DNA of 64,000 nt from Deltaproteobacteria bacterium. GTDB lineage: Bacteria > Desulfobacterota > Desulfobulbia > Desulfobulbales > JAGXFP01. The stretch lies in assembly GCA_020056965.1 (NCBI GenBank), contig JAGVGT010000024.1, positions 1 through 64,000 of the forward strand, read 5' to 3'. Below, one piece after another: positions 1 to 64,000 of this stretch. The notes beneath the pieces are model-generated. The model was given only the letters and a program-made list of their open reading frames with translations, was not told the DNA's origin and searched no databases. Position numbers and translations under genes: made by a program. Within the stretch, counting starts at the first letter, position 1. Each line of letters begins with the position of its first letter.

Positions 1-93
1 GAACAGGCCCAATGCGGTGACTGGCAACTGGGCATCACCCAGAACGTCTCCCGCAAACTTTACGCCGTCCCCCTGACCATCAAGCTGCGCTGA
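1..93 (+). CDS. C-terminal end of an unidentified protein (partial)
   Basis: Frame 1 is open from the window edge to a TGA at 91-93 and gives about 30 residues ending in VPLTIKLR. Only the tail is visible, so no family can be assigned. The last 14 bases overlap the 3' end of the convergent PHP-domain gene, which is common for compactly packed convergent genes. Confidence 0.5.
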   Translation, partial: EQAQCGDWQLGITQNVSRKLYAVPLTIKLR

Positions 94-868
94 CCGCCAC
101 TCCCTGGGCGGTCATGAACCGGGCCAGTTCGGTAAATCCGCCCACATCCTCGGGCCGGTGCGAGTCGGAGCCGGCCGTCAGCGGAATCCCCCGCCGCACC
201 GCCTCGGCGATAATCTCCCGGGCCGGATAGGGTTGGCCGCGCCGCGCCAACCCTGAAACGTTGATCTCCAAGGCCATGCCTTGCCGGACCATGGCATCTA
301 GAATCTCTTCGATCTGGTGATAATGGCGGCTCTCCAGTCGCACCTCCGGATGATGGCGCATGACTGCGTCCAGGTGGCAGACGAAGTGACCGGGTAAGAC
401 TTCCACGGCTTCGAGCAGGGTATCGAAGTAAGCGGACAGAACCTTGGCCACCCCCAAGCGGCCCAAGGCTTCAAGGTTTTCCCGGCGACGGCTGACCAGG
501 TTGTAGTGGCGTCCCGCCACCGCCATGAAATGGTAAGAGATGCCGATCCGCTCCCACTCCCGCTCGGCCAATGCCGCCAGCAATTCCTCACGGCACTGCG
601 GGTTGTAGCCCACCTCCACGCCCAGGCCGACCTGCAAGCAGCCCCGATACTGTTCCTTAAGCTCCTGGCCCCGCCGGAAATACTCGTCGAAATCGGCCTC
701 GGTCAGCCAGGTCCGCTCGAAATAGTCAATCCCCCGTTCCAGGTGTTCCAGGAAGAAGAGCTGCTTCAGTCCCCGCTCCTTGCCGACCCGCACATAATCC
801 GCCATCTCCCCGACCGCGTGGCGGCAGAGGCTGGTGTGGACATGCCCATCAATAGTTAAATCCAGCAT
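80..868 (-). CDS. PHP-domain phosphoesterase, histidinol-phosphatase (HisK-type) family
   Basis: A 262-aa protein of the polymerase-and-histidinol-phosphatase (PHP) metal-dependent phosphoesterase family. The N-terminus shows the metal-binding motif H9-V-H11 followed by H17, then E41-H42, and the C-terminus carries GSDSH, all typical of the trinuclear metal site. Length fits HisK-type histidinol-phosphatases, which make L-histidinol from its phosphate in the cytoplasm. I chose the ATG at 868 because the PHP fold begins directly there; the frame stays open to 973, but that extension has no homology-like features. No his genes are adjacent, so the exact substrate is uncertain. Confidence 0.8.
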   Translation of the reverse strand: MLDLTIDGHVHTSLCRHAVGEMADYVRVGKERGLKQLFFLEHLERGIDYFERTWLTEADFDEYFRRGQELKEQYRGCLQVGLGVEVGYNPQCREELLAALAEREWERIGISYHFMAVAGRHYNLVSRRRENLEALGRLGVAKVLSAYFDTLLEAVEVLPGHFVCHLDAVMRHHPEVRLESRHYHQIEEILDAMVRQGMALEINVSGLARRGQPYPAREIIAEAVRRGIPLTAGSDSHRPEDVGGFTELARFMTAQGVAVSAA

Positions 869-1025
869 CCGCCCACGACTCCCAAACGATAGGTGATAAT
901 TTGCGACAAAACCCTTCATGACCGGTAAACCAGCTAAAAACGGCTTACCGTAATTTACGCACCACTCCCGCACCCTCCCCCCCGAAAGGCATCACGATTG
1001 CCCCCGCTACACTAAAAGGTTCGGA

Positions 1026-1293
1026 CTATAAATCGACCGCTGATACTACTCCTTTCCGGCTGGCTATTTGCTGGCGCACCATCAATCCAAAGGAGAGGCA
1101 CTCCTTGCCGTCCAGACAACGCTCAATATCCTCGTCATCCAAGAAGGTCAGCGCCCGTCGGCCAATTTTCGTCATAATTAACCCGCCAGGCTTTGAGGGT
1201 ATCGTCATGGGTCACATTGATGTCAAAACCGCAGACTCCCATCTCAGGGAGGGCCTCGGTGATTCTCCGGCATATCTCTAATCTATCGTACAT
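1026..1293 (-). pseudogene. Small conserved protein, broken by a one-base frameshift
   Basis: A start ATG at 1291-1293 has an excellent Shine-Dalgarno (GAAGGAGG) and opens a frame reading MYDRLEICRRITEAL and continuing through HDDTLKAWRVNYD, then runs out of frame and stops early. The remainder, RRALTFLDDEDIERCLDGKE onward, is in another frame and ends at 1026. Joined, they would make about 88 aa resembling small Desulfobacterota proteins with a TFL.DED..C..G..C pattern. The span is 268 bp, one base more than a multiple of three, and an AAAA run near 1165 is the likely place of the extra base. It could be a real mutation or a sequencing error. Function unknown. Confidence 0.5.
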
Positions 1294-1624
1294 GGCAACC
1301 TCCTTCAACGTTAACTCGCCCGGCTCGAAGGGCGACAGGTTATCACTTATCCCTTTTCTTAAAGGTATATCGAGGCGGGGAGATTACCAGCCGGCTGGGA
1401 TAATATTTCAAAAAACATAAGGAATTCTCGGTCTTTTCGGTGGAGATGATAGGTCTTGGTGCTAAGCGATTGGCACCCTGGGAAGCCAGATCTCAGGGTT
1501 GATTAATTAGTCAGGCTCAGGAGTTTCTGACATCCGCAATAACGGCCGTTTGTCTACAGCCTTGGTAATGTGATAGAAGAAGAGTGACATAAGTTCCGCC
1601 GCAAATTTGCCTGGGGTGATGGAG
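1294..1624. other. Intergenic stretch without a recognisable gene
   Basis: About 330 bp between the start of the minus-strand frameshifted gene and the start of the EB_dh-like gene. It must hold the divergent promoters. I see no convincing -35/-10 pair, riboswitch or strong hairpin, and the short frames across it look like shadows. Confidence 0.4.
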
Positions 1625-2509
1625 ATGATTAAACGTAATTTGACTTGGTTCCAGCTGGCCGCGCTTTCATTCATTCTGGCCCTGCCTGCGGCCGCCACGG
1701 CGGCCCAGGACATCATCTCCCCGCTGGTCGGGGAAGTGCCGGTTCTTGACGGTTCCTGCAACGAGGCGGCCTGGCAGGCCACTCCCTCCTACACCATCCG
1801 CGATAAACGGGTGAATGTCGATATCATCCTGAAAAGTGTCCACACCAAGGAGATGGTCTTCTTCTGCGTTAAATACCCCGATCCGGATGAAAGCCGGCTC
1901 CATAAGCCCTGGGTCTGGGACAAGAAACTGGAACTCTACACCATCGGTCCGCAGATGGGGGACACCTTCATGTTCAGGTGGAACATGGGGGACCGGGAGG
2001 TCGATCTGTCCGACTACTCGGATGATGCCTTCACTGCCGATATCTGGTACTGGAAAGCCAACCGGACCAACCCGGTCGGCTATGCCGACGACATGTATCA
2101 CACTCTGACCGAGACGGAGACCAATAAAAGCCGGCTGATGCTTTCCCGCAGCGGCAAAAAACGCCACCTCCTCAGACTGGCGGACGAAGGCACGCCGGCC
2201 TACGAGAGTACCATTGAACTCGACTACCGGGGCGATCTCCTGCCCCAGTATAAACTACTCACCCCGTCCGGCAGCCGGGCTGACGTCAAGGCCAAAGGCA
2301 TCTGGCAGGAGAAGTGGTGGACCATCGAATTCGGCCGGAAGCTCAACACCGGCCATGGCGACGATGTCCAGTTCACCTCCCACGGCGCTCGAAAGTACCT
2401 TTTCGGGGTTTCGATCAAGGCCCTTTACGGCGAGCCCCTTGACGACAAGGCCACCAATCTTTACGGCCAGGGCCGGATATCGGAACCACTCCGGCTGATC
2501 CTCAAATAA
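1625..2509 (+). CDS. Exported EB_dh-like (ethylbenzene dehydrogenase gamma-related) protein
   Basis: A 294-aa exported protein. MIKRN, a hydrophobic run and an A-A-T-A-A stretch before QD form a Sec signal peptide. The body ([12 protein letters not shown], then [15 protein letters not shown] and a late WTIEFGRKL) resembles the EB_dh / type II DMSO-reductase heme b subunit family (PF09459), a beta-sandwich that in enzymes such as ethylbenzene dehydrogenase holds heme b in the periplasm. No molybdopterin enzyme subunits are nearby, so it is more likely a ligand- or heme-binding accessory. Start: ATG 1625 has GGGG eight bases upstream; ATG 1619 is possible. Only 11 bp separate it from the hybrid kinase, so the two are probably co-transcribed and it may be the kinase's periplasmic partner (inference). 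Confidence 0.7.
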
Positions 2510-2520
2510 CTGGTGACTCC

Positions 2521-5500
2521 TTGATCAAGAACTTATCCACCAAGCAGATCCGCACCATCGGCCTCACCCTGATGGTCCTGATCATTTCCAGTATGGGATT
2601 GTTCGCCTCCCGGTATCTCAGCGAGATCGACGAACATCTCAATACCATCGCCAAATACCGGACTGACGAACTCAAGGGAGTGGAAGCGCTCCATGCCGAC
2701 TTTGTCGAACTCCGGGGCATCTTCACCACCTCGGTCATCTACGAACAGGGAGAACTGCCGACTCTATTAGAGAAAATAAAGGCCATCCTCACCAAGGCCG
2801 AACTTCTGATCGCCAAGCTGGAGTACGCGGAAGAAAAGGAGCAGGTCAAACAATTCATCGTCAAGGTCAAGGAATACCGGGTCGCCATGGTGGCCTATTC
2901 CCAGGAACGCCAGGTGCGGGTCACCGGTGACGCCATCCGGAGCTGGGAACATACCTTGATCGGCATCGAAGCCGATGCCTATACGATCATCTCAACCCTC
3001 AAAAGCGGCATCCATGAAGAAAAAGAAGAACTGGAAAACCACATCAGGGAAGAAAGCCGCCAGGCCAGAAACCTGAGTATTTTTTTTAGCCTGTGCGGGC
3101 TCTGCTTCGCCCTGGTGATCGCCGTGGTCATGCAGCGGTCCATTGCCCGGCCCATGGCGGAACTGGCCAGGGGCGCCAACGCCATCGCCGCCGGCGATTT
3201 CAGCCGCCGGGTTGAGATCAACTCCCGCGACGAGGTGGGCGAGGTCGGCAGCGCCTTTAATCTGATGGCCCGGCAACTCTCCACCACCCAGGTCTCCAAG
3301 GATTATCTCGATGAGATCATCCAGTCCATTGCCGACATTCTGATTATTCTGGACAAAGACGCGATCATCAAGGAGGTCAACCAGGCGGCGGTTCTGCAAC
3401 TCGGCTACGACCGAGAGCAGCTGGTCGGCGCCAGCCTGGAAAAAATCTTTCCGGAAACCGGCGAGGGAGATGGCCCGGAGGGTTTCTTCGACAAACTGCT
3501 GGTCCAGGGAATGATCCAAGGGCAGGAGGCCAACTGCAGGACGGCCGGTCGGCTGGATTTCCCGGTGATCATTTCCGGGGCGGTCTTAAGGGACGGCCAT
3601 AAACAGATTTCCGACATCATCATCACGGCCAAGGATATCTCTGATCGCAAGAGTATTGAGCAACAGCTTGAGGAAACCCGGCACAGTCTGGAGTCGGACC
3701 GCACCAATCTCCGCCATGCCCTTGATCTGTTCAACCAAGTCCTGCATGAGGTGGAAATTAAAAAGGGTTTTGAAGAGTACTCCTACAAGCCGATTGCCAA
3801 TCCCAACCTGGCCACCTGCTGGGAAATCAAAAATTGCACCGATAAAAATTGCCCGGTTTATGGCCAGCGAGAAAGCCGCTGCTGGCAGGTGGCCGGCACC
3901 CACTGCGGCGGCGAGGTGCAGGGGAAATTCGCCCAGAAATACGATTCCTGTGAAACCTGTGAAGTCTACTGTCTAAGCACCCAGGATGCCATTGCCGAAA
4001 CCACCGAGACCTTCAACAACATGATGCATATCATCGCCGAGACCCATGAGGACCTGGTGGCCTCGCGCCGGAAGGCGGAGGAGGCCAACCGGCTGAAATC
4101 CGAGTTCCTGGCCAATATGAGCCACGAGATTCGGACCCCCATGAATGCCATCATCGGCATGACCTCGCTGACCCTGGAAACCAGCCTGACCGACGAGCAG
4201 CGGGATTACCTCAATACAGTCAGAAATAGTTCCTACTTTCTGTTGAACATTATCAACGATATTCTCGATTTTTCCAAGATGGAGGCCAACAAGCTGACCA
4301 TCGACAATATCGGTTTCAATCTGCGTCTGACCGTTGAAGACGTCGCCGATGTTCTGGCCTATCACGCTTCGGAAAAGAACCTGGAGTTCACCTATCTCAT
4401 GCACCACGAGGTGCCGGCACTGCTGATCGGCGATCCCGCCCGAATCCGCCAGGTGCTGATCAATCTCGGCAACAACGCCCTGAAGTTCACGGAAAAGGGC
4501 GAGGTGGTGATCCGGGCCGAACTGTTGGCGGAAAGCGAGGAAATCGTCACCGTAATCTTTTCGGTGACCGACACCGGCATCGGGATTCCCGCCGATAAAC
4601 AGAGTATTATCTTCGAGGAATTCTCCCAGGCCGACGGCTCCACCACCCGGCTTTACGGAGGAACCGGCCTGGGGCTGGCCATTTCGAAAAAACTGGTCGA
4701 ACTGATGGGGGGTGAGCTCGGGGTCAGCAGTGCAGTCGGTCAGGGTAGCCGGTTCTGGTTTACCCTCCCTTTGGCCAAGCAGAAAGTGGACGAGAAACAA
4801 CCTTTTCCGGAACCAGGCGCCGATCTCTCGAAGTGTAAAATCCTGGTTGCCGACGACAACGCCACTAATCGCACCATCCTTGCCAAGATTCTCGCCAAAT
4901 TCGGTTGCGAAGCGGAAACGGTGACCAGCGGCAGCGAGGCTATCAAGGCCCTCAAAGTGGCGGCGGAGGCCAAGGTTCCCTTCCGGGTCCTGCTCCTGGA
5001 CATGATGATGCCCGGCATGGATGGCGAGCACACCACCATTATCATTCGAAACACTCCGAAGATCATGGACACCAAGGTCGTCGTGCTCACCTCCGTTGGC
5101 ACCAGGGGCGATGTCGCCGACATGCGCCGGATCGGTTGCGACGGCTATCTGATCAAGCCGGTCAAGGAGTCTCTGCTGGTCGAGACTATTTCCGCAGTTC
5201 TGAGTTCCGGAAAGCCCAAGGGCGCCGAAAAAATGGAAATTATCACCCGGCATACCCTGGCCGACCGGAAAATCACCGGCGTCCCTATTCTTCTGGCCGA
5301 GGACAACCCGGTCAACCAGAAGGTGGCGGCGGCCATTCTGTCGAAAGCGGGCTACCGGGTGGATATTGCCGACAACGGCAGGGTCGCCCTGGCGATGCTG
5401 GCGGAGAAGAAATATCAGATCGTCTTGATGGACATCCAGATGCCGGAGCTGGATGGCTACCAGGCCACCCAAAAAATCCGTCAGGCTGAAGAGGGTACCG

Positions 5501-6069
5501 AGCAGCACCAGACCATCATTGCCATGACCGCCCATGCCCTCACCGGTGACAGGGAAAAATGCCTGAAGGCGGGGATGGACGATTATATCGCCAAGCCCAT
5601 TGAACCGCAGACCTTGCTTGAGATGTTATCGTTCTGGGTAAAGTCGAACGGCAAGGTTTCAAAGGTAAAACAGGAGAAACGGATCGAGCCGGAGGAACCG
5701 TCGGTTCAGAAAGAAGATGATGAACATCAAACGGCCGCTACCGGCCCGGTCGACATGACCAGCGCCATGCGGAGGTTTGCCGATGATCGAGACTTTTATA
5801 AAGAGATGGTGAACGAATTCCTTTCTTATCTCCCGGACTATTTAGGTAAGTTGGAAGAAGCGGCCTCCACCGGGAACCCAGAAGAAATAGAAAAGCAGGG
5901 CCACACCATCAAAAGCGCGGCGGGCAACCTTAGCGCCATTCGGGTGCAATCCCTGGCCTTCACCATAGAACAGCTGGGCCGGGATAAAAAACTTGCCGAG
6001 GTTGCGCCGGCCATCGCCGGACTCAGAGCGGCGATCGAGGCGCTGACGGAATTTGCCGTTACTCTCTAG
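2521..6069 (+). CDS. Hybrid sensor histidine kinase with two-CW domain, two receivers and HPt
   Basis: A 1182-aa membrane kinase. Order seen: TM helix about 13-33, extracytoplasmic helical sensor 34-186, TM2 about 188-207, HAMP about 208-260, PAS about 265-380, coiled coil, a Cys-rich two-CW module (C433, C439, C444, C454, C462, C477, C480, C484), HisKA with phospho-acceptor H535 in MSHEIRTP, HATPase with GTGLGLAI, receiver 1 (D778-D779, acceptor D827), receiver 2 (E927-D928, acceptor D971) and an HPt domain with H1128. This is a complete multistep phosphorelay in one chain. The start is TTG 2521 with GGTGA just upstream; a later ATG would cut the first TM. It sits between the EB_dh-like gene and a REC-GGDEF gene, its likely output partner. 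The two-CW module may bind metal or sense redox (inference). Confidence 0.92.
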
Positions 6070-6090
6070 TTCAATAAAAAGGTAGGCATT

Positions 6091-7077
6091 ATGCGGATAT
6101 TAGTTGCTGAAGATGATCCGGTTTCGAGAAAAATCCTCATTAAGACCGTGGAGGCCTGGGGACATCAGATCCTGGCCGCTGAAAACGGGCTCGAGGCCTG
6201 GCAGCTCTTCCAACAGGAGAACCCCAAATTTGTTATTGCCGACTGGCTCATGCCCGAGTTGGACGGCGTCGAACTTTGCAAAAAAATCCGGGCCAGCGAA
6301 ACCTCGGGTTACATATACTTCATCCTGCTGACCGGCAAGGGGCAGCAGAAGGATATTGTCGAAGGACTCCAGGCGGGCGCCGATGATTATCTCACCAAAC
6401 CTTTCGATATTGATGAACTCCGGGTCCGGATTCGAGTCGGCGAAAGGATTCTCAATCTGGAAAAAGAGCTGAACAGCAAAAACCAGGCCCTGGAACGGCT
6501 GAATGAACAACTGGAGACGCTGGCCCAGACCGATGCGCTTATGAACATCGGCAACCGCCGGGCCTTCTATGAGACGATCCAGAGGGTCCATCAGCGTTCC
6601 TGTCGTTATCCGAATCGCTATGGAATCATCATGATCGATATTGATAATTTCAAGAATTACAACGATTCATACGGTCACGCCGCAGGTGACGAGGCCCTCC
6701 GGGCTATTGCCGCGACCCTCAAGAGCAGCATCAGGTGTTCGGATGAAATCTTCAGGTGGGGCGGGGAGGAAATAGTCCTGGTCATCATGGAGCAGAGCCT
6801 CGAGCAAACCCTGCTCGCGGCCGAAAAACTTCGCGGGGCCGTGGCCGCTCTGGAGATTCCTCACAAGGGTTGTGACCGGGGCTACATGACCGTCAGTTGC
6901 GGGGCCGCCGCCTTTAAGGAGAACTGCACCGACAAGGAGTGGGAAACGGTACTCGAACGGGCCGATCAGGCCCTTTACCGGGCCAAGGAGTCCGGTCGGG
7001 ACCGGGTCTGCGCGGGAGAAACCGGCGTGCCATCTAACCAGGTGCCACCGAAGCAGCACCCCGCCGCCGAAAAGTAA
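6091..7077 (+). CDS. Response regulator diguanylate cyclase (REC-GGDEF)
   Basis: A 328-aa cytoplasmic protein. The N-terminal receiver has the acidic pair E7-D8-D9 and phospho-acceptor D51 (IADWLMPELDG), with the conserved Lys in LTKPF. A short coiled coil leads to a GGDEF domain whose signature reads GGEEI (224-228), a variant active-site loop with both acidic residues kept, so c-di-GMP synthesis is expected. It lies 21 bp downstream of the hybrid kinase and is the natural acceptor of its HPt phosphoryl group. The C-terminal tail is Pro/Gln-rich and appears disordered. The family is clear; the input signal is not. Confidence 0.92.
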   Translation: MRILVAEDDPVSRKILIKTVEAWGHQILAAENGLEAWQLFQQENPKFVIADWLMPELDGVELCKKIRASETSGYIYFILLTGKGQQKDIVEGLQAGADDYLTKPFDIDELRVRIRVGERILNLEKELNSKNQALERLNEQLETLAQTDALMNIGNRRAFYETIQRVHQRSCRYPNRYGIIMIDIDNFKNYNDSYGHAAGDEALRAIAATLKSSIRCSDEIFRWGGEEIVLVIMEQSLEQTLLAAEKLRGAVAALEIPHKGCDRGYMTVSCGAAAFKENCTDKEWETVLERADQALYRAKESGRDRVCAGETGVPSNQVPPKQHPAAEK

Positions 7078-7146
7078 TTGCGAACTGTTGGCTCTGGGCG
7101 GTAGTCGATACCCGTGAGCCGAGAAAACCTGAACAGGGAGAGGACA

Positions 7147-7473
7147 ATGGCAGAGATCACCTCCAGGCAGTATCTCAAGGTTGAGAAAAGCGATCCCGAC
7201 TTTATCCAGGCGGTGGAGGCGCTGGGTAAGGCGGCCAGGCAGGCCGGCCCCCTCGACGACCGGCAGGCGCAACTGCTGCAACTGACGGCCGCGGCGGCAA
7301 TCCGCTCCGAGGGCGCGGTCCACAGCCATACCCGGCGAGCCCTGAAGGCCGGAGCCACGGCTGACGAGATCCGCCATGCCCTCATCCTGATCACCAGCAC
7401 CATCGGCTTCCCCAACGTCATGGCGGCCTTGAGTTGGGCCGATGATGTGTTGAGCGAAAAACTGAGGGACTGA
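7147..7473 (+). CDS. Carboxymuconolactone decarboxylase-family protein without the CxxC pair
   Basis: A 108-aa all-helical protein of the CMD/AhpD superfamily (PF02627). The helix that normally carries C-x-x-C-x-x-H here reads E55-G-A-V-H-S-H61, so both redox cysteines are replaced by Gly and His while the final His remains. A peroxidase role like AhpD is therefore unlikely; a decarboxylase-like or non-redox role is possible. The start ATG at 7147 is preceded by GGGAGAGG; an upstream in-frame ATG at 7114 lacks such a site. It ends just before a strong hairpin, so it closes the transcription unit started by the EB_dh-like gene or stands alone. Confidence 0.8.
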   Translation: MAEITSRQYLKVEKSDPDFIQAVEALGKAARQAGPLDDRQAQLLQLTAAAAIRSEGAVHSHTRRALKAGATADEIRHALILITSTIGFPNVMAALSWADDVLSEKLRD

Positions 7474-7480
7474 AGTCCGT

Positions 7481-7520
7481 CCAGACTCGCCAACGTTCCT
7501 GGATGGTTGGCGGAGCCTGG
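7481..7520. terminator. Inverted repeat, probable terminator between convergent genes
   Basis: The arms CCAGACTCGCCAAC and GTTGGCGGAGCCTGG pair nearly completely around a short loop. It lies directly after the CMD-family stop and just beyond the 3' end of the minus-strand selenoprotein gene, so it could serve both. The following T run is short (CGTTGTTT), making it a modest intrinsic terminator. Confidence 0.6.
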
Positions 7521-7526
7521 CGTTGT

Positions 7527-7745
7527 TTAATGCCTATAAGTATTGCCTTTCAAGGTTTGCTCCACCACCTGGCGGACATCGGCAAGACATCATCTCCCCT
7601 TGGGGTTTTCACTGGCGCAGTGGCAGATTCCCGCCTTCTTGCTGGCCATGATCTGCTCCATCAGCAGCGATCTTCCGTGCGCCCGAACATCCTCTTCAAT
7701 ATCCACAACTGTATAATTGAAACAGTAACAAATTTTTTCGGACAT
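7527..7745 (-). CDS. CopZ/BFD-like [2Fe-2S] selenoprotein with in-frame TGA (Sec52)
   Basis: A 72-codon gene that ordinary ORF calling splits. From ATG 7745 it reads MSEKICYCFNYT, then C41-H-C43 and NPKGR, meets TGA at 7592-7590, and continues in the same frame as CLADVRQVVEQ to a TAA at 7527. The pattern C-x-C ... C-x-C ... N-P-x-G-[C/U]-C-L-x-D-V is that of BFD-like [2Fe-2S] domains and of the iron-sulfur domain of CopZ-type copper metallochaperones, where the TGA position is normally Cys. A GGAG lies 8 nt before the ATG. A hairpin with a G in its apical loop follows the TGA at the spacing usual for bacterial SECIS elements. I infer selenocysteine insertion; the alternative is a disrupted gene, which the conserved downstream frame argues against. 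Likely role: cytoplasmic metal or redox handling. Confidence 0.85.
7557..7585 (-). promoter_or_regulatory. Candidate bacterial SECIS hairpin
   Basis: On the minus strand, just after the TGA at 7592-7590, the RNA can fold as TTGC (7585-7582) with GCAA (7560-7557), a CGATG bulge, and TCCGCC (7576-7571) with GGTGGA (7566-7561), closing a four-base AGGT loop. About 20 nt separate the TGA from the loop G, within the usual range for SelB-recognised elements. Confidence 0.65.
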
Positions 7746-7811
7746 CAGGCCATCTCCACTGCGGTTGTCGGTGGGCCAGTCTTTATCCTTGGCGGCGGCG
7801 AGTGGGAAGTC

Positions 7812-8459
7812 TCATTCCAGATGCCAGCCTTGGGCGCCGATTAGATTGACGAAACGGACCAGTTCCCCTGCTTCAATGGTGATCTCGCCGTGCTGTTTGG
7901 AAACTCTGGTCAGCTGTTGGGTGATTTTGTCGCCCACGGGGATGACCATAATTCCCGGGTCGGCCAATTGTTCAACCAAGGCCTTGGGGATCTCAGGCCC
8001 TCCTGCCGTAACTATGATTGCATCATAAGGGGCATGTTCCGGCCAGCCGAGGGTGCCGTCGGCCACCTTGCAAATGGCGTTATAGCAGCGGGTCTTATCA
8101 AGATTTTTGCGGGCTTTGCCGAGAAGCTTTTTGATTCTCTCCACTGAATAAACCTGAGTGGAAATTTTGGCCAGAATTGCCGTCTGATAACCGCAGCCAC
8201 TGCCGACTTCCAAGACCTTTTCGTGGCCCTGCAGGTTCAGCATCTGGGTCATCAGGGCGACAATATAGGGCTGGGAGATGGTCTGCCCTTCGCCGATGGG
8301 GAGAGGGAAATCGCTGTAGGCTTGCGCGCGCAAGGCGTCTTCCACAAAGAGATGTCGCGGTACTTCACGCATGGCATCCAGAACTCGCTGATCAATAATA
8401 TTTCGGGTGATCAGCTGCTCTTGGACCATCCGGGTCCGGGCTTTGGCGAAATCGTTCAT
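7812..8459 (-). CDS. pcm: Protein-L-isoaspartate O-methyltransferase
   Basis: A 215-aa SAM-dependent methyltransferase that methylates isoaspartyl residues so damaged proteins can be repaired. The sequence has RHLFV near the N-terminus, the PIGEGQTISQPYIVA substrate-binding segment, the SAM motif EVGSGCGYQTA and a DAIIVTAG strand, and the length is typical. The ATG overlaps the stop of the upstream lipoprotein gene (ATGA), indicating translational coupling. The selenoprotein gene follows 66 bp downstream on the same strand. Confidence 0.95.
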   Translation of the reverse strand: MNDFAKARTRMVQEQLITRNIIDQRVLDAMREVPRHLFVEDALRAQAYSDFPLPIGEGQTISQPYIVALMTQMLNLQGHEKVLEVGSGCGYQTAILAKISTQVYSVERIKKLLGKARKNLDKTRCYNAICKVADGTLGWPEHAPYDAIIVTAGGPEIPKALVEQLADPGIMVIPVGDKITQQLTRVSKQHGEITIEAGELVRFVNLIGAQGWHLE

Positions 8460-8860
8460 TCTGGGAGTGTTGTCATGGGGGCGTCTGGTGAACCGGTGAT
8501 ATCGCCTGGCTCCAGTTGACGGTAAACACAGGTTCTAACCAAGTTTCCGACGAACGACACTGTTACCCTTTCATAATTAAGAGAGCCAAATTTTTCCCCA
8601 ACCAATGGGAGTTTCCTTATAAGATCTTCGTTCTTTTTGTAATAAATCCAGGTTTCTGTTGAGCCATCGGTGACGGTTTTTTGATCGGGTTCTCCCAGGA
8701 AGGCCAGCACCTCTGTTTTTGTAGTGCTTTCTGGTAGCACAAGGCAGACATCGGAAGAAAGGTGGCGAATCGGGGCGGTGGTAGTTGCACAACCCACCAG
8801 CCATAGACCCAAGGCTAAAATACTTATTAATCTTAATTGGTTCGATACTTTTTTGAGCAT
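8456..8860 (-). CDS. BamE/SmpA-like lipoprotein
   Basis: A 134-aa predicted lipoprotein. The signal ends in LWLVGC24, a good lipobox for lipidation. The mature part has the short alpha-beta pattern of SmpA/OmlA (BamE) domains: TTKTEVLAFLGEPDQ followed by TETWIYYKK and a later strand VTVSFVGN. BamE itself is part of the outer-membrane beta-barrel assembly complex; this protein may be a member of the wider family rather than true BamE. AAGGAAGG precedes the ATG. It overlaps pcm by four bases. Confidence 0.7.
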   Translation of the reverse strand: MLKKVSNQLRLISILALGLWLVGCATTTAPIRHLSSDVCLVLPESTTKTEVLAFLGEPDQKTVTDGSTETWIYYKKNEDLIRKLPLVGEKFGSLNYERVTVSFVGNLVRTCVYRQLEPGDITGSPDAPMTTLPE

Positions 8861-9144
8861 TTTACCTTCCTTGGTTTCAATAGATTTGCATGGCGGTTGT
8901 TCGCCGCTTTTTAGCGGCGAACAACATTAAAACCTATCCGGCAGTCAAAATCAGTAACAAATGCCTCTTCACCGAGAATACCTTGAATATTTAATCAAAT
9001 AGCGATTTTGCTCACCCGCCACCGATGCGTGTTGAAAGGTTGTTAATCGCTATCGGTTACACAGTGCAGGCAGTAGGTATTCACGAGGCCTTGGCGAAAA
9101 GAATGGAGTATTTATTTATCCAATGACGGCTATGGAAATACGTG
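8861..9144. other. Non-coding stretch upstream of the divergent lipoprotein and cytochrome genes
   Basis: No convincing ORF on either strand. Besides the perfect hairpin described separately, there are paired segments AATAGCGATT (about 8998-9007) and AATCGCTAT (9045-9053), with ACCGAT/ATCGGT nested, so a structured RNA is possible. I cannot assign it to a known class. Confidence 0.35.
8896..8925. repeat. Perfect 13-bp inverted repeat with TTTT loop
   Basis: GTTGTTCGCCGCT (8896-8908) and its exact complement (8913-8925) flank TTTT. It lies 36 bp upstream of the minus-strand lipoprotein start. Neither strand has a T run after the stem, so it is not a standard intrinsic terminator; it may be an RNA structure in the leader or a protein-binding palindrome. 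Confidence 0.6.
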
Positions 9145-9192
9145 TTGACAGATTGTCGCAGGGGGGGTAGGTATTGCATACCACGATGTGGT
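9145..9192 (+). promoter_or_regulatory. Promoter/operator block A, shared with locus B
   Basis: Starts with TTGACA (9145-9150), a good -35 hexamer. The first 25 bases and the palindrome CATACCACG-A-TGTGGT match a block at 55254-55207 on the other strand, upstream of the paralogous cytochrome gene; only a 7-base centre and one loop base differ. With a 17-bp spacer the -10 would fall at TAGGTA (9168-9173), a weak match, and the palindrome ACCAC-GAT-GTGGT would then sit near the start site, a typical repressor position. The leader to the cytochrome ATG is about 240 nt and contains a 10-bp hairpin at 9368-9392. Confidence 0.65.
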
Positions 9193-9427
9193 ACGGAGGT
9201 ATCGGCGAATAATGATGGGTATGGTCTCTGCCTTCCTTATTCCAGGTCGGTATTTACATGAGATCATCAAGATCGGGGTGATGGAAGGGGTGGCATTAAT
9301 AAGGTGGAAGTCAGCCTGGGGTATAAAAGGTATTAATGTCGCAACACCATGAAATCGTGATTTTCCCTCGATAATTTTGGTGAAATTATCGATTGGGGAC
9401 TTAATAAAAAACAGATCGGAGATGGAC

Positions 9428-10522
9428 ATGAAAAAAAGAATTCCAATGATGGCCTTGTCTGCGGCGGCATTATCTACTGCATTTTTGATGGGGCTGCCTA
9501 CCTTCGCCCGGGCTGCCGATGCAGTCGAGAAGTCCCCGGCCATCGAGTTGAAAACCGGGCCAACCTTTAATGCCATTGCCTATATCGCCGGTCACGGCGG
9601 CCACTTGGCCATCATCGACCTGCGCACCTTGAAGCCGCCGGTCGATGTGGATAAGGATCGAATCGTTTTGACCGAAGCCGGTTCGGAGATGGAAGGGGTC
9701 ATCGCCGGCATGAGCTTTGAGGCAGTCAAAAAAGCCGGCGGCAGTCACGGCCAGGTTCTGACCAAGGAAGGCGACAAAAAGTACCTGATTGCCGGCACCC
9801 TGGGTGGTGATGTTTACAAGATCGACATGGCCACCGGTAAGAAAGAAGGCCCCCTCAAGGTCGGCCAGAAGTTCTGCGGCGCCATCAAGGGACCGGACGG
9901 CAACATCTATTTTGAGGACATGGCCGACGGTCATGTTTACGTCTTTGATTCAGTGAAGATGAAGACCGTCGATAAGATGCCGGTCGGCAAGGCGGTCTGC
10001 GGCATCCAGTGGACCAAGAACAACAAGAAGGCCTATATCAGCGATATGCCTACCGGCACCGTCTACGTCTATGACTGGACCACCAAGAAAAAGATCAAGG
10101 AGATCACCAGCCCGGAAATGACCTTCCTTCATCAGGTCAGGATGACCCCGGACGGTAAGGAACTGTGGGTCAGCGCCCCCAACGAGTATGACCCAGGCCT
10201 CAAGCCCGCTACCCACCGCAGCCAGGTGGTCATCATCGATACCGACAAGGACGAGATTTCCAAAAGGATTCTGCTGCCGAAAGGCAACAGTCCCCATGAC
10301 TTCGCATTCAGTGCCGATGGCAAGTACGCCTTCCTCTCTTCCCGGACCTATTCGAATGACAGCATGCTCAGCATTGTCGAGCGGAAAGACTTCACCCAGG
10401 TCGCTCAGGTTTCGGCCTGCTATGGCTGCCACAAGGCCAACGAAGTCGAGGTAGAGATGGACAACGCCTCACCGTTGCTCTGCGGAATCGAAATCGACTG
10501 GAATCCCCCCGCTGCTAAATAG
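9428..10522 (+). CDS. Exported beta-propeller monoheme c-type cytochrome (copy A)
   Basis: A 364-aa secreted protein. A Sec signal (MKKRIPMMAL..., cleavage near ARAA31) precedes repeated strands such as GHLAIIDLRTL, GDVYKIDMATG, GHVYVFDSV, GTVYVYDWTT and SQVVIIDTDKD, typical of YVTN-type beta-propeller blades. Near the C-terminus C331-Y-G-C334-H335 is a heme c site, followed by LCGIEIDWN. Further Cys residues occur in FCGAIKG and VCGIQW. The start has GGAG six bases upstream. It resembles copy B at 53907-55082 in architecture (signal, propeller, one late CxxCH, LCG tail). It is followed by a terminator and then permease, TPR lipoprotein and ATPase genes. Electron transfer or metal binding outside the inner membrane is likely; the substrate is unknown. 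Confidence 0.8.
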   Translation: MKKRIPMMALSAAALSTAFLMGLPTFARAADAVEKSPAIELKTGPTFNAIAYIAGHGGHLAIIDLRTLKPPVDVDKDRIVLTEAGSEMEGVIAGMSFEAVKKAGGSHGQVLTKEGDKKYLIAGTLGGDVYKIDMATGKKEGPLKVGQKFCGAIKGPDGNIYFEDMADGHVYVFDSVKMKTVDKMPVGKAVCGIQWTKNNKKAYISDMPTGTVYVYDWTTKKKIKEITSPEMTFLHQVRMTPDGKELWVSAPNEYDPGLKPATHRSQVVIIDTDKDEISKRILLPKGNSPHDFAFSADGKYAFLSSRTYSNDSMLSIVERKDFTQVAQVSACYGCHKANEVEVEMDNASPLLCGIEIDWNPPAAK

Positions 10523-10545
10523 GGTTTCCTAAGATTGTTTTACCT

Positions 10546-10578
10546 GGGGCCGGGGGACTTTTCTCCGGCCCTTTTTTT
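10546..10578 (+). terminator. Intrinsic terminator after cytochrome A
   Basis: GGGCCGG (10547-10553) pairs with CCGGCCC (10565-10571) and is followed by seven T. It is a strong rho-independent terminator between the cytochrome and the permease, so the cytochrome transcript can be far more abundant than the ABC-transporter transcript. Confidence 0.85.
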
Positions 10579-10733
10579 GTCGGCGTCCGGTTTCGAGGCT
10601 GGCATTTTTTACCGAAATGGCATAAAACGAGCCTGCCGGATCGCCGTCATCCCGGCCGGGCGGGACCGCCCGCTGCGGCCATTTGGCCGGGATTTTCGCC
10701 CACACTCCCGTTCGGAACACAAACCAGTGACCC

Positions 10734-11939
10734 ATGAAAAAACTTAACCTTTTTAAGCTGGCCGTTTGTAATCTTCAGCGCAAGGTGATTCGCACCATCC
10801 TGCTGTTGCTGGTGGCGGCCCTGGTTTCCGGGACCTTGCTCAGCGCCACGGTCTTCATCTTCGGGATGCAGAACGCCTTAAAGATCGGCACCTATCGTTT
10901 GGGGGCAGACGTGCTGGTGGTGCCGGCCAAGAACGAGGAACAGGCCCGGACGGCACTTCTGGCCGGCAAGCCCACAAGTTTTTATATGGAGCGTGCGGTG
11001 CTGGAGCGAATCCGCAAGGTCGAGGGCGTGCGGGTGGCTTCGCCACAGATCTTTATCGAGCCTTCTTCCTTCACCTGTTGTTATAACGTCGATGTCTTTC
11101 TGGTCGCCTTTGATCCGGCCAGCGATTTCACCGTAATGCCCTGGCTGGAGAAGTCGTCCAGGGTGACGATCTCCGGCGATGAGGTCATTGCCGGGCGGGC
11201 CATGCCGTTGATGACCGGCGCCACTATCCCCTTTTTCGGCACCCCCTTCAAGGTTGTGGGCACCATGGAGCCCACCGGCATGAAGTTCTTCGATCAGTCG
11301 ATTTTCATGACTACTGACGCCGCCTACCGGATGGCCGAGAATTCCGCCAGCCGTTCCATGCAGCCCATCAAACTGGACAAGGACAAGATCTCGGCGGTAC
11401 TGGTCAAGACCGACGGCACCATTTCCCCCGAGCGGGTGGCCCTGCGGATCATGCACGATCTTGATGACGTCAAGGCTATTGCCTCCGACGAGGTGGTCAA
11501 CACCGTCCGCAAACAGCTTTCCGGGCTGCTGACCGGCATCGTCGCGGTCAGCGGGGTATTGTGGACCATGTGTCTGTTCATGATCGGCTTCGCCTTCTAC
11601 ATGATCGTCAACGAGCGTCAGCGCGAGCTGGGCATGCTCCGGGCCATGGGCGCCAAGCGCGGTCAGGTCTTCAGCCTGATCATTCTGGAGGCGGTGCTGA
11701 TCACCCTGGCCGGCGGCCTTTTGGGGCTGGGGCTGGGCTTCGGGCTGCTCTTTGCTTTAGAGGATGTGATCCGCACCGGTCTGCAGTTGCCCTACCTGCT
11801 GCCCTCCCCAATGGTGGTGCAGGAACTGGTGGTCGGCTCCCTGCTTTTCTCGGTGCTGACCGGTTTAGTCTCAGCCCTGTTGCCCGCCCTGCTGGCCAGC
11901 CGCTTGGAGCCGTACGAGGCCATACGTACCGGCGAATGA
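10734..11939 (+). CDS. FtsX/MacB-type ABC transporter permease with CC motif (locus A)
   Basis: A 401-aa inner-membrane permease: TM1 about 19-45, a large extracytoplasmic MacB_PCD-like domain about 46-265, then three TM helices in the FtsX domain (about 270-295, 320-345, 365-390) ending LEPYEAIRTGE. The outer domain has RLGADVLVVPA and a double cysteine C115-C116 in SSFTCCYNVD. The same layout and CC pair occur in the locus B permease. Permeases of this class do not usually move substrate through the membrane; they transmit ATPase strokes to periplasmic partners (MacB, LolCDE, FtsEX). It is probably the partner of the ATPase at 12662 and acts with the neighbouring cytochrome and lipoprotein. 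Confidence 0.85.
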   Translation: MKKLNLFKLAVCNLQRKVIRTILLLLVAALVSGTLLSATVFIFGMQNALKIGTYRLGADVLVVPAKNEEQARTALLAGKPTSFYMERAVLERIRKVEGVRVASPQIFIEPSSFTCCYNVDVFLVAFDPASDFTVMPWLEKSSRVTISGDEVIAGRAMPLMTGATIPFFGTPFKVVGTMEPTGMKFFDQSIFMTTDAAYRMAENSASRSMQPIKLDKDKISAVLVKTDGTISPERVALRIMHDLDDVKAIASDEVVNTVRKQLSGLLTGIVAVSGVLWTMCLFMIGFAFYMIVNERQRELGMLRAMGAKRGQVFSLIILEAVLITLAGGLLGLGLGFGLLFALEDVIRTGLQLPYLLPSPMVVQELVVGSLLFSVLTGLVSALLPALLASRLEPYEAIRTGE

Positions 11940-11982
11940 GTCGGTCAGCCCGCGCTTTTTTTGAGACTCGGAGGAATTTGCC

Positions 11983-12636
11983 ATGGGAGCTAAACCGTCA
12001 GCCATTGTGCGGCCTTTTATTAGCCCGCTGTCGATCTTGCTTTGCGCCCTGCTGTTGAACTGCGGTTGCGGCCGCAAGGACGAAAGTAAGACCCCGGCCC
12101 TCTCGCTCAGCGAGTCCGAGATCAACGCGCACTCCAGTGAAAATGTCTTCGAGGAGTATCTGCGCAAGGTCCAGGCCGAGCCAAACAATGCCGAGTATCT
12201 CTATCACCTGGCCGATCTCTACGATCGCAACGGCCAGTATGAAAAAGCGATTGAGAATTTCGCCAAGGTGATCGCCATCAAACCGGAGATGGGTTACGCC
12301 TATTTCAAGATGGGTACCGCCTATAGCCGGATTAATCAGCCGGAAAAGGCCGTTGAGGTCTTAAAGTCGGCGGCCGCCCGCCTGCCGGACAATCCAGTGG
12401 TCTTGAACAATTTGGGTATCGCTTATGGCAAGCTGGGGCGTTGGGATGCTGAGATCGCCGCCCTCAAAAAAGCCATCGCCATTCGGCCCCAGTACGCCTC
12501 AGCCCGTTATAATCTGGGGCTGACCTACCTGAAGAAGGGCAATCAAGCCGGAGCCCGTGCCGAATACCAGGCCTTGAATGAGTTTGACGGGACCATGGCC
12601 CGGGAACTCCTGAAAAGCCTGGAGGCCGAGAAATAA
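11983..12636 (+). CDS. TPR-repeat lipoprotein
   Basis: A 217-aa protein with a signal ending LLLNCGCG, so lipidation at C27 or C29 is likely although Asn near the site is unusual. At least four TPR units follow from about residue 50 (PNNAEYLYHLADLYDRNG, EMGYAYFKMGTAYSRI, NPVVLNNLGIAYGKL, YASARYNLGLTYLKKG). TPR lipoproteins scaffold envelope complexes. GGAGG lies well placed before the ATG. It sits between the FtsX permease and its ATPase with short gaps, so it is probably a subunit of this system; locus B has no equivalent. Confidence 0.85.
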   Translation: MGAKPSAIVRPFISPLSILLCALLLNCGCGRKDESKTPALSLSESEINAHSSENVFEEYLRKVQAEPNNAEYLYHLADLYDRNGQYEKAIENFAKVIAIKPEMGYAYFKMGTAYSRINQPEKAVEVLKSAAARLPDNPVVLNNLGIAYGKLGRWDAEIAALKKAIAIRPQYASARYNLGLTYLKKGNQAGARAEYQALNEFDGTMARELLKSLEAEK

Positions 12637-12661
12637 GGGAAAAGCGAGGAAAGCGACAATA

Positions 12662-13330
12662 ATGATCGAGGCAATAAATCTCTCTAAAACTTACCAGGCC
12701 GGGGGCCAGATCCTGGCGGCCGCCGACCGCGTCAATGTTAACGTCGCCAGAGGTGAGATGGTTGCAGTGGTTGGTCACTCCGGCAGCGGCAAGACCACCT
12801 TGTTAAGTCTGCTGGGGGGGCTGACCAGGCCCGATTCAGGCCAGGTCCTGATCGACGGTGTGGACATCTGGTCCCTTGCCGACAGTGCCCTTTCCGAACT
12901 GCGCAACCGCAAGCTGGGCTTCATCTATCAGTTTGCCAGCCTGATTCCTACGCTTTCCGTATTGGACAATGTCTGTCTGCCCAGCACCTTCGGGCCGGGT
13001 CTGGATAATCTGATCGGCACCGCCAAGGAGCTATTAGCCCAGGTTGGTCTGGCAGATAAGGCCAACTTCTACCCGGCCCAGCTATCCGGCGGCCAGCAGC
13101 GGCGGGTGGCCATTGCCCGGGCCTTTATCAGCGCCCCGGCTGTGATCCTGGCCGATGAGCCCACCGGCGATTTGGATGAGGAGACCGAGCGTGAGATCAT
13201 CAATCTCTTCCGCCGGGTCAATGAGGAACAGGCCACCACCTTCGTGATCGTTACCCATAACCGTGAGATTGCCGCCCAGACGCACCGGCAACTGGTGATG
13301 AAGGATGGCGTGCTCGATGCGGCGATTTAG
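12662..13330 (+). CDS. ABC transporter ATPase, LolD/MacB type (locus A)
   Basis: A 222-aa ATPase. Walker [11 protein letters not shown]-loop region [12 protein letters not shown], signature [14 protein letters not shown], Walker [17 protein letters not shown] and H-loop VTHN are all present. The FASLIPTL and [10 protein letters not shown] stretches are shared with the ATPase at 55495, pointing to a common ancestor. It closes the locus A unit and should drive the permease at 10734. Confidence 0.92.
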
Positions 13331-13528
13331 AATATATAGGCATTGTTCCGAATGTCTTGGCCAATGGTGTCCTAAACTCTTTTCAAGAGACCTCATTCAT
13401 GGGATGATGGGGCTGTTCGCATTAGGTTTTCTAAAGGCTAAAATCAGCGGATTTTCCGATATTTTATCAACTGGAGGGTGGCGGCTTCGCGAGGGCCGAC
13501 ACTTTCCCCAGACTTAACGGGTGATGAG

Positions 13529-13675
13529 TTGGCAAAACCAAATTATTCCTACGAAAAACGGCAGAGAGACTTGGCCAAGAAAAAGAAGCAGGAAGAAAAA
13601 AAGCAGCGCAAGCTGGTGAAAGGCCCCGATTCGGACGAGGTCCAGGAGCAGACCGCCGAGACCGGTGGAGAGTGA
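13529..13675 (+). CDS. Small basic conserved protein
   Basis: A 48-aa protein beginning (TTG read as Met) AKPNYSYEKRQRDLAKKKKQ and ending in an acidic tail. Short proteins with the K-P-N-Y-[SA]-[YF]-x-K-R start are frequent in Proteobacteria and annotated as hypothetical. I chose TTG 13529 because the family normally starts with the (M)AKPNY motif and GGGTGA precedes it; the frame is open further upstream but that part looks random. Very Lys-rich, probably nucleic-acid or ribosome associated (inference). Confidence 0.6.
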   Translation: MAKPNYSYEKRQRDLAKKKKQEEKKQRKLVKGPDSDEVQEQTAETGGE

Positions 13676-13903
13676 GCCTTCCCCTTGTCACCAGGCCTTG
13701 TCCAGCTTCGATGCGGTTCCCGTAAATCAATGGGAATTGGCTGGACATAACGCCGTTGCTATGATAAAGAGCTACCAACATTTGTCTAGGTGTGGCGCAA
13801 GTGGGCCTGCCCCACGGTAATGATCTCCGGTGATCGCGAGTCACCAAAAATTGTCGAAACATAATCGCGGTTTTAAGATATTCCTCTTGATTATCGATCT
13901 GGT

Positions 13904-13980
13904 CGGGACGTGGCTCAGTCTGGTAGAGCACAGCGTTCGGGACGCTGGGGTCGGAGGTTCGAATCCTCTCGTCCCGACCA
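13904..13980 (+). tRNA. tRNA-Pro (anticodon CGG)
   Basis: A 77-nt cloverleaf. The acceptor stem CGGGACG pairs with CGTCCCG, then A and encoded CCA. The D arm is GCTCAGTCTGGTAGAGC, the anticodon loop TTCGGGA with CGG, and the T arm GGAGGTTCGAATCCTCT. Confidence 0.95.
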
Positions 13981-14138
13981 ATTTCTCTCTCCTTTACCCC
14001 CCCCTCTTTGCTGTGACGCGGTAAAATTTATTGCGTAGGTCGTACCTCCTTGGGTAATACTGCAAGTAATCTTGCGGTAGACACCCGGCGTGGCATTAGT
14101 CCCGGTTGCCGGTGTAGTTCCGCTAACGGGGGGTATGG

Positions 14139-16070
14139 ATGGAAGAGGGTAAGAAGGGCGAGGGTCTGGTCGGGTGGGTTCATTGTCAGAAGGGTAATTA
14201 TCTGGGCTGTATTCTCCGCAAATGCCTGGATACCGGCATTACCGGCAAGCTCTCCGGTTTCCTGATTGTCTCTTTGGTCGGTATTTCCCTGCTGATCGGC
14301 ATCAACTCCTTCACCCTGAACCGGATTCAGAGACTCAATCACGACATCTCCTCGGTCAATATTCCGCAGTACAAGGTCAGCCAGTTCATTCTCCGCAGCA
14401 TCAACGGTTTCAAAATCTCCTTGCTCCATATCCTGGATGAACCGAATCTTCCGGCCCAGGATCACAATGTCATCGCTAATCTGCAACGGTTGCAGGAGAT
14501 GGCCAGGATGATCAAAGCCCTGAAGGATGGCGGTAACATCATGGATGTTGCCAAGGTATCCCAGGACACCCTCGACCTGATCACCATCGATCCTTCCGCG
14601 GCGGGGGCGAACCGGGAGATCGTCGAACGGATCAGCCGCGATTATGAAACCCTGGTTGAATCATTCGACAATCTGGTGGCAATCAAGCTGGCCCCCGATG
14701 CCACCGCTGACGAGTTGGACAATGGGCTGGGCGATTTGCTGGAAAGCCTTGATGCCCTTCAGGCCAGTGTCGCCAGTCTGGCGGTGGCTATCAACAACCG
14801 CAACAACGCGGTGTTTGCAGAAAGTTCGGTCTTGATCAGTAAGTCCCAGAGCCGTTCCATCATTATCGGGGTGGTGGTCGCGATCCTGCTGAGCATCGGC
14901 TCGGTTCTCTACATCATCCTCATCGTCTTCCCATTGAAGAGTGTCACGGAAAAAATCCGCGAGATTGCCAGCGGTGACAGCGACCAGGGCAAGCGGATCG
15001 ACATCAAAACCCACGACGAAATTGGCCGACTCGCCCAGCACTTGAATGGCCTGATCGACAACATCTTCAGTATCAACACCTTTAAGGCGGTCATTGAAGA
15101 AGAAGAGTCGACCTCCGAGGTCAATCAACGGCTGGCCGCTCTGATTCTGGACCGCTATGGCCTGGCCAAGATGTTTATCTACGAATGCACCAGCACCAAA
15201 AACAATATGCGGGTGGCCTTTTCTTCGGACCCCAAGGACGTCTGTGCCACCCAGATTCTTGACGACAGCAATTTCTGCCGGGCCAAGCGCACCGGCCATG
15301 CGATTTCCTCCATCCAGTATCCAGCGATCTGCAAAATTTTTCCGCACAGCGATCACCTGGAGCACCACTGTGTCCCCATGGTGGCCAACGGCCGGGTGGT
15401 TGGAGTTGTCCAGCTCCTTTGCGACAAGCAGGCTGATCCCGAGCAGCGCAGGTATTTCGAGGAACGGGTGAAGCGGGCCAGCCGCTACATCAAGGAGGCC
15501 ACCCCGGTAATCGAGGCCAAGCGGTTCGCTTCGGCCCTTCAGGAAACCACCTTGAAAGACCCGATGACCGATCTCTACAATCGGCGTTTTCTGGAGACCT
15601 ACACCGACACCCTGGTGGCCAGCACCCTGCGGCGGCGGACCAGGGTCGGCATTCTCATGTGTGACATGGATTTCTTCAAGGAGGTCAACGATACCCACGG
15701 CCATGAGGCCGGTGACATCGTTCTGATCAAGACCGCCGAGGTTCTCAAAAACTGCGTGCGGGCCTCGGATCTGGTGATTCGATATGGCGGCGAGGAGTTT
15801 CTCATCCTGTTGATCGACATCAAGAGCCGTGACGATATCGCCGAACTGGCCGAACGGATTAGGGCCAGCATGGAGGCCACCTCGTTTACCATCCCCGATG
15901 CGGTGCTCAAAAAGACTATCAGTATCGGCTACAGTGAATTTCCCGACGATTCCGAAGGATTTTGGGAGGCCATCAAGTATGCTGACGTCGCCCTCTACCG
16001 GGCCAAGTCGGAAGGGCGCAACCGGGTGGTCAGCTTCACCAAGGAGATGTGGGACCGGGCCGATTACTGA
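14139..16070 (+). CDS. Membrane-bound diguanylate cyclase (HAMP, GAF-like, GGDEF)
   Basis: A 643-aa protein. TM1 at about 38-58, an extracytoplasmic helical sensor to about 240, TM2 about 243-262 and HAMP about 263-315 (ending THDEIGRLAQHLN). A GAF-like segment with several Cys/His (DDSNFCRAKRTG, DHLEHHCVPM) follows, then GGDEF with GGEEF at 550-554 and KDPMTDLYNRRF at its entry, so an active c-di-GMP synthase is expected. The ATG at 14139 follows a GGGGGG tract; the first 30 residues are poorly supported and the real start may lie downstream. Its 3' end overlaps convergent xseA by 7 bp. The upstream 100 bp hold a hairpin, but I do not recognise a c-di-GMP riboswitch. Confidence 0.88.
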   Translation: MEEGKKGEGLVGWVHCQKGNYLGCILRKCLDTGITGKLSGFLIVSLVGISLLIGINSFTLNRIQRLNHDISSVNIPQYKVSQFILRSINGFKISLLHILDEPNLPAQDHNVIANLQRLQEMARMIKALKDGGNIMDVAKVSQDTLDLITIDPSAAGANREIVERISRDYETLVESFDNLVAIKLAPDATADELDNGLGDLLESLDALQASVASLAVAINNRNNAVFAESSVLISKSQSRSIIIGVVVAILLSIGSVLYIILIVFPLKSVTEKIREIASGDSDQGKRIDIKTHDEIGRLAQHLNGLIDNIFSINTFKAVIEEEESTSEVNQRLAALILDRYGLAKMFIYECTSTKNNMRVAFSSDPKDVCATQILDDSNFCRAKRTGHAISSIQYPAICKIFPHSDHLEHHCVPMVANGRVVGVVQLLCDKQADPEQRRYFEERVKRASRYIKEATPVIEAKRFASALQETTLKDPMTDLYNRRFLETYTDTLVASTLRRRTRVGILMCDMDFFKEVNDTHGHEAGDIVLIKTAEVLKNCVRASDLVIRYGGEEFLILLIDIKSRDDIAELAERIRASMEATSFTIPDAVLKKTISIGYSEFPDDSEGFWEAIKYADVALYRAKSEGRNRVVSFTKEMWDRADY

Positions 16071-17446
16071 GCGGTTTTTTCTGGAACCCCGGGGGATTCC
16101 CGGGTTCCGATGGTGGTTTCCAGCACTTCCGCCAGCAGGGCGCCTTCGGCCAGGATGATCTCCAGACGGCTGCCGACTTCGACCGCTCCGGCGCTCCGCA
16201 CCACAGTTCTTCTCGGTAACAGTCGGGTCAGTGAATAACCTCGGCCCATTACCGCCAGCGGGCTGACCGCATCCAGCAGGGCGGCACCTTCCCGCAGACT
16301 TCCTGCTTTTCTCCCCAGGATTATCGTCATCGAGAAGTGCAGACGGCGGCGGAGTTCAGTCTCCCGTAGCTGTTTGACGGTCAGCTGCTTTTCGGGGCCA
16401 GCCTCCTGCACGGCGGCCCGGAGCTGCTCTACCCGTTTCCGGAGCCTTTGGATCGCCCCGGACTGGCCTGAATTCAGTTCAGATTCGGCGCGGTTCAGGC
16501 GTAGGCGGAAGTTGTTGAGCAGCAGGGAGGGGTCGCCCAGCAGCCGTTTCTGGCTGGTCACCCGGTAGTTATTGGTGGTAATCTGCGCCAACAGGCTGGC
16601 GGCCATGTTTTGGTCGGCCCGGAAGATCCGCTCTCGCAAGCGCTGTCGGTCGGGGATAACCGCCTCCGCCGCTGCCGTGGGGGTCGCGGCCCGGTAATCG
16701 GCGACGAAATCGGCAATGGTGAAGTCGATCTCGTGTCCAACCGCCGAAACGACCGGGATTGCCGAGGCGAAAATCGCCCGGGCCACCTGCTCGGTATTGA
16801 AGGCCCAGAGGTCTTCCAGTGAGCCGCCGCCCCGGCAGAGGACGATCACTTCCGTGGTTGCCTGCTGGTTCAGCAACTTTATGGCCTCGACGATTTCGGC
16901 GGAGGCCGCTTCGCCCTGGACCCGCACCGGCATGACCTCCAGTGGGAAGCCGGGGAAGCGCTGCCCGGCCATCCGGAGAAAGTCATGGACTGCCGCCCCT
17001 TCCGGGGAGGTGATCAAGGATACTCGCCGGGGCAGGAGGGGCAGGGGACGTTTGCGGGCCTGGGCGAAGAGGCCCTGGGCGGCCAGGTCGGCCTTCAACC
17101 GTTCAAATTCCGCCTGCAGGTCGCCGGTTCCCCGGGTTTCCAGGATGTCGACCAGGAGCTGGTATTCGCCCCGGGCCTCGTAGAGCGAGAGGCGGCCGCG
17201 ACAGACCACGGCCAAGCCGTCGGCCGGGTCGATGGCGAGATATTTCTGTTGCTGCTTGAATAGAACGGCGCGAAGCTGGGCGTCGCGGTCTTTCAGGGTG
17301 AAGTAGAAGTGGCCGGAATGGGGCCGGCGCAGGTTGGAGATTTCGCCGGCCACCGAGACAAAGGGGAATTGGGTTTCCAGGAGCCCTCGGATGGAGCGGG
17401 TCAATTCGCTGACCGACTGGATTTTCACGGAGTGAGAGGTGAGCAT
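16064..17446 (-). CDS. xseA: Exodeoxyribonuclease VII large subunit
   Basis: A 460-aa protein with the N-terminal OB fold (FVSVAGEISNLRRPHSGHFYFTL is the hallmark, seen in pieces), followed by the catalytic core (VSLITSPEGAAVHDFL, CRGGGSLEDLWAFN, AVGHEIDFTIADFVADYRA). With the small subunit XseB it degrades single-stranded DNA. No xseB is adjacent. AGGGGA precedes the ATG. The C-terminal helix is of usual length. Confidence 0.95.
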   Translation of the reverse strand: MLTSHSVKIQSVSELTRSIRGLLETQFPFVSVAGEISNLRRPHSGHFYFTLKDRDAQLRAVLFKQQQKYLAIDPADGLAVVCRGRLSLYEARGEYQLLVDILETRGTGDLQAEFERLKADLAAQGLFAQARKRPLPLLPRRVSLITSPEGAAVHDFLRMAGQRFPGFPLEVMPVRVQGEAASAEIVEAIKLLNQQATTEVIVLCRGGGSLEDLWAFNTEQVARAIFASAIPVVSAVGHEIDFTIADFVADYRAATPTAAAEAVIPDRQRLRERIFRADQNMAASLLAQITTNNYRVTSQKRLLGDPSLLLNNFRLRLNRAESELNSGQSGAIQRLRKRVEQLRAAVQEAGPEKQLTVKQLRETELRRRLHFSMTIILGRKAGSLREGAALLDAVSPLAVMGRGYSLTRLLPRRTVVRSAGAVEVGSRLEIILAEGALLAEVLETTIGTRESPGVPEKTAQ

Positions 17447-17653
17447 GTTCCCCTGCTGATCGGGTTGGCCTTAATCGATGGTTAAGATAACAGGATTTCG
17501 CAACGGGCGTGGTTACCACGAGTTTATAATCAGAATCAATGGTTCAGGGAAGTCTATTCACGGGAAATTCAAAGTGCTTTTTTAAAAGTATGGGGTATAT
17601 TGCCCTTCTGTTTTTTAGTCAGTGGATATCACATGAACATTTGAGGTGAATTG

Positions 17654-18358
17654 ATGGCCGAGTCACCATCCCCGTTTAAGCCGTTATCGGAAATCATCGA
17701 TATCGAGAAGAAGGAAGGATTGCTCGAGGCTCTGAACCTGCCGCCCAAGGCGATCCGTTTTGCCAGAACCTATGCCTTGCATCTACAGATCGGCGTGGTG
17801 CTTTTCTTCGTTCTGGTCGGGGCCTGGTCTTATTACGACTATTACTCGCAGAATAAACGGAATGAGGCCACCCAGGCCCTGGCGGCGGCGGTCATGCAAA
17901 AGGACAACGCTGCCCGTCTGCAGAGCCTTGCCAAGGTTTCGAGTGACTATTCCGGCACCGGGGCGGCGCTCTGGAGTCGATTGGAACAGGGCAACCAGGC
18001 CTCCCTTGATAAAAAATATCAGGAGGCCCTGACCTTGTACACCGGGGTCTACGACGAACTTCCCTCCGGCAGCCCGTTGCGGCCCTTGGTTGAATATGCC
18101 CTGGCCCAGACCTATGAGAATGCCGGCCAGCTTGAGCCGGCCCTGGCCAACTACCGGAAATTGGCCGAGCACAAGAGCTTCAAGGCCATTGCGCTACCGG
18201 CCCAGGGACGGATTTATGAGTTGCAGGGTGACAAGGCCAAGGCATTGAAGATGTACCAGGAGGCCGCTGAGGACCAGGAACTCTCGGGTCAGAGTCGCAG
18301 CATTCTCACCGAGAAGATTAACAACCTGCAGCCCGCCGGTTCGGCCAAAACCAGCTGA
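17654..18358 (+). CDS. YfgM-like membrane-anchored TPR protein
   Basis: A 234-aa protein with a cytoplasmic N-terminus, one TM helix at about 48-65 (IGVVLFFVLVGAWSYYDYY) and a periplasmic helical part with TPR-like units (YQEALTLYTGVYDEL, LAQTYENAGQLEPALANYRK, IYELQGDKAKALKMYQ). This is the layout of YfgM/TPR_21 proteins, which assist SecYEG-linked periplasmic folding in E. coli. GAGGTGA supports the ATG at 17654. A 13-bp palindrome, CGTGGTTACCACG (17508-17520), lies in the divergent gap with xseA and might be an operator. Confidence 0.75.
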   Translation: MAESPSPFKPLSEIIDIEKKEGLLEALNLPPKAIRFARTYALHLQIGVVLFFVLVGAWSYYDYYSQNKRNEATQALAAAVMQKDNAARLQSLAKVSSDYSGTGAALWSRLEQGNQASLDKKYQEALTLYTGVYDELPSGSPLRPLVEYALAQTYENAGQLEPALANYRKLAEHKSFKAIALPAQGRIYELQGDKAKALKMYQEAAEDQELSGQSRSILTEKINNLQPAGSAKTS

Positions 18359-18386
18359 CCATTGCCGGATTATTGACTGGCGAAGC

Positions 18387-18420
18387 AACGGCCGGGGTCA
18401 TGGCGATCCCGGCCGTTTCT
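18387..18420 (+). terminator. Intrinsic terminator after the YfgM-like gene
   Basis: AACGGCCGGG (18387-18396) pairs exactly with CCCGGCCGTT (18408-18417) and is followed by a short TTCT. It separates the YfgM-like gene from panC. Confidence 0.7.
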
Positions 18421-18455
18421 CATGATGCAGACGGCATCCATTCATTCTTCTCTCC

Positions 18456-19304
18456 ATGGAAATTATTACCACAACCAAGCAGATGCATGATTGGTCCCGG
18501 AGCCAGGTGGCGGCGGGTAAAACGGTTGGCCTGGTGCCCACCATGGGCTACTTTCATGCCGGGCATCTGAGTTTGATGCGAATGGCCGGGGAGTTGTCCG
18601 ACCGGGTGGTGGTCAGTCTCTTCGTCAACCCCATCCAGTTCGGGCCGGGCGAGGATCTCGCCTGCTATCCCCGGAATCTGGAGCGTGACCAGGAAATGGC
18701 CGAGCGCAGCGGGGTTGCTGTCCTCTTTGTCCCGTCCACCCCGGTGATGTACCCGGAGCCGCCGGAGACGAGAATTACGGTGGCGCGCCTGGGGGCCGGT
18801 CTTTGTGGCGGTTCCCGGCCTGGTCATTTCGACGGGGTCTGCACCGTGGTGGGTAAGCTGTTCAACATCGTCAGTCCTGATCTGGCTGTTTTCGGTCGCA
18901 AGGATTTTCAGCAGTTGGCCGTGATCCGCAAGATGACAGCCGATCTGAACTGGGGGGTCGAAATCGTCGCCCATCCCATTATCCGTGAGAGTGATGGTTT
19001 GGCTATGAGTTCCCGTAACAGCTACCTTTCCGGGCCGGAGAGGTCCTCAGCCACCTGTCTCTACCGCGCCATCGTCAAGGCGCGAGAGCTGGCGGCGGCA
19101 GGGGAGGGCGAAGTTGCCCGTTTGCTGGCGGAAGTTGAAAAAATTATTACAGTTCACGATAATGTCCGTATCGAATATGCGGAAATCGTTGAGGCGACCA
19201 GCTTGGAGCCGCAACTCCGGGTCGGTCCCGATTCGCTTTTGGCCCTGGCTGTCAGGGTAGGAGTCACCAGACTGATCGACAATGCCCTGCTACTTGAGTC
19301 TTGA
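18456..19304 (+). CDS. panC: Pantoate-beta-alanine ligase
   Basis: A 282-aa cytoplasmic enzyme that condenses pantoate and beta-alanine with ATP to make pantothenate. It has the HIGH-like motif (VPTMGYFHAGHLSLM), the FVNPIQFGPGEDL substrate loop, GRKDFQQL and the KMSK-like SSRNSYLS segment. The ATG has only a weak ribosome site. panD follows 31 bp later, so beta-alanine production and use are encoded together. Confidence 0.95.
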   Translation: MEIITTTKQMHDWSRSQVAAGKTVGLVPTMGYFHAGHLSLMRMAGELSDRVVVSLFVNPIQFGPGEDLACYPRNLERDQEMAERSGVAVLFVPSTPVMYPEPPETRITVARLGAGLCGGSRPGHFDGVCTVVGKLFNIVSPDLAVFGRKDFQQLAVIRKMTADLNWGVEIVAHPIIRESDGLAMSSRNSYLSGPERSSATCLYRAIVKARELAAAGEGEVARLLAEVEKIITVHDNVRIEYAEIVEATSLEPQLRVGPDSLLALAVRVGVTRLIDNALLLES

Positions 19305-19335
19305 GGTGGTAGGGCCAATAAATCCGGGTGAAAAA

Positions 19336-19719
19336 ATGCTGCAATACATGCTGAAATCCAAACTGCACCGGGCCACAATCACCGATGCCAATCTTAATTA
19401 CGAAGGGAGTCTGACCATCGATCGCCAGCTGATGGACGAGGTTGGGCTGGCGCCCTTTGAGAAGATCAAAATCTACAATATCAATAACGGCGAGCGGTTC
19501 GATACCTACGTCATTGAGGGACCGGCCGGTTCGGGAACCATCGCCCTGAACGGCGCGGCTGCCCGCCGAGGGCTGGCCGGCGACTTGATCATTATTGTCA
19601 GCTATGCCCTTTACGATCAGGCGGAGCTGGCCACCTATCAGCCGCGCATCGCCGTGCTCGACCGGAACAACCGGATTGTCAAGAGATTCGATTCCCAGCA
19701 TCTGCCGCCGGTCCGCTAA
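19336..19719 (+). CDS. panD: Aspartate 1-decarboxylase proenzyme
   Basis: A 127-aa proenzyme that self-cleaves at G24-S25 (NYEGSLTI) to give the pyruvoyl group used to decarboxylate aspartate to beta-alanine. IYNINNGERFDTYVIEG and GAAARRGLAGDLIIIVSY are family hallmarks. The start ATG 19336 is fixed by the canonical MLQYMLKSKLHRA N-terminus and GGGTGA upstream, not by the longer open frame from 19282. Confidence 0.95.
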   Translation: MLQYMLKSKLHRATITDANLNYEGSLTIDRQLMDEVGLAPFEKIKIYNINNGERFDTYVIEGPAGSGTIALNGAAARRGLAGDLIIIVSYALYDQAELATYQPRIAVLDRNNRIVKRFDSQHLPPVR

Positions 19720-19790
19720 AGGGCGGTTAGTCATTCTTTCGGACGCTGGCCCGATAAAGTTGCTGGTTGCCAAGAGGTACAACGATTTCC

Positions 19791-20441
19791 ATGTTGTTGG
19801 TTGCCGCCACCAGTCTTGAGCTTGACCCCCTCCTGGCCGCTCTGCCGGCGCCGGAGGCCTGTCTAACTTTGCTCTCCGGGGTGGGACCGGTGGAGGCGAC
19901 CTGGAGTCTGACCGCTTTTCTTTCCCGGCAGACCAAGATGCCGCGAGGGGTCATTAATTTCGGGGTGGCCGGGGCTTACCCAGGTTCCGGTGTTGATCTC
20001 CTCGATCTTTGTCTGGCCGAGGGGGAAGTCCTCGGTGATCTTGGCATTATTCACGAAGACCATATCGATCCATTGGCTCCAGCCTTCGCGCCACCGCGGG
20101 AATTTGTCTGCGATCCACCTCTGCTGGCTTTGGCCGCCGAGATTCTGGCGACCGCCGGGTTACCCTGCCGAAAGGGGAGGTTTGTCACCCTCTCCGGGGG
20201 CAGCGGCTCTCGACGCCGGGGCGAGTACCTCCGGGACAGCCATCTCGCCATCTGCGAAAACATGGAAGGAGCAGCCCTGGGCAGGGTCTGTCTGGGCTTC
20301 GGGGTGCCGTTCCTGGAACTTCGCTGTGTCAGTAATCTCGTTCTGGACCGGGCTGAGCAGGTTTGGCGGGCCAAAGAGGCGGCGTTACGCTGTGGTCGGG
20401 CGGCAGCGCTCCTGATTGAGGGCTTGAATCGTGGTGACTAA
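19791..20441 (+). CDS. mqnB: Futalosine hydrolase
   Basis: A 216-aa nucleosidase of the MTAN/futalosine hydrolase group, which removes hypoxanthine from futalosine in the alternative menaquinone pathway. It shows GVGPVEATWSL near the N-terminus, GVAGAYPGSGVDLLDLCLAE, and the CENMEGAALGRVC segment that carries the conserved Glu. ATG 19791 starts the core fold; a longer TTG start is possible. The 3' end overlaps mqnD by 11 bp, giving strong functional context. Confidence 0.9.
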   Translation: MLLVAATSLELDPLLAALPAPEACLTLLSGVGPVEATWSLTAFLSRQTKMPRGVINFGVAGAYPGSGVDLLDLCLAEGEVLGDLGIIHEDHIDPLAPAFAPPREFVCDPPLLALAAEILATAGLPCRKGRFVTLSGGSGSRRRGEYLRDSHLAICENMEGAALGRVCLGFGVPFLELRCVSNLVLDRAEQVWRAKEAALRCGRAAALLIEGLNRGD

Positions 20442-21273
20442 AAACCTGACCCTGGGCTATTCGCCTTGTCCCAATGACACCTTCATCTTTCACGGTTTGG
20501 TCCACGGCCTGGCCGCTGCTGCTGAACTAGGTCTGGCCGAGCCGGTGCTGGCCGACGTGGAAAGCCTCAACGAATGGGCGTTGGCCGGTCGTCTGGATGT
20601 GAGCAAAATCTCTTGCCATGTCTTGGGGTATATCCTGGACGAGTACCAACTGTTGAACGCCGGCGCCGCTCTGGGTCGCGGTTGCGGGCCGCTGCTGGTG
20701 GCCCGTGAACCGCTCTCGCCCGCAGAACTGCCGCCTCGGCGGATCGCCATTCCCGGGCGGTTGACCACGGCGGCGCTGCTCCTTAAACTTTTTGCCCCGC
20801 AATGTGCCAATCTGGTACCCATGCGTTTTGACCTGATCATGCCGGCCATCGTCGAGGGGCGAGTTGATGCTGGGGTGATCATTCACGAAAGTCGTTTTAC
20901 CTACCAGCAGCAGGGCCTGCTCTGTCTGCGCGATCTGGGGGCCTGGTGGGAAGAGGAAAGCGGCGCGCCGATTCCGTTGGGCTGCATCGTCGCCCGTCGG
21001 AGCCTGGGGACGGAGCGGTTGACTCTGCTCGAACTGTTGATTCGGGCCAGTGTCCGGCAGGCCATCGCCGACCCGGTCGCTCCCCGGGCCTATATCCGCA
21101 GCCACGCCAGAGAGTTGGACGACCGGGTGATCGCTGAACATATCGGCCTGTACGTAAACCCCTTCTCCCTTGATTTGGGCGAGGAAGGGCGCAGTGCCAT
21201 CACCACACTCATGGCCAGAGGGCGGGAGGCCGGAGTTTTTCCGGCGAGTGGTCAGGAGGCGGATTACGGTTGA
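20431..21273 (+). CDS. mqnD: 1,4-dihydroxy-6-naphthoate synthase
   Basis: A 280-aa enzyme that opens cyclic dehypoxanthine futalosine to dihydroxynaphthoate in the futalosine menaquinone pathway. LGYSPCPNDTFIFHG at the N-terminus is the MqnD hallmark, with DVSKISCHVLGYI and GVIIHESRFTY further on. The start is GTG 20431, inside the end of mqnB. Its periplasmic-binding-protein-like fold and length are as expected. Confidence 0.92.
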   Translation: MVTKNLTLGYSPCPNDTFIFHGLVHGLAAAAELGLAEPVLADVESLNEWALAGRLDVSKISCHVLGYILDEYQLLNAGAALGRGCGPLLVAREPLSPAELPPRRIAIPGRLTTAALLLKLFAPQCANLVPMRFDLIMPAIVEGRVDAGVIIHESRFTYQQQGLLCLRDLGAWWEEESGAPIPLGCIVARRSLGTERLTLLELLIRASVRQAIADPVAPRAYIRSHARELDDRVIAEHIGLYVNPFSLDLGEEGRSAITTLMARGREAGVFPASGQEADYG

Positions 21274-21624
21274 ACTTCACGTTGCCGGCGGGCTTGATTG
21301 CCAGCGATCTTCCTTGATGTTGTCTGTTTCCCGGTGGTCTCCGCCAGCTTTTTAGGGTCCTTTGGTTTTTCAAGTTGCGGTTTTTCAGGCAAATCATTAA
21401 ATTTGCATGCTCTCAAAGGTATTAACCCGGCTGGTTTATTCGGCCGGTTGTGATGTTTTGCTCATGGGCGCTGCAAAATAGTTATGCAATTCCGGCCATT
21501 ACCATACGGCTCCTTATGCCTGCTTGGCTATCCGGAATGATCAGGCTGGTATCTTGTAACGGCTTAACTAGGCTTCAATAATGGTTTTTGAGTTTTCGTC
21601 AATCAACTGCGACAGGAATCATCT
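21274..21624 (+). other. Leader region upstream of ilvB
   Basis: About 350 bp without a gene. One imperfect inverted repeat (AACCCGGC ... GGCCGGTT, about 21424-21449) could act as an attenuator or terminator. I see no run of Leu/Val/Ile codons in a short leader ORF that would prove amino-acid attenuation, and no T-box. Confidence 0.35.
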
Positions 21625-23325
21625 ATGAAAATCACCGGCACCCAGGCAATCATGAAGTGCCTGAAAGAACAGAATGTTAATGTGATCTTCGGCTTCCCCG
21701 GCGGGGCGGTTATCGATCTTTATGACGAGATCATGCGGACCGAATGGTTGACCCATGTTCTGGTCCGGCACGAGCAGGCGGCGGTTCATGCCGCCGACGC
21801 CTACGCCCGGGTCAGGGGTGAGGTTGGGGTGGCCCTGGTGACCTCCGGTCCCGGCGCCACCAACACCGTGACCGGCATCGCCTCGGCCTATTTGGATTCC
21901 ATCCCCATGGTGGTTTTCACCGGCCAGGTTCCTACCGCCTTAATCGGCAACGACGCCTTTCAGGAGGTGGATATCGTCGGCATCACCCGGCCTTGCACCA
22001 AACACAACTATCTGGTCAAGGATCCCAAGGATCTGGTGCCGACCATCCGCGAAGCCTTCCATATCGCCCGGACTGGTCGGCCCGGGCCGGTGCTGATCGA
22101 TCTGCCCAAGGATGTGATGGCCGCCATGATTACCTTCCCGGAGGAAAAACCGATCCGGATGCGGACCTACCGGCCCACCTATGAGCCCCATCCCGGGCAG
22201 ATCGAGAAGGCCTGCCAGGCTATGCTCCACGCCAAGCGGCCGGTCCTTTACATCGGTGGCGGGGTCATCGCCTCCAACGCCAGCGATGAGGTGACCGAAC
22301 TGGGCCGCAAGTTGTCGATTCCGGTCACCATGACTCTCATGGGGCTGGGCGGCTTTCCCGGCACCGATCCCCTTTCCTTGGGCATGCTGGGCATGCATGG
22401 CACCTATTATGCCAACATGGCCGTGGCGGAATGCGACCTGTTGATCGCCGTCGGCGCCCGCTTCGATGACCGGGTCACCGGCCGGATCGATGCCTTCGCA
22501 CCCGAGGCCGAAATTATTCACATCGATATCGATCCCGCTTCGATCAGCAAGAACGTCGAGGTCGATATCCCCATCGTGGCCGACTGTCGCCAGGCCGTGG
22601 CTGCGATGAATTCCTGGTTCAACCGCGCCAAGGATTTCGATCGGGACAAAGTCGCCCAACGCCATGAACCCTGGTTAGAGAAGATCCGGGGTTGGAAAGA
22701 TAAACATCCCCTGGGCTACCTGGAGGAGACCGATGTCATCAAACCGCAGTTCGTGGTTGAGAAGCTGCACGAACTGACCCACGGCGATGCCATCATTACC
22801 ACCGAGGTCGGTCAGAATCAGATGTGGGCCGCCCAGTTTTACCAGTTCAACAAACCCCGCCACTTCATGACCTCCGGCGGCCTGGGTGTCATGGGCTATG
22901 GCTTTCCGGCTGCCATTGGCGCCCAGATGGCGGCGCCGGACAAAGTGGTTATCGATATCGCCGGTGACGGTTCCATCCAGATGAACATTCAGGAAATGGC
23001 CACTGCCCGCCAGTATCATTGTCCGGTCAAGATTGCCATCCTTAACAACAACTATCTGGGCATGGTTCGCCAGTGGCAGGAATTGTTCTACGACAAGCGT
23101 TATTCCAATACCACCCTGGACGTTGCGCCGGATTTTGTCGCCCTGGCCAGGGCTTATGGCGCCGTGGGCCTGCGAGCTACCAAGCCCAGCGAGGTTGAGC
23201 CGGTGATCAAGGAAGCCTTGGCCACTGACAATCTGGTGATCATGGATTTTGTGATTTCCCGGGAGGAGGGCGTTTATCCCATGGTTCCGGCCGGCAAGGC
23301 GACCACCGAGATGCTCCTGGTTTAA
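21625..23325 (+). CDS. ilvB: Acetolactate synthase, large (catalytic) subunit
   Basis: A 566-aa ThDP- and FAD-dependent enzyme for the first common step of Val, Leu and Ile synthesis. Present are the active-site Glu in RHEQAAVHAADAYAR, TSGPGATNTVTGIA, the QEVDIVGITRPCTKHN loop and the ThDP motif GDGSIQMN ... NNNYLGMVRQWQ. AGGA precedes the ATG. It pairs with ilvN 87 bp downstream. Confidence 0.97.
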   Translation: MKITGTQAIMKCLKEQNVNVIFGFPGGAVIDLYDEIMRTEWLTHVLVRHEQAAVHAADAYARVRGEVGVALVTSGPGATNTVTGIASAYLDSIPMVVFTGQVPTALIGNDAFQEVDIVGITRPCTKHNYLVKDPKDLVPTIREAFHIARTGRPGPVLIDLPKDVMAAMITFPEEKPIRMRTYRPTYEPHPGQIEKACQAMLHAKRPVLYIGGGVIASNASDEVTELGRKLSIPVTMTLMGLGGFPGTDPLSLGMLGMHGTYYANMAVAECDLLIAVGARFDDRVTGRIDAFAPEAEIIHIDIDPASISKNVEVDIPIVADCRQAVAAMNSWFNRAKDFDRDKVAQRHEPWLEKIRGWKDKHPLGYLEETDVIKPQFVVEKLHELTHGDAIITTEVGQNQMWAAQFYQFNKPRHFMTSGGLGVMGYGFPAAIGAQMAAPDKVVIDIAGDGSIQMNIQEMATARQYHCPVKIAILNNNYLGMVRQWQELFYDKRYSNTTLDVAPDFVALARAYGAVGLRATKPSEVEPVIKEALATDNLVIMDFVISREEGVYPMVPAGKATTEMLLV

Positions 23326-23412
23326 GATTGGGACTGGGACGAGGTTCGATGGTTTGCACCCCGATGGGGCAGGCGGAGAGCGGTAAAAAGAAAGAATACT
23401 CAAGGTAGATCA

Positions 23413-23898
23413 ATGAAACATACCATTTCAGTGCTATTGCAGAACAAACCGGGGGTGCTTTCCCGGGTTACCGGACTTTTTAGTGGCCGGGGCTTTAATA
23501 TCGAAAGCCTGGCGGTAAATCAAACTCTGGATCCGGAGGTGTCCTGTCTGACCTTGGTCACCACCGGTCCGGACAGCATCATCGAGCAGATCACCAAGCA
23601 GTTGCACAAGCTGATCGATGTTATCAAGGTCACCGATATGCGTGAAGTGGAGTGTGTCGAGCGGGAGATGGCCTTGATCAGGGTCAAGGCCGAGGCAGCC
23701 ACCCGGGCCGAGGTGTTGCGGATTGTCGATATCTTCCGCGGCAAGGTGGTGGACGTCAGCCCCAAGAGCTACGCCATTGAACTGACCGGCGACGATAAGA
23801 AGATCCAGGCGCTGATCGATATCCTTAAACCCATCGGAATTCAGGAGATTGTCAGGACCGGGACCATCGCCATGGCCCGAGCCAAGAAGACTCCCTGA
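23413..23898 (+). CDS. ilvN: Acetolactate synthase, small (regulatory) subunit
   Basis: A 161-aa subunit with an N-terminal ACT domain (HTISVLLQNKPGVLSRVTGLF, SRGFNIESL-like) and a C-terminal ALS_ss domain (ALIRVKAEAATRAEVL). It activates the large subunit and confers feedback inhibition by valine. In many relatives ilvC follows here, but in this window the next gene is psd. Confidence 0.96.
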   Translation: MKHTISVLLQNKPGVLSRVTGLFSGRGFNIESLAVNQTLDPEVSCLTLVTTGPDSIIEQITKQLHKLIDVIKVTDMREVECVEREMALIRVKAEAATRAEVLRIVDIFRGKVVDVSPKSYAIELTGDDKKIQALIDILKPIGIQEIVRTGTIAMARAKKTP

Positions 23899-24027
23899 TT
23901 GTAGCTGCGCATTTCACAGCTTCCCACCAAATAGACTGGTTGCCGGTCCGGTGTTTCAAGGGGTCGGCAATCAGTTTGTTTTTTTGCTCGTCTCCTGTTT
24001 CTCTCAGTTGAATTTAGGTCATAACCC

Positions 24028-24672
24028 ATGCAAGAACCCAGAATACCGATTGCTAAGGAAGGTTACCCGTTTATCGCCTTTGCTGCCCTGTTTACTCTGG
24101 TTCTGGCGATCCTTGGCTATGTACCAGTCAGTTTCTTGGCCCTGCTGGTCACCGCCTTCGTGATGAACTTTTTCCGGGATCCGGAACGGATCGCCGATGA
24201 GGATCCGGCCTCGCTGATTTCCCCGGCGGACGGCAAGGTGATCATCATCGACCAGGTATTCGATGATCGTTTCCTGAAAGCCGAGGCGCTTAAGGTCAGC
24301 ATCTTCATGAACATCTTCAATGTCCATGTCAACCGGATACCTTTCCCGGGCCGCGTGGATGAGGTGATCTATAAGGCGGGCGCCTTCCATTCGGCCGACA
24401 CCCAGCGCAGCTCTCTTGAGAACGAGTCATGCGGGCTGGTGATGACTGCGGCTGGGGGCCGTCGTTTGGCCGTTGTGCAGATTGCCGGGCTGATTGCCCG
24501 GCGCATTGTCTGCTGGGCCGGGCCGGGCGATATCCTTGCCAAGGGCGAGCGGTTTGGCCTGATCCGTTTTGGCTCGCGGGTTGATCTTTATCTGCCGCTG
24601 GATACCAAGCTGGCAATTGCCAAGGGTCAGAAAGTGCGGGCGGGCGAGACGGTGCTTGGTTATCTGCCCTGA
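24028..24672 (+). CDS. psd: Phosphatidylserine decarboxylase, short archaeal-type proenzyme
   Basis: A 214-aa membrane-associated proenzyme that makes phosphatidylethanolamine from phosphatidylserine. Two hydrophobic segments lie near the N-terminus (about 13-50), followed by FFRDPER, SPADGKV, FMNIFNVHVNRIP and the self-cleavage site G182-S183 (RFGSRVDLYLP), which yields the pyruvoyl cofactor. The short length is that of the PSD-A group. pssA follows, so both phosphatidylethanolamine steps are adjacent. Confidence 0.93.
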   Translation: MQEPRIPIAKEGYPFIAFAALFTLVLAILGYVPVSFLALLVTAFVMNFFRDPERIADEDPASLISPADGKVIIIDQVFDDRFLKAEALKVSIFMNIFNVHVNRIPFPGRVDEVIYKAGAFHSADTQRSSLENESCGLVMTAAGGRRLAVVQIAGLIARRIVCWAGPGDILAKGERFGLIRFGSRVDLYLPLDTKLAIAKGQKVRAGETVLGYLP

Positions 24673-24771
24673 ACCATCCTGGTTATTTTCCTGTATTTAT
24701 CGCTTGAATTTATTTAGTATGAGCGGGCTTCACTCAAGAGAGTTTTCTCGGATAAGCAAGGGGGAAAAGCC

Positions 24772-25551
24772 ATGACAGACCACGACATTTCCAGCATCCG
24801 CCCGGAAGGGGCCCGTGGCAGCATCTGCCTGTTGCCCAGTCTGCTCACAACCATCAGTCTATTCAGCGGGTTTTATGCGATAATTTCGGCGATCAACGGC
24901 CAATACTTCAATGCCGCTGTGGCCCTGATTATTTCGGGGGTTTTTGATGGCCTCGACGGGCGGGTGGCCCGTATGACCGGAACCACCAGCAACTTCGGCA
25001 AGGAGTACGATTCCCTATGCGACCTGGTCGCCTTCGGCGTTGCCCCGGCGGTGATCGCCTACCTTTGGGCTCTTGAGGCCTTCGGTCGTTACGGCTGGCT
25101 GGCCGCCTTTCTCTATGTGGCCACCACGGCCTTGCGTCTGGCCCGGTTTAACACCCAGGACAGCAGTTCCTCTAAGAATTTTACCGGGCTTCCCTGTCCG
25201 GCGGCGGCGGGAACCATCGCTACCACCATCATGTTCTGCGACTTTTTCAAGGTTAGCGCCCACACTATAGGGCTGATGGTCTTGGCTATGGTCTACGTTC
25301 TTTCCTACCTGATGGTTAGTTCCATCAAATATCTTAGTTTCAAACATCCAGAGGCCACCCGGGCGCGAAAATTCCAGATGATGGTGGCCATGGTTCTGCT
25401 GATTATGGTCATCGCTGCCGAGCCGCAGGTGACCTTGTTTATTATGGCCGCCCTCTACGTGCTTTCCGGTCCGTTCTTGGGCCTCTATCGACTGCTGGTC
25501 CCAGGCAGCCAACCTTTGGAAGAGCATGACAACCCCGTCTGTCGGCATTGA
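24772..25551 (+). CDS. pssA: CDP-diacylglycerol-serine O-phosphatidyltransferase
   Basis: A 259-aa polytopic membrane enzyme of the CDP-alcohol phosphatidyltransferase family. The catalytic motif D-G-x2-A-R-x8-G-x3-D-x3-D is visible as FDGLDGRVARMTG then FGKEYDSLCDLVAFG. Several TM helices surround it. GGGGG precedes the ATG. It supplies phosphatidylserine for the psd product encoded just upstream. Confidence 0.95.
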   Translation: MTDHDISSIRPEGARGSICLLPSLLTTISLFSGFYAIISAINGQYFNAAVALIISGVFDGLDGRVARMTGTTSNFGKEYDSLCDLVAFGVAPAVIAYLWALEAFGRYGWLAAFLYVATTALRLARFNTQDSSSSKNFTGLPCPAAAGTIATTIMFCDFFKVSAHTIGLMVLAMVYVLSYLMVSSIKYLSFKHPEATRARKFQMMVAMVLLIMVIAAEPQVTLFIMAALYVLSGPFLGLYRLLVPGSQPLEEHDNPVCRH

Positions 25552-25622
25552 TTTCACTTTGCCGGTAGGTTGAATATTATCCGGCTGCCACTTGATGGCT
25601 GTGCCGGTTGGAGAACCTGACC

Positions 25623-27167
25623 ATGTCTGAGAAGGACAGAATCATCATCTTTGACACCACCCTTCGGGACGGCGAACAGTCGCCGGGGGCGAGCATGAAT
25701 ATCCAGGAAAAATATCGGCTGGCCCAGAACCTGGTAAAGCTGCAGGTCGATGTCATCGAGGCCGGCTTTCCGGTGGCTTCACCGGGGGATTTCGAGTGCG
25801 TCAAAAACATCGCCGACAATATCCGCGGGGTGCAAGTGGCCGGCCTGGCCCGCTGCCACCGCAAGGACATTGATGCCGCCTGGGAGGCCCTCAAGAAGGG
25901 GGCGAACCCCAGAATTCATCTCTTCCTGGCCACCTCCGACATCCATCTCAAATACAAGCTCAAGATGGACCGAGAGCAGATGCTGGCCCTGGCTGTCGAG
26001 TCAGTCAAGTACGCCGCAGCTTTTACCTCCAATGTTGAGTTTTCCGCCGAGGATGCTTCGCGCAGCGATCTCGATTTCGTCTGCCAGGTCTTCGAAGCGG
26101 TGATCCGGGCCGGGGCCACCACCCTGAATTTCCCCGACACCACCGGTTATGCCCTGCCGGACGAGTTCGGCCGTAAGATAAGCTACCTGTCCGACCATAT
26201 CCCCAGCATCGACCGGGCCGTCCTCAGCGTCCACTGCCATAACGACCTGGGGCTGGCGGTGGCCAACTCGCTGGCTGCCATCAACAACGGGGCCCGGCAG
26301 GTGGAGTGTACCATCAATGGCCTGGGCGAGCGGGCCGGCAATACCGCCTTGGAGGAGGTGGTCATGGCCATTCGGACCCGGCCGGACCAGATGGCGGTGA
26401 GCACCGGGGTCGTTACCGAGCACATTTACCCCACCAGCCGTCTGGTCAGCACCATCACCGGCATGCCGGTACAGCCCAACAAGGCCATTGTCGGGGCCAA
26501 CGCCTTTGCCCATGAATCCGGGATCCACCAGGACGGGATGCTCAAGGAGCGGACCACCTACGAGATCATGAACCCCGCCGACATCGGTCTTTCCAAGGGC
26601 AACCTGGTGCTTGGCAAGCATTCCGGGCGGCACGCCTTGAAGGATCGCATCGAAACCATGGGCTACTCGCTGACCGATGAGCAGTTGAACCGGGTTTTCA
26701 GCCGTTTCAAGGAGGTGGCTGACGTCAAGAAGGAGATGTTTGACGAGGATCTCGAGGCGATTTTGATGGATGAGGTGTTGCGGATTGCCGAGAAATTCCA
26801 GCTCCAGACCCTGGGGGTGATGAGCGGCAGTCGGGTGATGCCCACCGCCGGGGTCCGTTTGAAGATCGACGACCGTGAGGTGGAGCAGGCTGCCATCGGC
26901 ATCGGTCCAATTGATGCCACCTTCCGGGCCATCGCCGAGTTGACCGGCACCACCAGCAAACTGCTTTATTTTTCAGTTAGTTCCATCACCGGCGGCACCG
27001 ATGCCCAGGGCGAGGTGATGGTGCGGATCGAGGAGGATGGTCTGGTGGTAATCGGCCAGGGTGCTGACCCGGATATTATCACCGCCGCAGCAAAGGCTTA
27101 TCTAAATGCGCTGAACCGGATGATCTACCTGAAAAAAGAGACCAGCCGTAGTCAAAAAAGCAACTGA
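25623..27167 (+). CDS. leuA: 2-isopropylmalate synthase
   Basis: A 514-aa enzyme for the first committed step of leucine synthesis (acetyl-CoA plus 2-oxoisovalerate). The catalytic barrel has FDTTLRDGEQSPGASMN at the start and the metal-binding HCHNDLGLAVAN; the linker and the C-terminal LeuA allosteric domain (from about 390) are complete. ATG 25623 with GGAG nine bases upstream is preferred over the in-frame TTG at 25608. Confidence 0.96.
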   Translation: MSEKDRIIIFDTTLRDGEQSPGASMNIQEKYRLAQNLVKLQVDVIEAGFPVASPGDFECVKNIADNIRGVQVAGLARCHRKDIDAAWEALKKGANPRIHLFLATSDIHLKYKLKMDREQMLALAVESVKYAAAFTSNVEFSAEDASRSDLDFVCQVFEAVIRAGATTLNFPDTTGYALPDEFGRKISYLSDHIPSIDRAVLSVHCHNDLGLAVANSLAAINNGARQVECTINGLGERAGNTALEEVVMAIRTRPDQMAVSTGVVTEHIYPTSRLVSTITGMPVQPNKAIVGANAFAHESGIHQDGMLKERTTYEIMNPADIGLSKGNLVLGKHSGRHALKDRIETMGYSLTDEQLNRVFSRFKEVADVKKEMFDEDLEAILMDEVLRIAEKFQLQTLGVMSGSRVMPTAGVRLKIDDREVEQAAIGIGPIDATFRAIAELTGTTSKLLYFSVSSITGGTDAQGEVMVRIEEDGLVVIGQGADPDIITAAAKAYLNALNRMIYLKKETSRSQKSN

Positions 27168-27277
27168 TCGGCTAGCCTTGCCTAAGTAAACCAGGGCTGG
27201 TGAATTCCACGCCGCCCTTACCTGAATCGACCAACCGTTATGTTATTAACCACATATTCATCAGGAAGGATTTTGCA

Positions 27278-28306
27278 ATGAGTACGGAAAATCGTAAATT
27301 TAATGTCGCAGTAGCTGGCGCCACCGGCGCCGTGGGCGGGGCCATGCTGGACGTATTGGCCCGGAAAAATTTCCCTCTAAATGAGTTGCGCCTCTTGGCC
27401 TCGGCCCGATCAGTGGGTAAGAAACTCACCTTTCGGGGCGAAGAGATTGCCGTCCAGGAGATGACCGAGGATTCCTTCAAGGGTATCGATATCGCCCTCT
27501 TTTCGGCAGGCGGGGATCGGTCGCTGCGCTTCGCGCCGGCTGCCGCCGCCGCCGGGGCCGTGGTGGTCGATAACTCCAGCGCCTTTCGGATGGACCCGGA
27601 AATTCCCCTGGTGGTGCCAGAGGTCAATGGTCACGCCATCGCCCAATACAAGAAGCGGGGGATCATAGCCAACCCCAACTGTTCGACGATCCAGATGCTG
27701 GTGGCTTTAAAGCCCCTGCACGACAAGTACCGGATCAAGCGGATCGTCGTCTCCACCTATCAGGCGGTCTCCGGCACCGGGGCCAAGGCCATTGAGGAAC
27801 TGCGGGCCCAGATCCTCGCCTATGCCGCCGATGAGAAGATGGTCCATAAGGTCTACCCTCACCAGATCGCCTTCAACTGCCTGCCGCAGATCGATTCCTT
27901 CCTGGATAACGGCTATACCAAGGAAGAGATGAAGATGGTCAACGAGACTCGCAAAATCTTTGAGGATCCTACCATCGGGGTGACCGCCACAACGGTTCGG
28001 GTACCGGTCTTTTACGGCCATTCCGAGGCGGTCAATATCGAGACCGAACGGAAGGTCACCGCCGCCGAGGCCAAGGCCTTGCTACGGAATGCCCCCGGGG
28101 TGGAGCTGGTAGATGAACCGACTTTAGGCCGCTATCCGATGGCCATCGACTGTGCCGGCCGTTTTGAGACCATGGTTGGGCGAATCCGCGAGGATGACTC
28201 GATCGCCAACGGTTTGAACCTTTGGGTGGTCTCCGACAACATTTTGAAGGGCGCGGCCCTGAATGCCGTGCAGATCGCCGAAGTTCTGATCCGCGACTAT
28301 CTCTAA
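27278..28306 (+). CDS. asd: Aspartate-semialdehyde dehydrogenase
   Basis: A 342-aa NADPH-dependent enzyme that forms aspartate semialdehyde for Lys, Met, Thr and diaminopimelate. The Rossmann motif VAVAGATGAVGGAML, the catalytic C135 in NPNCSTIQM, and VPVFYGHSEAVN with the active-site His are seen. ATG 27278 is preceded by AGGAAGGA; the longer open frame is not needed. Confidence 0.96.
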   Translation: MSTENRKFNVAVAGATGAVGGAMLDVLARKNFPLNELRLLASARSVGKKLTFRGEEIAVQEMTEDSFKGIDIALFSAGGDRSLRFAPAAAAAGAVVVDNSSAFRMDPEIPLVVPEVNGHAIAQYKKRGIIANPNCSTIQMLVALKPLHDKYRIKRIVVSTYQAVSGTGAKAIEELRAQILAYAADEKMVHKVYPHQIAFNCLPQIDSFLDNGYTKEEMKMVNETRKIFEDPTIGVTATTVRVPVFYGHSEAVNIETERKVTAAEAKALLRNAPGVELVDEPTLGRYPMAIDCAGRFETMVGRIREDDSIANGLNLWVVSDNILKGAALNAVQIAEVLIRDYL

Positions 28307-28336
28307 AGCCGGCCGACTCGGCAGAATCCCGCAAAA

Positions 28337-28921
28337 TTGCGAATTATTTCTGGAACATCTCGGGGACGGATTCTCCGTACCCCGGGTAAAAGCGATGGTA
28401 AGGCCGAAATCAGGCCCACAGCCGACCGGGTTAAGGAGGCGTTGTTCAGTATCCTGGGCGGCCGGATCAGAGGGGCCAAGGTTCTAGACCTCTATGCCGG
28501 CACCGGCGCCCTGGGGCTGGAGGCTCTGAGCCGGGGTGCCGACCGGGCGGTCTTTGTCGACAGCTGCGACATCGCCATCGAGCTGGTCAAGAAAAACGTC
28601 GAACTCTGCGGTTTCTCGGTGCGGTCTGCCATCATCCGGCGGGACCTGACCAAGGATCTCTCCTTTTTGCAGGGAGTGGCGCCGGCCGGCGGTTTTGATC
28701 TGATTTTTCTGGACCCGCCCTATCGGCAGGCTCTGGTCGCGCATTTTTTAAGCGGTATTGCGGAGTTGCGGGTGTTGGCTCAAGACGGTCTGTTCGTTGC
28801 CGAGGAGGGGGCCGAGGTGGGACTGGCCGAGGTCTATCCCGGTCTCATCCTGGCCGACCACCGCCGTTATGGTGACACGGGCATCTGGTTCTATCAGTAC
28901 AACCAGGAGGATGGTGGATGA
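28337..28921 (+). CDS. rsmD: 16S rRNA (guanine966-N2)-methyltransferase
   Basis: A 194-aa SAM-dependent methyltransferase. The N-terminus RIISGTSRGRIL, the SAM motif VLDLYAGTGALGLEALSRGA and the catalytic LIFLDPPYRQ are typical of RsmD. The start codon is TTG 28337, fixed by the conserved N-terminus and without a clear ribosome site, so low expression is likely. The stop overlaps the coaD start (ATGA), a common pairing in bacteria. Confidence 0.93.
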   Translation: MRIISGTSRGRILRTPGKSDGKAEIRPTADRVKEALFSILGGRIRGAKVLDLYAGTGALGLEALSRGADRAVFVDSCDIAIELVKKNVELCGFSVRSAIIRRDLTKDLSFLQGVAPAGGFDLIFLDPPYRQALVAHFLSGIAELRVLAQDGLFVAEEGAEVGLAEVYPGLILADHRRYGDTGIWFYQYNQEDGG

Positions 28922-29442
28922 GCGAATACGAGCCTTTTGTTGCGGCCCCGACCGATCAAACCATCGCGGTCTATCCCGGAACCTTCGACCCCATCACCAT
29001 GGGTCACCTGGATATCATCCACCGAGGCTTGAATCTTTTCGACAAGGTGATCATCGCCGTTGCCGTCAACTCCGCCAAGCAGCCGCTCTTCTCCATCGAG
29101 GAGCGACTACAGATGATTCGCGACTGCTTCCCCGACCCGGCCCAAAAAATTGAGGTCGATACCGTCGAGGGCCTGCTGGTCGACTATGCCTACAGGAAGG
29201 GAGCCCGGGCGATTATCCGCGGACTGCGGGCGGTATCCGATTTCGATTATGAGTTTCAGCTGGCCCTGATGAATCGTAGGATCGAGCGGGAGGTGGAAAC
29301 GGTCTTTCTGATGACCGGTTTTCGTTGGATCTATATCAGTTCGACGATCATCAAGGAGGCGGCCCGCTACAGTGGCGATGTCAGTGGTCTGGTGCCGGAC
29401 CACGTCTGTGAGAAACTTCGGGAGAAGTTCCTTAAGGTTTAA
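28918..29442 (+). CDS. coaD: Pantetheine-phosphate adenylyltransferase
   Basis: A 174-aa enzyme for the penultimate CoA step. The nucleotidyltransferase motif YPGTFDPITMGHLDII (T-x-G-H) and the second motif WIYISSTIIKEAA, matching the ISS[TS].[VI]K consensus, are both present. About 15 residues precede the usual start of the fold. Start overlaps rsmD by four bases. Confidence 0.95.
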   Translation: MSEYEPFVAAPTDQTIAVYPGTFDPITMGHLDIIHRGLNLFDKVIIAVAVNSAKQPLFSIEERLQMIRDCFPDPAQKIEVDTVEGLLVDYAYRKGARAIIRGLRAVSDFDYEFQLALMNRRIEREVETVFLMTGFRWIYISSTIIKEAARYSGDVSGLVPDHVCEKLREKFLKV

Positions 29443-29471
29443 GAACGGTCGGTGGCTTCACAGAGGTGATA

Positions 29472-29921
29472 ATGAGTGAAGATCTCCGCAAAGATGACTC
29501 CCGGATCGATCATGGTCGGCGCCGTTTGCTGGGCAGCGGTGGTTTGCTGCTGAAGGTGGTCGGCGGTCTCTTGCTTTTCCTGCCAGTCTTGAAATTCGTC
29601 GATTTCCGAACCAGGCCCCGGCCCAGGTTGATCAAGGTTAACCGGTTGCTGCGGCCCGGCGGCTTCCTCATCGAGCCGGAGTTTGTTATTTTCGATCTGG
29701 CTACCGGGGTGGTGGCAGTGTCGCGCCGCTGCACCCATCTTGGCTGTCGTCTGAACTTTAATGAACTTGAAAACCTGCTGGTCTGCCCCTGCCATCAGAG
29801 CCGTTTCTCCAGGCATGGTAAACGGATGGGCGGTCCGGCCCGCCTTGATCTGCCGCTTTACCAGGTGTCTGTGGCACCAGGAGAAGCGCGTAACTCCTTC
29901 GTGGTCACCGTTACCGGATGA
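29472..29921 (+). CDS. Rieske [2Fe-2S] protein of a cytochrome b complex
   Basis: A 149-aa membrane-anchored protein. A Tat-like segment GRRRLLGSGG leads into one TM helix (about 22-42). The Rieske cluster ligands are C87-T-H89-L-G-C92 and C105-P-C107-H108. The pair C92/C107 can make the stabilising disulfide. The ATG at 29472 has GAGG directly upstream. It overlaps the cytochrome b gene (ATGA) and should form a quinol-oxidising complex with it, probably using menaquinol in view of mqnB and mqnD. Confidence 0.92.
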   Translation: MSEDLRKDDSRIDHGRRRLLGSGGLLLKVVGGLLLFLPVLKFVDFRTRPRPRLIKVNRLLRPGGFLIEPEFVIFDLATGVVAVSRRCTHLGCRLNFNELENLLVCPCHQSRFSRHGKRMGGPARLDLPLYQVSVAPGEARNSFVVTVTG

Positions 29922-30799
29922 CTATTTTTCAGCGATTCCGCTCGTATCTACTCTCCTTCCGCTGGGGCGGCCACAGCCTGGCGTCTCTATATATTTCGGT
30001 TGTCTCCGGAGTGGTTCTGGCCTGGCAGTACGATCTTGCCGAGCCATTTTACTCCAGCACCACTCTTGAGCTGGTGACCCCATTTGGTTCTTTCTGGCGC
30101 TCCTGCCATTTTTACTCCAGTCAGGCCTTTTTCATCTTGCTGCTCTTACATTTTCTGGTGGTGCTGATTAACCGCACTCGTCTGGCCAGGGAAGAGGGCG
30201 AACCAGCCACACAGCAGTCTTTTCAGATTGGTGAAAACTGGGGCCGACTCTACTTGGCGCTGCCGGTTTCGCTGTTGTTGCTTTTTACCGGCTATGTACT
30301 GCGGGGTGACGCGACCGGCGAGGCGGCCGGTTTGATCGGCGAAAATATTATTCTCTCCCTTCCGGTGGCGGGGCGTCACTTGAATGCGATGCTTTTTAAT
30401 ATTTCCCAGACTGGGATGCGGGTGGTCTACGCCAATCATCTGATCGGGTTGATGGTGGTCGGGGGGGGATTGGCCTGGATCCATCTGCGGCGTTACCGGA
30501 TCAGGATCGGCGATTATGGCGGGCTGGTTGTGATACTTCTGGCCTTCAGCCTAGTGGTGCCGGCCCCTCTTGAACCATTCCGGGTCGGCGTGTTTCCCAT
30601 AGCTGGCCCCTGGTTCTTCATTGGTGTCCAGGAACTGCTTCGCTACCTGCAGCCGGTCTGGGGCGGCATTGTTTTCCCGATTATCGCCGTGGCTTTGGGT
30701 TATCGGGCCCTGATCGTTCCTGGTGATCGGCGGTCCTCTCTGGGCCTTGGGGTTTTGCTGATCATCTATTTGGCCCTCTCAATGACCGGAATTAGCTGA
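29918..30799 (+). CDS. Cytochrome b of a Rieske/cytb complex, 7 TM (b6 plus subunit IV-like)
   Basis: A 293-aa membrane protein with about seven TM helices. Heme ligand pairs are H64/H78 (13 residues between) and H174/H189 (14 between), as in b6-type proteins. The second half resembles subunit IV, with APxP-like PAPLEPF and GPWFFIGVQELL in place of the PEWY Qo motif, so the Glu of PEWY is absent. No cytochrome c1 or other heme subunit is adjacent, so the electron acceptor is encoded elsewhere. It converges with pilS. Confidence 0.9.
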   Translation: MTIFQRFRSYLLSFRWGGHSLASLYISVVSGVVLAWQYDLAEPFYSSTTLELVTPFGSFWRSCHFYSSQAFFILLLLHFLVVLINRTRLAREEGEPATQQSFQIGENWGRLYLALPVSLLLLFTGYVLRGDATGEAAGLIGENIILSLPVAGRHLNAMLFNISQTGMRVVYANHLIGLMVVGGGLAWIHLRRYRIRIGDYGGLVVILLAFSLVVPAPLEPFRVGVFPIAGPWFFIGVQELLRYLQPVWGGIVFPIIAVALGYRALIVPGDRRSSLGLGVLLIIYLALSMTGIS

Positions 30800-30821
30800 A
30801 GGTTGTTTGTCCAGCGCTCGC

Positions 30822-32501
30822 TTATTGTAAAGGCAGCGGCAGGCTGATCGTGAAAACCGAACCCTCACCAACGGTCGAATCCACTCTGATTGTCCCCTCA
30901 TGGCTTTCCACTAGCTGCCGGACAATGGCCAGCCCCAGGCCGGTGCCGTTTTCCCTGGTTGTATAAAATGGTTCGAAGATGCTCTCGCGGATTGTTTCCT
31001 CGATCCCGCCGCCGTTGTCGGCAACTCGGATGAGCAGATTTTCCAGCCCACCGGGGTTGTTATCTGCCACCTCTGCCGAGACCCCTATTTCTCCGCCCTG
31101 ATCGCCCATGGCCTGGCAGGCATTGGAGATCAGGTTAAGAAGCACTTGCTGAATCTGGCGAGGGTCGCCCCAGCAGTCTAGATTGTCGGAAACGTTGGAG
31201 ATTGTTTGACAGTTGTGGCTGGGCCATTTCCGGCTCTGCTGTAATAGGGCGATGGTCTCTTCGACCAACCCTTTAAGGGAAAACCACTGTCGGTCAGGTT
31301 CGGTCGGTTTGGAAAAAAGCAGGAAATCATCGATGGTGCCCGCCAGCCTGGTGCTTTCCCTAGCGATGATCTCCACCAGTTTTCGACTGGATGACGAGCG
31401 GGCGGCCTCGTCTTGCAGCATCTGGGCGGCACCGGAAATGGCGGCCAGAGGATTCCTGAATTCATGGGCGATTCCGGCGGCCATGCCTCCGATGGTCGCC
31501 AGTTTTTCGGCCTGTTTGATTTGCTTTTCCATGGCCCGGATCCGGCTTAGGTCCTGCATGGTGTAGACCCGGCAATCTTCGTAATCGGGCATGTTAAGTT
31601 TGGCCCAGGAGTAACCGACCGGGATTTTGCGCCCATCTCGTTTACTGATCTCGGCTAGTTGGCGCAGCTGGTTGTCATTGGAGTGATGGACAAATCCCGG
31701 AAAGATCAGTTCAAAGCGCTGCCCGACCAGTTCCCGGGCCGGGTAACCACAGATCAGTTCGGCGGAATGATTGATGGAGGAAATGTTGCCGGCCGCGTCC
31801 ACCGTGACGATGCCGGTGGAGATGTCGTCGAAGACCTGTTTGTAAAGCAGGTAGAGGCGGTCGTAGTCGATGTTGCTCTGGAAGAGGGCTGATTCGGTGC
31901 GGCGCATCCGCTCGAAGACCATCACGCAGAGTATGGCGGTGATGAAGAAGACCAGGCCGTGGATGGCAAAAAAATGCATCGCAACGAACGGATCGGTCAG
32001 AGGAGAGGTCAGCCCCTTTAGGAAAAGATGACCGTAGAGAAATTCGACCAGCAGGAGGAAGCCGTAGCTGATCGTCGAAATTGCTGCCATCAGCAGACCG
32101 CCTAGGCGCAGGAGGATAAAGGAGCCGCTGACGATGGGCAGGAAGTAGGTGATGGTGAAGATCGACTGGCTGCCGCCGGTGGCATAAACGATAAAGGCGG
32201 CCATCAGGGCGTCGCTGACGGTCTGAAAAATCGCGAACCGACGGTAGTCGTTGATGAATTTTAAAGCCAGAGCGGAGATGATGGTGAGCAGGTAAATCGC
32301 AGCAATGAAGTAGGCGACCTGCTGCAGGGGAGGGATGAGTAAAGCGTGGGTCTTAGTCTGGAGGATGACACTGATCCCCAGCAGGATCGAGACGATGATG
32401 ACCCGCAGGAACAGCAACCACTGCAGATAGTTCCGCAGCGCTTCACTGGGAATGTTTCGATAACCAGGGGGGTTGAAAAATCTTTCGAAGGTTTGAGGCA
32501 T
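30822..32501 (-). CDS. pilS: Sensor histidine kinase, PilS-like
   Basis: A 559-aa membrane kinase: an N-terminal block of about six TM helices (25-200), a PAS domain (about 215-330, SINHSAELICGYPARELVG), HisKA with H346 in GIAHEFRNPLAAI, and HATPase motifs NLISNACQAM, DNGGGI and GTGLGLAIV. The multi-TM sensor and its place directly behind a sigma-54 regulator are characteristic of PilS. It starts 6 bp after the pilR stop. Confidence 0.9.
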   Translation of the reverse strand: MPQTFERFFNPPGYRNIPSEALRNYLQWLLFLRVIIVSILLGISVILQTKTHALLIPPLQQVAYFIAAIYLLTIISALALKFINDYRRFAIFQTVSDALMAAFIVYATGGSQSIFTITYFLPIVSGSFILLRLGGLLMAAISTISYGFLLLVEFLYGHLFLKGLTSPLTDPFVAMHFFAIHGLVFFITAILCVMVFERMRRTESALFQSNIDYDRLYLLYKQVFDDISTGIVTVDAAGNISSINHSAELICGYPARELVGQRFELIFPGFVHHSNDNQLRQLAEISKRDGRKIPVGYSWAKLNMPDYEDCRVYTMQDLSRIRAMEKQIKQAEKLATIGGMAAGIAHEFRNPLAAISGAAQMLQDEAARSSSSRKLVEIIARESTRLAGTIDDFLLFSKPTEPDRQWFSLKGLVEETIALLQQSRKWPSHNCQTISNVSDNLDCWGDPRQIQQVLLNLISNACQAMGDQGGEIGVSAEVADNNPGGLENLLIRVADNGGGIEETIRESIFEPFYTTRENGTGLGLAIVRQLVESHEGTIRVDSTVGEGSVFTISLPLPLQ

Positions 32502-32507
32502 GGACGA

Positions 32508-33896
32508 TCAGAGATTGAGCTTCTGGACCTTATAACGCAAGGAACGGAAGCTTATTTTAAGGAGTTCGGCGGCCCGCATCTTGGACAGATCGGCCTGGTT
32601 CAGGGCCGCTTCGATGATCTCTTTCTCTACCCGGTCCATGACTTTCTCCAACCCAAACTCAAAGGCCTCGTCCGCCAGAGTTTTGCCAGGCTGGTCAGTG
32701 GGTGAATAAGGGGGGGGGGCGAGTTGGCGGCGCCGGTGGGTAGAGAGAGTCAGGCTTTCGGGCAGGATAATATTGGAGTTCTCTAAGGCCACCCCACGTT
32801 CGATGATATTTTCCAGTTCCCGGACATTACCGGGAAAGTCGTAGTCCATCAAAACTCGCATGGCGTAAGAAGAAAGCTCGCTAACGTCCTTTTGGAAAAC
32901 CGTGGAGTATTTATTCAGGAAATGTTCGACAAGAAGGGGGATGTCCTCCTTGCGTTCACGAAGGGGAGGTAACCGCAGTGGCACCACCGCCAAGCGATAG
33001 AAAAGATCTTCCCGGAAGCGACCTGCGATGACCTCTTCCTCCAAGTTACGGTTGGTGGCGCAGACAATTCTGACGTTTACCTTGATGGTTTCGCTGCCTC
33101 CAACTCTTTTGAACTCGCGTTCTTGAAGTATTCTGAGCAGTTTGGTCTGGATCAGTGGGGAGAGTTCGCCTATTTCGTCCAGAAAAACCGTGCCGTTGTT
33201 GGCCTGTTCGAACAGGCCGGCCTTGTTGGCAATGGCGCCGGTAAAGGCGCCTTTAACATGGCCGAATAACTCGCTTTCGATCAGCGACTCAGGAATGGCA
33301 CTACAGGTGATCGGGACGAAAGCGTTGTCGGAAACCTGACTGTGCTGGTGAACGGCCCTGGCCACTAGTTCCTTGCCGGTGCCGGATTCCCCGTAGATCA
33401 TAACGTTGGCGTGCGTGGGGGCGATGCGCTTCACCATATCGAATATCTTCAGCATCTCGGGACTGCCGCCGATGATGCCGCTGAATTCTCCGACCTCGCA
33501 GCTCTCCGTCCCGTTGGTCGTCGGCTGTGCGCGGGAAATGGCGCCAGCAATGACGTTTCTAATCTCGTCCAGCTTGAAGGGCTTGGTGATGTAGTCGTAG
33601 GCGCCGTTTTTCATGGCCGCCACCGCATCCTCGGGTGAGGCGTAGGCGGTGATCATAATCACCGGCAAGTTGTTGTCGATCTTCTTGGCGGCGGCCAGCA
33701 GGTCGAGGCCGCCCATGTTGGGCATGCGAATATCTGTGATGACCAGATCGACCCGTTCCTTCTCGAGGATTTTTAGAGCGTCCTTGCCGTTGGCTGCGGC
33801 AAAAGTGGTGTACCCAGCCTTCTCCAGAAGTATTGCTAGAAACTCCCGCATGCTCAGTTCGTCGTCGACTATCAGTATTTTGCCGTGGTTATTCAT
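32508..33896 (-). CDS. pilR: Sigma-54-dependent response regulator, PilR-like
   Basis: A 462-aa NtrC-type activator. The receiver has D11-D12 and acceptor D55 (VITDIRMPN). The AAA+ domain shows Walker [15 protein letters not shown] in [10 protein letters not shown] for sigma-54 contact and the arginine-finger region [11 protein letters not shown] Fis-type HTH ends the protein. A poly-Pro stretch links AAA+ and HTH. With pilS it should activate pilA, whose sigma-54 promoter lies about 4 kb away. Confidence 0.93.
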
Positions 33897-34250
33897 CCGT
33901 GCATATCGCCTTGGGCTAAATTTAAGAACTTACATTAACTTAACATGTCGTGCCAAAATGTCATGTGCTCGTTATGTAAAAGCGCATGGTGAAGGCAAAA
34001 CAATTTCCCTGCTTGAGTGGGCCTGCTGGCAGAATGCCGATGGCTATCGGCTCTAAGAAGATAAAGCGCAGCGACTGGTGGGCCGGAAGAGGCCGATAAA
34101 AAACTACAGATCAACCTTGGATTAGTCCGGTATCATGCTTGGAGAAAGACTTCTGAGTTATAATCTAATAAGCCATCTGCACAAATTTTTACCGGTCTCT
34201 AATATTCAATGCCTTTTAAAATTTGCTGCAGATTATTGTTGATTATAATA
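33897..34250. other. Intergenic stretch upstream of pilR
   Basis: About 350 bp, AT-rich near 34100-34250. It should hold the pilR promoter (minus strand). I see a short repeat GCCGATGGCTATCGGC (34038-34053) but no clear terminator, RNA gene or ORF. Confidence 0.35.
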
Positions 34251-35129
34251 TTACTTGGTGCGTTCAAAACGAATCTGGGTGATTTGTTCGGAAACCAGAC
34301 CGATCATGAAGATGATCACTGAAGTGGAAAACAACAGGGCTGACATGTTAGAAAAACGGTGCATTGTTAAATAGGTGTATAGATAATATCCACACCCGGT
34401 GAGAAAAAAAACGCCGCTTACCGGTAGGAATACCCGCAATGGTGAAAAGAGGGTAGCAATCTTGGTGATAATTAGGAAGAATCTGGTGCCATCTTGGAGC
34501 ATTTTTATCTTGCTTTTTCCTTGCCTGGCCTTGGTTTGGATCGGCACGTATTTCACGCTATAGCCGCTTCTGAGATAGGCCATGGTTATTGTTGAAGGGT
34601 ATGAAAATGTGTTTGGCAGCAGGTAGATGAATGAACTGACCGTGTCCCTTTTGACCAACCTGAAGCCACTGGTCAGATCTTCTATCTTGAATTTGGTGAC
34701 GTAAGAAGCCAAGAAATTGTAACTGCGGTTGGCTAACCCTCGATGTATTGAGGCTTGTCCTTTGCTGTTTCTGGCACCGACAACCATGTCGTAGCGGTCC
34801 TTGTGCTCCAGTAGTTTTTCGATGTCGGCCGGGTCATGTTGTCCATCTGCATCCATCAGTAATATCCATCGGCCCGAGGCACATCGTAATCCGGTTTTTA
34901 CCGCCGCTCCGTTACCGATATTGTAGGGATGCGGCCAAGCATTGGCGCCAGCCTTTAAGGCTTCCTGCATGGTATTATCGGTGGAACCGTCATCGACTAC
35001 CAGAATTTCAAAGTCGGGATGGAGTTCCCTTATTTTGCGGATGGTCTCACCAATGCCCTGTTCTTCATTAAAGGCAGGGAGTACAACTGTAACTTCCGGT
35101 TCTTTTTGCGTATCAGAATGACTGTTCAC
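34251..35129 (-). CDS. Glycosyltransferase family 2 (polyprenol-phosphate sugar synthase type)
   Basis: A 292-aa protein. The GT-A domain begins VTVVLPAFNEEQGIGETI, then VVDDGSTDNT and the nucleotide-sugar/metal motif MDADGQHDP. Two TM helices lie at the C-terminus (about 232-285). This is the DPM1/GtrB-like layout, transferring a sugar from a nucleotide to a lipid carrier on the cytoplasmic face. The start is GTG 35129 with GGAG upstream, overlapping the TMTC-like gene by 17 bp. It may make the donor for that glycosyltransferase (inference). Confidence 0.88.
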   Translation of the reverse strand: MNSHSDTQKEPEVTVVLPAFNEEQGIGETIRKIRELHPDFEILVVDDGSTDNTMQEALKAGANAWPHPYNIGNGAAVKTGLRCASGRWILLMDADGQHDPADIEKLLEHKDRYDMVVGARNSKGQASIHRGLANRSYNFLASYVTKFKIEDLTSGFRLVKRDTVSSFIYLLPNTFSYPSTITMAYLRSGYSVKYVPIQTKARQGKSKIKMLQDGTRFFLIITKIATLFSPLRVFLPVSGVFFLTGCGYYLYTYLTMHRFSNMSALLFSTSVIIFMIGLVSEQITQIRFERTK

Positions 35130-37506
35130 CGGGTTCTCCGAGGGAAATTGATTTAGCTGTTAATGTTTTGATTGATTTGCCTAGAGGCTGCCAGTCGTTA
35201 TAGCCTGGGAAGATGTCAAGGATATGCACCGCAGTTTGCAACGCTTTTTGTTTCTGTCCTGTGGCCATGTGATGTGCATACGCAATCGTTAAAAGTGGGA
35301 CAAAATCAGGATTTTTTTCCAGACTACCTTCCAGTTGCTGAAAATTGATGACATTTTTCCCAAGGGCCTTTTTAATTCTGACACTATATAAGGTAATATA
35401 AGGGTCTGAATAGTAAAGGCCATCACGCGAAGCCCAATTTAGGAGATTGTCTGCAATAGACAATAAAGGATGATAATGATCGATAATGAAATCGGCAGCT
35501 CGGAGTGAGTATCGGTACCTAGAATCATTGTTAAACAAGGCGTGTTTGGAAATATCATAATATTGTTCAGCTTTACGGTTTTTTTCCTGTTCGGAAATAA
35601 GACGCTGGGCTAGAGTATTTACTCTTGGGTCATCAGTGGTTGATCCCTGTAAAATGCGAATATACTTTGATGCATCTATATAGTTCCTCGTATTCAATAA
35701 GATTTCGGTCAGTTTTATGATAACAGCCTGCCCTTTTGCGGTGTCTTCCGCGAGTCCTAATTTTTTGCGGTTATCCGTGGTTTCATAAGCTGATGCCAAT
35801 ATTGAGGTCGCTAAATCAATGCTTTGGGCGTTTTCATTTTGGTTCCGCAGGGCCAAAGAGCTTGTTATGGCCTCGAGGGCCAGTTCATATTTTTTCTCCC
35901 CTGAATATATAAAGGCCAGGTTGTGCAGGAAACGGGAAAATCCCAGCACGTCAGTCTCATCCGTGATGCCCCGAAAGATCTCCCCGGCTTTTTTAACAGC
36001 TTCATCCTTCTTACCTTGGTTTAACAAGGCAAGGACAAGATTGCTGCCAGCTGAAAGATAACTTTCATAGAAGGGCCGTCCTAAGGCAATTGCCCTTTCC
36101 AGGATCGGGATAGCCTCGGCATCTTTTCCTATCCTGGCCAGGGCCAGTCCGTAGTTTGCTTGGGCCCTGGCCTTGTTTGGGGATTTTTCGGCGCAGTCCT
36201 TGTAAATCGTTAATTCATCACGCCAATCATTATTCCGGAAGGTGGTTGACAGGGAAGATATCGTGAAGAGGATTATCATCAGCAAGATTAAAATCTCACT
36301 GAGCTTGATGTGACCGAATTTAGTCTTCAGGTAGTTCAATGCCATGTCAAAAGTAACCAACAAGGCCATATAAAAACCGATGGAGGGGAGATACAAGCGA
36401 TGCTCAAATACCAGTTCCAGGGGAATAATAGTTGACTCGATCACCAGGTTTATGAAAAACCAGAAGATACCGAAGCTGAACAGGGGATGAGTCTGCTTCT
36501 TTTTCCATGCCAGGGAAAAAACTACAGCTAATAAAATTATTGAAAATATCGTAGTCGGCGGAGTGAATAATGATTGTGAAACGGTAAAGTCATGGTCCAG
36601 GTTCATCCGCGAAGGCAATGGTAATAGCAATAATGTCATGTACCATATTACCACCCGGCTTTCGGTCAACAGGCGCTCAATCACATTGTAATGTCTGGCT
36701 CTATAGCCATCCACCATGTAACCCTGCAAGGGCGCCTGAAACAACGGCACTATAATAAGTAATGTCAAAATAATTATAAGCCAGGTTTCCCAGCGTACTC
36801 TCCGAATAAAAGCGCTGATTGTCCCCGGGCTTATGAACATCTCCTCGAGCATGAGGATGACTAGTGGCAGGGTTGCGAAGTTTTCCTTGGACATGGCGCC
36901 AAGAAGTGTGAACAGTGCGGCTATGAAATAGTTTGTGTAGCTTGCCCGGGTAGACCGATGGGGTTGCCTGCCCCGAAGATAAAATAACAAGGTTGCGATA
37001 TAGAACAAGGTGACCAGTGAGGTCATCCGCTGGACCAAATAAGTCACCGCGTTGGTCTGAACCGGTGACAGAACCCAAAGACCGCAGAGGAACACGACCA
37101 GTAATTGGGCTGATATGCATTTGATGCTTCGAGCTGCGGCAGGAAAGCTCAGGAGGTGTTTCAAGAAAAAATAAAGCACGGAGCAGCACAGCAGATGAAT
37201 GGCGATATTGGTCAAGTGATAATTGCTGGCCGCGCCCTGGCCGATTTTATGGTTGAGCGAGAAGGTCACTATGGGAACCAGGCGCGAGAATCCGAATCTG
37301 GTGGTGGTTAACTTTTGGAGTGATTCGAGCGAAAAATCAGGAAGATAAACTAAGTCAGAATCAATAAAAGAATTCAGGTCATCGAGTACCAGCGGAGAGT
37401 CCAGCGTGTTCAAATAGGACAGTACAGCCAAGAATATTGCGAAGAAAAGCAAATAACGCGGTTTGTTGCTAAGGGTGTCTAATAGTTGGTAACTCTCTCT
37501 AGCCAT
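35113..37506 (-). CDS. TMTC-like GT-C membrane glycosyltransferase with TPR domain
   Basis: A 797-aa protein. The N-terminal half has about 10-11 TM helices; the first loop carries the acidic pair in LVLDDLNSF, followed by RLVPIVTFSLNHKIG and YHLTNIAIHLLCC, which match the TMTC/GT-C pattern (DD, YRPL..L, N, YH..N...H). The C-terminal half is helical with TPR units (ANYGLALARIGKDAEAIPIL, LHNLAFIYSGEKKYELALEA). Such proteins transfer a lipid-linked sugar to Ser/Thr of exported proteins. It lies next to pilA and a GT2 gene, so pilin or another surface protein is the probable acceptor (inference). AT-richer than its neighbours, which may indicate transfer. Confidence 0.75.
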   Translation of the reverse strand: MARESYQLLDTLSNKPRYLLFFAIFLAVLSYLNTLDSPLVLDDLNSFIDSDLVYLPDFSLESLQKLTTTRFGFSRLVPIVTFSLNHKIGQGAASNYHLTNIAIHLLCCSVLYFFLKHLLSFPAAARSIKCISAQLLVVFLCGLWVLSPVQTNAVTYLVQRMTSLVTLFYIATLLFYLRGRQPHRSTRASYTNYFIAALFTLLGAMSKENFATLPLVILMLEEMFISPGTISAFIRRVRWETWLIIILTLLIIVPLFQAPLQGYMVDGYRARHYNVIERLLTESRVVIWYMTLLLLPLPSRMNLDHDFTVSQSLFTPPTTIFSIILLAVVFSLAWKKKQTHPLFSFGIFWFFINLVIESTIIPLELVFEHRLYLPSIGFYMALLVTFDMALNYLKTKFGHIKLSEILILLMIILFTISSLSTTFRNNDWRDELTIYKDCAEKSPNKARAQANYGLALARIGKDAEAIPILERAIALGRPFYESYLSAGSNLVLALLNQGKKDEAVKKAGEIFRGITDETDVLGFSRFLHNLAFIYSGEKKYELALEAITSSLALRNQNENAQSIDLATSILASAYETTDNRKKLGLAEDTAKGQAVIIKLTEILLNTRNYIDASKYIRILQGSTTDDPRVNTLAQRLISEQEKNRKAEQYYDISKHALFNNDSRYRYSLRAADFIIDHYHPLLSIADNLLNWASRDGLYYSDPYITLYSVRIKKALGKNVINFQQLEGSLEKNPDFVPLLTIAYAHHMATGQKQKALQTAVHILDIFPGYNDWQPLGKSIKTLTAKSISLGEPGEQSF

Positions 37507-37538
37507 GATAATTTTCTGGTTTTGGCGGTGCGGAGATT

Positions 37539-37580
37539 AAAAAAAACTGCATTCCCCAATGTTTCCATCGGAGAATGCAG
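37539..37580 (-). terminator. Intrinsic terminator after pilA
   Basis: On the minus strand CTGCATTCTCCGATG pairs with CATTGGGGAATGCAG through 15 positions (two G-U) around a GAAA-type loop, followed by eight T. A strong terminator just downstream of the pilin stop. Confidence 0.85.
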
Positions 37581-37604
37581 CTCAAAGCAAAGTGCTATCT
37601 GTAA

Positions 37605-38054
37605 TTATTCCTTGATGCCCAGATTCGTTGCTAATGTGCCCGAGACCGACCAATGGGTAATTTTGCCCTGATCCAGGTTGGGCTGGAAACGAAGGGTCTG
37701 GCCGCGAAGTTTATAAAGCTTGTTAGTGGAAAGCGGAGATACGATTACAACTTCCAAGTACTTATTCGGTGATGTACCCTTGAGTGACGTGGCAAAGTAG
37801 CTTAGGTCGGCATCACCGGTCACCTGGTCGACCCCGGCCGGGAAGGTGTTTTGGGTGGCATAAATCAGGCCGATATTGGTCTGGATCGAATGGACGCCCG
37901 GGAAGACCAGGGCGGTCAAACGCGATTTCTGGATGTAACTCATGTAGGCCGGGATGGCGACGGCCGCCAAGATGCCGATGATCGCGACGACGATCATGAG
38001 CTCGATCAGGGTAAAGCCTTTTTCCTTGTTCTGCGTTCTCAGGTGATTCAACAT
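37605..38054 (-). CDS. pilA: Type IV major pilin
   Basis: A 149-aa prepilin. The leader ends at G13, followed by [20 protein letters not shown], the type III prepilin signal with Glu5; PilD would cleave and methylate at F14. The remaining about 115 residues form the globular head without a C-terminal Cys pair. It is much longer than the roughly 60-residue conductive pilins of Geobacter and only about 9 percent of mature residues are aromatic, so I do not claim an e-pilin. AGGAGGAG precedes the ATG. It has a sigma-54 promoter and its own terminator. Confidence 0.95.
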
Positions 38055-38181
38055 GTCTTCTCCTCCTCCGTTTGGTTAACCGAATGCCGCCCAACCTTAT
38101 GGTCGGCAAGAATTCCCTCTGGTTTGCTCTGACAGTATATTATTGCCGCCGCGAGTTTCAAACCTTTACTTTACATCCAAA

Positions 38182-38197
38182 AGCATTTCTTGTGCCA
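38182..38197 (-). promoter_or_regulatory. Sigma-54 (-24/-12) promoter of pilA
   Basis: On the minus strand TGGCACAAGAAATGCT has the invariant GG and GC separated by exactly ten bases, with a full TGGCAC upstream element. It lies about 130 nt before the pilA ATG, consistent with a transcript start near 38171. PilR encoded nearby is the expected activator. Confidence 0.8.
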
Positions 38198-38360
38198 AAT
38201 CTTTGCCTTGGTAGTTTTATTGTTTGTATCCTGAATTGATAAGGGTTTGAGGGCGAAGCACAGGTTGTTCGAAAAGTGTGGAGAAATGCGTTTGCTGATT
38301 TGCGGTCGTTTTTTGTCATTTTGGAGAGGTTTGGTGACAAAAAACGTCAGCGAGAAGAGT

Positions 38361-38434
38361 TGGCTGGGGAACAGGGATTCGAACCCCGATAGGCAGAGTC
38401 AGAGTCTGCTGTCTTACCGTTAGACCATCCCCCA
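38361..38434 (-). tRNA. tRNA-Gln (anticodon CTG)
   Basis: A 74-nt cloverleaf on the minus strand. TGGGGGA pairs with TTCCCCA, then G and encoded CCA. The anticodon arm is GCAGA-CTCTGAC-TCTGC with anticodon CTG, and the T arm is CGGGGTTCGAATCCCTG. Confidence 0.93.
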
Positions 38435-38610
38435 GTCCATTTTGGTTGCGGCCTTTTTTTAGAAGAATAACCGCCATAAGTCAAGAAGAATTCAACTCAG
38501 TTGTCGATCTGGCTCCTTTGTTTGTTTTTGAAGAGCCGAAACTCACGCTATAATGTTTTCAATGCATTCCAGAAGCCTAACTATTGTCCCGAAGAGATTT
38601 TCCCTCAGAT

Positions 38611-38624
38611 GAAGAATATTCTTC
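38611..38624. promoter_or_regulatory. Perfect palindrome upstream of the Cus-like operon
   Basis: GAAGAATATTCTTC is a perfect 14-bp palindrome followed by TTTTG, about 135 bp before the outer-membrane factor start. It could be a regulator-binding site for the metal efflux operon. It does not match a CueR or CusR box that I recognise. The remaining 38435-38759 region has no gene; a possible -10 (TACAAT, about 38712) lacks a convincing -35. Confidence 0.35.
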
Positions 38625-38759
38625 TTTTGTGAGGAATCTTATCCAGGTTTGAACTTTAAGAAGTGTTTTGCGTAGTTGTAACATCCTGGAAATACGTATA
38701 TTTGTTTTGTGGTACAATATTTGCTAAAGTTAGTTGGTGAATGATTATGGAGATAGTAA

Positions 38760-40061
38760 ATGCGCGGATTGAATCGATTCTTGTTGTTGGTGGTGAGCGG
38801 AGTGCTTTTATGGATGTCCGGCGGAACCGCCAAGGCGGTTGAACCCGTTGCCCCTTCGTCCCAACTTGATCACCTGCTGGCCGCCGCTTTGGCGGACAAC
38901 CCGGAACTTAAAAGCGACCAGGCCCGCTGGGATGCTTTTCTGCATAAGGCCAGACAGGCCGGCAGCCTGGATGACCCTATGTTGATGCTACGGTTCCAGA
39001 ACCTCTTGATCCGCGATCCTCTGGCCTTCGACCGCGACAGTACCAGCGCCAAGGTCATCGGCGTCACCCAGATGGTGCCCTTCTATGGCAAGCGCGGACT
39101 GGCCAAGGAGGCGGCTGCCCAAGACGCTGAAGCGGCCCGCTGGGGCCTGGAGGAACGTAAGGTGGAGTTGGCCGCCATGGTCAAGGAGTCCTGGTACCAA
39201 CTCCTCTTCATCGACCGCTATCTGGAGATCATCGAAAAGAACATCGCCATTCTTGACGACCTGAGCCGTTACAGCGAGTCGCTGTACGGCCTGGGCAAGG
39301 GCCAGCAGCAGGATGTCCTCAAGGCCCAGCTGGAACGAACCAAGATGGAGGAGATGCGCATCAGCCTTGGGCAAAAACGGCGCAGTCTGGCTGCTACCAT
39401 TAATACCCTGGCCTTTCGCCCGGCTGATACCCCGATCACCCCTGATTCACCGCTGGAGCTGACCCCACTTGCCCTGACCGCTGTCGAGCTTGAGCAACTG
39501 GCCGAAGCCAACCGGCCGCTGCTCAAGAGTGTCGCGGCCCAGGCCGGCAAGGCCAAGGCCATGCGCAGTCTGGCGGCCCGGGAAATCTATCCGGATTTCA
39601 CCTTCTCCTTTGAGTACATGCAGCGCAATTCCAGCGAGATGGATCCTGACGGCTACGACATGTACTCGACCGGGGTCACCTTCAATCTGCCGCTGCAGCA
39701 CGACCGGCGCCGCGCCATGGTGGCCGAGGGTGAGGCCGACACCCGCATGGCCGAAGCGGACCGGGAGATGGCCCTGAACCGTATCCGCCTGGGGATCGGT
39801 GACGCTCTGGCCCGCTTGGAGGGCAGCCGCAACCTTGCCCGGTTATATGATCAGGGGATTATCCCCCAGGCCAATTCGTCTTACGAGGCGACTCTGACCT
39901 CTTACCGGGCCGGCAAGGCTGAGTTTATGAGCGTCCTGGACAGCCGCATGGCGGTTTTTAATTACGAACGGGAATATCACGACGCCGTGGCCGAGCATCA
40001 AATGCAGCTGGCCCGGCTGGAGGCAGTGGTGGGAACCTCTCTCTCAACGCCGGTTCAATGA
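38760..40061 (+). CDS. Outer-membrane efflux protein of a heavy-metal RND system (CusC/CzcC-like)
   Basis: A 433-aa TolC-superfamily protein with a signal peptide ending GTAKA and two OEP repeats of long helices (LLAAALADNPELKSDQARWD, and a later SYEATLTSYRAGKAEFMSVLD). It forms the outer-membrane duct of the tripartite pump. GGAG precedes the ATG, and 12 bp separate it from the adaptor gene. It belongs to the HME-linked CzcC/CusC group by context. Confidence 0.9.
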   Translation: MRGLNRFLLLVVSGVLLWMSGGTAKAVEPVAPSSQLDHLLAAALADNPELKSDQARWDAFLHKARQAGSLDDPMLMLRFQNLLIRDPLAFDRDSTSAKVIGVTQMVPFYGKRGLAKEAAAQDAEAARWGLEERKVELAAMVKESWYQLLFIDRYLEIIEKNIAILDDLSRYSESLYGLGKGQQQDVLKAQLERTKMEEMRISLGQKRRSLAATINTLAFRPADTPITPDSPLELTPLALTAVELEQLAEANRPLLKSVAAQAGKAKAMRSLAAREIYPDFTFSFEYMQRNSSEMDPDGYDMYSTGVTFNLPLQHDRRRAMVAEGEADTRMAEADREMALNRIRLGIGDALARLEGSRNLARLYDQGIIPQANSSYEATLTSYRAGKAEFMSVLDSRMAVFNYEREYHDAVAEHQMQLARLEAVVGTSLSTPVQ

Positions 40062-40073
40062 GCCGGGAGAAAA

Positions 40074-41534
40074 ATGGACACGCAAATGAAAATCGCCGGT
40101 AAAACAATTGGGTTACTGGTCAGCGCTTCCCTGGTTTCAGCGCTGATTTCGGGCTATTACTTCGGCTGGGTGCATCATCCACCCCATCCGGGCGACGACC
40201 ATAAAGGTGAACAAACCGGGGAGAAAGGTGTCGTCAAGCTCCAATACACCTGTGCCATGCATCCCTTTATTATTCGTGATCAGCCGGGCAACTGCCCGAT
40301 CTGCGGGATGATTCTTACCCCGGTTGTCCCCGGGAGCGGCACGGCTCCCGGAACGCGGCGGATTAAGCACTGGGTCTCCTCCATGGATCCCACTTATATC
40401 CGGGACGCCCCAGGCAAGGACAACATGGGCATGGATCTGGTGCCGGTCTACGAAGAAGGCGATGCAGCCAACCAGATCCTCATCGACCCGGTGACCATCC
40501 AGAACATGGGGGTGCGTTTGGCCCCGGTGGAGAAGCGCAATATCTCCCGCACCATCCGCACGGTCGGGCTGGTCGCCTACGACGAACCCCGCCAGTATTC
40601 AGTCAACAGCAAGGTTGAGGGCTGGGTCGAGATGTTGCACGTCAACGCCACCGGGCAACCGGTCCGTCAGGGCCAGCCCCTCTTGGAGATCTACAGCCCC
40701 GATCTGGTGGCGGCCCAGCAGGAGTACCTGCTGGCCCTGGCCAACAGCAAGCGGCTGGCCGCCAACCCCTATCCCGAGATCGCGTCTGGGGCTGGACGCT
40801 TGCTGGAGGCAGCCCGCACCCGGCTCAGTTACTGGGATATCGATGAGCCACAGATTGCCGCCCTCACCGAAACCGGCCAGATCCGTAAGAGCATGACCCT
40901 GTACAGCCCCAACGGCGGGGTGGTCACCATGAAAAAGGTGGTCGAGGGCATGCGGGTGATGGCTGGCGAGGAGTTGCTGCAGATAGCCGATCTTTCCCGG
41001 GTCTGGGTCATCGCCGAGCTCTACGAGCACGACCTGCCGCTGGTCCGGGTCGGCCAGAGCGCCACCGTGGAGATCCCCTCCGCTCCTGACCGGAAGTTAC
41101 AGGGCCGGATCACCTACATCTATCCTTCGGTGGAGAACGAAAGCCGCACCGTCAAGGCGAGAATCGAATTCGCCAACCCCGGTCTGGAACTAAAACCGGA
41201 GATGTACGCCAATGTGATCATAGCCACCTCGGCCCAGGGCGACGCCCTGGTGGTGCCGGGCGGGGCCGTGCTGCGCTCTGGTAAGGGGGCCACGGTCTTC
41301 GTCGCCCTGGGCGAAGGGCGTTTTGAACCACGGGTGGTGCAGACCGGCATGAGCGATGAGGCGGGCAATCTGCAGATCCTTTCCGGCCTGAAAGAGGGCG
41401 AAAAGGTGGTGACCTCGGCCCAGTTCATGCTCGACTCCGAGAGTCGCCTGCAGGAGGTGCTCCGCAAGATGACCGCGCCGACGGCCGCTGATGTTCCACC
41501 GGCGGCGGAAAATCCCGAGGATCTCTTTAAATGA
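40074..41534 (+). CDS. Heavy-metal RND periplasmic adaptor with two metal-binding modules (CusB-like)
   Basis: A 486-aa membrane-fusion protein. After an N-terminal TM anchor come a His-rich segment (HHPPHPGDDH) and a heavy-metal-binding module, Y-T-C60-A-M-H-P ... C74-P-I-C77-G-M. A second degenerate copy follows (SMDPTYIRDAPGKDNMGMDLVPVYE) in which Cys is replaced by Met/Asn. The barrel-sandwich and beta-barrel domains follow. Met-rich second copies are typical for Cu(I)/Ag(I) adaptors. It links the outer-membrane duct to CusA. Confidence 0.92.
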   Translation: MDTQMKIAGKTIGLLVSASLVSALISGYYFGWVHHPPHPGDDHKGEQTGEKGVVKLQYTCAMHPFIIRDQPGNCPICGMILTPVVPGSGTAPGTRRIKHWVSSMDPTYIRDAPGKDNMGMDLVPVYEEGDAANQILIDPVTIQNMGVRLAPVEKRNISRTIRTVGLVAYDEPRQYSVNSKVEGWVEMLHVNATGQPVRQGQPLLEIYSPDLVAAQQEYLLALANSKRLAANPYPEIASGAGRLLEAARTRLSYWDIDEPQIAALTETGQIRKSMTLYSPNGGVVTMKKVVEGMRVMAGEELLQIADLSRVWVIAELYEHDLPLVRVGQSATVEIPSAPDRKLQGRITYIYPSVENESRTVKARIEFANPGLELKPEMYANVIIATSAQGDALVVPGGAVLRSGKGATVFVALGEGRFEPRVVQTGMSDEAGNLQILSGLKEGEKVVTSAQFMLDSESRLQEVLRKMTAPTAADVPPAAENPEDLFK

Positions 41535-41568
41535 ACGGCGCCATTCTTGTACTGAGGGAGTCATCAAC

Positions 41569-41674
41569 CGTCATTGCGAGGGGGGGCGAAGCCCCGACGC
41601 GACAATCTCATGACTACGGCTGGGAGGCTGCTCTGAACAGATTGCTTCGGTCATTCCATTCCCTCGCAATGACG
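41569..41674. repeat. Dispersed palindromic repeat (GTCATTGCGAG family), copy 1
   Basis: A 106-bp element with inverted ends CGTCATTGCGAG and CTCGCAATGACG and an internal GAACAGATTGCTTCGG. A shorter relative lies at 45518-45588. It has no coding capacity and looks like a MITE or REP-type element. It sits between cusB and cusA and accounts for most of the unusually long 177-bp gap in the operon. Confidence 0.8.
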
Positions 41675-41711
41675 AGGTTCCCATTGATTTCCAGACCAGA
41701 GGCCCCCACCC

Positions 41712-44700
41712 ATGCTTGAAAAAATCATCGGCTGGTCGATCAACAACAAGTTCATGGTGGTGCTGGCCACCGTCTTCGTGGTGGCCGGCGGCTTCTATGC
41801 CCTGAAAAACACCCCGGTGGACGCCATCCCCGATTTGTCGGACGTCCAGGTCATCGTCTTCACCGAATACCCGGGCCAGGCCCCCCAGGTGGTGGAGGAC
41901 CAGGTTACCTATCCGCTCACCACCAAGATGCTCTCGGTGCCGGGCTCCAAGGTGGTGCGCGGCTACTCCTTTTTCGGCTACTCCTTCGTCTACATCATCT
42001 TCGAGGACGGTACTGACATCTACTGGGCCCGCTCCCGGGTTCTCGAATACCTGAACTATGCCTCCGGCCGCTTGCCCAAGGGGGTAACGCCGGTCCTCGG
42101 CCCCGACGCCACCGGGGTGGGCTGGGTCTACGAATACGTCCTGGAAAGCGATCGCCACAATCTCCAGGAACTGCGCTCGCTGCAGGACTGGTACCTGCGC
42201 TATGAACTGACTTCGGTGGAGGGCGTCTCCGAGGTGGCCAGTCTGGGTGGCTTCGTCAAGCAGTATCAGGTGGCGGTGGATCCCAACCGCCTGCTGGCCT
42301 ACAAGATCCCGATCACCGAACTGATGATGGCGATCCGCAACAACAACCTCGACGTCGGCGGCGGGGCCATCGAAAACTCCGAAACCGAGTATGTCATCCG
42401 CAGCCACGGCTACATTAAGACCCTGGACGACATCCGCAATATCGTGGTGATGACTACGCCCAGCGGCACCCCGGTACTGGTGCGCGACCTGGCCGAGGTC
42501 CGCCTGGGGCCGGAGATGCGGCGGGGGGTGGCCGAATACAACGGCAACGGGGAGGCGGTGGGCGGCATCATCGTCATGCGCTTCGGGGAGAACGCCCTCA
42601 AGACCATCGAGGGGGTCAAGAAGAAGCTCAAGGAGCTGGAGGGTGGTCTGCCAGCCGGGGTGAAGATCAAGGCGGTCTACGACCGTTCCGGGCTGATCAA
42701 CCATGCCGTCGATAACCTGCGGGAGAAGCTGATCGAGGAGAGTATCGTCGTCGCCCTGGTCACGGCCATCTTCCTCTTCCACCTGCCCAGCGCTTTTGTT
42801 GCCATCTTCACCCTGCCGGTCGCCATTTTGATGGCCTTCATGGTCATGCGCGCGCAGGGCATCAACGCCAACATCATGAGCTTGGGCGGCATCGCCATCG
42901 CCATCGGGGCGATGATCGACGCCGCCATCATCATGATCGAAAACGCCCATAAACACCTGGAGCGGGATCGGGGCAAGAAGCCGCACTGGCAGATCATCAC
43001 CGATTCGGCCCAGGAGGTAGGCCCGACCCTCTTTTACTCGCTCTTGGTGATCACCGTCTCCTTTCTGCCGGTCTTTACCCTCCAGGAACAGGCCGGGCGG
43101 CTCTTCAAACCCCTGGCCTTCACCAAGACCTATGCCATGGGCGCCGCCGCTCTGTTGTCGATTACCATCGTGCCGGTGCTGATGGGCTGGTTCATCCGCG
43201 GCAACATCAAGCCGGAACACGCCAATCCGGTCAACCGGCTGTTGATTAAGCTTTACCATCCGGTGGTCGATCTGGTCCTTAGATGGCGCAAGACCACCAT
43301 CCTCCTGGCCGTGCTGGCGATCATCTCCATCGCCTGGCCTTTAAGCCGGATGGGCTCCGAGTTCATGCCGCCGCTCTACGAGGGCGACCTGCTCTACATG
43401 CCGACCACTCTGCCGGGGCTGTCGGTGACCAAGGCCCGGGAGATCCTCCAGGAAACCGATCGGATCATCCGCCAGTTTCCCGAGGTGGAGCAGGTCTTCG
43501 GCAAGATCGGCCGGGCCGAAACCGCCACCGATCCGGCCCCGATGATGATGATCGAAACCACCATCACCTTAAAACCCGAAAGTGAGTGGCGCAAGGCCCC
43601 GGTTCCCCGTTTCTACGCGGGCTGGCCGGAGTGGAGCAAACCGCCGCTGCGGCTGCTCTGGCCGGACCAGCAGACCATCAGCGTCGAGGAGCTGATCCAG
43701 CAGTTGAACCAGGCCGTGCGCTTCCCGGGGTTGACCAATGCCTGGACCATGCCGATCAAGACCCGCATCGACATGCTCTCGACCGGCATCAAGACCCCGG
43801 TGGGCATCAAGATCATGGGTGATGACTTGACCGTCCTCAATGGCCTGGGCGAGCAGGTGGAGGCGGTAATTCGCCACGTGCCCGGCACCATGTCGGCCAT
43901 CGCCGAACGGGCGGTGGGCGGTTATTTCCTCGATTTCCAGATCGATCGGAGCGCCACCGCCCGTTACGGGGTGAACATCAGTGATATCCAGGAGATCTTC
44001 CAGGCGGCCATCGGCGGCATGAAGGTCACCGATACGGTTGAGGGGCTGGAGCGCTATTCGGTCAACGTCCGCTACGATCGCGATTTCCGCAGTGATCTCG
44101 ATTCCCTGGGGCGGTTGTTGGTGCCGGCGGCCGGCGGCCGCCAGATTCCCCTGGTCCAGCTGGGCAAGTTCAGCATCAAGAACGACCCGGACAGCATCAA
44201 GACCGAGAACGCCCGGCGTACTGTCTGGGTCTATGTGGACATCCAGGGCAGCGACCTCGGCAGCTATGTCGCCAAAGCCAAGGCGGCGGTGGCGGCCCAG
44301 GTAAAGCTGCCGGCCGGCTACAACATCGTTTGGAGCGGCCAGTTCGAATACATGGAAAAAGCCCGCTCGCGGCTGCTGGTGATCATCCCCTTTACCATTC
44401 TGATCATCTTCGTGATCATCTTCATGAACACCAAGTCGCTGATCAAGACCGGCATCGTCTTTCTGGCCGTGCCTTTCTCGCTGGTCGGAGCCTTCTGGTT
44501 CCTTTACCTTCTGGACTACCACACCTCGGTGGCGGTCTGGGTAGGGGTGATTGCCCTGGCCGGGCTGGACGCCGAAACCGGGGTGGTGATGCTGCTCTAC
44601 CTCGACCTGTCCCACAAGCTCTGGGATAAGTCCGGGCGGATGGTGACCCGGGGCGATTTGATCCAGGCCATCCACCACGGGGCGGTAAAAAGGATCCGGC

Positions 44701-44927
44701 CCAAGATCATGACCATCTCGGTGATCATTGCCGGTCTCTTGCCGATCATGTGGAGCCACGGGGCTGGGGCTGACGTGATGAAGCGCATCGCTGCGCCGAT
44801 GGTGGGCGGGGTGGTGACCTCCGGAATCATGGAACTGGCGGTCTATCCGGTGATTTTTTTCATCTGGCGCTCCCGGAAGTTGCAGAAGGAGATGACGGTC
44901 ACTGATATCGGTGATCCGCATGAGTAA
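41712..44927 (+). CDS. cusA: Heavy-metal RND transporter, CusA/CzcA family
   Basis: A 1071-aa inner-membrane proton-driven pump of the HME-RND family. Twelve TM helices with two large periplasmic loops; the TM4 motif AIAIGAMIDAAIIMIENAHK contains the Asp and Glu of the proton relay. EFMPPLYEGDLLYMP and the Met cluster APMMMIETT in the porter domain resemble the Met pathway of Cu(I)/Ag(I) pumps. Monovalent copper or silver is the likely substrate, supported by the Met-bearing adaptor and small Met/His-rich protein, but not proven. Its ribosome site is weak. Confidence 0.95.
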   Translation: MLEKIIGWSINNKFMVVLATVFVVAGGFYALKNTPVDAIPDLSDVQVIVFTEYPGQAPQVVEDQVTYPLTTKMLSVPGSKVVRGYSFFGYSFVYIIFEDGTDIYWARSRVLEYLNYASGRLPKGVTPVLGPDATGVGWVYEYVLESDRHNLQELRSLQDWYLRYELTSVEGVSEVASLGGFVKQYQVAVDPNRLLAYKIPITELMMAIRNNNLDVGGGAIENSETEYVIRSHGYIKTLDDIRNIVVMTTPSGTPVLVRDLAEVRLGPEMRRGVAEYNGNGEAVGGIIVMRFGENALKTIEGVKKKLKELEGGLPAGVKIKAVYDRSGLINHAVDNLREKLIEESIVVALVTAIFLFHLPSAFVAIFTLPVAILMAFMVMRAQGINANIMSLGGIAIAIGAMIDAAIIMIENAHKHLERDRGKKPHWQIITDSAQEVGPTLFYSLLVITVSFLPVFTLQEQAGRLFKPLAFTKTYAMGAAALLSITIVPVLMGWFIRGNIKPEHANPVNRLLIKLYHPVVDLVLRWRKTTILLAVLAIISIAWPLSRMGSEFMPPLYEGDLLYMPTTLPGLSVTKAREILQETDRIIRQFPEVEQVFGKIGRAETATDPAPMMMIETTITLKPESEWRKAPVPRFYAGWPEWSKPPLRLLWPDQQTISVEELIQQLNQAVRFPGLTNAWTMPIKTRIDMLSTGIKTPVGIKIMGDDLTVLNGLGEQVEAVIRHVPGTMSAIAERAVGGYFLDFQIDRSATARYGVNISDIQEIFQAAIGGMKVTDTVEGLERYSVNVRYDRDFRSDLDSLGRLLVPAAGGRQIPLVQLGKFSIKNDPDSIKTENARRTVWVYVDIQGSDLGSYVAKAKAAVAAQVKLPAGYNIVWSGQFEYMEKARSRLLVIIPFTILIIFVIIFMNTKSLIKTGIVFLAVPFSLVGAFWFLYLLDYHTSVAVWVGVIALAGLDAETGVVMLLYLDLSHKLWDKSGRMVTRGDLIQAIHHGAVKRIRPKIMTISVIIAGLLPIMWSHGAGADVMKRIAAPMVGGVVTSGIMELAVYPVIFFIWRSRKLQKEMTVTDIGDPHE

Positions 44928-44989
44928 TAGAGATACAGATCCCAGTAGATAAGGACCTTGCGCAAACCAAAACATCAGAGGTGCAGAGT

Positions 44990-45493
44990 ATGAATGCAAA
45001 AGTTTCCAGGATAGCGAGAATTTTGTTGGCGGCAGCCCTGCTTGGTGGCGTACCGGCTCTGGCCGCCGCTGAGCATGGCTCCATGTCCGGCATGGACCAT
45101 GGCAGTTCCGGCTCCATGGCCGGCATGTCCCATGTCTCAAAGGGCGCTGGGCAGATCCTGATCGGCAGCGACAGCCGGGATGGAGTCAGGGGTACCGCCC
45201 ATCTCGACAATATCAGCAAGGCCATGGCTGAGCTGGGCCGGAAGGAAACCCATCACCTGATGGTCACCTTCAAGGAAGACAAGGGCGGCAAGGGGATTGA
45301 CAGCGGGGCGGTGGCGGTGAAGGTCACCGATCCGGCCGGGGCGAAGGGCGAGGCGATCAAAATGCTGGCCATGGAAGGTAGCTTCGGCACCGATCTGACC
45401 TTGAGCAAACCCGGCAAGTATCTCTTCGAGATCGGCAGCAAACTGGCCGACGGCAAGACTCGGCAGTTTCGTTTTGAGTATACGGTGAAATGA
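44990..45493 (+). CDS. Exported Met/His-rich YtkA-like protein
   Basis: A 167-aa secreted protein. The signal ends at PALAAA; the mature N-terminus is a flexible Met/His/Gly/Ser stretch (EHGSMSGMDHGSSGSMAGMS) suited to bind Cu(I)/Ag(I). The rest is a beta-sandwich like YtkA/FixH-type domains (HHLMVTFKED, GSFGTDLTLSKPGKYLFEIG). AGAGGTG precedes the ATG at 44990. As the last gene of the RND operon it probably acts as a periplasmic metal chaperone comparable in role to CusF (inference). Confidence 0.75.
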   Translation: MNAKVSRIARILLAAALLGGVPALAAAEHGSMSGMDHGSSGSMAGMSHVSKGAGQILIGSDSRDGVRGTAHLDNISKAMAELGRKETHHLMVTFKEDKGGKGIDSGAVAVKVTDPAGAKGEAIKMLAMEGSFGTDLTLSKPGKYLFEIGSKLADGKTRQFRFEYTVK

Positions 45494-45517
45494 GGCGAAT
45501 CAGTAATAAAGGAGAAA

Positions 45518-45588
45518 GTCATTGCGAGGGACTTTAGCGATGCGGCAATCTTGACAGATTGCTTCGGTCATTCCCTTCCCTCGCAATG
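45518..45588. repeat. Dispersed palindromic repeat (GTCATTGCGAG family), copy 2
   Basis: A 71-bp relative of the 41569-41674 element: same left end GTCATTGCGAGGG, same core CAGATTGCTTCGGTCATTCC and right end CCCTCGCAATG, with a shorter middle. It lies between the convergent metal-protein and recQ genes and may fold as a bidirectional terminator-like hairpin. Confidence 0.8.
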
Positions 45589-45597
45589 TTGAGGTGC

Positions 45598-47388
45598 TCA
45601 TCGGTTGATTTCGGCCAGAAACTCTCGGCCGTAACGGCTGAGTTTGTGGGCACCCACCCCGGTGATCCCCAACAGTGCTTGATCATCGACGGGCCGGTGG
45701 GCCGCAATTTCGATCAGGCTGGCATCGCTGAAGATCACGAAAGGCGGCACCCCGGACTGTTCGGCCAACCGCTTGCGCAGTGCCCGCAAGCGGTTGAATA
45801 ATTCTTGGTCGTAAGATAACTCACCAACCTTTCGACCCTTGGTCTTGGGTGCCGGCAAGGTTTTTTCTCGAGGGGCGGCCATTTGCAGGCTGATTTCGCC
45901 ACGCAGCAGAGGTTGGGCCGCGGGAGTCAATGTCAGCACCGAATAGTTGCTGACATCCTGGATTAAATACCCGTGCTGGATCAAATGCCGGATCAGGGCG
46001 CCCCAGTACTCCTGGCTTTGCTCGCCGCCGATCCCGTAGGTGGAAAGGCGGTCGTGACCCAACTGAATGAGCCGCTCCTTTTTGGAGCCGCGCAAGACAT
46101 CGATGACATGACCCATTCCGAACCGTTGCCCGACCCGGAACACGCAGGATAAGGCCTTGCGGGCGTATTCGGTGACCTCGATCTGGGTCGGGGGTGCCAG
46201 GCAGACATCGCAATTGCCGCAGGGCTCGGGTAGTCTTTCGCCGAAATAGCCGAGCAGTATCTGACGGCGGCAGCTTTGGGCCTCGGCAAAGGCCACCATG
46301 GTATTGAGTTTGTGCAGTTCGATCCGCTTCTGCTCGACGTTTTCCGATTTTTCAATCAGCCCCCGGGCCATGGCGATATCCCCATATCCGAACAGTAACA
46401 GGGCCTCGGCCGCCACCCCGTCGCGCCCGGCCCGGCCCGTTTCCTGATAGTAGCTCTCCAGGTTCTTGGGCAGATCGTAATGGACCACGTAGCGGATATT
46501 GGACTTGTCGATGCCCATGCCGAAGGCCACGGTGGCGACGATGATCAGCGTGTCGTCGCGCAGGAAATCTTCCTGGACCTTCTGGCGGGTCGCGGCCGGC
46601 AGTCCGGCGTGATAAGGTGCCGCAGCAAAACCAGCTGCACTAAGTTTCTCGGCCACCTGTTCCACTCGTTTGCGGCTCAGGCAATAGACGATCCCCGCCT
46701 CCTCCCGTCGCCCCTTAAGAAAACCGACCAGTTGCCCGAAGGGTTTTTGCTTGTCCAGCACAGTGTACCGGATATTGGGCCGGTCGAAACCGGAGATATA
46801 GCAAGGGGCGTTTTTTAGGCCGAGCCGGTTAATGATGTCTTGGCGGGTGTGCGGCTCGGCGGTGGCGGTCAGGGCGAGCAGCGGGATGGCGGGGAAGAGG
46901 TTGCGCAGTTCTCCGAGCTTGCAGTATTCCGGCCGGAAATCGTGCCCCCACTGGGAAACACAGTGGGCTTCGTCGATGGCAAACAGGGCGATGGTCAGTT
47001 CGCGGAGCCGTTCGATAAAGTCGTGGCTCATCAACCTTTCCGGGGCGACATAGAGCAGATCAAGTTCTTTGGCATGGAGCCGGGCCAGAACCCCCCGCGC
47101 CTCCGCACCGGCTAGAGATGAGTTGTAAAAGGCGGCCCGTACTCCGCAGGCGGTCAGTGCATCGACCTGATCCTTCATAAGTGAGATCAGTGGCGAAACC
47201 ACTATAGCTACCCCTTGTCGAAGCAGGGCCGGGATCTGATAGCAGAGTGATTTACCGCCGCCGGTCGGCATCAGGACAAAAGCATCGCCGCCGTTGATCA
47301 CGCCGGTGATGATCTCTTCTTGTGGTGGCCGGAAGCTGGCAAAACCGAAAACGTTTCGCAGGGTTTCCCGTGGGCTGGTGGCGGTCAT
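45598..47388 (-). CDS. recQ: ATP-dependent DNA helicase RecQ
   Basis: A 596-aa helicase. Walker A MPTGGGKSLCYQIP, DEAH box (AIDEAHCVSQWGHDFRPEY), motif VI QETGRAGRDG, the zinc-binding Cys set (SCRRQILLGYFGE ... CGNCDVC), the winged helix and a full C-terminal HRDC domain are present. It unwinds DNA 3' to 5' in recombination and repair. The ATG at 47388 has AAGGAA at good spacing; the longer upstream frame is not needed. Confidence 0.95.
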   Translation of the reverse strand: MTATSPRETLRNVFGFASFRPPQEEIITGVINGGDAFVLMPTGGGKSLCYQIPALLRQGVAIVVSPLISLMKDQVDALTACGVRAAFYNSSLAGAEARGVLARLHAKELDLLYVAPERLMSHDFIERLRELTIALFAIDEAHCVSQWGHDFRPEYCKLGELRNLFPAIPLLALTATAEPHTRQDIINRLGLKNAPCYISGFDRPNIRYTVLDKQKPFGQLVGFLKGRREEAGIVYCLSRKRVEQVAEKLSAAGFAAAPYHAGLPAATRQKVQEDFLRDDTLIIVATVAFGMGIDKSNIRYVVHYDLPKNLESYYQETGRAGRDGVAAEALLLFGYGDIAMARGLIEKSENVEQKRIELHKLNTMVAFAEAQSCRRQILLGYFGERLPEPCGNCDVCLAPPTQIEVTEYARKALSCVFRVGQRFGMGHVIDVLRGSKKERLIQLGHDRLSTYGIGGEQSQEYWGALIRHLIQHGYLIQDVSNYSVLTLTPAAQPLLRGEISLQMAAPREKTLPAPKTKGRKVGELSYDQELFNRLRALRKRLAEQSGVPPFVIFSDASLIEIAAHRPVDDQALLGITGVGAHKLSRYGREFLAEINR

Positions 47389-47593
47389 AGGCAGGTTCCT
47401 TGGAGAAGGCTGGACCGAAAGCATCCGGGGCTGGCTAATAAATAATGGTTTGGTAGGTTGTTGCCGGCCAGGGTTGCCCAAAACACATCAGCCTGTCCGA
47501 TTAAGGGATGGCAGCGCCAAAGGTCCAAAGTCATAAGATAGATTTGATTAACTTGCATCTCCAGGCTTAAAATAATGGTTAGAGATTTGTTCC

Positions 47594-48529
47594 TCAGGCA
47601 GAGGACTTAACCCCATCCCCTACACCCTCCTGGTCGTCCAGCACAATCCCGCGGCATTTGGCATCCAGGATTCGGACAATCTCTCCGACCCGCTCCGGGG
47701 TGAGCACGGTCGGCCCCCGGAGAATTCTGGCATAGTGGTTGACTTGGCCGTAGAGCAGGGTCAGATCGTCGGGCCGTTTCTTCTCCACAAACCAGCCGGG
47801 CAGGGCCAAGGCAGGCTTCACTTGGACATGGCTCCCCAAGGCGTCACCCAGCCAGCGCTCCATGGCGATGGCCTGACGGCGCGCCTGTTTGGCGGACTCG
47901 CTTTCCCGGGTGTTTTTGGGCGGGAAGAAGAGGTTTTCCCCGTCATAGATGACCTTGGCGTCAATGATGCCTTTCCCCAGGTCCGGCACCGGGTGCCCAA
48001 CGCTCTCCACGGCGAACACTCCGGATAGCCCCACCACCACGTGATCGACATTGCCGCTCCCCTCCGGGACATCATGGAAGACCCGGAAACCCTCGCGCAG
48101 CAGCAGATTGATCTCCCGGCCAACCGTCAGCTCGGCCTCCAGCTTGCGGCGGCAGACTTGACGCGCCCGACAATTCCGGATCAACGCGAAGGTGGGAAGA
48201 AGAAGCAGTACCAGGGTCACGACCGGCAAGGCCAAGAGATTGGGTCCGAGCAATGCTTCGCCGCCGGTCAGCCGCGGGGCCAGGATTACGCCGATGGCAG
48301 CCACCGGGAGGGCCACCAGCCAGATGGCGGCGGCGGTGATCGCCTCTTCCAGCCCGGCAATCAGTTCGCGCTGGGAGTCGCCCGGTCCCGAGAGCAGTTT
48401 GTCCGGCCGGGGCCGAGCGCAGCGGGCACAGCGCAGCCAGTAGAGCCAGAGAAGAAATAGCGGCACTGGCGCCAGGGCGGCGCCGAAAGCCAGCAGATAA
48501 GGCAACAGTTGACTGAAATGAAGTTCCAC
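47594..48529 (-). CDS. NERD-domain membrane protein
   Basis: A 311-aa protein. TM1 is near residues 8-30, a hydrophobic pair at about 65-115, then a cytoplasmic NERD (nuclease-related) domain from about 140 (VFHDVPEGSGNVDHVVVG, FAVESVGH, DAKVIYDGENLF). In typical members the motif is ...D.V.....G...IE.K; here E-S replaces E-x-K, so nuclease activity is uncertain. Start is GTG 48529 with GGGG upstream. A perfect 8-bp hairpin (48543-48564) lies in its leader. Function unknown. Confidence 0.65.
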   Translation of the reverse strand: MELHFSQLLPYLLAFGAALAPVPLFLLWLYWLRCARCARPRPDKLLSGPGDSQRELIAGLEEAITAAAIWLVALPVAAIGVILAPRLTGGEALLGPNLLALPVVTLVLLLLPTFALIRNCRARQVCRRKLEAELTVGREINLLLREGFRVFHDVPEGSGNVDHVVVGLSGVFAVESVGHPVPDLGKGIIDAKVIYDGENLFFPPKNTRESESAKQARRQAIAMERWLGDALGSHVQVKPALALPGWFVEKKRPDDLTLLYGQVNHYARILRGPTVLTPERVGEIVRILDAKCRGIVLDDQEGVGDGVKSSA

Positions 48530-48636
48530 GCAGGCCCCGATATCCCGGTCGCCAAGGACCGGGAGCTGAATTTTTTACATTGGCTGTTCAGTAGCAGGAA
48601 GATGCAGAGAGGGGAAATGACCTGCTCACCAACCCA

Positions 48637-49110
48637 TCACTTATAACAACATTTCTTATATTTTTTGCCGCTGCCGCACGGGCAGGGCTCATTGCGGCCA
48701 ATCTTTTCCGAGTGGGCTTGGGGCGGTTTGACAAAGTCACCGTCCAGATAAAACCACTGCCCATCTTCTTTGAGGAACTGGCTGCGCTCATGCTGCTGCA
48801 ACTTGCGGCCGGACACTTGGTAATTGGCAAGGAACTCGACCACTCCCTCCCGGTCCTCCTCACCGCCCGCATCGGTGGCGATAATATCCAACCCCAGCCA
48901 GTCAATCTTCACCTCGCCGGCAAAGTCCTTTTCATCGGGGCGGGTGGAGGGATGGTTGGTGCGGATCACATAGGCGTAGTCGTCCAGGGTGTAGGCCGTA
49001 TAGCGTGAACGCATCAGCGCCTCGGCGGTGGGCGGGGTCTTCTCGCCGGCCAGAAACGGACCGCAGCATTCTTCAAATTCTTTTTCCGGATTACAGGGGC
49101 AGATTGTCAT
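48637..49110 (-). CDS. YchJ-family protein with two SEC-C zinc motifs
   Basis: A 157-aa protein. SEC-C-like metal motifs stand at both ends: [14 protein letters not shown] and [13 protein letters not shown]. The middle is the NTF2-like YchJ domain ([33 protein letters not shown]). SEC-C motifs bind zinc and in SecA contact SecB. The role of YchJ is not established. AAGGA precedes the ATG. Confidence 0.9.
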
Positions 49111-49309
49111 GGGCTTATCCTTATCAGTAACGCATTTTAGGGGGTAGTCTGGTGCAAATGGACTAAAGAGCTGTTTGCCAGCTTTTACTCATCAATAGCG
49201 GAATCCTATCTAGCAAGGATTACCCTGTCGACTCAATAAAAAAATCTCTGGCCGGTAAAAAAGGGTAGTTAACATGGTTGGCAACTTTTCATAACAGTGT
49301 GCCATCATC

Positions 49310-49816
49310 TTACAATTCGACGAACTCCGGATCACTGGCTTTGGGTACGACCCGCCAATCCTGATCATCGTGATCAAAATCGGCGATCTTCGCCAGATCC
49401 ATCTTCAGGTAGCGCCCCTCACCCTCCACCGCCACCGTCCCATCGGAGAGGAGCAACTCGCCAGTACCTTCATAGAATCGGCTGGTGTCGCGGGTGATGC
49501 GGGCAACCACCCGCAATTCCTGGTTGGTGGGCACCGGCTTCTTGAAGCGCAGGGAGATTTCCACCGTCACCCCGAATTGATCGGGATGGTTGATCATGAT
49601 GGCCCGACCAATGGTTTCGTCAAGGATGGTCGAGGAAATGCCACCGTGTAGTCGGCCTGGATAACTCTGGTGCTCATCCTTGGGGGTGAAAATCGCCAAG
49701 AGTTCACGGCTGTCCAGCTCATAGAAGGCGGCCTGCAGGCCGAAATCGTTACCCAGGCCGCAGACCAGGCACCTCTTAGAGTTATATTGCTTTTTGGTGA
49801 TTCGTTGTATCCGCAT
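49310..49816 (-). CDS. PaaI-type hotdog thioesterase family protein
   Basis: A 168-aa protein with hotdog-fold signatures: GRLHGGISSTILDETIGRA forms the central helix with the catalytic-type Asp/Glu, followed by VTVEISLRFKKPVPTNQELRV. An extra N-terminal CLVCGLGNDFGLQAAF segment with a Cys pair is common in this branch. Acyl-CoA thioester hydrolysis is expected, substrate unknown. I use ATG 49816; ATG 49837 is also open. Confidence 0.85.
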   Translation of the reverse strand: MRIQRITKKQYNSKRCLVCGLGNDFGLQAAFYELDSRELLAIFTPKDEHQSYPGRLHGGISSTILDETIGRAIMINHPDQFGVTVEISLRFKKPVPTNQELRVVARITRDTSRFYEGTGELLLSDGTVAVEGEGRYLKMDLAKIADFDHDDQDWRVVPKASDPEFVEL

Positions 49817-49910
49817 GGATAACCTGGGATTGGTCAAAAGTTACGGTCAAGGCGAAGAACCGGGGGGGCAGCAGGGACAAAGCATCTTGGTAACCTTGAA
49901 AACTACGATC

Positions 49911-50276
49911 TCATCCGCCAGCCAGTTTGACCTTGAAGCCTTGCCTGGCCAGTTCGCCAAGCAGCAATTGGCGGTGATCGCCTTGGATTTCGATGACCCC
50001 GTCTTTAATGGTACCGCCGGAGCCGCATTTTTGCTTGAGCTGGCTTGACAACTCCTTCAATTTTTCCGGGGCCAGGGCTAGGCCTCGCACCAAGGTGACT
50101 CCAGTGCCCTTGCGTCCTTTGGTCTCGCGGCCGATCCGCACAATCCCGTCGCCCTGTGGTGCCGCGGCCTGGCTCCTCGCTGAGCAACTGCACTGATCCG
50201 GAGGCATCCCGCATCCTGGGCAGGTCCGGCCCCGATCCGTGGAGTAGACCAGACCCTTTTTTGAAATTGTTCTCAT
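49911..50276 (-). CDS. yciH: SUI1/eIF1-like translation factor YciH
   Basis: A 121-aa protein. The C-terminal half is the SUI1 fold (RKGTGVTLVRGLALAPEKLK, KCGSGGTIKDGVIEIQGD). The N-terminal half has CPGCGMPPDQCSC, a possible zinc site found in many bacterial members. Related proteins influence start-codon selection on the small ribosomal subunit. Two adjacent ATGs follow a GGGGGG run; I use the second for spacing. Confidence 0.92.
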   Translation of the reverse strand: MRTISKKGLVYSTDRGRTCPGCGMPPDQCSCSARSQAAAPQGDGIVRIGRETKGRKGTGVTLVRGLALAPEKLKELSSQLKQKCGSGGTIKDGVIEIQGDHRQLLLGELARQGFKVKLAGG

Positions 50277-50428
50277 CATCCCCCCACTTCCAATCAATAT
50301 CTGCTCACCGCCTCGTAATTTGACCAGGCTTGCCTTGTTCTGAAAACACTTTGCCCTGGCCTGGTGCAAAAAAAAACTTAGCCACGCCCTGACCGGGAAC
50401 GAACAGATAAAGATAATTCTACGGACCC

Positions 50429-51265
50429 TTAGTGGTCACCAGAATCGGTGTGTAGATAAGAGGAAAACCGGGGTACCCCTGATTCATAATATCCGTAATA
50501 TTTAAAAGTGACCATGACCCCCACCGGCGGCGGATCAAGACGTACCATATCGGAAAAACCGGTGCCGAGCTTGAACCTTATCTTGTTTTCGGGCAGCTCG
50601 ACTAGCAGGGAAGACATGCGTGGCTTGTCTACTCCCTCTTCAAAGATTTGCTCAACCACCAGGGCTTCGCGATCTGCATAGCTCTTGACCTTCAGGATAT
50701 CGGGACTGCGACCAACGGTGTAAAGCGAATCGGATTTTCTTAAAATCAGCCCTTCGCCGCCCAGCTTTTCGATCCGTTCCAGCTCCCATTGCAGGCGCTG
50801 GGCGGTACCCACCGGACAGTGCTCGATCACGTAGGCATGCGGGGCCGGGTTGAGGGCGAACCAGGCGGCGGCCCGAGCCAAACGTCGCTCGAAACCTCCG
50901 TCGGTAGTAGGGGCATCAAAGATCGCGAATTTAAGGGTCAACCAGCCTGAGTCGCCTTCCTTGCGCCGCACGATGGAGGTGGTGGACTCGAAGGTGCCGC
51001 GACCGCCCCAGATTTCTCCCTCAATGGGAAACTCTGGGAAATTCTTGGTGAACTCGGGCGGTGGGTGCAAGGGGTTGCCGTTGCGGGAAAAAAGCCGATG
51101 CCCATCCCAGTAACCGCGAATACCGTCAAGCTTTTCACTGACCAACCAGCCGGAGAGATCGATCTCGCCCTCGTAGACTTGCGGTAGCATGATCTCCAGG
51201 CCCTGAGCGGGCGAGAAGGTCAATAAAACCAAAAGCAGCAGTAACCCCGAAACCTTTTGTAGCAT
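50429..51265 (-). CDS. ATP-dependent DNA ligase with signal peptide (LigE-like)
   Basis: A 278-aa minimal ligase. An obvious Sec signal (MLQKVSGLLLLLVLLTFSPA) is followed by the adenylation domain with nucleophile K45 in SEKLDGIRGYW, then EGEIW (motif III), LKFAIFDAP (IIIa), EGLILRK (IV) and LKVKSY (V), and a short OB domain. It seals nicks with ATP. Signal-bearing minimal ligases (Lig E) in Proteobacteria are thought to act in the periplasm, possibly on incoming DNA. GGAGG supports ATG 51265. Confidence 0.9.
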   Translation of the reverse strand: MLQKVSGLLLLLVLLTFSPAQGLEIMLPQVYEGEIDLSGWLVSEKLDGIRGYWDGHRLFSRNGNPLHPPPEFTKNFPEFPIEGEIWGGRGTFESTTSIVRRKEGDSGWLTLKFAIFDAPTTDGGFERRLARAAAWFALNPAPHAYVIEHCPVGTAQRLQWELERIEKLGGEGLILRKSDSLYTVGRSPDILKVKSYADREALVVEQIFEEGVDKPRMSSLLVELPENKIRFKLGTGFSDMVRLDPPPVGVMVTFKYYGYYESGVPRFSSYLHTDSGDH

Positions 51266-51467
51266 AAGATCCTCCGTTTTTTTAGCGGTCTGGCGGGCTG
51301 ATCCCGCCAAGCCTGGTCAGATTGCCAATACCGCAACCTAACTCACGGAATATCTATAAACAACATATTTGTCAGGCAAGGGCCTGGATAAACGGCTGAC
51401 CAAACATGTCCACCCGCGGTCAGAAGAGAAGTCCACGTTTGGTGCAGGATGATGAATCAAGAATTAC

Positions 51468-52169
51468 TCAAGTTTTTCCCTCGTACCCCTGGTCCACCGG
51501 CAGATCGGACAAGGCAGCGGAGGCCACCGCCAGCGCGTCGCACCGTTCATTTTCAGGATGCCCGGCGTGGCCTCGCACCCATTGGAAAGTGACCTCGCGC
51601 CCGCCGATCAGGTCGAGCAGTTGCCCCCAAAGATCGGCATTGAGGGCGGGTTGGTGGTCAGCCTTGAGCCAGCCCCTTTTCCGCCAGGCCCGTGCCCAAC
51701 CCTTGCTGATCCCGTTAACCACATACTGGGAGTCGGTATGGACGACGATGGGTTTGTCGAGGCCGGCAAGGGCGGTGAGGGCGACTATGCAGCCCATCAG
51801 TTCCATGCGGTTGTTGGTGGTGTGCCGATAGCCGCCGGAAAGTTCCCGGGGCAAACCGTCCTCAATGATAATCACCCCATAGCCGCCGGGGCCAGGGTTG
51901 AAACGGGCGCCGCCGTCACTGTAAACCATTACCGTTCCAGGTTTGGGTGCAGTTGCGACCGATGCGGCTTGCACTTTTACCGGACTGGGTATTCCCAGGC
52001 CACTTGGCAACACCGGTTCCTTTAGCCAGGCCTCTGCCTCCCCACGACTGGCGAAACCCTTATAACGGGCGCCCGGGAAGCCCATGACCTGGACGTGGGC
52101 CAGCGGCCAGTTGTCGTAAATGCCGGGAACCCGTCCCCGCGCAATGGCGTAAAATTTCTTGCCGGCCAT
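51468..52169 (-). CDS. rnhA: Ribonuclease HI with N-terminal viroplasmin domain
   Basis: A 233-aa enzyme. The first about 45 residues form a caulimovirus viroplasmin-type RNA/DNA-hybrid-binding domain (KKFYAIARGRVPGIYDNW, GFPGARYKGFASRGEAEAWL). The RNase H core from about 90 keeps all acidic ligands (VYSDGGARFNPGPGG, NNRMELMG, HTDSQYV, NERCDALA). It removes RNA from hybrids. Start ATG 52169 is fixed by the viroplasmin N-terminus. Confidence 0.94.
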   Translation of the reverse strand: MAGKKFYAIARGRVPGIYDNWPLAHVQVMGFPGARYKGFASRGEAEAWLKEPVLPSGLGIPSPVKVQAASVATAPKPGTVMVYSDGGARFNPGPGGYGVIIIEDGLPRELSGGYRHTTNNRMELMGCIVALTALAGLDKPIVVHTDSQYVVNGISKGWARAWRKRGWLKADHQPALNADLWGQLLDLIGGREVTFQWVRGHAGHPENERCDALAVASAALSDLPVDQGYEGKT

Positions 52170-52226
52170 GGTTTTGCTAATAGTTCCTGCGGGGTGAGTG
52201 AGGCGACAAGCCAAATGGGATCAATC

Positions 52227-52439
52227 TTACTGCTCGCAGCAGCCACAATCACAACTAGGTTGGTGATCGCTACTGTGACTAGCGTGATCAGCCGTCAACC
52301 CCAACCTTTGAGTGAGTATCAGCCGCAGATCCGGCGGCGCAGTCAGCAGGCAATGGGTTAAGGCCGCCTCTTGCTCGGGGCTGTCGGGGGCAGAGGTCAG
52401 GCAGATATGCAGGGCTTCGGCAAACGATGAAAATTGCAT
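52227..52439 (-). CDS. Small hypothetical protein with Cys-rich tail
   Basis: A 70-aa protein starting MQFSSFAEALHICL, mostly helical, with a His/Ser linker and a C-terminal CDCGCC cluster. GGAG lies nine bases before the ATG and it ends 57 bp before rnhA on the same strand, which favours a real gene. The tail could bind metal. I do not recognise the family. Confidence 0.55.
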   Translation of the reverse strand: MQFSSFAEALHICLTSAPDSPEQEAALTHCLLTAPPDLRLILTQRLGLTADHASHSSDHQPSCDCGCCEQ

Positions 52440-52606
52440 GGATTTATCTCCAGGGCGCCACAATCATGGGAACCGGTGCTGGCAACTATAGAAATTGAGC
52501 GGTCAGTTCTGAAATTTAGGGGTCATAAATAGATGCTTGCGCACTTTTTAAGTGCTGGTCTGGGCATGAACCATGAATATTGACCGGCTAACCGGATAAC
52601 CCTTTT

Positions 52607-53809
52607 CTACTCATCTTTCAGGGCCAGCAGCGGTTCTTCCTTGGCCAGTCGGTAGATGGGTACGATGGCCCCGATCAGGCATACTCCGGCGCCGACGATG
52701 ATCGCCAGTAGGCTGAGGAAGATGCTGGCCGCTGAGGTCACTGGCATGTTGCCGAGGCGGCTCATCAGGGTGAAGTCGCGGGCCAGGATGTTCAACAATA
52801 GATGGCCGGCCACCACCCCGAGCAGGCCACCCAGGAAGCTGATAATGGCCGCTTCGGTGACAAACATTTTAATGATGTGACCGCGGCTGGCCCCGATGGC
52901 CCGCAAGATTCCCACCTCACGGCGGCGTTCATTGGTGATGGCGGTAAAAGTCGACCAGGCCAGCAGGATCGAGAGGGTCGAGGCGATCATGATGGTGATC
53001 GCGAAAATTCTGATGATGTCGCGCAGGGTAGCCCGGATATCCTTACCGATGCTGCCCCTGGTCATCAATCCCACCTGCGGGTTGACCGAGCGAATCTTGG
53101 TCATGGCCGTATCCAAGTCCACGCCCTCCTTGAGCTTCAGAAAGACAATGGAAATCTCCTTGGCCTTGCGCTGGCCGGTGGCCTCGGTGGAGATTGAGTC
53201 CAAGTCCTCCCGGCGCATGAAGAGACCGTGATCGAGGCCGGTGCCGGTTTCGGTTAGGTGCCCCACCACCTTGATGCTCTTGCCGAAGAGGGTGGCGGTA
53301 TTGATCAGTCCCAGGTACTCATGGACGTAACTGCCCACGTAAATCTCACCGGCTTTGAGTTCCGCCTTGGTGTCAAGCCAGGGCTTAATGACGAAATCGG
53401 TCTTCTGGTCGATGGCCACTACCTGCCCGGCGACGATGCTGCAACATCCAGATTCCAGAGTGTTCAGATAAATGTGGTAGGTGGCCTGTTCGACCTCCGG
53501 CAGGTCTTTCAGGGAGTCATAGACGAACTCGTCCATGTAGAAGGTCTTTTCGTTGCTCTCTAGAATGAACTCTTCGGCCAGATCGACGGCCTCGGCCGGC
53601 ACCACCACGATGTCGGCTCCGAGTTTGCGGGAGGCCTCCTTAATGTCTTCCTGGATGGCCCGGTTGAAGAGCAGGGCGAAAACCAGGAGGGCGACCAGCA
53701 TGGCAACGGCCAGCACCAGGATGAGATTGCGAAACATCTTCCTGGTCACGCTTTTCCATGCTACGGCCGCCAAGGAATTGACTTTGGGAGGCTTGAGCGA
53801 TTTCGGCAA
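52607..53809 (-). CDS. FtsX/MacB-type ABC permease with CC motif (locus B)
   Basis: A 400-aa inner-membrane protein with the same plan as the locus A permease: TM1 about 27-50, outer domain 51-275, three TM helices at the end. Shared features include KLGADIVVVPA, FYMDE after it, the double cysteine C122-C123 (ESGCCSIVAGQ) and DFVIKPWLDT, which matches DFTVMPWLEK of the locus A protein. Its likely ATPase is the divergent gene at 55495. It follows the cytochrome B gene on the same strand beyond a terminator. Confidence 0.85.
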   Translation of the reverse strand: MPKSLKPPKVNSLAAVAWKSVTRKMFRNLILVLAVAMLVALLVFALLFNRAIQEDIKEASRKLGADIVVVPAEAVDLAEEFILESNEKTFYMDEFVYDSLKDLPEVEQATYHIYLNTLESGCCSIVAGQVVAIDQKTDFVIKPWLDTKAELKAGEIYVGSYVHEYLGLINTATLFGKSIKVVGHLTETGTGLDHGLFMRREDLDSISTEATGQRKAKEISIVFLKLKEGVDLDTAMTKIRSVNPQVGLMTRGSIGKDIRATLRDIIRIFAITIMIASTLSILLAWSTFTAITNERRREVGILRAIGASRGHIIKMFVTEAAIISFLGGLLGVVAGHLLLNILARDFTLMSRLGNMPVTSAASIFLSLLAIIVGAGVCLIGAIVPIYRLAKEEPLLALKDE

Positions 53810-53833
53810 TTTGTTTCCCTAGCGTTGTTTTTT

Positions 53834-53871
53834 AAAAAAAAGAGGGGGACTCGAAAGTCCCCCTCTTTTTA
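53834..53871 (-). terminator. Intrinsic terminator after cytochrome B
   Basis: AGAGGGGGACT and AGTCCCCCTCT form an 11-bp perfect stem around a four-base loop, with a long T run on the minus strand (and TTTTT on the plus strand). It separates the cytochrome B gene from the permease, as in locus A. Confidence 0.88.
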
Positions 53872-53906
53872 GCACAAAATTTCAACTGCGGTAAGAATAA
53901 ATCCTC

Positions 53907-55082
53907 TTACTTGAAGTTGCCGTCCAAGCCGCAGAGTACGGCGTGCTCCTCGATGCCTTCAGCCTTATGGCAGGCCTGGCAAACTGAGGTCGGTCCGCCA
54001 ATGAACTTTTTGGCGGCAACGTCATACAGTTTAAGCTGACCGTCCATGGTGAACTCGCCGTCCTTGGGCTTCTGCGGGTTTTCGCAGGAGTCGCCGACGG
54101 CCTTGGTCCGTGAGGTGGCGATGACGTACTTGCCGTCCGGGGTGAACATGGCGTCGTGGTTCTCTTCCAGGTTGGCCATGGGCTCCACGTCGATGGCCTG
54201 GAGGGTCTTGGCGTCAACCAGGAAGAACACACTGCCGCCGGAGGCCGCGATCAGGGAATCATCCGGTGAATAGAATGTCCGGAAGGTCACGGAATTAGGC
54301 ATGCCAGCAACAGTACCCTTGTTAAGGGTCTTGACCTCGCCCTTGGTCAGCTTGGCCAGGTCGAGCTCAACCAGGTCCATCTTGCCGCTGGTCTTGCCGT
54401 GCATCTTGTCGGCGGCATTCTTGACCACCAGCAGCTTGGTCTGGGCGTGGTTGGTGTTGCCGTGATAGAACTTGTAGGGGCCGGTGTCGGCGTCGGTGCC
54501 TTCCAGGAAGACCCGCTGGGTCCGCTTGAGGTCGGACTTGTTGAACACGTCAATATAGGCCGCGCTGGTCATGGTCATCGGGATGAAAGAATCCTTGGAC
54601 TGGCCGGAACCGCAGTACATGGCCTTGGAGTCGGTGGCCTTGGCATCTACGTCGATGACCACATCCTGAATGATCTTGCCGGTCTTGAGGTCGGTCTTGC
54701 CGACGTGGACTCCGTTGGCGGCCTTGTCGACCTTGTAAGTTGACCACAGCAAGGTGTTGCGGTCATTCCTGTCGATGCGGGCGTCATGGACGGGATGAGT
54801 GTCTTTGGTGCCGATGTCGATCTTGGTCAGTTTGGTGACCTTGATCGGCTGGGCGGCGGTGGGATCAATTATTGCCTCGGCCTGGGCGAAGTGACCGCCC
54901 ATGCCGGCCACGTAGAAGGTGGCCTTGTAGAAGCTGGGAGCCGCGGCTGCCGCCGGGGCGCTGGCTGCCGGTGCGGCCGGGGGTTTGTCGCCCATGGCGA
55001 AGACGTTGGTAAGTCCGAATACTCCCAATGCCGCCGCGCCGGTCAGCATTGAGCCCACCAATAACTTTTTCGAAACTTTCAT
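53907..55082 (-). CDS. Exported beta-propeller monoheme c-type cytochrome (copy B)
   Basis: A 391-aa secreted protein. A Sec signal (MKVSKKLLVGSMLTGAAALG...) is followed by an Ala/Pro-rich linker and then KATFYVAGMGGHFAQAEAII, the counterpart of IAYIAGHGGHLAIIDL in copy A. Blade-like strands include KMDLVELDLAK and GQLKLYDVAAK. Near the end C368-Q-A-C371-H372 binds heme c, followed by HAVLCGLDG. Additional Cys lie in MYCGSGQ and DSCENPQ. AAGGAGG precedes the ATG at 55082. The promoter block is almost identical to that of copy A. Probably periplasmic; role unknown. Confidence 0.8.
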   Translation of the reverse strand: MKVSKKLLVGSMLTGAAALGVFGLTNVFAMGDKPPAAPAASAPAAAAAPSFYKATFYVAGMGGHFAQAEAIIDPTAAQPIKVTKLTKIDIGTKDTHPVHDARIDRNDRNTLLWSTYKVDKAANGVHVGKTDLKTGKIIQDVVIDVDAKATDSKAMYCGSGQSKDSFIPMTMTSAAYIDVFNKSDLKRTQRVFLEGTDADTGPYKFYHGNTNHAQTKLLVVKNAADKMHGKTSGKMDLVELDLAKLTKGEVKTLNKGTVAGMPNSVTFRTFYSPDDSLIAASGGSVFFLVDAKTLQAIDVEPMANLEENHDAMFTPDGKYVIATSRTKAVGDSCENPQKPKDGEFTMDGQLKLYDVAAKKFIGGPTSVCQACHKAEGIEEHAVLCGLDGNFK

Positions 55083-55206
55083 GCATTCCTCCTTAAGGAT
55101 TTGAGTTGCGGCGGTGCACCCTTGTCTTGGTTGCCGCCGGGCCTTCACTTGTTTTGCCCAACATGAAATGAAGGGAATTAACAATTGATGCTTGATCCGA
55201 TCTTCC

Positions 55207-55254
55207 ACCACAACGTGGTATGTAATGGGTACCCCCCCTGCGACAATCTGTCAA
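55207..55254 (-). promoter_or_regulatory. Promoter/operator block B, shared with locus A
   Basis: On the minus strand TTGACA (55254-55249) begins a block whose first 25 bases equal those at 9145-9169, followed by a variable 7-mer and the palindrome CATACCACG-T-TGTGGT. It lies about 125 nt upstream of the cytochrome B ATG. Conservation of promoter-like and palindromic parts across about 46 kb indicates control by the same factor. Confidence 0.65.
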
Positions 55255-55353
55255 TATGAATTTCCCCGTCAGACATCACTTATCTGACTTTGCTCTGAAT
55301 AATAAATGGAAAAGAGGGCGGTCCAGTCTGTTCGATTTTCGACGGAATTGCCG

Positions 55354-55416
55354 CTTGCGCAAATTCCCCCTTTGATATAGTCTTTGCCCGTGGCCGCAGG
55401 GCGGTAAAACGGCCAC
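55354..55416 (+). promoter_or_regulatory. Possible promoter and leader hairpin of the ATPase-NosL operon
   Basis: TTGCGC (55354-55359) and TATAGT (55376-55381) could be a suboptimal -35/-10 pair (16-bp spacing). Just downstream GTGGCCG (55390-55396) pairs with CGGCCAC (55410-55416). Weak evidence; included because the plus-strand operon starting at 55495 must have a promoter here. Confidence 0.3.
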
Positions 55417-55494
55417 AGTCACGGTGAGCTTGATAATTGATTGCTGTCGCTGCTATTCTCAAGCGTCACTCCCCCTTACTGACGATGGTCTTTC

Positions 55495-56196
55495 ATGACA
55501 CTTATCGAATGTCGCGATCTTCTTAAGGTTTACCCGGTTGACGGCCAGGATTTTCGCGCTGTCGATGGAGTCTCCTTTGGTGTGGAGGAGGGGGATTTTG
55601 TCGCCATTCTCGGCCACTCCGGATCAGGCAAGACCACCCTCCTGAGCCTGATCGGCGGGCTGGCCCGTCCTGATCGGGGAGAGGTTCTGGTTGCCGGGCG
55701 TAACTGCTGGGCTCAGAGCGATGCCGAACTGGCAGTGATGCGTAACGCCACCATCGGTTTTATCTTCCAATTTGGTAGCCTGATTCCCACCCTGACCGCT
55801 CTGGAGAATATTCTTTTACCCCTCTCCTTTGCCGGTTCTCTTGCCGCGGAGCGGGAAAGCACAGCTCTGGCGCTGGAATTACTCGACCAAGTAGGGCTGT
55901 CCGAAAAGGGCAACGCCTTTCCCGCCCAACTTTCCGGCGGCCAGCAGCGGCGGGTGGCTATCGCCAGGGCCTTCATCAACCGGCCCCGCATCATTCTGGC
56001 CGATGAGCCCACCGGCGATCTCGACGAGGAGACCGAGCGGGAGATTCTTAAACTCTTCCGCTATTATAATGAAACGGTGGGAACTACTTTTCTGGTCGTC
56101 ACCCACAACAGCCAGCTGACCGAGAGCCAAAAGCGGCCCCGCACTTTCGCCATGAAAAATGGTCGACTCAGTGAAACTACCGTCAGGGGGCAGTAA
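55495..56196 (+). CDS. ABC transporter ATPase, LolD/MacB type (locus B, first)
   Basis: A 233-aa ATPase with Walker [22 protein letters not shown], signature [14 protein letters not shown], Walker [17 protein letters not shown] and VTHN. It is closer to the locus A ATPase (shared [18 protein letters not shown] and DEETEREI) than to the second ATPase at 58681, so it probably serves the CC-type permease at 52607, transcribed divergently. The next gene starts 2 bp after its stop. Confidence 0.92.
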
Positions 56197-56198
56197 AA

Positions 56199-57188
56199 AT
56201 GCGCCGATTATTTCGCCAGTCCTGTTTCCTGGTCGCCATTGTTTTGACCGGTCTGGTGGTTCTCTCTGCCTGTTCCCGTGGAGAAAACAAGCTGGCGGTG
56301 GGTGATTCCGGACCAGACTTTCTTGTCGAGGATCTCGACGGACACGCCGTTCGACTCTCCGAGTTGCGCAATCGACCCGTGGTGCTGCGCTTCTTCGTCA
56401 CCGATTGCAAGTTCTGCCGGGCCGACACCGGAGTTTTCAGCGATTATTACCGTAAGCACCAGGCGCAGGGGTTGGAGGTGATTTACATCACCACAACCAC
56501 CGACCGCGACCAGGTCAGAGCCTTCTCCAAAGAATTGCAAATTCCTTTTCCGGTGGTTATTGACTACAACCGCAAGGTATCTCAGGCTTACAACATCAAA
56601 GTTGAGCCACAGACTGTGATCCTGGGCACCGACCATCGCATCAAGGGGGCCATCCTCGGCGGGGTTGGCGAGAAGGAGTTGGATGAGGTCCTTGGCGTGC
56701 TCTGGGGTAGCGTTGGGCCGGCCAGCTCGGTTGCTGGTCCCGTCGCCGTGCCGGCTGATCTCCGCGATCACCTGAAAGATGATGCCAGATGCCCGGTTTG
56801 CGGCATGTTTGTCGCCAAATTTGAGGTGTGGGTCACCAGGATTGAGATCGCCCCAGGCGAATTCCTCGATTTCGATGGGGTCAAGGATCTTCTGGCCTAC
56901 TACTTCAAGCCCACTGCTTACGGCGGCAATGAATTGCCGGCTGCCAGCCGAATCTGGGTCAAGGACTACTATTCTTTGAAGTGGTTGGATGCCAAAGAGG
57001 CCTTCTTCGTCTCCGGCAGCGACGTTAACGGCCCCATGGGTTCCGAGTTGATTCCTTTTGCCAACCGAGCGGCCGCGGAATCATTCCTGACCGACCATCA
57101 TGGCAAAAGGGTGACTGCCTTTGCGGAAATCACCCCGGGCTTGGTCGAGGAGCTGCGGGGCGGCGCCCAGATGAAGCCGGGAGCATAA
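56199..57188 (+). CDS. Thioredoxin (TlpA/AhpC-like)-NosL fusion lipoprotein
   Basis: A 329-aa lipoprotein (lipobox VVLSAC25). Residues about 35-170 are a TlpA/redoxin domain (GDSGPDFLVEDLDG) with the active-site pair C70-K-F-C73. Residues about 185-320 are a NosL domain with C198-P-V-C201-G-M203, FDGVKDLLAYYF and GPMGSELIPF containing M280. NosL binds Cu(I) and helps assemble the copper sites of nitrous oxide reductase in denitrifiers; TlpA-type domains reduce disulfides needed for metal loading. Fusing them suggests one protein that both reduces a thiol site and delivers copper on the outer face of the membrane (inference). No nosZ is in the window. Confidence 0.9.
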   Translation: MRRLFRQSCFLVAIVLTGLVVLSACSRGENKLAVGDSGPDFLVEDLDGHAVRLSELRNRPVVLRFFVTDCKFCRADTGVFSDYYRKHQAQGLEVIYITTTTDRDQVRAFSKELQIPFPVVIDYNRKVSQAYNIKVEPQTVILGTDHRIKGAILGGVGEKELDEVLGVLWGSVGPASSVAGPVAVPADLRDHLKDDARCPVCGMFVAKFEVWVTRIEIAPGEFLDFDGVKDLLAYYFKPTAYGGNELPAASRIWVKDYYSLKWLDAKEAFFVSGSDVNGPMGSELIPFANRAAAESFLTDHHGKRVTAFAEITPGLVEELRGGAQMKPGA

Positions 57189-57191
57189 CCG

Positions 57192-57494
57192 ATGCGGCCT
57201 TCGCTGCTCCTGGCTTTACTCCTACTTGCCATAGGCATCCTTGACGTCGGTCTCTTGCTGCAGTCTGGGCAACAGCGGGCGGCCTGGCCGGTGCGCATGG
57301 CCTCGGCCGGGATTGCTACCGAGGCCTTGGGTTTGACAGATCTCTGCATTGCTACCGAAGCCCGTTATACCCGGCACCCAGCCGTCTCCGACCCGCTTGC
57401 CCCCTTCATGGATCATCCCGGTGGACTGGAGCATTTCCCCACCGGCTCCTTTTGGGCCTATCCGTGGCAACACCTGCGGGGAGCCAGTTTGTGA
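57192..57494 (+). CDS. Small exported or membrane-anchored protein of unknown function
   Basis: A 100-aa protein. The first about 25 residues are hydrophobic (LLLALLLLAIGILDVGLLL) and form an anchor or signal. The rest contains a Cys (LTDLCIATEARYTRHP) and a C-terminal HPGGLEHFPTGSFWAYP stretch. The stop overlaps the GTG start of the next permease (GTGA), so it is translationally coupled and probably a dedicated subunit. I do not recognise the family. Confidence 0.75.
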   Translation: MRPSLLLALLLLAIGILDVGLLLQSGQQRAAWPVRMASAGIATEALGLTDLCIATEARYTRHPAVSDPLAPFMDHPGGLEHFPTGSFWAYPWQHLRGASL

Positions 57495-58672
57495 ACTTCC
57501 TCCTCGAAAAACAGCTCAACCTGCTTGATTACGCCTTGGCCTCGCTGTGGCGCCGCAAGCTCAAGAACCTGGGGATCATGAGTGTCTTCGCGGGGGTGAT
57601 TTGCCTGGTTGCCTCCTTCCAGTTCCTCACGGCCAGTTTAACCGCCACCGCCCAGGATTTGTTGGCCGAGGCCCCGGAAATCGTGGTCCAGCAGATGTCG
57701 GCCGGGCGCCAGGAGGCATTGCCGCTCAGCTATCTATCCAGCCTGGAAGAGTTGAACGGCGTCCGCACCGTCGCCCCGCGCATCTGGGGTTACTACTTCA
57801 GCGAAATTTCCGGCGCCAACTATACAGTGTTGGCGGTGGATCCGAGCGTTATGCCCAAAGGCGACCGGCTGTTTCAGGCCGTGGAAGGCCAGCTGCCGAG
57901 CGGACCGGGCGAGGCGGTGTTGGGCAGCGGGGTGGCCGCTGACCTCAAGTTGGCAGGGCGGCGGAGCTTTTCCCTTTTTCGGCCGGATTTGACCTTGAAG
58001 CCAATGCAGATGGTCGGGGTCTTTAAGCCCGATACCGACCTGCTCACCGCCGACCTGATCTACACCACCCCGGACGCGGCCCGTGATCTCTTCGCGATTC
58101 CCGCCGACCATTGCACCGACCTCTGTGTTTACGTGGCCAATCCCCGTGAGATCGGGACCATCGCCAAAAAGATTTCTGTCATCTTGCCCGGCACTCGGGT
58201 ACTGACCCGGCCCCAGATCAGCCAAACCTACCGGGTGGTCTTCGGCTGGCGCAGTGGTTTTGCCTCGATCTGTCTGCTGAGTGCCTTGGCCGCCTTTGTG
58301 ATTCTCGCCTGGGACAAGGCCTCTGGCCTCTCGGCCGAGGAGAAGCGGGAGATTGCTATCCTCAAGGTTCTGGGTTGGCAGACCGGTGACATTCTACTCC
58401 TGCGCTGCTGGGAAAGTCTGATTGCGGCCGGGTTGGCCTGGCTGCTGGGTTGCACTGCCGCCTATCTGCATGTCTTCTGGCTGGGTGGCGCGCTCTTTAA
58501 GCCGGTGATGTTGGGCTGGTCGGTGATCCATCCCCAGCTGCGGTTGCTGCCGGTAGTGTCCACCGCAGATCTGTTGCTGATCTTCACCATGTCGGTGGTG
58601 CCATATCTCGCTGCCACCGTGATTCCGGCCTGGCGGGCCGCGATTACCCCGCCAGATGCAGCGATTCGCTAG
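57491..58672 (+). CDS. FtsX-type ABC permease (locus B, second)
   Basis: A 393-aa permease: TM1 about 27-50, outer domain about 55-255, and C-terminal TM helices about 258-278, 312-345 and 360-385. The outer domain has APEIVVQQMSAGR, a YYFSEISGANYTVLAVDP strand and a C208-T-D-L-C212 pair. It differs from the two CC-type permeases but keeps EKREIAILKVLGWQ, the FtsX coupling helix. I start at GTG 57491, which overlaps the preceding gene and has GGGGAG at good spacing, rather than at the longer TTG. Its partner is the ATPase at 58681. Confidence 0.88.
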   Translation: MNFLLEKQLNLLDYALASLWRRKLKNLGIMSVFAGVICLVASFQFLTASLTATAQDLLAEAPEIVVQQMSAGRQEALPLSYLSSLEELNGVRTVAPRIWGYYFSEISGANYTVLAVDPSVMPKGDRLFQAVEGQLPSGPGEAVLGSGVAADLKLAGRRSFSLFRPDLTLKPMQMVGVFKPDTDLLTADLIYTTPDAARDLFAIPADHCTDLCVYVANPREIGTIAKKISVILPGTRVLTRPQISQTYRVVFGWRSGFASICLLSALAAFVILAWDKASGLSAEEKREIAILKVLGWQTGDILLLRCWESLIAAGLAWLLGCTAAYLHVFWLGGALFKPVMLGWSVIHPQLRLLPVVSTADLLLIFTMSVVPYLAATVIPAWRAAITPPDAAIR

Positions 58673-58680
58673 GGGGTGAG

Positions 58681-59373
58681 ATGGCCGACAGTGTTGACAT
58701 GATCGTGCTTGACTCGGTAAGCAAGATTTACAATCGGGGCCGATTGAACGAGGTCACGGCCCTGCATGAGGTGAGCCTCGCAGTTGCCTCCGGCAGCATG
58801 GTCTGTCTGCGCGGGGCCAGCGGGTCGGGAAAATCAACCCTGCTCTCGATCATCGGCTGCGTTATCCCGCCCAGTAGCGGCCGGGCGATCATCGCCGGCA
58901 AGCCGCTCTCCAGGCTGCCCGACCGTTTTCTCACCATCCACCGGCGCAGCCATATCGGCTTTATCTTCCAACAGTTCAACGTCTTGCCAGAGCTGACTGT
59001 GCTGGATAACGTCACCCTGCCGCTACTGCCCTTAGGCGTCGGGCCGGCGGAACGGCGGCGGCGGGGCGGTGAACTGCTGGCTGGCCTGGGCATCGACCAC
59101 CGGGCTAGCTTTCCGGCCGGACAGATCTCCGGCGGCGAGCTGCAGCGGGTAGCTATCGCCCGGGCTCTGATCAACGATCCCCCCATAATTTTGGCCGACG
59201 AGCCTACCGCTCATCTCGACAGTAAATTAAGCCGGGAATTTATGGCCACTATGGCTGAACTGAAACGAGGAGGTAAGACCATCGTCATCGCCTCCCACGA
59301 TTCCTTGGTCACCGACAGCCCAGACCTGGACCGGATTATCAACGTCAAAGACGGCCGGATCGATGTTTCTTAG
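58681..59373 (+). CDS. ABC transporter ATPase, MacB/LolD type (locus B, second)
   Basis: A 230-aa ATPase with Walker A GASGSGKST, FIFQQFNVLPELTVLDNV, signature ISGGELQRVAIARAL, Walker [13 protein letters not shown] and ASHD. It starts 8 bp after the permease stop and overlaps the following membrane protein gene by 11 bp. It pairs with the permease at 57491. Confidence 0.92.
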   Translation: MADSVDMIVLDSVSKIYNRGRLNEVTALHEVSLAVASGSMVCLRGASGSGKSTLLSIIGCVIPPSSGRAIIAGKPLSRLPDRFLTIHRRSHIGFIFQQFNVLPELTVLDNVTLPLLPLGVGPAERRRRGGELLAGLGIDHRASFPAGQISGGELQRVAIARALINDPPIILADEPTAHLDSKLSREFMATMAELKRGGKTIVIASHDSLVTDSPDLDRIINVKDGRIDVS

Positions 59374-60382
59374 TATCTGGAGCCTGGCTCTGACCTTTTG
59401 CGGGGCCATTGCGTTGTTCCTGGTCGCGGTGGCCGCTCGCACCGGCTGGCGGGTTTTGCGTCACTGGGACCCGGCCAGCGACGACTCGCTGCAGATCAGC
59501 TTGGAAAGTGAAACCTGGCTAGCCTCTACCCTGGTTGAATACGGGCTGGCCCTGCAGATCCTGAGCCTGCTGCTCTTTATCCTGGCCGCCGATCAGTTCA
59601 GCCAGGTGATTGCCGGGGCCATGTGCGCCACCGGCAGCTTGATGGCCGATCCCTACGGGATGCCAACCTTGTATGTCAAGCTGGCCGGGGTTTTTCTTTA
59701 TGGCTTTTGGCTGCTCCTGCATCAGCTCGATATCCGGGTTGAGACTTATCCTCTGGTCCGAATCAAATTTATTTACTTGTTGGTCCTGCTGCCTTTTCTG
59801 CTGGCTGACGTCACACTACAGACCCTCTTCATAGCGGGACTCAAGCCGGACATCATCACCTCCTGCTGCTCGGTGGTCTTCGCCGAGGCCGGTCCCGACA
59901 GCGGCAACCTCATGGGGATCCTGCCGAACGAACTCATGCTGGCTGTTTACTACTTGGCCATCCTAGGGTTGGCGATGGTCGGGATCCTATTACTCTATGG
60001 TGGCTGGGTGGAACGCTTCCGGACGTTGCTCATCAGCGTCTACACCTTGGGCTGGTTTGGCTTCTTTTTTCTGGCCCTGACGGTGATCACCGCGATCATC
60101 TCTTGCTACATCTACGCTATGCCGAACCACCGCTGCCCCTTCTGCATCATCAAACCGGAGTACCACTACATCGGTCTGGGCATCTACGCTACACTGATCG
60201 GCGGTGCTTTTTTCGGCTCCTCCATTGGCGTTGCCGCCTTGATCGGCCGCCGTCCTGACCTGACCAGGCCAGTCGCGCGCTATCGGCGGGTGGCGATCAA
60301 AATATCCTTATCCCTTCTGGCGGTCTTCACCATTCTCTCCTCCTACCACTATCTGCGCTACCTCTTCGTCGGCGGTGAATAA
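59363..60382 (+). CDS. Cys-rich polytopic membrane protein, possibly DsbB/VKOR-like in function
   Basis: A 339-aa protein with about eight TM helices. Conserved-looking Cys motifs sit at loops: M-C88-A-T-G-S-L-M-A-D-P-Y-G, S-C168-C169-S, and H-R-C258-P-F-C261-I-I-K-P-E-Y-H. A C-P-x-C pair beside a TM helix recalls DsbB and VKOR, which pass electrons between quinone and periplasmic thiols, but the overall sequence is not one I recognise. As last gene of an operon with a thioredoxin-NosL protein, it may be that protein's redox partner (inference). Its start overlaps the ATPase end by 11 bp. Confidence 0.75.
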   Translation: MFLSIWSLALTFCGAIALFLVAVAARTGWRVLRHWDPASDDSLQISLESETWLASTLVEYGLALQILSLLLFILAADQFSQVIAGAMCATGSLMADPYGMPTLYVKLAGVFLYGFWLLLHQLDIRVETYPLVRIKFIYLLVLLPFLLADVTLQTLFIAGLKPDIITSCCSVVFAEAGPDSGNLMGILPNELMLAVYYLAILGLAMVGILLLYGGWVERFRTLLISVYTLGWFGFFFLALTVITAIISCYIYAMPNHRCPFCIIKPEYHYIGLGIYATLIGGAFFGSSIGVAALIGRRPDLTRPVARYRRVAIKISLSLLAVFTILSSYHYLRYLFVGGE

Positions 60383-60772
60383 ACAGGGTCTACCCAACGT
60401 AGCTGAGCGACTCCCCGTTATCATTTGGCAAAGCAGACCCTTCTGGAAACTGGGTAGCAATTCGAACAGATAGTTTGAAGTCGGTCTGGTGAAAATGGCC
60501 GACCCAAGTAAACTAAGCATAGGATAGATGATCGCGAGGCTTTAGGGCGGGGAATTGGCTGGGCTGACTTCCTCTTGTTGAGACTAGCTGCGGTTTTGCC
60601 TCGATTTGCCGTTTTGTTGCTGGCAGCAATTGAGAGGCGTTATGTTGAAGGCCAGAATGGGCGGGAAAAAACCGAGGATGGAGTGCCGCAGCCTTTTTTA
60701 CGCGCTAACCATTATTAAACAACATCTGGACCAAGAGAGCTGGGGAGAGTGTGAAAAGGGGCAAGCAGAGAT
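60383..60772. other. Intergenic stretch after the locus B operon
   Basis: About 390 bp with no convincing gene. A 79-codon plus-strand frame from 60606 runs straight through the terminator hairpin and has no credible ribosome site, so it is not annotated. I see no further structure here. Confidence 0.4.
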
Positions 60773-60811
60773 AAAAAAGGTCGCCGAGAGGGATAACTCT
60801 CGGCGACCTTT
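60773..60811 (-). terminator. Intrinsic terminator of the multiheme cytochrome gene
   Basis: AAAGGTCGCCGAGAG (60776-60790) pairs perfectly with CTCTCGGCGACCTTT (60797-60811) around a six-base loop; the minus strand continues with T residues. It lies 30 bp after the cytochrome stop. Confidence 0.9.
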
Positions 60812-60841
60812 AGGGGGATTAACTAGATATCTAAGGGACTA

Positions 60842-62080
60842 TTAATTACCCTTAGTGGTGTGACAGAAGAAACAACCAGTTCCATCGGCAGCCCCGGCAT
60901 TATGGGCATTCATTTTTGTGTAGTTGAAACGCAGGGCATCAGGATATTGGGTTGCGTGGGCGCGATGGCAGGAAAGACACATAACCTGATCGCCATATTC
61001 AATTGTATTGGTGTTTGCGGTTGGATCCTGAGCCACCGGAATAGTACGATCATAAGCCCCAGCCATGGCAGCATACTCACCACCTGGATCAAAGGGGATA
61101 TTGACGTTGGTCGGATGGCGCAGCCAAGGGTTGGAGGCAGAGTTGGCGGAAATTAGTCCGACTCCTCCTTCAGTATTATAGTCACCGCCGTCATCGCCAG
61201 GGCCGAAGAAATTAGCTTCACCGGTCACGTGGAAATCCGTGTGGCAACCGGCACAGAAGGTTCCCATGGAGTCTTTAACCGTGATATCGGTCTGTTTCTT
61301 ATAGATGTTGTGACCAGTTGAGGTCGGGTGCTCCCAAAGAGGATCTTCATTGGCTTGGTTAACACCACCATCAACAATATCTACACCTGGAGGGCCAAAA
61401 CCATCTGCACCGTGACCGCCTAGGAAACGGTAGGATTGATCGGCAGAATTGTGATGGCCGACCTTGTTATGGCACCCTTTGCAGCCATTAAATTTACCCT
61501 GGCTGATTGCATTGTAGTTGAAATCATCACCAGCAGCTATCTCGACATCGTCAAAAGCCAGGCTTTGGTGGCAACCATTTCCGCAACCAGGGTTCTGTGA
61601 GCCTGGAGTATCAACTGGAAAATGGGTATCATGACCAGCGATCCCACCAACGTTGTGCCCGTAAACATCAGCAGCGCCAGTGTTTAGGGCGAAATTGCCG
61701 CCTGCCAAGGCATCAGCCGGGTAGGCGCCGCCCATATTGAAAACAATCGGAACCTTATTGCCATTTCCATCATCTACAATGGTGTTGGTGTTGCCAACGG
61801 TGGCGGAATGACAACCAACACAATCGCTTTTTAACAACTGTGCACGTTCGGCATGGTTGGCGCCACCCGTTAGTTGCGCGGAAGCATTCCAGCCGGCGCC
61901 GGCCCCCACCTCAACCTGGACTGAGCCGTTCTGGCTGTTATGCATGGTATGACAGTTTGCGCATGGCCCTTTTACCGTGGCCATCGCAACGGTTGCAAAC
62001 ATCCCGGAAACAAGAAGTGTTGCCCCTGTAACCCCCAGTAACTGCGAAAATCTACCTCTTTTATTCCCCTTAACTTTCAT
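60842..62080 (-). CDS. Exported seven-heme c-type cytochrome
   Basis: A 412-aa secreted protein with a signal ending in VAMA. Heme sites are C-A-N-C-H (from C40), C-V-G-C-H, C-G-N-G-C-H (a CX3CH site), C-K-G-C-H, C-A-G-C-H, C-L-S-C-H and C-F-F-C-H, seven in total, spread along the chain and separated by Gly/Asn-rich loops. The architecture is that of extracellular or periplasmic multiheme cytochromes of metal- or sulfur-respiring bacteria. ATG 62080 is preceded by GGGGGG. It is transcribed alone and ends in a strong terminator. Partner unknown. Confidence 0.9.
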   Translation of the reverse strand: MKVKGNKRGRFSQLLGVTGATLLVSGMFATVAMATVKGPCANCHTMHNSQNGSVQVEVGAGAGWNASAQLTGGANHAERAQLLKSDCVGCHSATVGNTNTIVDDGNGNKVPIVFNMGGAYPADALAGGNFALNTGAADVYGHNVGGIAGHDTHFPVDTPGSQNPGCGNGCHQSLAFDDVEIAAGDDFNYNAISQGKFNGCKGCHNKVGHHNSADQSYRFLGGHGADGFGPPGVDIVDGGVNQANEDPLWEHPTSTGHNIYKKQTDITVKDSMGTFCAGCHTDFHVTGEANFFGPGDDGGDYNTEGGVGLISANSASNPWLRHPTNVNIPFDPGGEYAAMAGAYDRTIPVAQDPTANTNTIEYGDQVMCLSCHRAHATQYPDALRFNYTKMNAHNAGAADGTGCFFCHTTKGN

Positions 62081-62192
62081 CTTGTTTTCCCCCCAAGGAA
62101 GCAATTATGTAAATGGTTAAGTGGTGACTCTGACTAAAAAACATCCGCATGTTACCGTGTTTGGTGTGCATATGTCAACACTGAAATTGTAA

Positions 62193-63359
62193 TTATTCGG
62201 TAAATCTCCGAGGTATTTTCAGAAACTTTCGAGCAAATTTTTTGGAGGGGGAAATCTCCTCCGGTTGTTTGTTAATAACCAAATATCCTTTTTCTCCAAT
62301 CCGTCTGGCCATCAATGCCGCCATAAGATGGTAAGTAAGCACAAGTACTCCCCCGCCTAGGATACCGCCGGGGATGCCGATAATGACCAAGATAATAGTC
62401 ATTATCCATGTGAATAGATAGCCCAAGATTTCGATGATTCCTAGATATGGATTGGCGAGGTAGATATTGCCGGTTCCCGGCAAAACCAGGGACTTTTTCA
62501 TCGCGACCTTGGCCGATTTGTAGGGGGTCTGGCAGTGTGGGCAGGAAATCATTTTTTCTGGTACCGGCTGGTAGCAAGCGGGACATAGTTGTGAAGGGGC
62601 TTGGTACTCTTGGACGCCGGCGTGAAGCTGCTCACGTTGCGTCCGGATAAAATTATCCAGGCCGGCTCCCAGGCGGCGGTTGACAGTAGTGAAGTCCCAA
62701 TTGCGACCTGAATCAGTGGTGACGATCAACGAACTGCCGTAGAAACCTCGGGATACACGGGCAATGTCATCGTAGGGGATTTGAAATACGAAGCGGGTTG
62801 GGCGAGAGAGATGGTAATCGAGGTTAATGAAAATCAGGCGACGATTGGTGCAAATCAGGGCGTAGTAGTTTAAAGGCCAAGTCAGTAGGCCGTTTGCGTA
62901 GGGGATTTCGAAAGGGAAATAGGCAATGCCGCTGGCGATCCGGCAGACTAATTCGTCTCTTTGCAGAATACTTTCGCTCAAAAGGGGAGCGGTGGCAGTA
63001 ATCAGTTTGGCCAGCAAGCGGTTTAAACTGGTCTGGTGGTGATTTTTGTCGCCAGGCATGAATATTTCAGCCAGGAGAAACTTCTCCAGTGGTAGCCCTT
63101 GTAGCTCGGGGAAGGCGTCGAGAATTGCAGCGGTCGGCTCGCTGCCGTTCGGCAGGTTTGTTGCAGGAGAAGGTTGTGATGCTGCGGACTTTTCGTTGGT
63201 CGTCCCTGGGGCGCCTAGTTCCTGGACCGGTCGCTCATCCGCTGCCTCCAGTAAGAAGCGTTTACCGCATTTTTTGCAGTGTGCCGCCGAGTTGGGAGGA
63301 AGCTCAATATCTTCGGGAAGGCGATGCTGGTGGTGACAGTGGGGGCAGGCGACAATCAT
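62193..63359 (-). CDS. Zinc-ribbon protein with PH-like domain and C-terminal TM helices
   Basis: A 388-aa protein. It starts with an MJ0042-type zinc ribbon (C5-P-H-C8 ... C28-K-K-C31), a Ser/Pro/Glu-rich linker, a helical region, then a PH-like beta domain around residues 150-235 (YYALICTNRRLIFINLDYH, IPYDDIARVSRGFYGSSLI), a second ribbon (LCPACYQPVP, SCPHCQTPY) and two TM helices (about 300-350). ATG 63359 starts the ribbon; the longer open frame overlaps metF. Membrane-associated, function unknown. Confidence 0.65.
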   Translation of the reverse strand: MIVACPHCHHQHRLPEDIELPPNSAAHCKKCGKRFLLEAADERPVQELGAPGTTNEKSAASQPSPATNLPNGSEPTAAILDAFPELQGLPLEKFLLAEIFMPGDKNHHQTSLNRLLAKLITATAPLLSESILQRDELVCRIASGIAYFPFEIPYANGLLTWPLNYYALICTNRRLIFINLDYHLSRPTRFVFQIPYDDIARVSRGFYGSSLIVTTDSGRNWDFTTVNRRLGAGLDNFIRTQREQLHAGVQEYQAPSQLCPACYQPVPEKMISCPHCQTPYKSAKVAMKKSLVLPGTGNIYLANPYLGIIEILGYLFTWIMTIILVIIGIPGGILGGGVLVLTYHLMAALMARRIGEKGYLVINKQPEEISPSKKFARKFLKIPRRFTE

Positions 63360-63384
63360 GGCTATAGGGGCTGATTGGGAGTGG

Positions 63385-64000
63385 TCAGGGAATAAGCTGG
63401 GTTGAACAAGTGACCCCCAGTGCATCATAAATTTTGAGGGTGGCCCGGGAGGAATTCAGGGTGTAGAAATGAATGCCCCTGACCTTGTGATCAAGTAGGT
63501 CGCGGACCTGTTCCGTGGCCCAGTGAATACCGACATTTTCAACGAAATCGTCGTCCCTGGCTCGAGCCACCGCTTTAAGCAGACGGGCCGGCAACCTGGC
63601 CCCGCCGGCCAGTTCGGCCATGCGGGTCATACCCTGGCGGGTTGTGATGGGCATGATCCCGGCCAGAATCGGCACGCGGATTCCGGCCAGTTCACACCGT
63701 TCACAGAAGTCGTAGAAATCCCGGTTGTCAAAAAAAAGTTGGGTGACGATATAGTCTGCCCCGGCATCCACCTTGGCCTTAAGAAAGTCGATTTCGGCCA
63801 GCCGGTTCGGCGTCTCCGGGTGTCCCTCAGGAAAACCGGCCACCCCCACGCACATCCCCGGGAACAGCTCCTTGATGAAGGCGACCAAATCGGCAGCATG
63901 TGGAAAGCCGCCCGTTGGTACTGTCTGGTCGCAGTTGGTGCGCGGTTGGTCGCCGCGCAGGGCCAGAATGTTCATCACCCCGGAATTTTGATATTTGGAA
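63385..64000 (-). CDS. metF: Methylenetetrahydrofolate reductase (5' end outside the window)
   Basis: The C-terminal about 205 residues of MetF, which reduces methylene-THF to methyl-THF. Visible are NILALRGDQP, DFLKAKVDAGADYIVTQLFFDN, VPILAGIMPITT and GIHFYTLNSSRAT. The frame continues open to the window edge, so an internal ATG at 63978 is not the start. The gene lies just upstream of the zinc-ribbon gene on the same strand. Confidence 0.95.
   Translation of the reverse strand, partial: SKYQNSGVMNILALRGDQPRTNCDQTVPTGGFPHAADLVAFIKELFPGMCVGVAGFPEGHPETPNRLAEIDFLKAKVDAGADYIVTQLFFDNRDFYDFCERCELAGIRVPILAGIMPITTRQGMTRMAELAGGARLPARLLKAVARARDDDFVENVGIHWATEQVRDLLDHKVRGIHFYTLNSSRATLKIYDALGVTCSTQLIP

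Follow-up and report, generated by a model that had tools for sequence, protein, structure and literature searches.

A putative copper-handling NosL-ABC transporter operon of Desulfobacterota, joined in one order to a separate haem propeller module

Introduction

Copper delivery to periplasmic cuproenzymes and the control of Cu(I) in anaerobes are, to our knowledge, only partly known, NosDFY-NosL being the one ATP-driven example that has been worked out. That system pairs NosL, a Cu(I) lipoprotein, with an inner-membrane ABC transporter. The CXXCXM motif of clade II NosL has been assigned to Cu(I) binding (PMC6530538), and in Parageobacillus NosDFY-NosL occurs without NosZ, the relay being proposed to serve a client other than NosZ (PMC13068155). 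Another described system with a similar parts list is the Fet iron uptake system of C. jejuni (fetMP-fetABCDEF), in which a Cys-bearing membrane protein is accompanied by two FtsX-type permeases, an ATPase and TlpA proteins (PMC10783030, PMC6083913); some Fet clusters also include a cytochrome gene (PMC6083913).

Here we analyse a locus at positions 52607-60382 of a 64,000-nucleotide stretch of a Desulfobacterota genome (the window). A preliminary description had interpreted its genes as one system, plausibly an extracytoplasmic copper or thiol maturation machine, with a composition not known from any described system. We find that the locus is a merger of two separable modules, not one system. 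Module 1 is a five-gene core in the order NosL-small-permB-atpB-mem, and module 2 consists of cytP, permA and atpA.

Results

Gene organization of the locus

The existence, strands and family types of the eight ORFs proposed earlier were confirmed by ORF calls and profile matches, as was the near-zero or overlapping spacing of the plus-strand genes (Table 1). Coordinates were close overall, and two starts had to be moved. cytP starts at 55082, preceded by an AGGAGG ribosome site, rather than at 55211; permB starts with GTG at 57491 rather than at 57452, as judged from its ribosome site and homologues, and overlaps the small gene by four bases. The proposal that cytP and permA form a simple operon did not hold, because a near-perfect 15-bp hairpin followed by a U-run separates the two genes on the minus strand (-25.3 kcal/mol, z -5.9). 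This terminator-like element suggests that the two are unequally expressed.

Table 1 Features of the locus and of the copper-gene context in the window.
Feature	Position	Strand	Evidence or context
permA: FtsX/MacB-type permease, module 2	52607..53809	-	PF02687 7.8e-23
Hairpin, intrinsic-terminator-like, between cytP and permA; attenuator or terminator	53828..53880	-	folding energy
cytP: exported beta-propeller, one haem site, module 2	53907..55082	-	alignment + AF2 model
atpA: MacB/LolD-type ATPase, permA partner, module 2	55495..56196	+	PF00005 7.7e-33
TlpA/ResA-like thioredoxin domain (CKFC) fused to NosL domain (CPVCGM)	56199..57188	+	PF00578 3.1e-23; PF05573 1.3e-28
small: single-TM anchored protein, module 1	57192..57494	+	29-row alignment
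permB: FtsX/MacB-type permease, own clade, module 1	57491..58672	+	PF12704 4e-7, PF02687 1e-5
atpB: MacB/LolD-type ATPase, module 1	58681..59373	+	PF00005 7.1e-30
mem: 8-TM family, module 1	59363..60382	+	no Pfam/NCBIfam family; 40-row alignment
CusC	38760-40061	+	copper-gene context in window
CusB with heavy-metal-binding domain	40074-41534	+	copper-gene context in window
CusA RND	41712-44927	+	copper-gene context in window
Small exported protein, same strand as CusCBA set	44981-45493	+	

Two further features flank the locus. A small ORF ending in CDCGCCEQ (52227-52463), which has no family, adjoins permA, and an exported multihaem c-type cytochrome is encoded on the minus strand at 60842-62104, followed by a strong terminator-like hairpin at 60776-60811.

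A five-gene core conserved across the phylum

The mem protein was searched for in 395 genomes of the phylum, and genes were called in the neighbourhoods of about 40 matches. It is present in 59/395 Desulfobacterota genomes; searches of plasmids gave no match. The module 1 order recurs throughout these neighbourhoods and is kept at 33-40% protein identity across the phylum, which is more than chance. The tightest association is that of the ATPase with the membrane protein: atpB lies directly upstream of 41 of 43 mem genes, usually with a 4-base overlap. Alongside the same 43 mem genes, permB was found 39 times, small 35 times and NosL 32 times.

A separate search with the small protein matched 49/395 genomes, 47 of them mem-positive. 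With mem and small together in 47 genomes, small only in 2 and mem only in 12 (n=395), the co-occurrence is highly significant (p~5e-47), and the 12 mem-only genomes include ten with distant mem homologues that lack small, along with two fragmented assemblies. Tandem copies of the core occur in G285 (contig C57) and at L048, where several small, permB, atpB and mem genes lie within about 20 kb. Neither a copper system combining NosL with an FtsX/MacB-type transporter nor the mem family was found described in the literature searched, which covered few subscription papers; the earlier statement that no described system has this composition stands to the same extent. The five-gene operon is widespread but apparently undescribed.

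A rare second module separate from the core

The remaining three genes form a rare, order-level module that is separate from module 1: an ABC unit resembling FetBCD, together with a haem propeller protein. cytP was found in 6/297 genomes, the source genome included. It lies with permA and atpA in G195, G240 and G218, and with permA and a divergent atpA in G088; these four loci carry no NosL, small or mem, and in the G088 and G218 genomes the mem search found no mem anywhere. Most core-bearing genomes are without cytP-permA-atpA. A split with 100/99 support in the permease tree separates permA from permB, and the permA side, where branches are long, also holds permeases found beside FtrD/FetA genes. 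The occurrence of cytP-permA-atpA away from the core, together with the permA/permB split, indicates two modules brought together in this one order, which the named relatives L033, L034 and L036 identify as Desulfobulbales.

The module 2 proteins have conserved cysteines of their own. cytP contains a single C-terminal CXXCH haem site (CQACH) and three cysteines that are invariant in the alignment (C157, C333 and C384). Its AF2 model is an all-beta propeller, for which the fold search returned generic propeller matches only, of low specificity. In permA a CC pair in the periplasmic domain (C122, C123) is conserved in 6/6 sequences, and C377 is also conserved.

These results bear on the idea of one integrated eight-gene machine that would unite the NosL core with cytP and permA/atpA. 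All parts are adjacent in the window and in five relatives (L033, L034, L036, L037 and L038), as such a machine would have them, but module 2 stands alone in four genomes, two of which (G088 and G218) are without the core, most cores lack module 2, the two permeases belong to different clades, and a terminator-like hairpin separates cytP from permA. We consider the integrated machine improbable, and as an obligate system it is largely refuted. The co-occurrence expected for one system was found in part: NosL, small, permB, atpB and mem go strongly together, whereas cytP-permA-atpA is found away from them.

The neighbours of permA in the tree also raise the alternative that the locus is a variant of a Fet-like iron uptake system. 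In addition to the similar parts list, the permeases beside FtrD/FetA domains match permA/atpA. However, no FTR1, P19 or FtrD (DUF2318) was found in the source genome (assembly 90% complete), permB lies in another clade, and NosL and the copper-gene context do not fit iron uptake. For the locus as a whole this explanation seems highly improbable; by ancestry, it could apply to module 2 only.

Conserved motifs in the module 1 proteins

The fusion protein carries a lipoprotein signal (LVVLSAC). Its NosL domain scores 100 bits against PF05573 (cut-off 24) and matches the P. stutzeri NosL structures. The CXXCXM motif is present as CPVCGM at the start of NosL, also in the homologues examined, and the protein probably binds Cu(I) there. 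The thioredoxin half matches ResA structures and carries its CXXC as CKFC. The fusion of TlpA to NosL noted previously is real, yet it was found only in the source window: TlpA and NosL are separate, adjacent genes in seven close relatives (L033, L034 and L037-L040, with the same placement in L036). While the NosL half belongs to module 1, TlpA is near only about 10/45 cores and is therefore best regarded as an accessory to the core, its assignment to a module being loose.

The mem protein has no match in Pfam, NCBIfam or PDB sequences. Its AlphaFold2 model is confident (pLDDT 92, pTM 0.89) and has eight long helices, and a Foldseek search with this fold gave no PDB match (best E 0.33). Cys88 (GAMC), Cys168-Cys169 (SCC) and Cys258 (HCPFC) are invariant in 40 sequences, and the loops that carry them are predicted to be periplasmic (K+R 4.2 vs 10.6 per sequence, positive-inside). 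The second cysteine of CPFC, Cys261, is replaced by Asp in 7/40 homologues. As read from the alignment, this pattern would fit metal ligands better than a redox dithiol.

The other two extracytoplasmic components differ in this respect. The small protein has a periplasmic TDLC..EARYTRHP...EHFP motif in the 29-row alignment, and its one cysteine is not conserved among the 29 homologues; in permB no cysteine is common to more than 8/39 homologues. The earlier claim that every extracytoplasmic component carries Cys pairs is thus borne out, as far as conserved cysteines go, for NosL, TlpA, mem, permA and cytP, and fails for small and permB.

The cysteines also bear on the alternative of a thiol-disulfide machine, in which mem would conduct electrons in the manner of DsbB/DsbD, with TlpA-NosL as its partner in the periplasm. 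CPFC in mem and CKFC in TlpA are what such a machine might use, and TlpA is adjacent in the order-level relatives. Its rarity beside other cores argues against this role, as do the Asp at Cys261 where Cys88, Cys168, Cys169 and Cys258 are invariant, a pattern more like metal ligands, and the lack of a significant fold match between mem and any solved structure. The thiol-maturation option of the preliminary description is accordingly weak, and we regard it as very improbable.

Copper genes around the core

The core recurs beside genes for nitrous-oxide reductase, multicopper oxidase and copper efflux, which makes the movement of copper outside the inner membrane its very likely role. That the core is about copper is, by this guilt by association, very likely, and the analogy to NosDFY/NosL drawn earlier, an extracytoplasmic copper-handling machine, gains support from a context rich in copper genes.

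Bona fide NosZ is present in only 4/395 genomes. In two of these four, from different families, a full clade II nos cluster has the core at its 3' end, about 10 kb away from nosZ, compared with ~0.001 expected per nosZ. The cluster order in both (L111 and L112) is Rieske, cytochrome b, cytochrome c, NosZ, NosD, NosF, NosL, NosY, TlpA, further NosL genes, small, permB, atpB and mem. With NosDFY and the core in the same nos clusters, the core coexists with NosDFY and is no substitute for it. The end of the L111 cluster (13999-15354 and 12658-13410) encodes fusions of NosL domains, one with an outer-membrane-barrel-like domain (Phenol_MetA_deg), another with a cytochrome c domain.

The source genome holds a second core copy (L114, contig C77, 3888-14772), preceded by SCO1, by a fusion of a binding protein to a cytochrome and by a multicopper oxidase (MCO) of 1339 aa; its mem gene apparently continues on contig C9 (L053). 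Elsewhere in this genome (L054:9858-10388, contig C22), a stand-alone NosL gene lies beside histidine kinase and response regulator genes, an arrangement similar in L037. Among 42 core loci we counted a second NosL of the CSLHC type at 18, SCO at 7, MCO at 3 and CusA at 12, and the corresponding counts at 15 FtrD control loci were 0, 0, 0 and 2. CusA adjacency (12/42 vs 2/15) is thus only modestly above that at control metal loci. A complete CusCBA set lies in the window itself, about 7 kb upstream of the locus.

NosZ occurs in 2/40 core-bearing genomes and was not found in the source genome (G000; assembly 90% complete), and haem-copper oxidase is missing from 14/40. Since most core genomes have no NosZ and many no haem-copper oxidase, the client must vary by genome. 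Haem-copper oxidase was considered as a general client and set aside, its association being weak (26/40 vs 15/40, p 0.025). CusA presence was uninformative as a co-occurrence test, because 78 of the 79 genomes tested have CusA-type RND pumps, whether they carry the core or not.

The same context suggests another alternative, a copper detoxification branch in which module 1 would strip Cu(I) from the inner-membrane surface or from periplasmic proteins and hand it via NosL to CusCBA, building no cuproenzymes. CusBA lies within about 9.5 kb of the 12 cores counted above, in several loci (L049, L066, L069 and L071) it directly adjoins two NosL genes and the core in the same orientation, the window has its CusCBA set, and many core genomes are without NosZ or haem-copper oxidase. 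On the other hand, the pumps are nearly universal whether or not a core is present, CusA also occurs at control loci, and maturation better explains why cores end nos clusters or come after MCO/SCO genes. We hold this branch to be unlikely.

Proposed mechanism

The reading we favour, and consider probable, is that of a two-module locus in which module 1 is an ATP-driven inner-membrane Cu(I) relay, like NosDFY/NosL with non-homologous parts, and module 2 is separate. In such a relay: (i) NosL, as a periplasmic lipoprotein, would present Cu(I). (ii) A permB2-atpB2 ABC core of the MacB/LolCDE mechanotransmission type would, as its family suggests, convert ATP hydrolysis into motion of the periplasmic domains. 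(iii) The small protein and mem, with its periplasmic Cys88, Cys168-Cys169 and Cys258, may form a docking and transit site where copper is taken from NosL or passed to it. (iv) Depending on the genome, the periplasmic partner that receives or gives up copper would be nitrous-oxide reductase, multicopper oxidase or Cus efflux. (v) TlpA, adjacent in relatives and fused to NosL here, may keep the Cu(I)-ligand cysteines reduced. As to direction, the nos and MCO neighbourhoods favour cuproenzyme maturation, and the CusBA neighbourhoods favour unloading toward Cus.

More tentatively, module 1 may represent a new class of machine that inserts (or extracts) copper at the expense of ATP. NosL would supply a MacB-type ABC transporter to which an 8-TM copper-binding protein without precedent is coupled, and the clients would be periplasmic cuproenzymes across Desulfobacterota, in some of them nitrous-oxide reductase. 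If true, NosDFY-NosL would have a non-homologous counterpart, likewise an ABC machine coupled to NosL, with a membrane protein whose fold matches no PDB entry; it would be present in about 15% of sampled Desulfobacterota genomes and would offer a testable system. In some clade II organisms it would also add parts to the maturation of nitrous-oxide reductase.

Comparison with known systems

Both transporter pairs, permB/atpB and permA/atpA, fall within the FtsX/MacB-type superfamily, as do MacB and LolCDE. The curated cut-offs for LolCE, LolD and MacB were not reached (permB 46 vs 362 bits for LolC/E; atpA 226 bits with the LolD model, under the cut-off of 308). Unlike in MacAB, the ATPase and permease are encoded by separate genes and there is no MacA-type adaptor, and permA and permB fall in separate clades of the permease tree, which also sets the locus apart from MacB/LolCDE.

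Module 2 resembles the FetBCD part of the Fet system of C. jejuni, and its permease and ATPase are similar to the ones encoded next to FtrD genes. The locus differs from Fet in that NosL is present here instead of FTR1, P19 and FtrD, and mem belongs to no Pfam family.

Module 1 resembles NosDFY-NosL in combining a NosL Cu(I) lipoprotein with an inner-membrane ABC transporter, and in L111 and L112 the nos cluster contains both systems. Unlike that system, the core has a permease of the FtsX/MacB type where NosY is of the ABC-2 type, is without the NosD beta-helix, includes two proteins, mem and small, that the described Nos systems do not contain, and mostly occurs without NosZ. Neither its ABC part nor small or mem belongs to the NosF, NosY or NosD families. 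NosDFY-NosL of Parageobacillus differs from module 1 likewise, as it uses true NosD and NosFY homologues. Because the unit has no NosD or NosY and the source genome assembly (90% complete) no NosZ, we regard the core as one that would work like NosDFY-NosL but is not a member of it.
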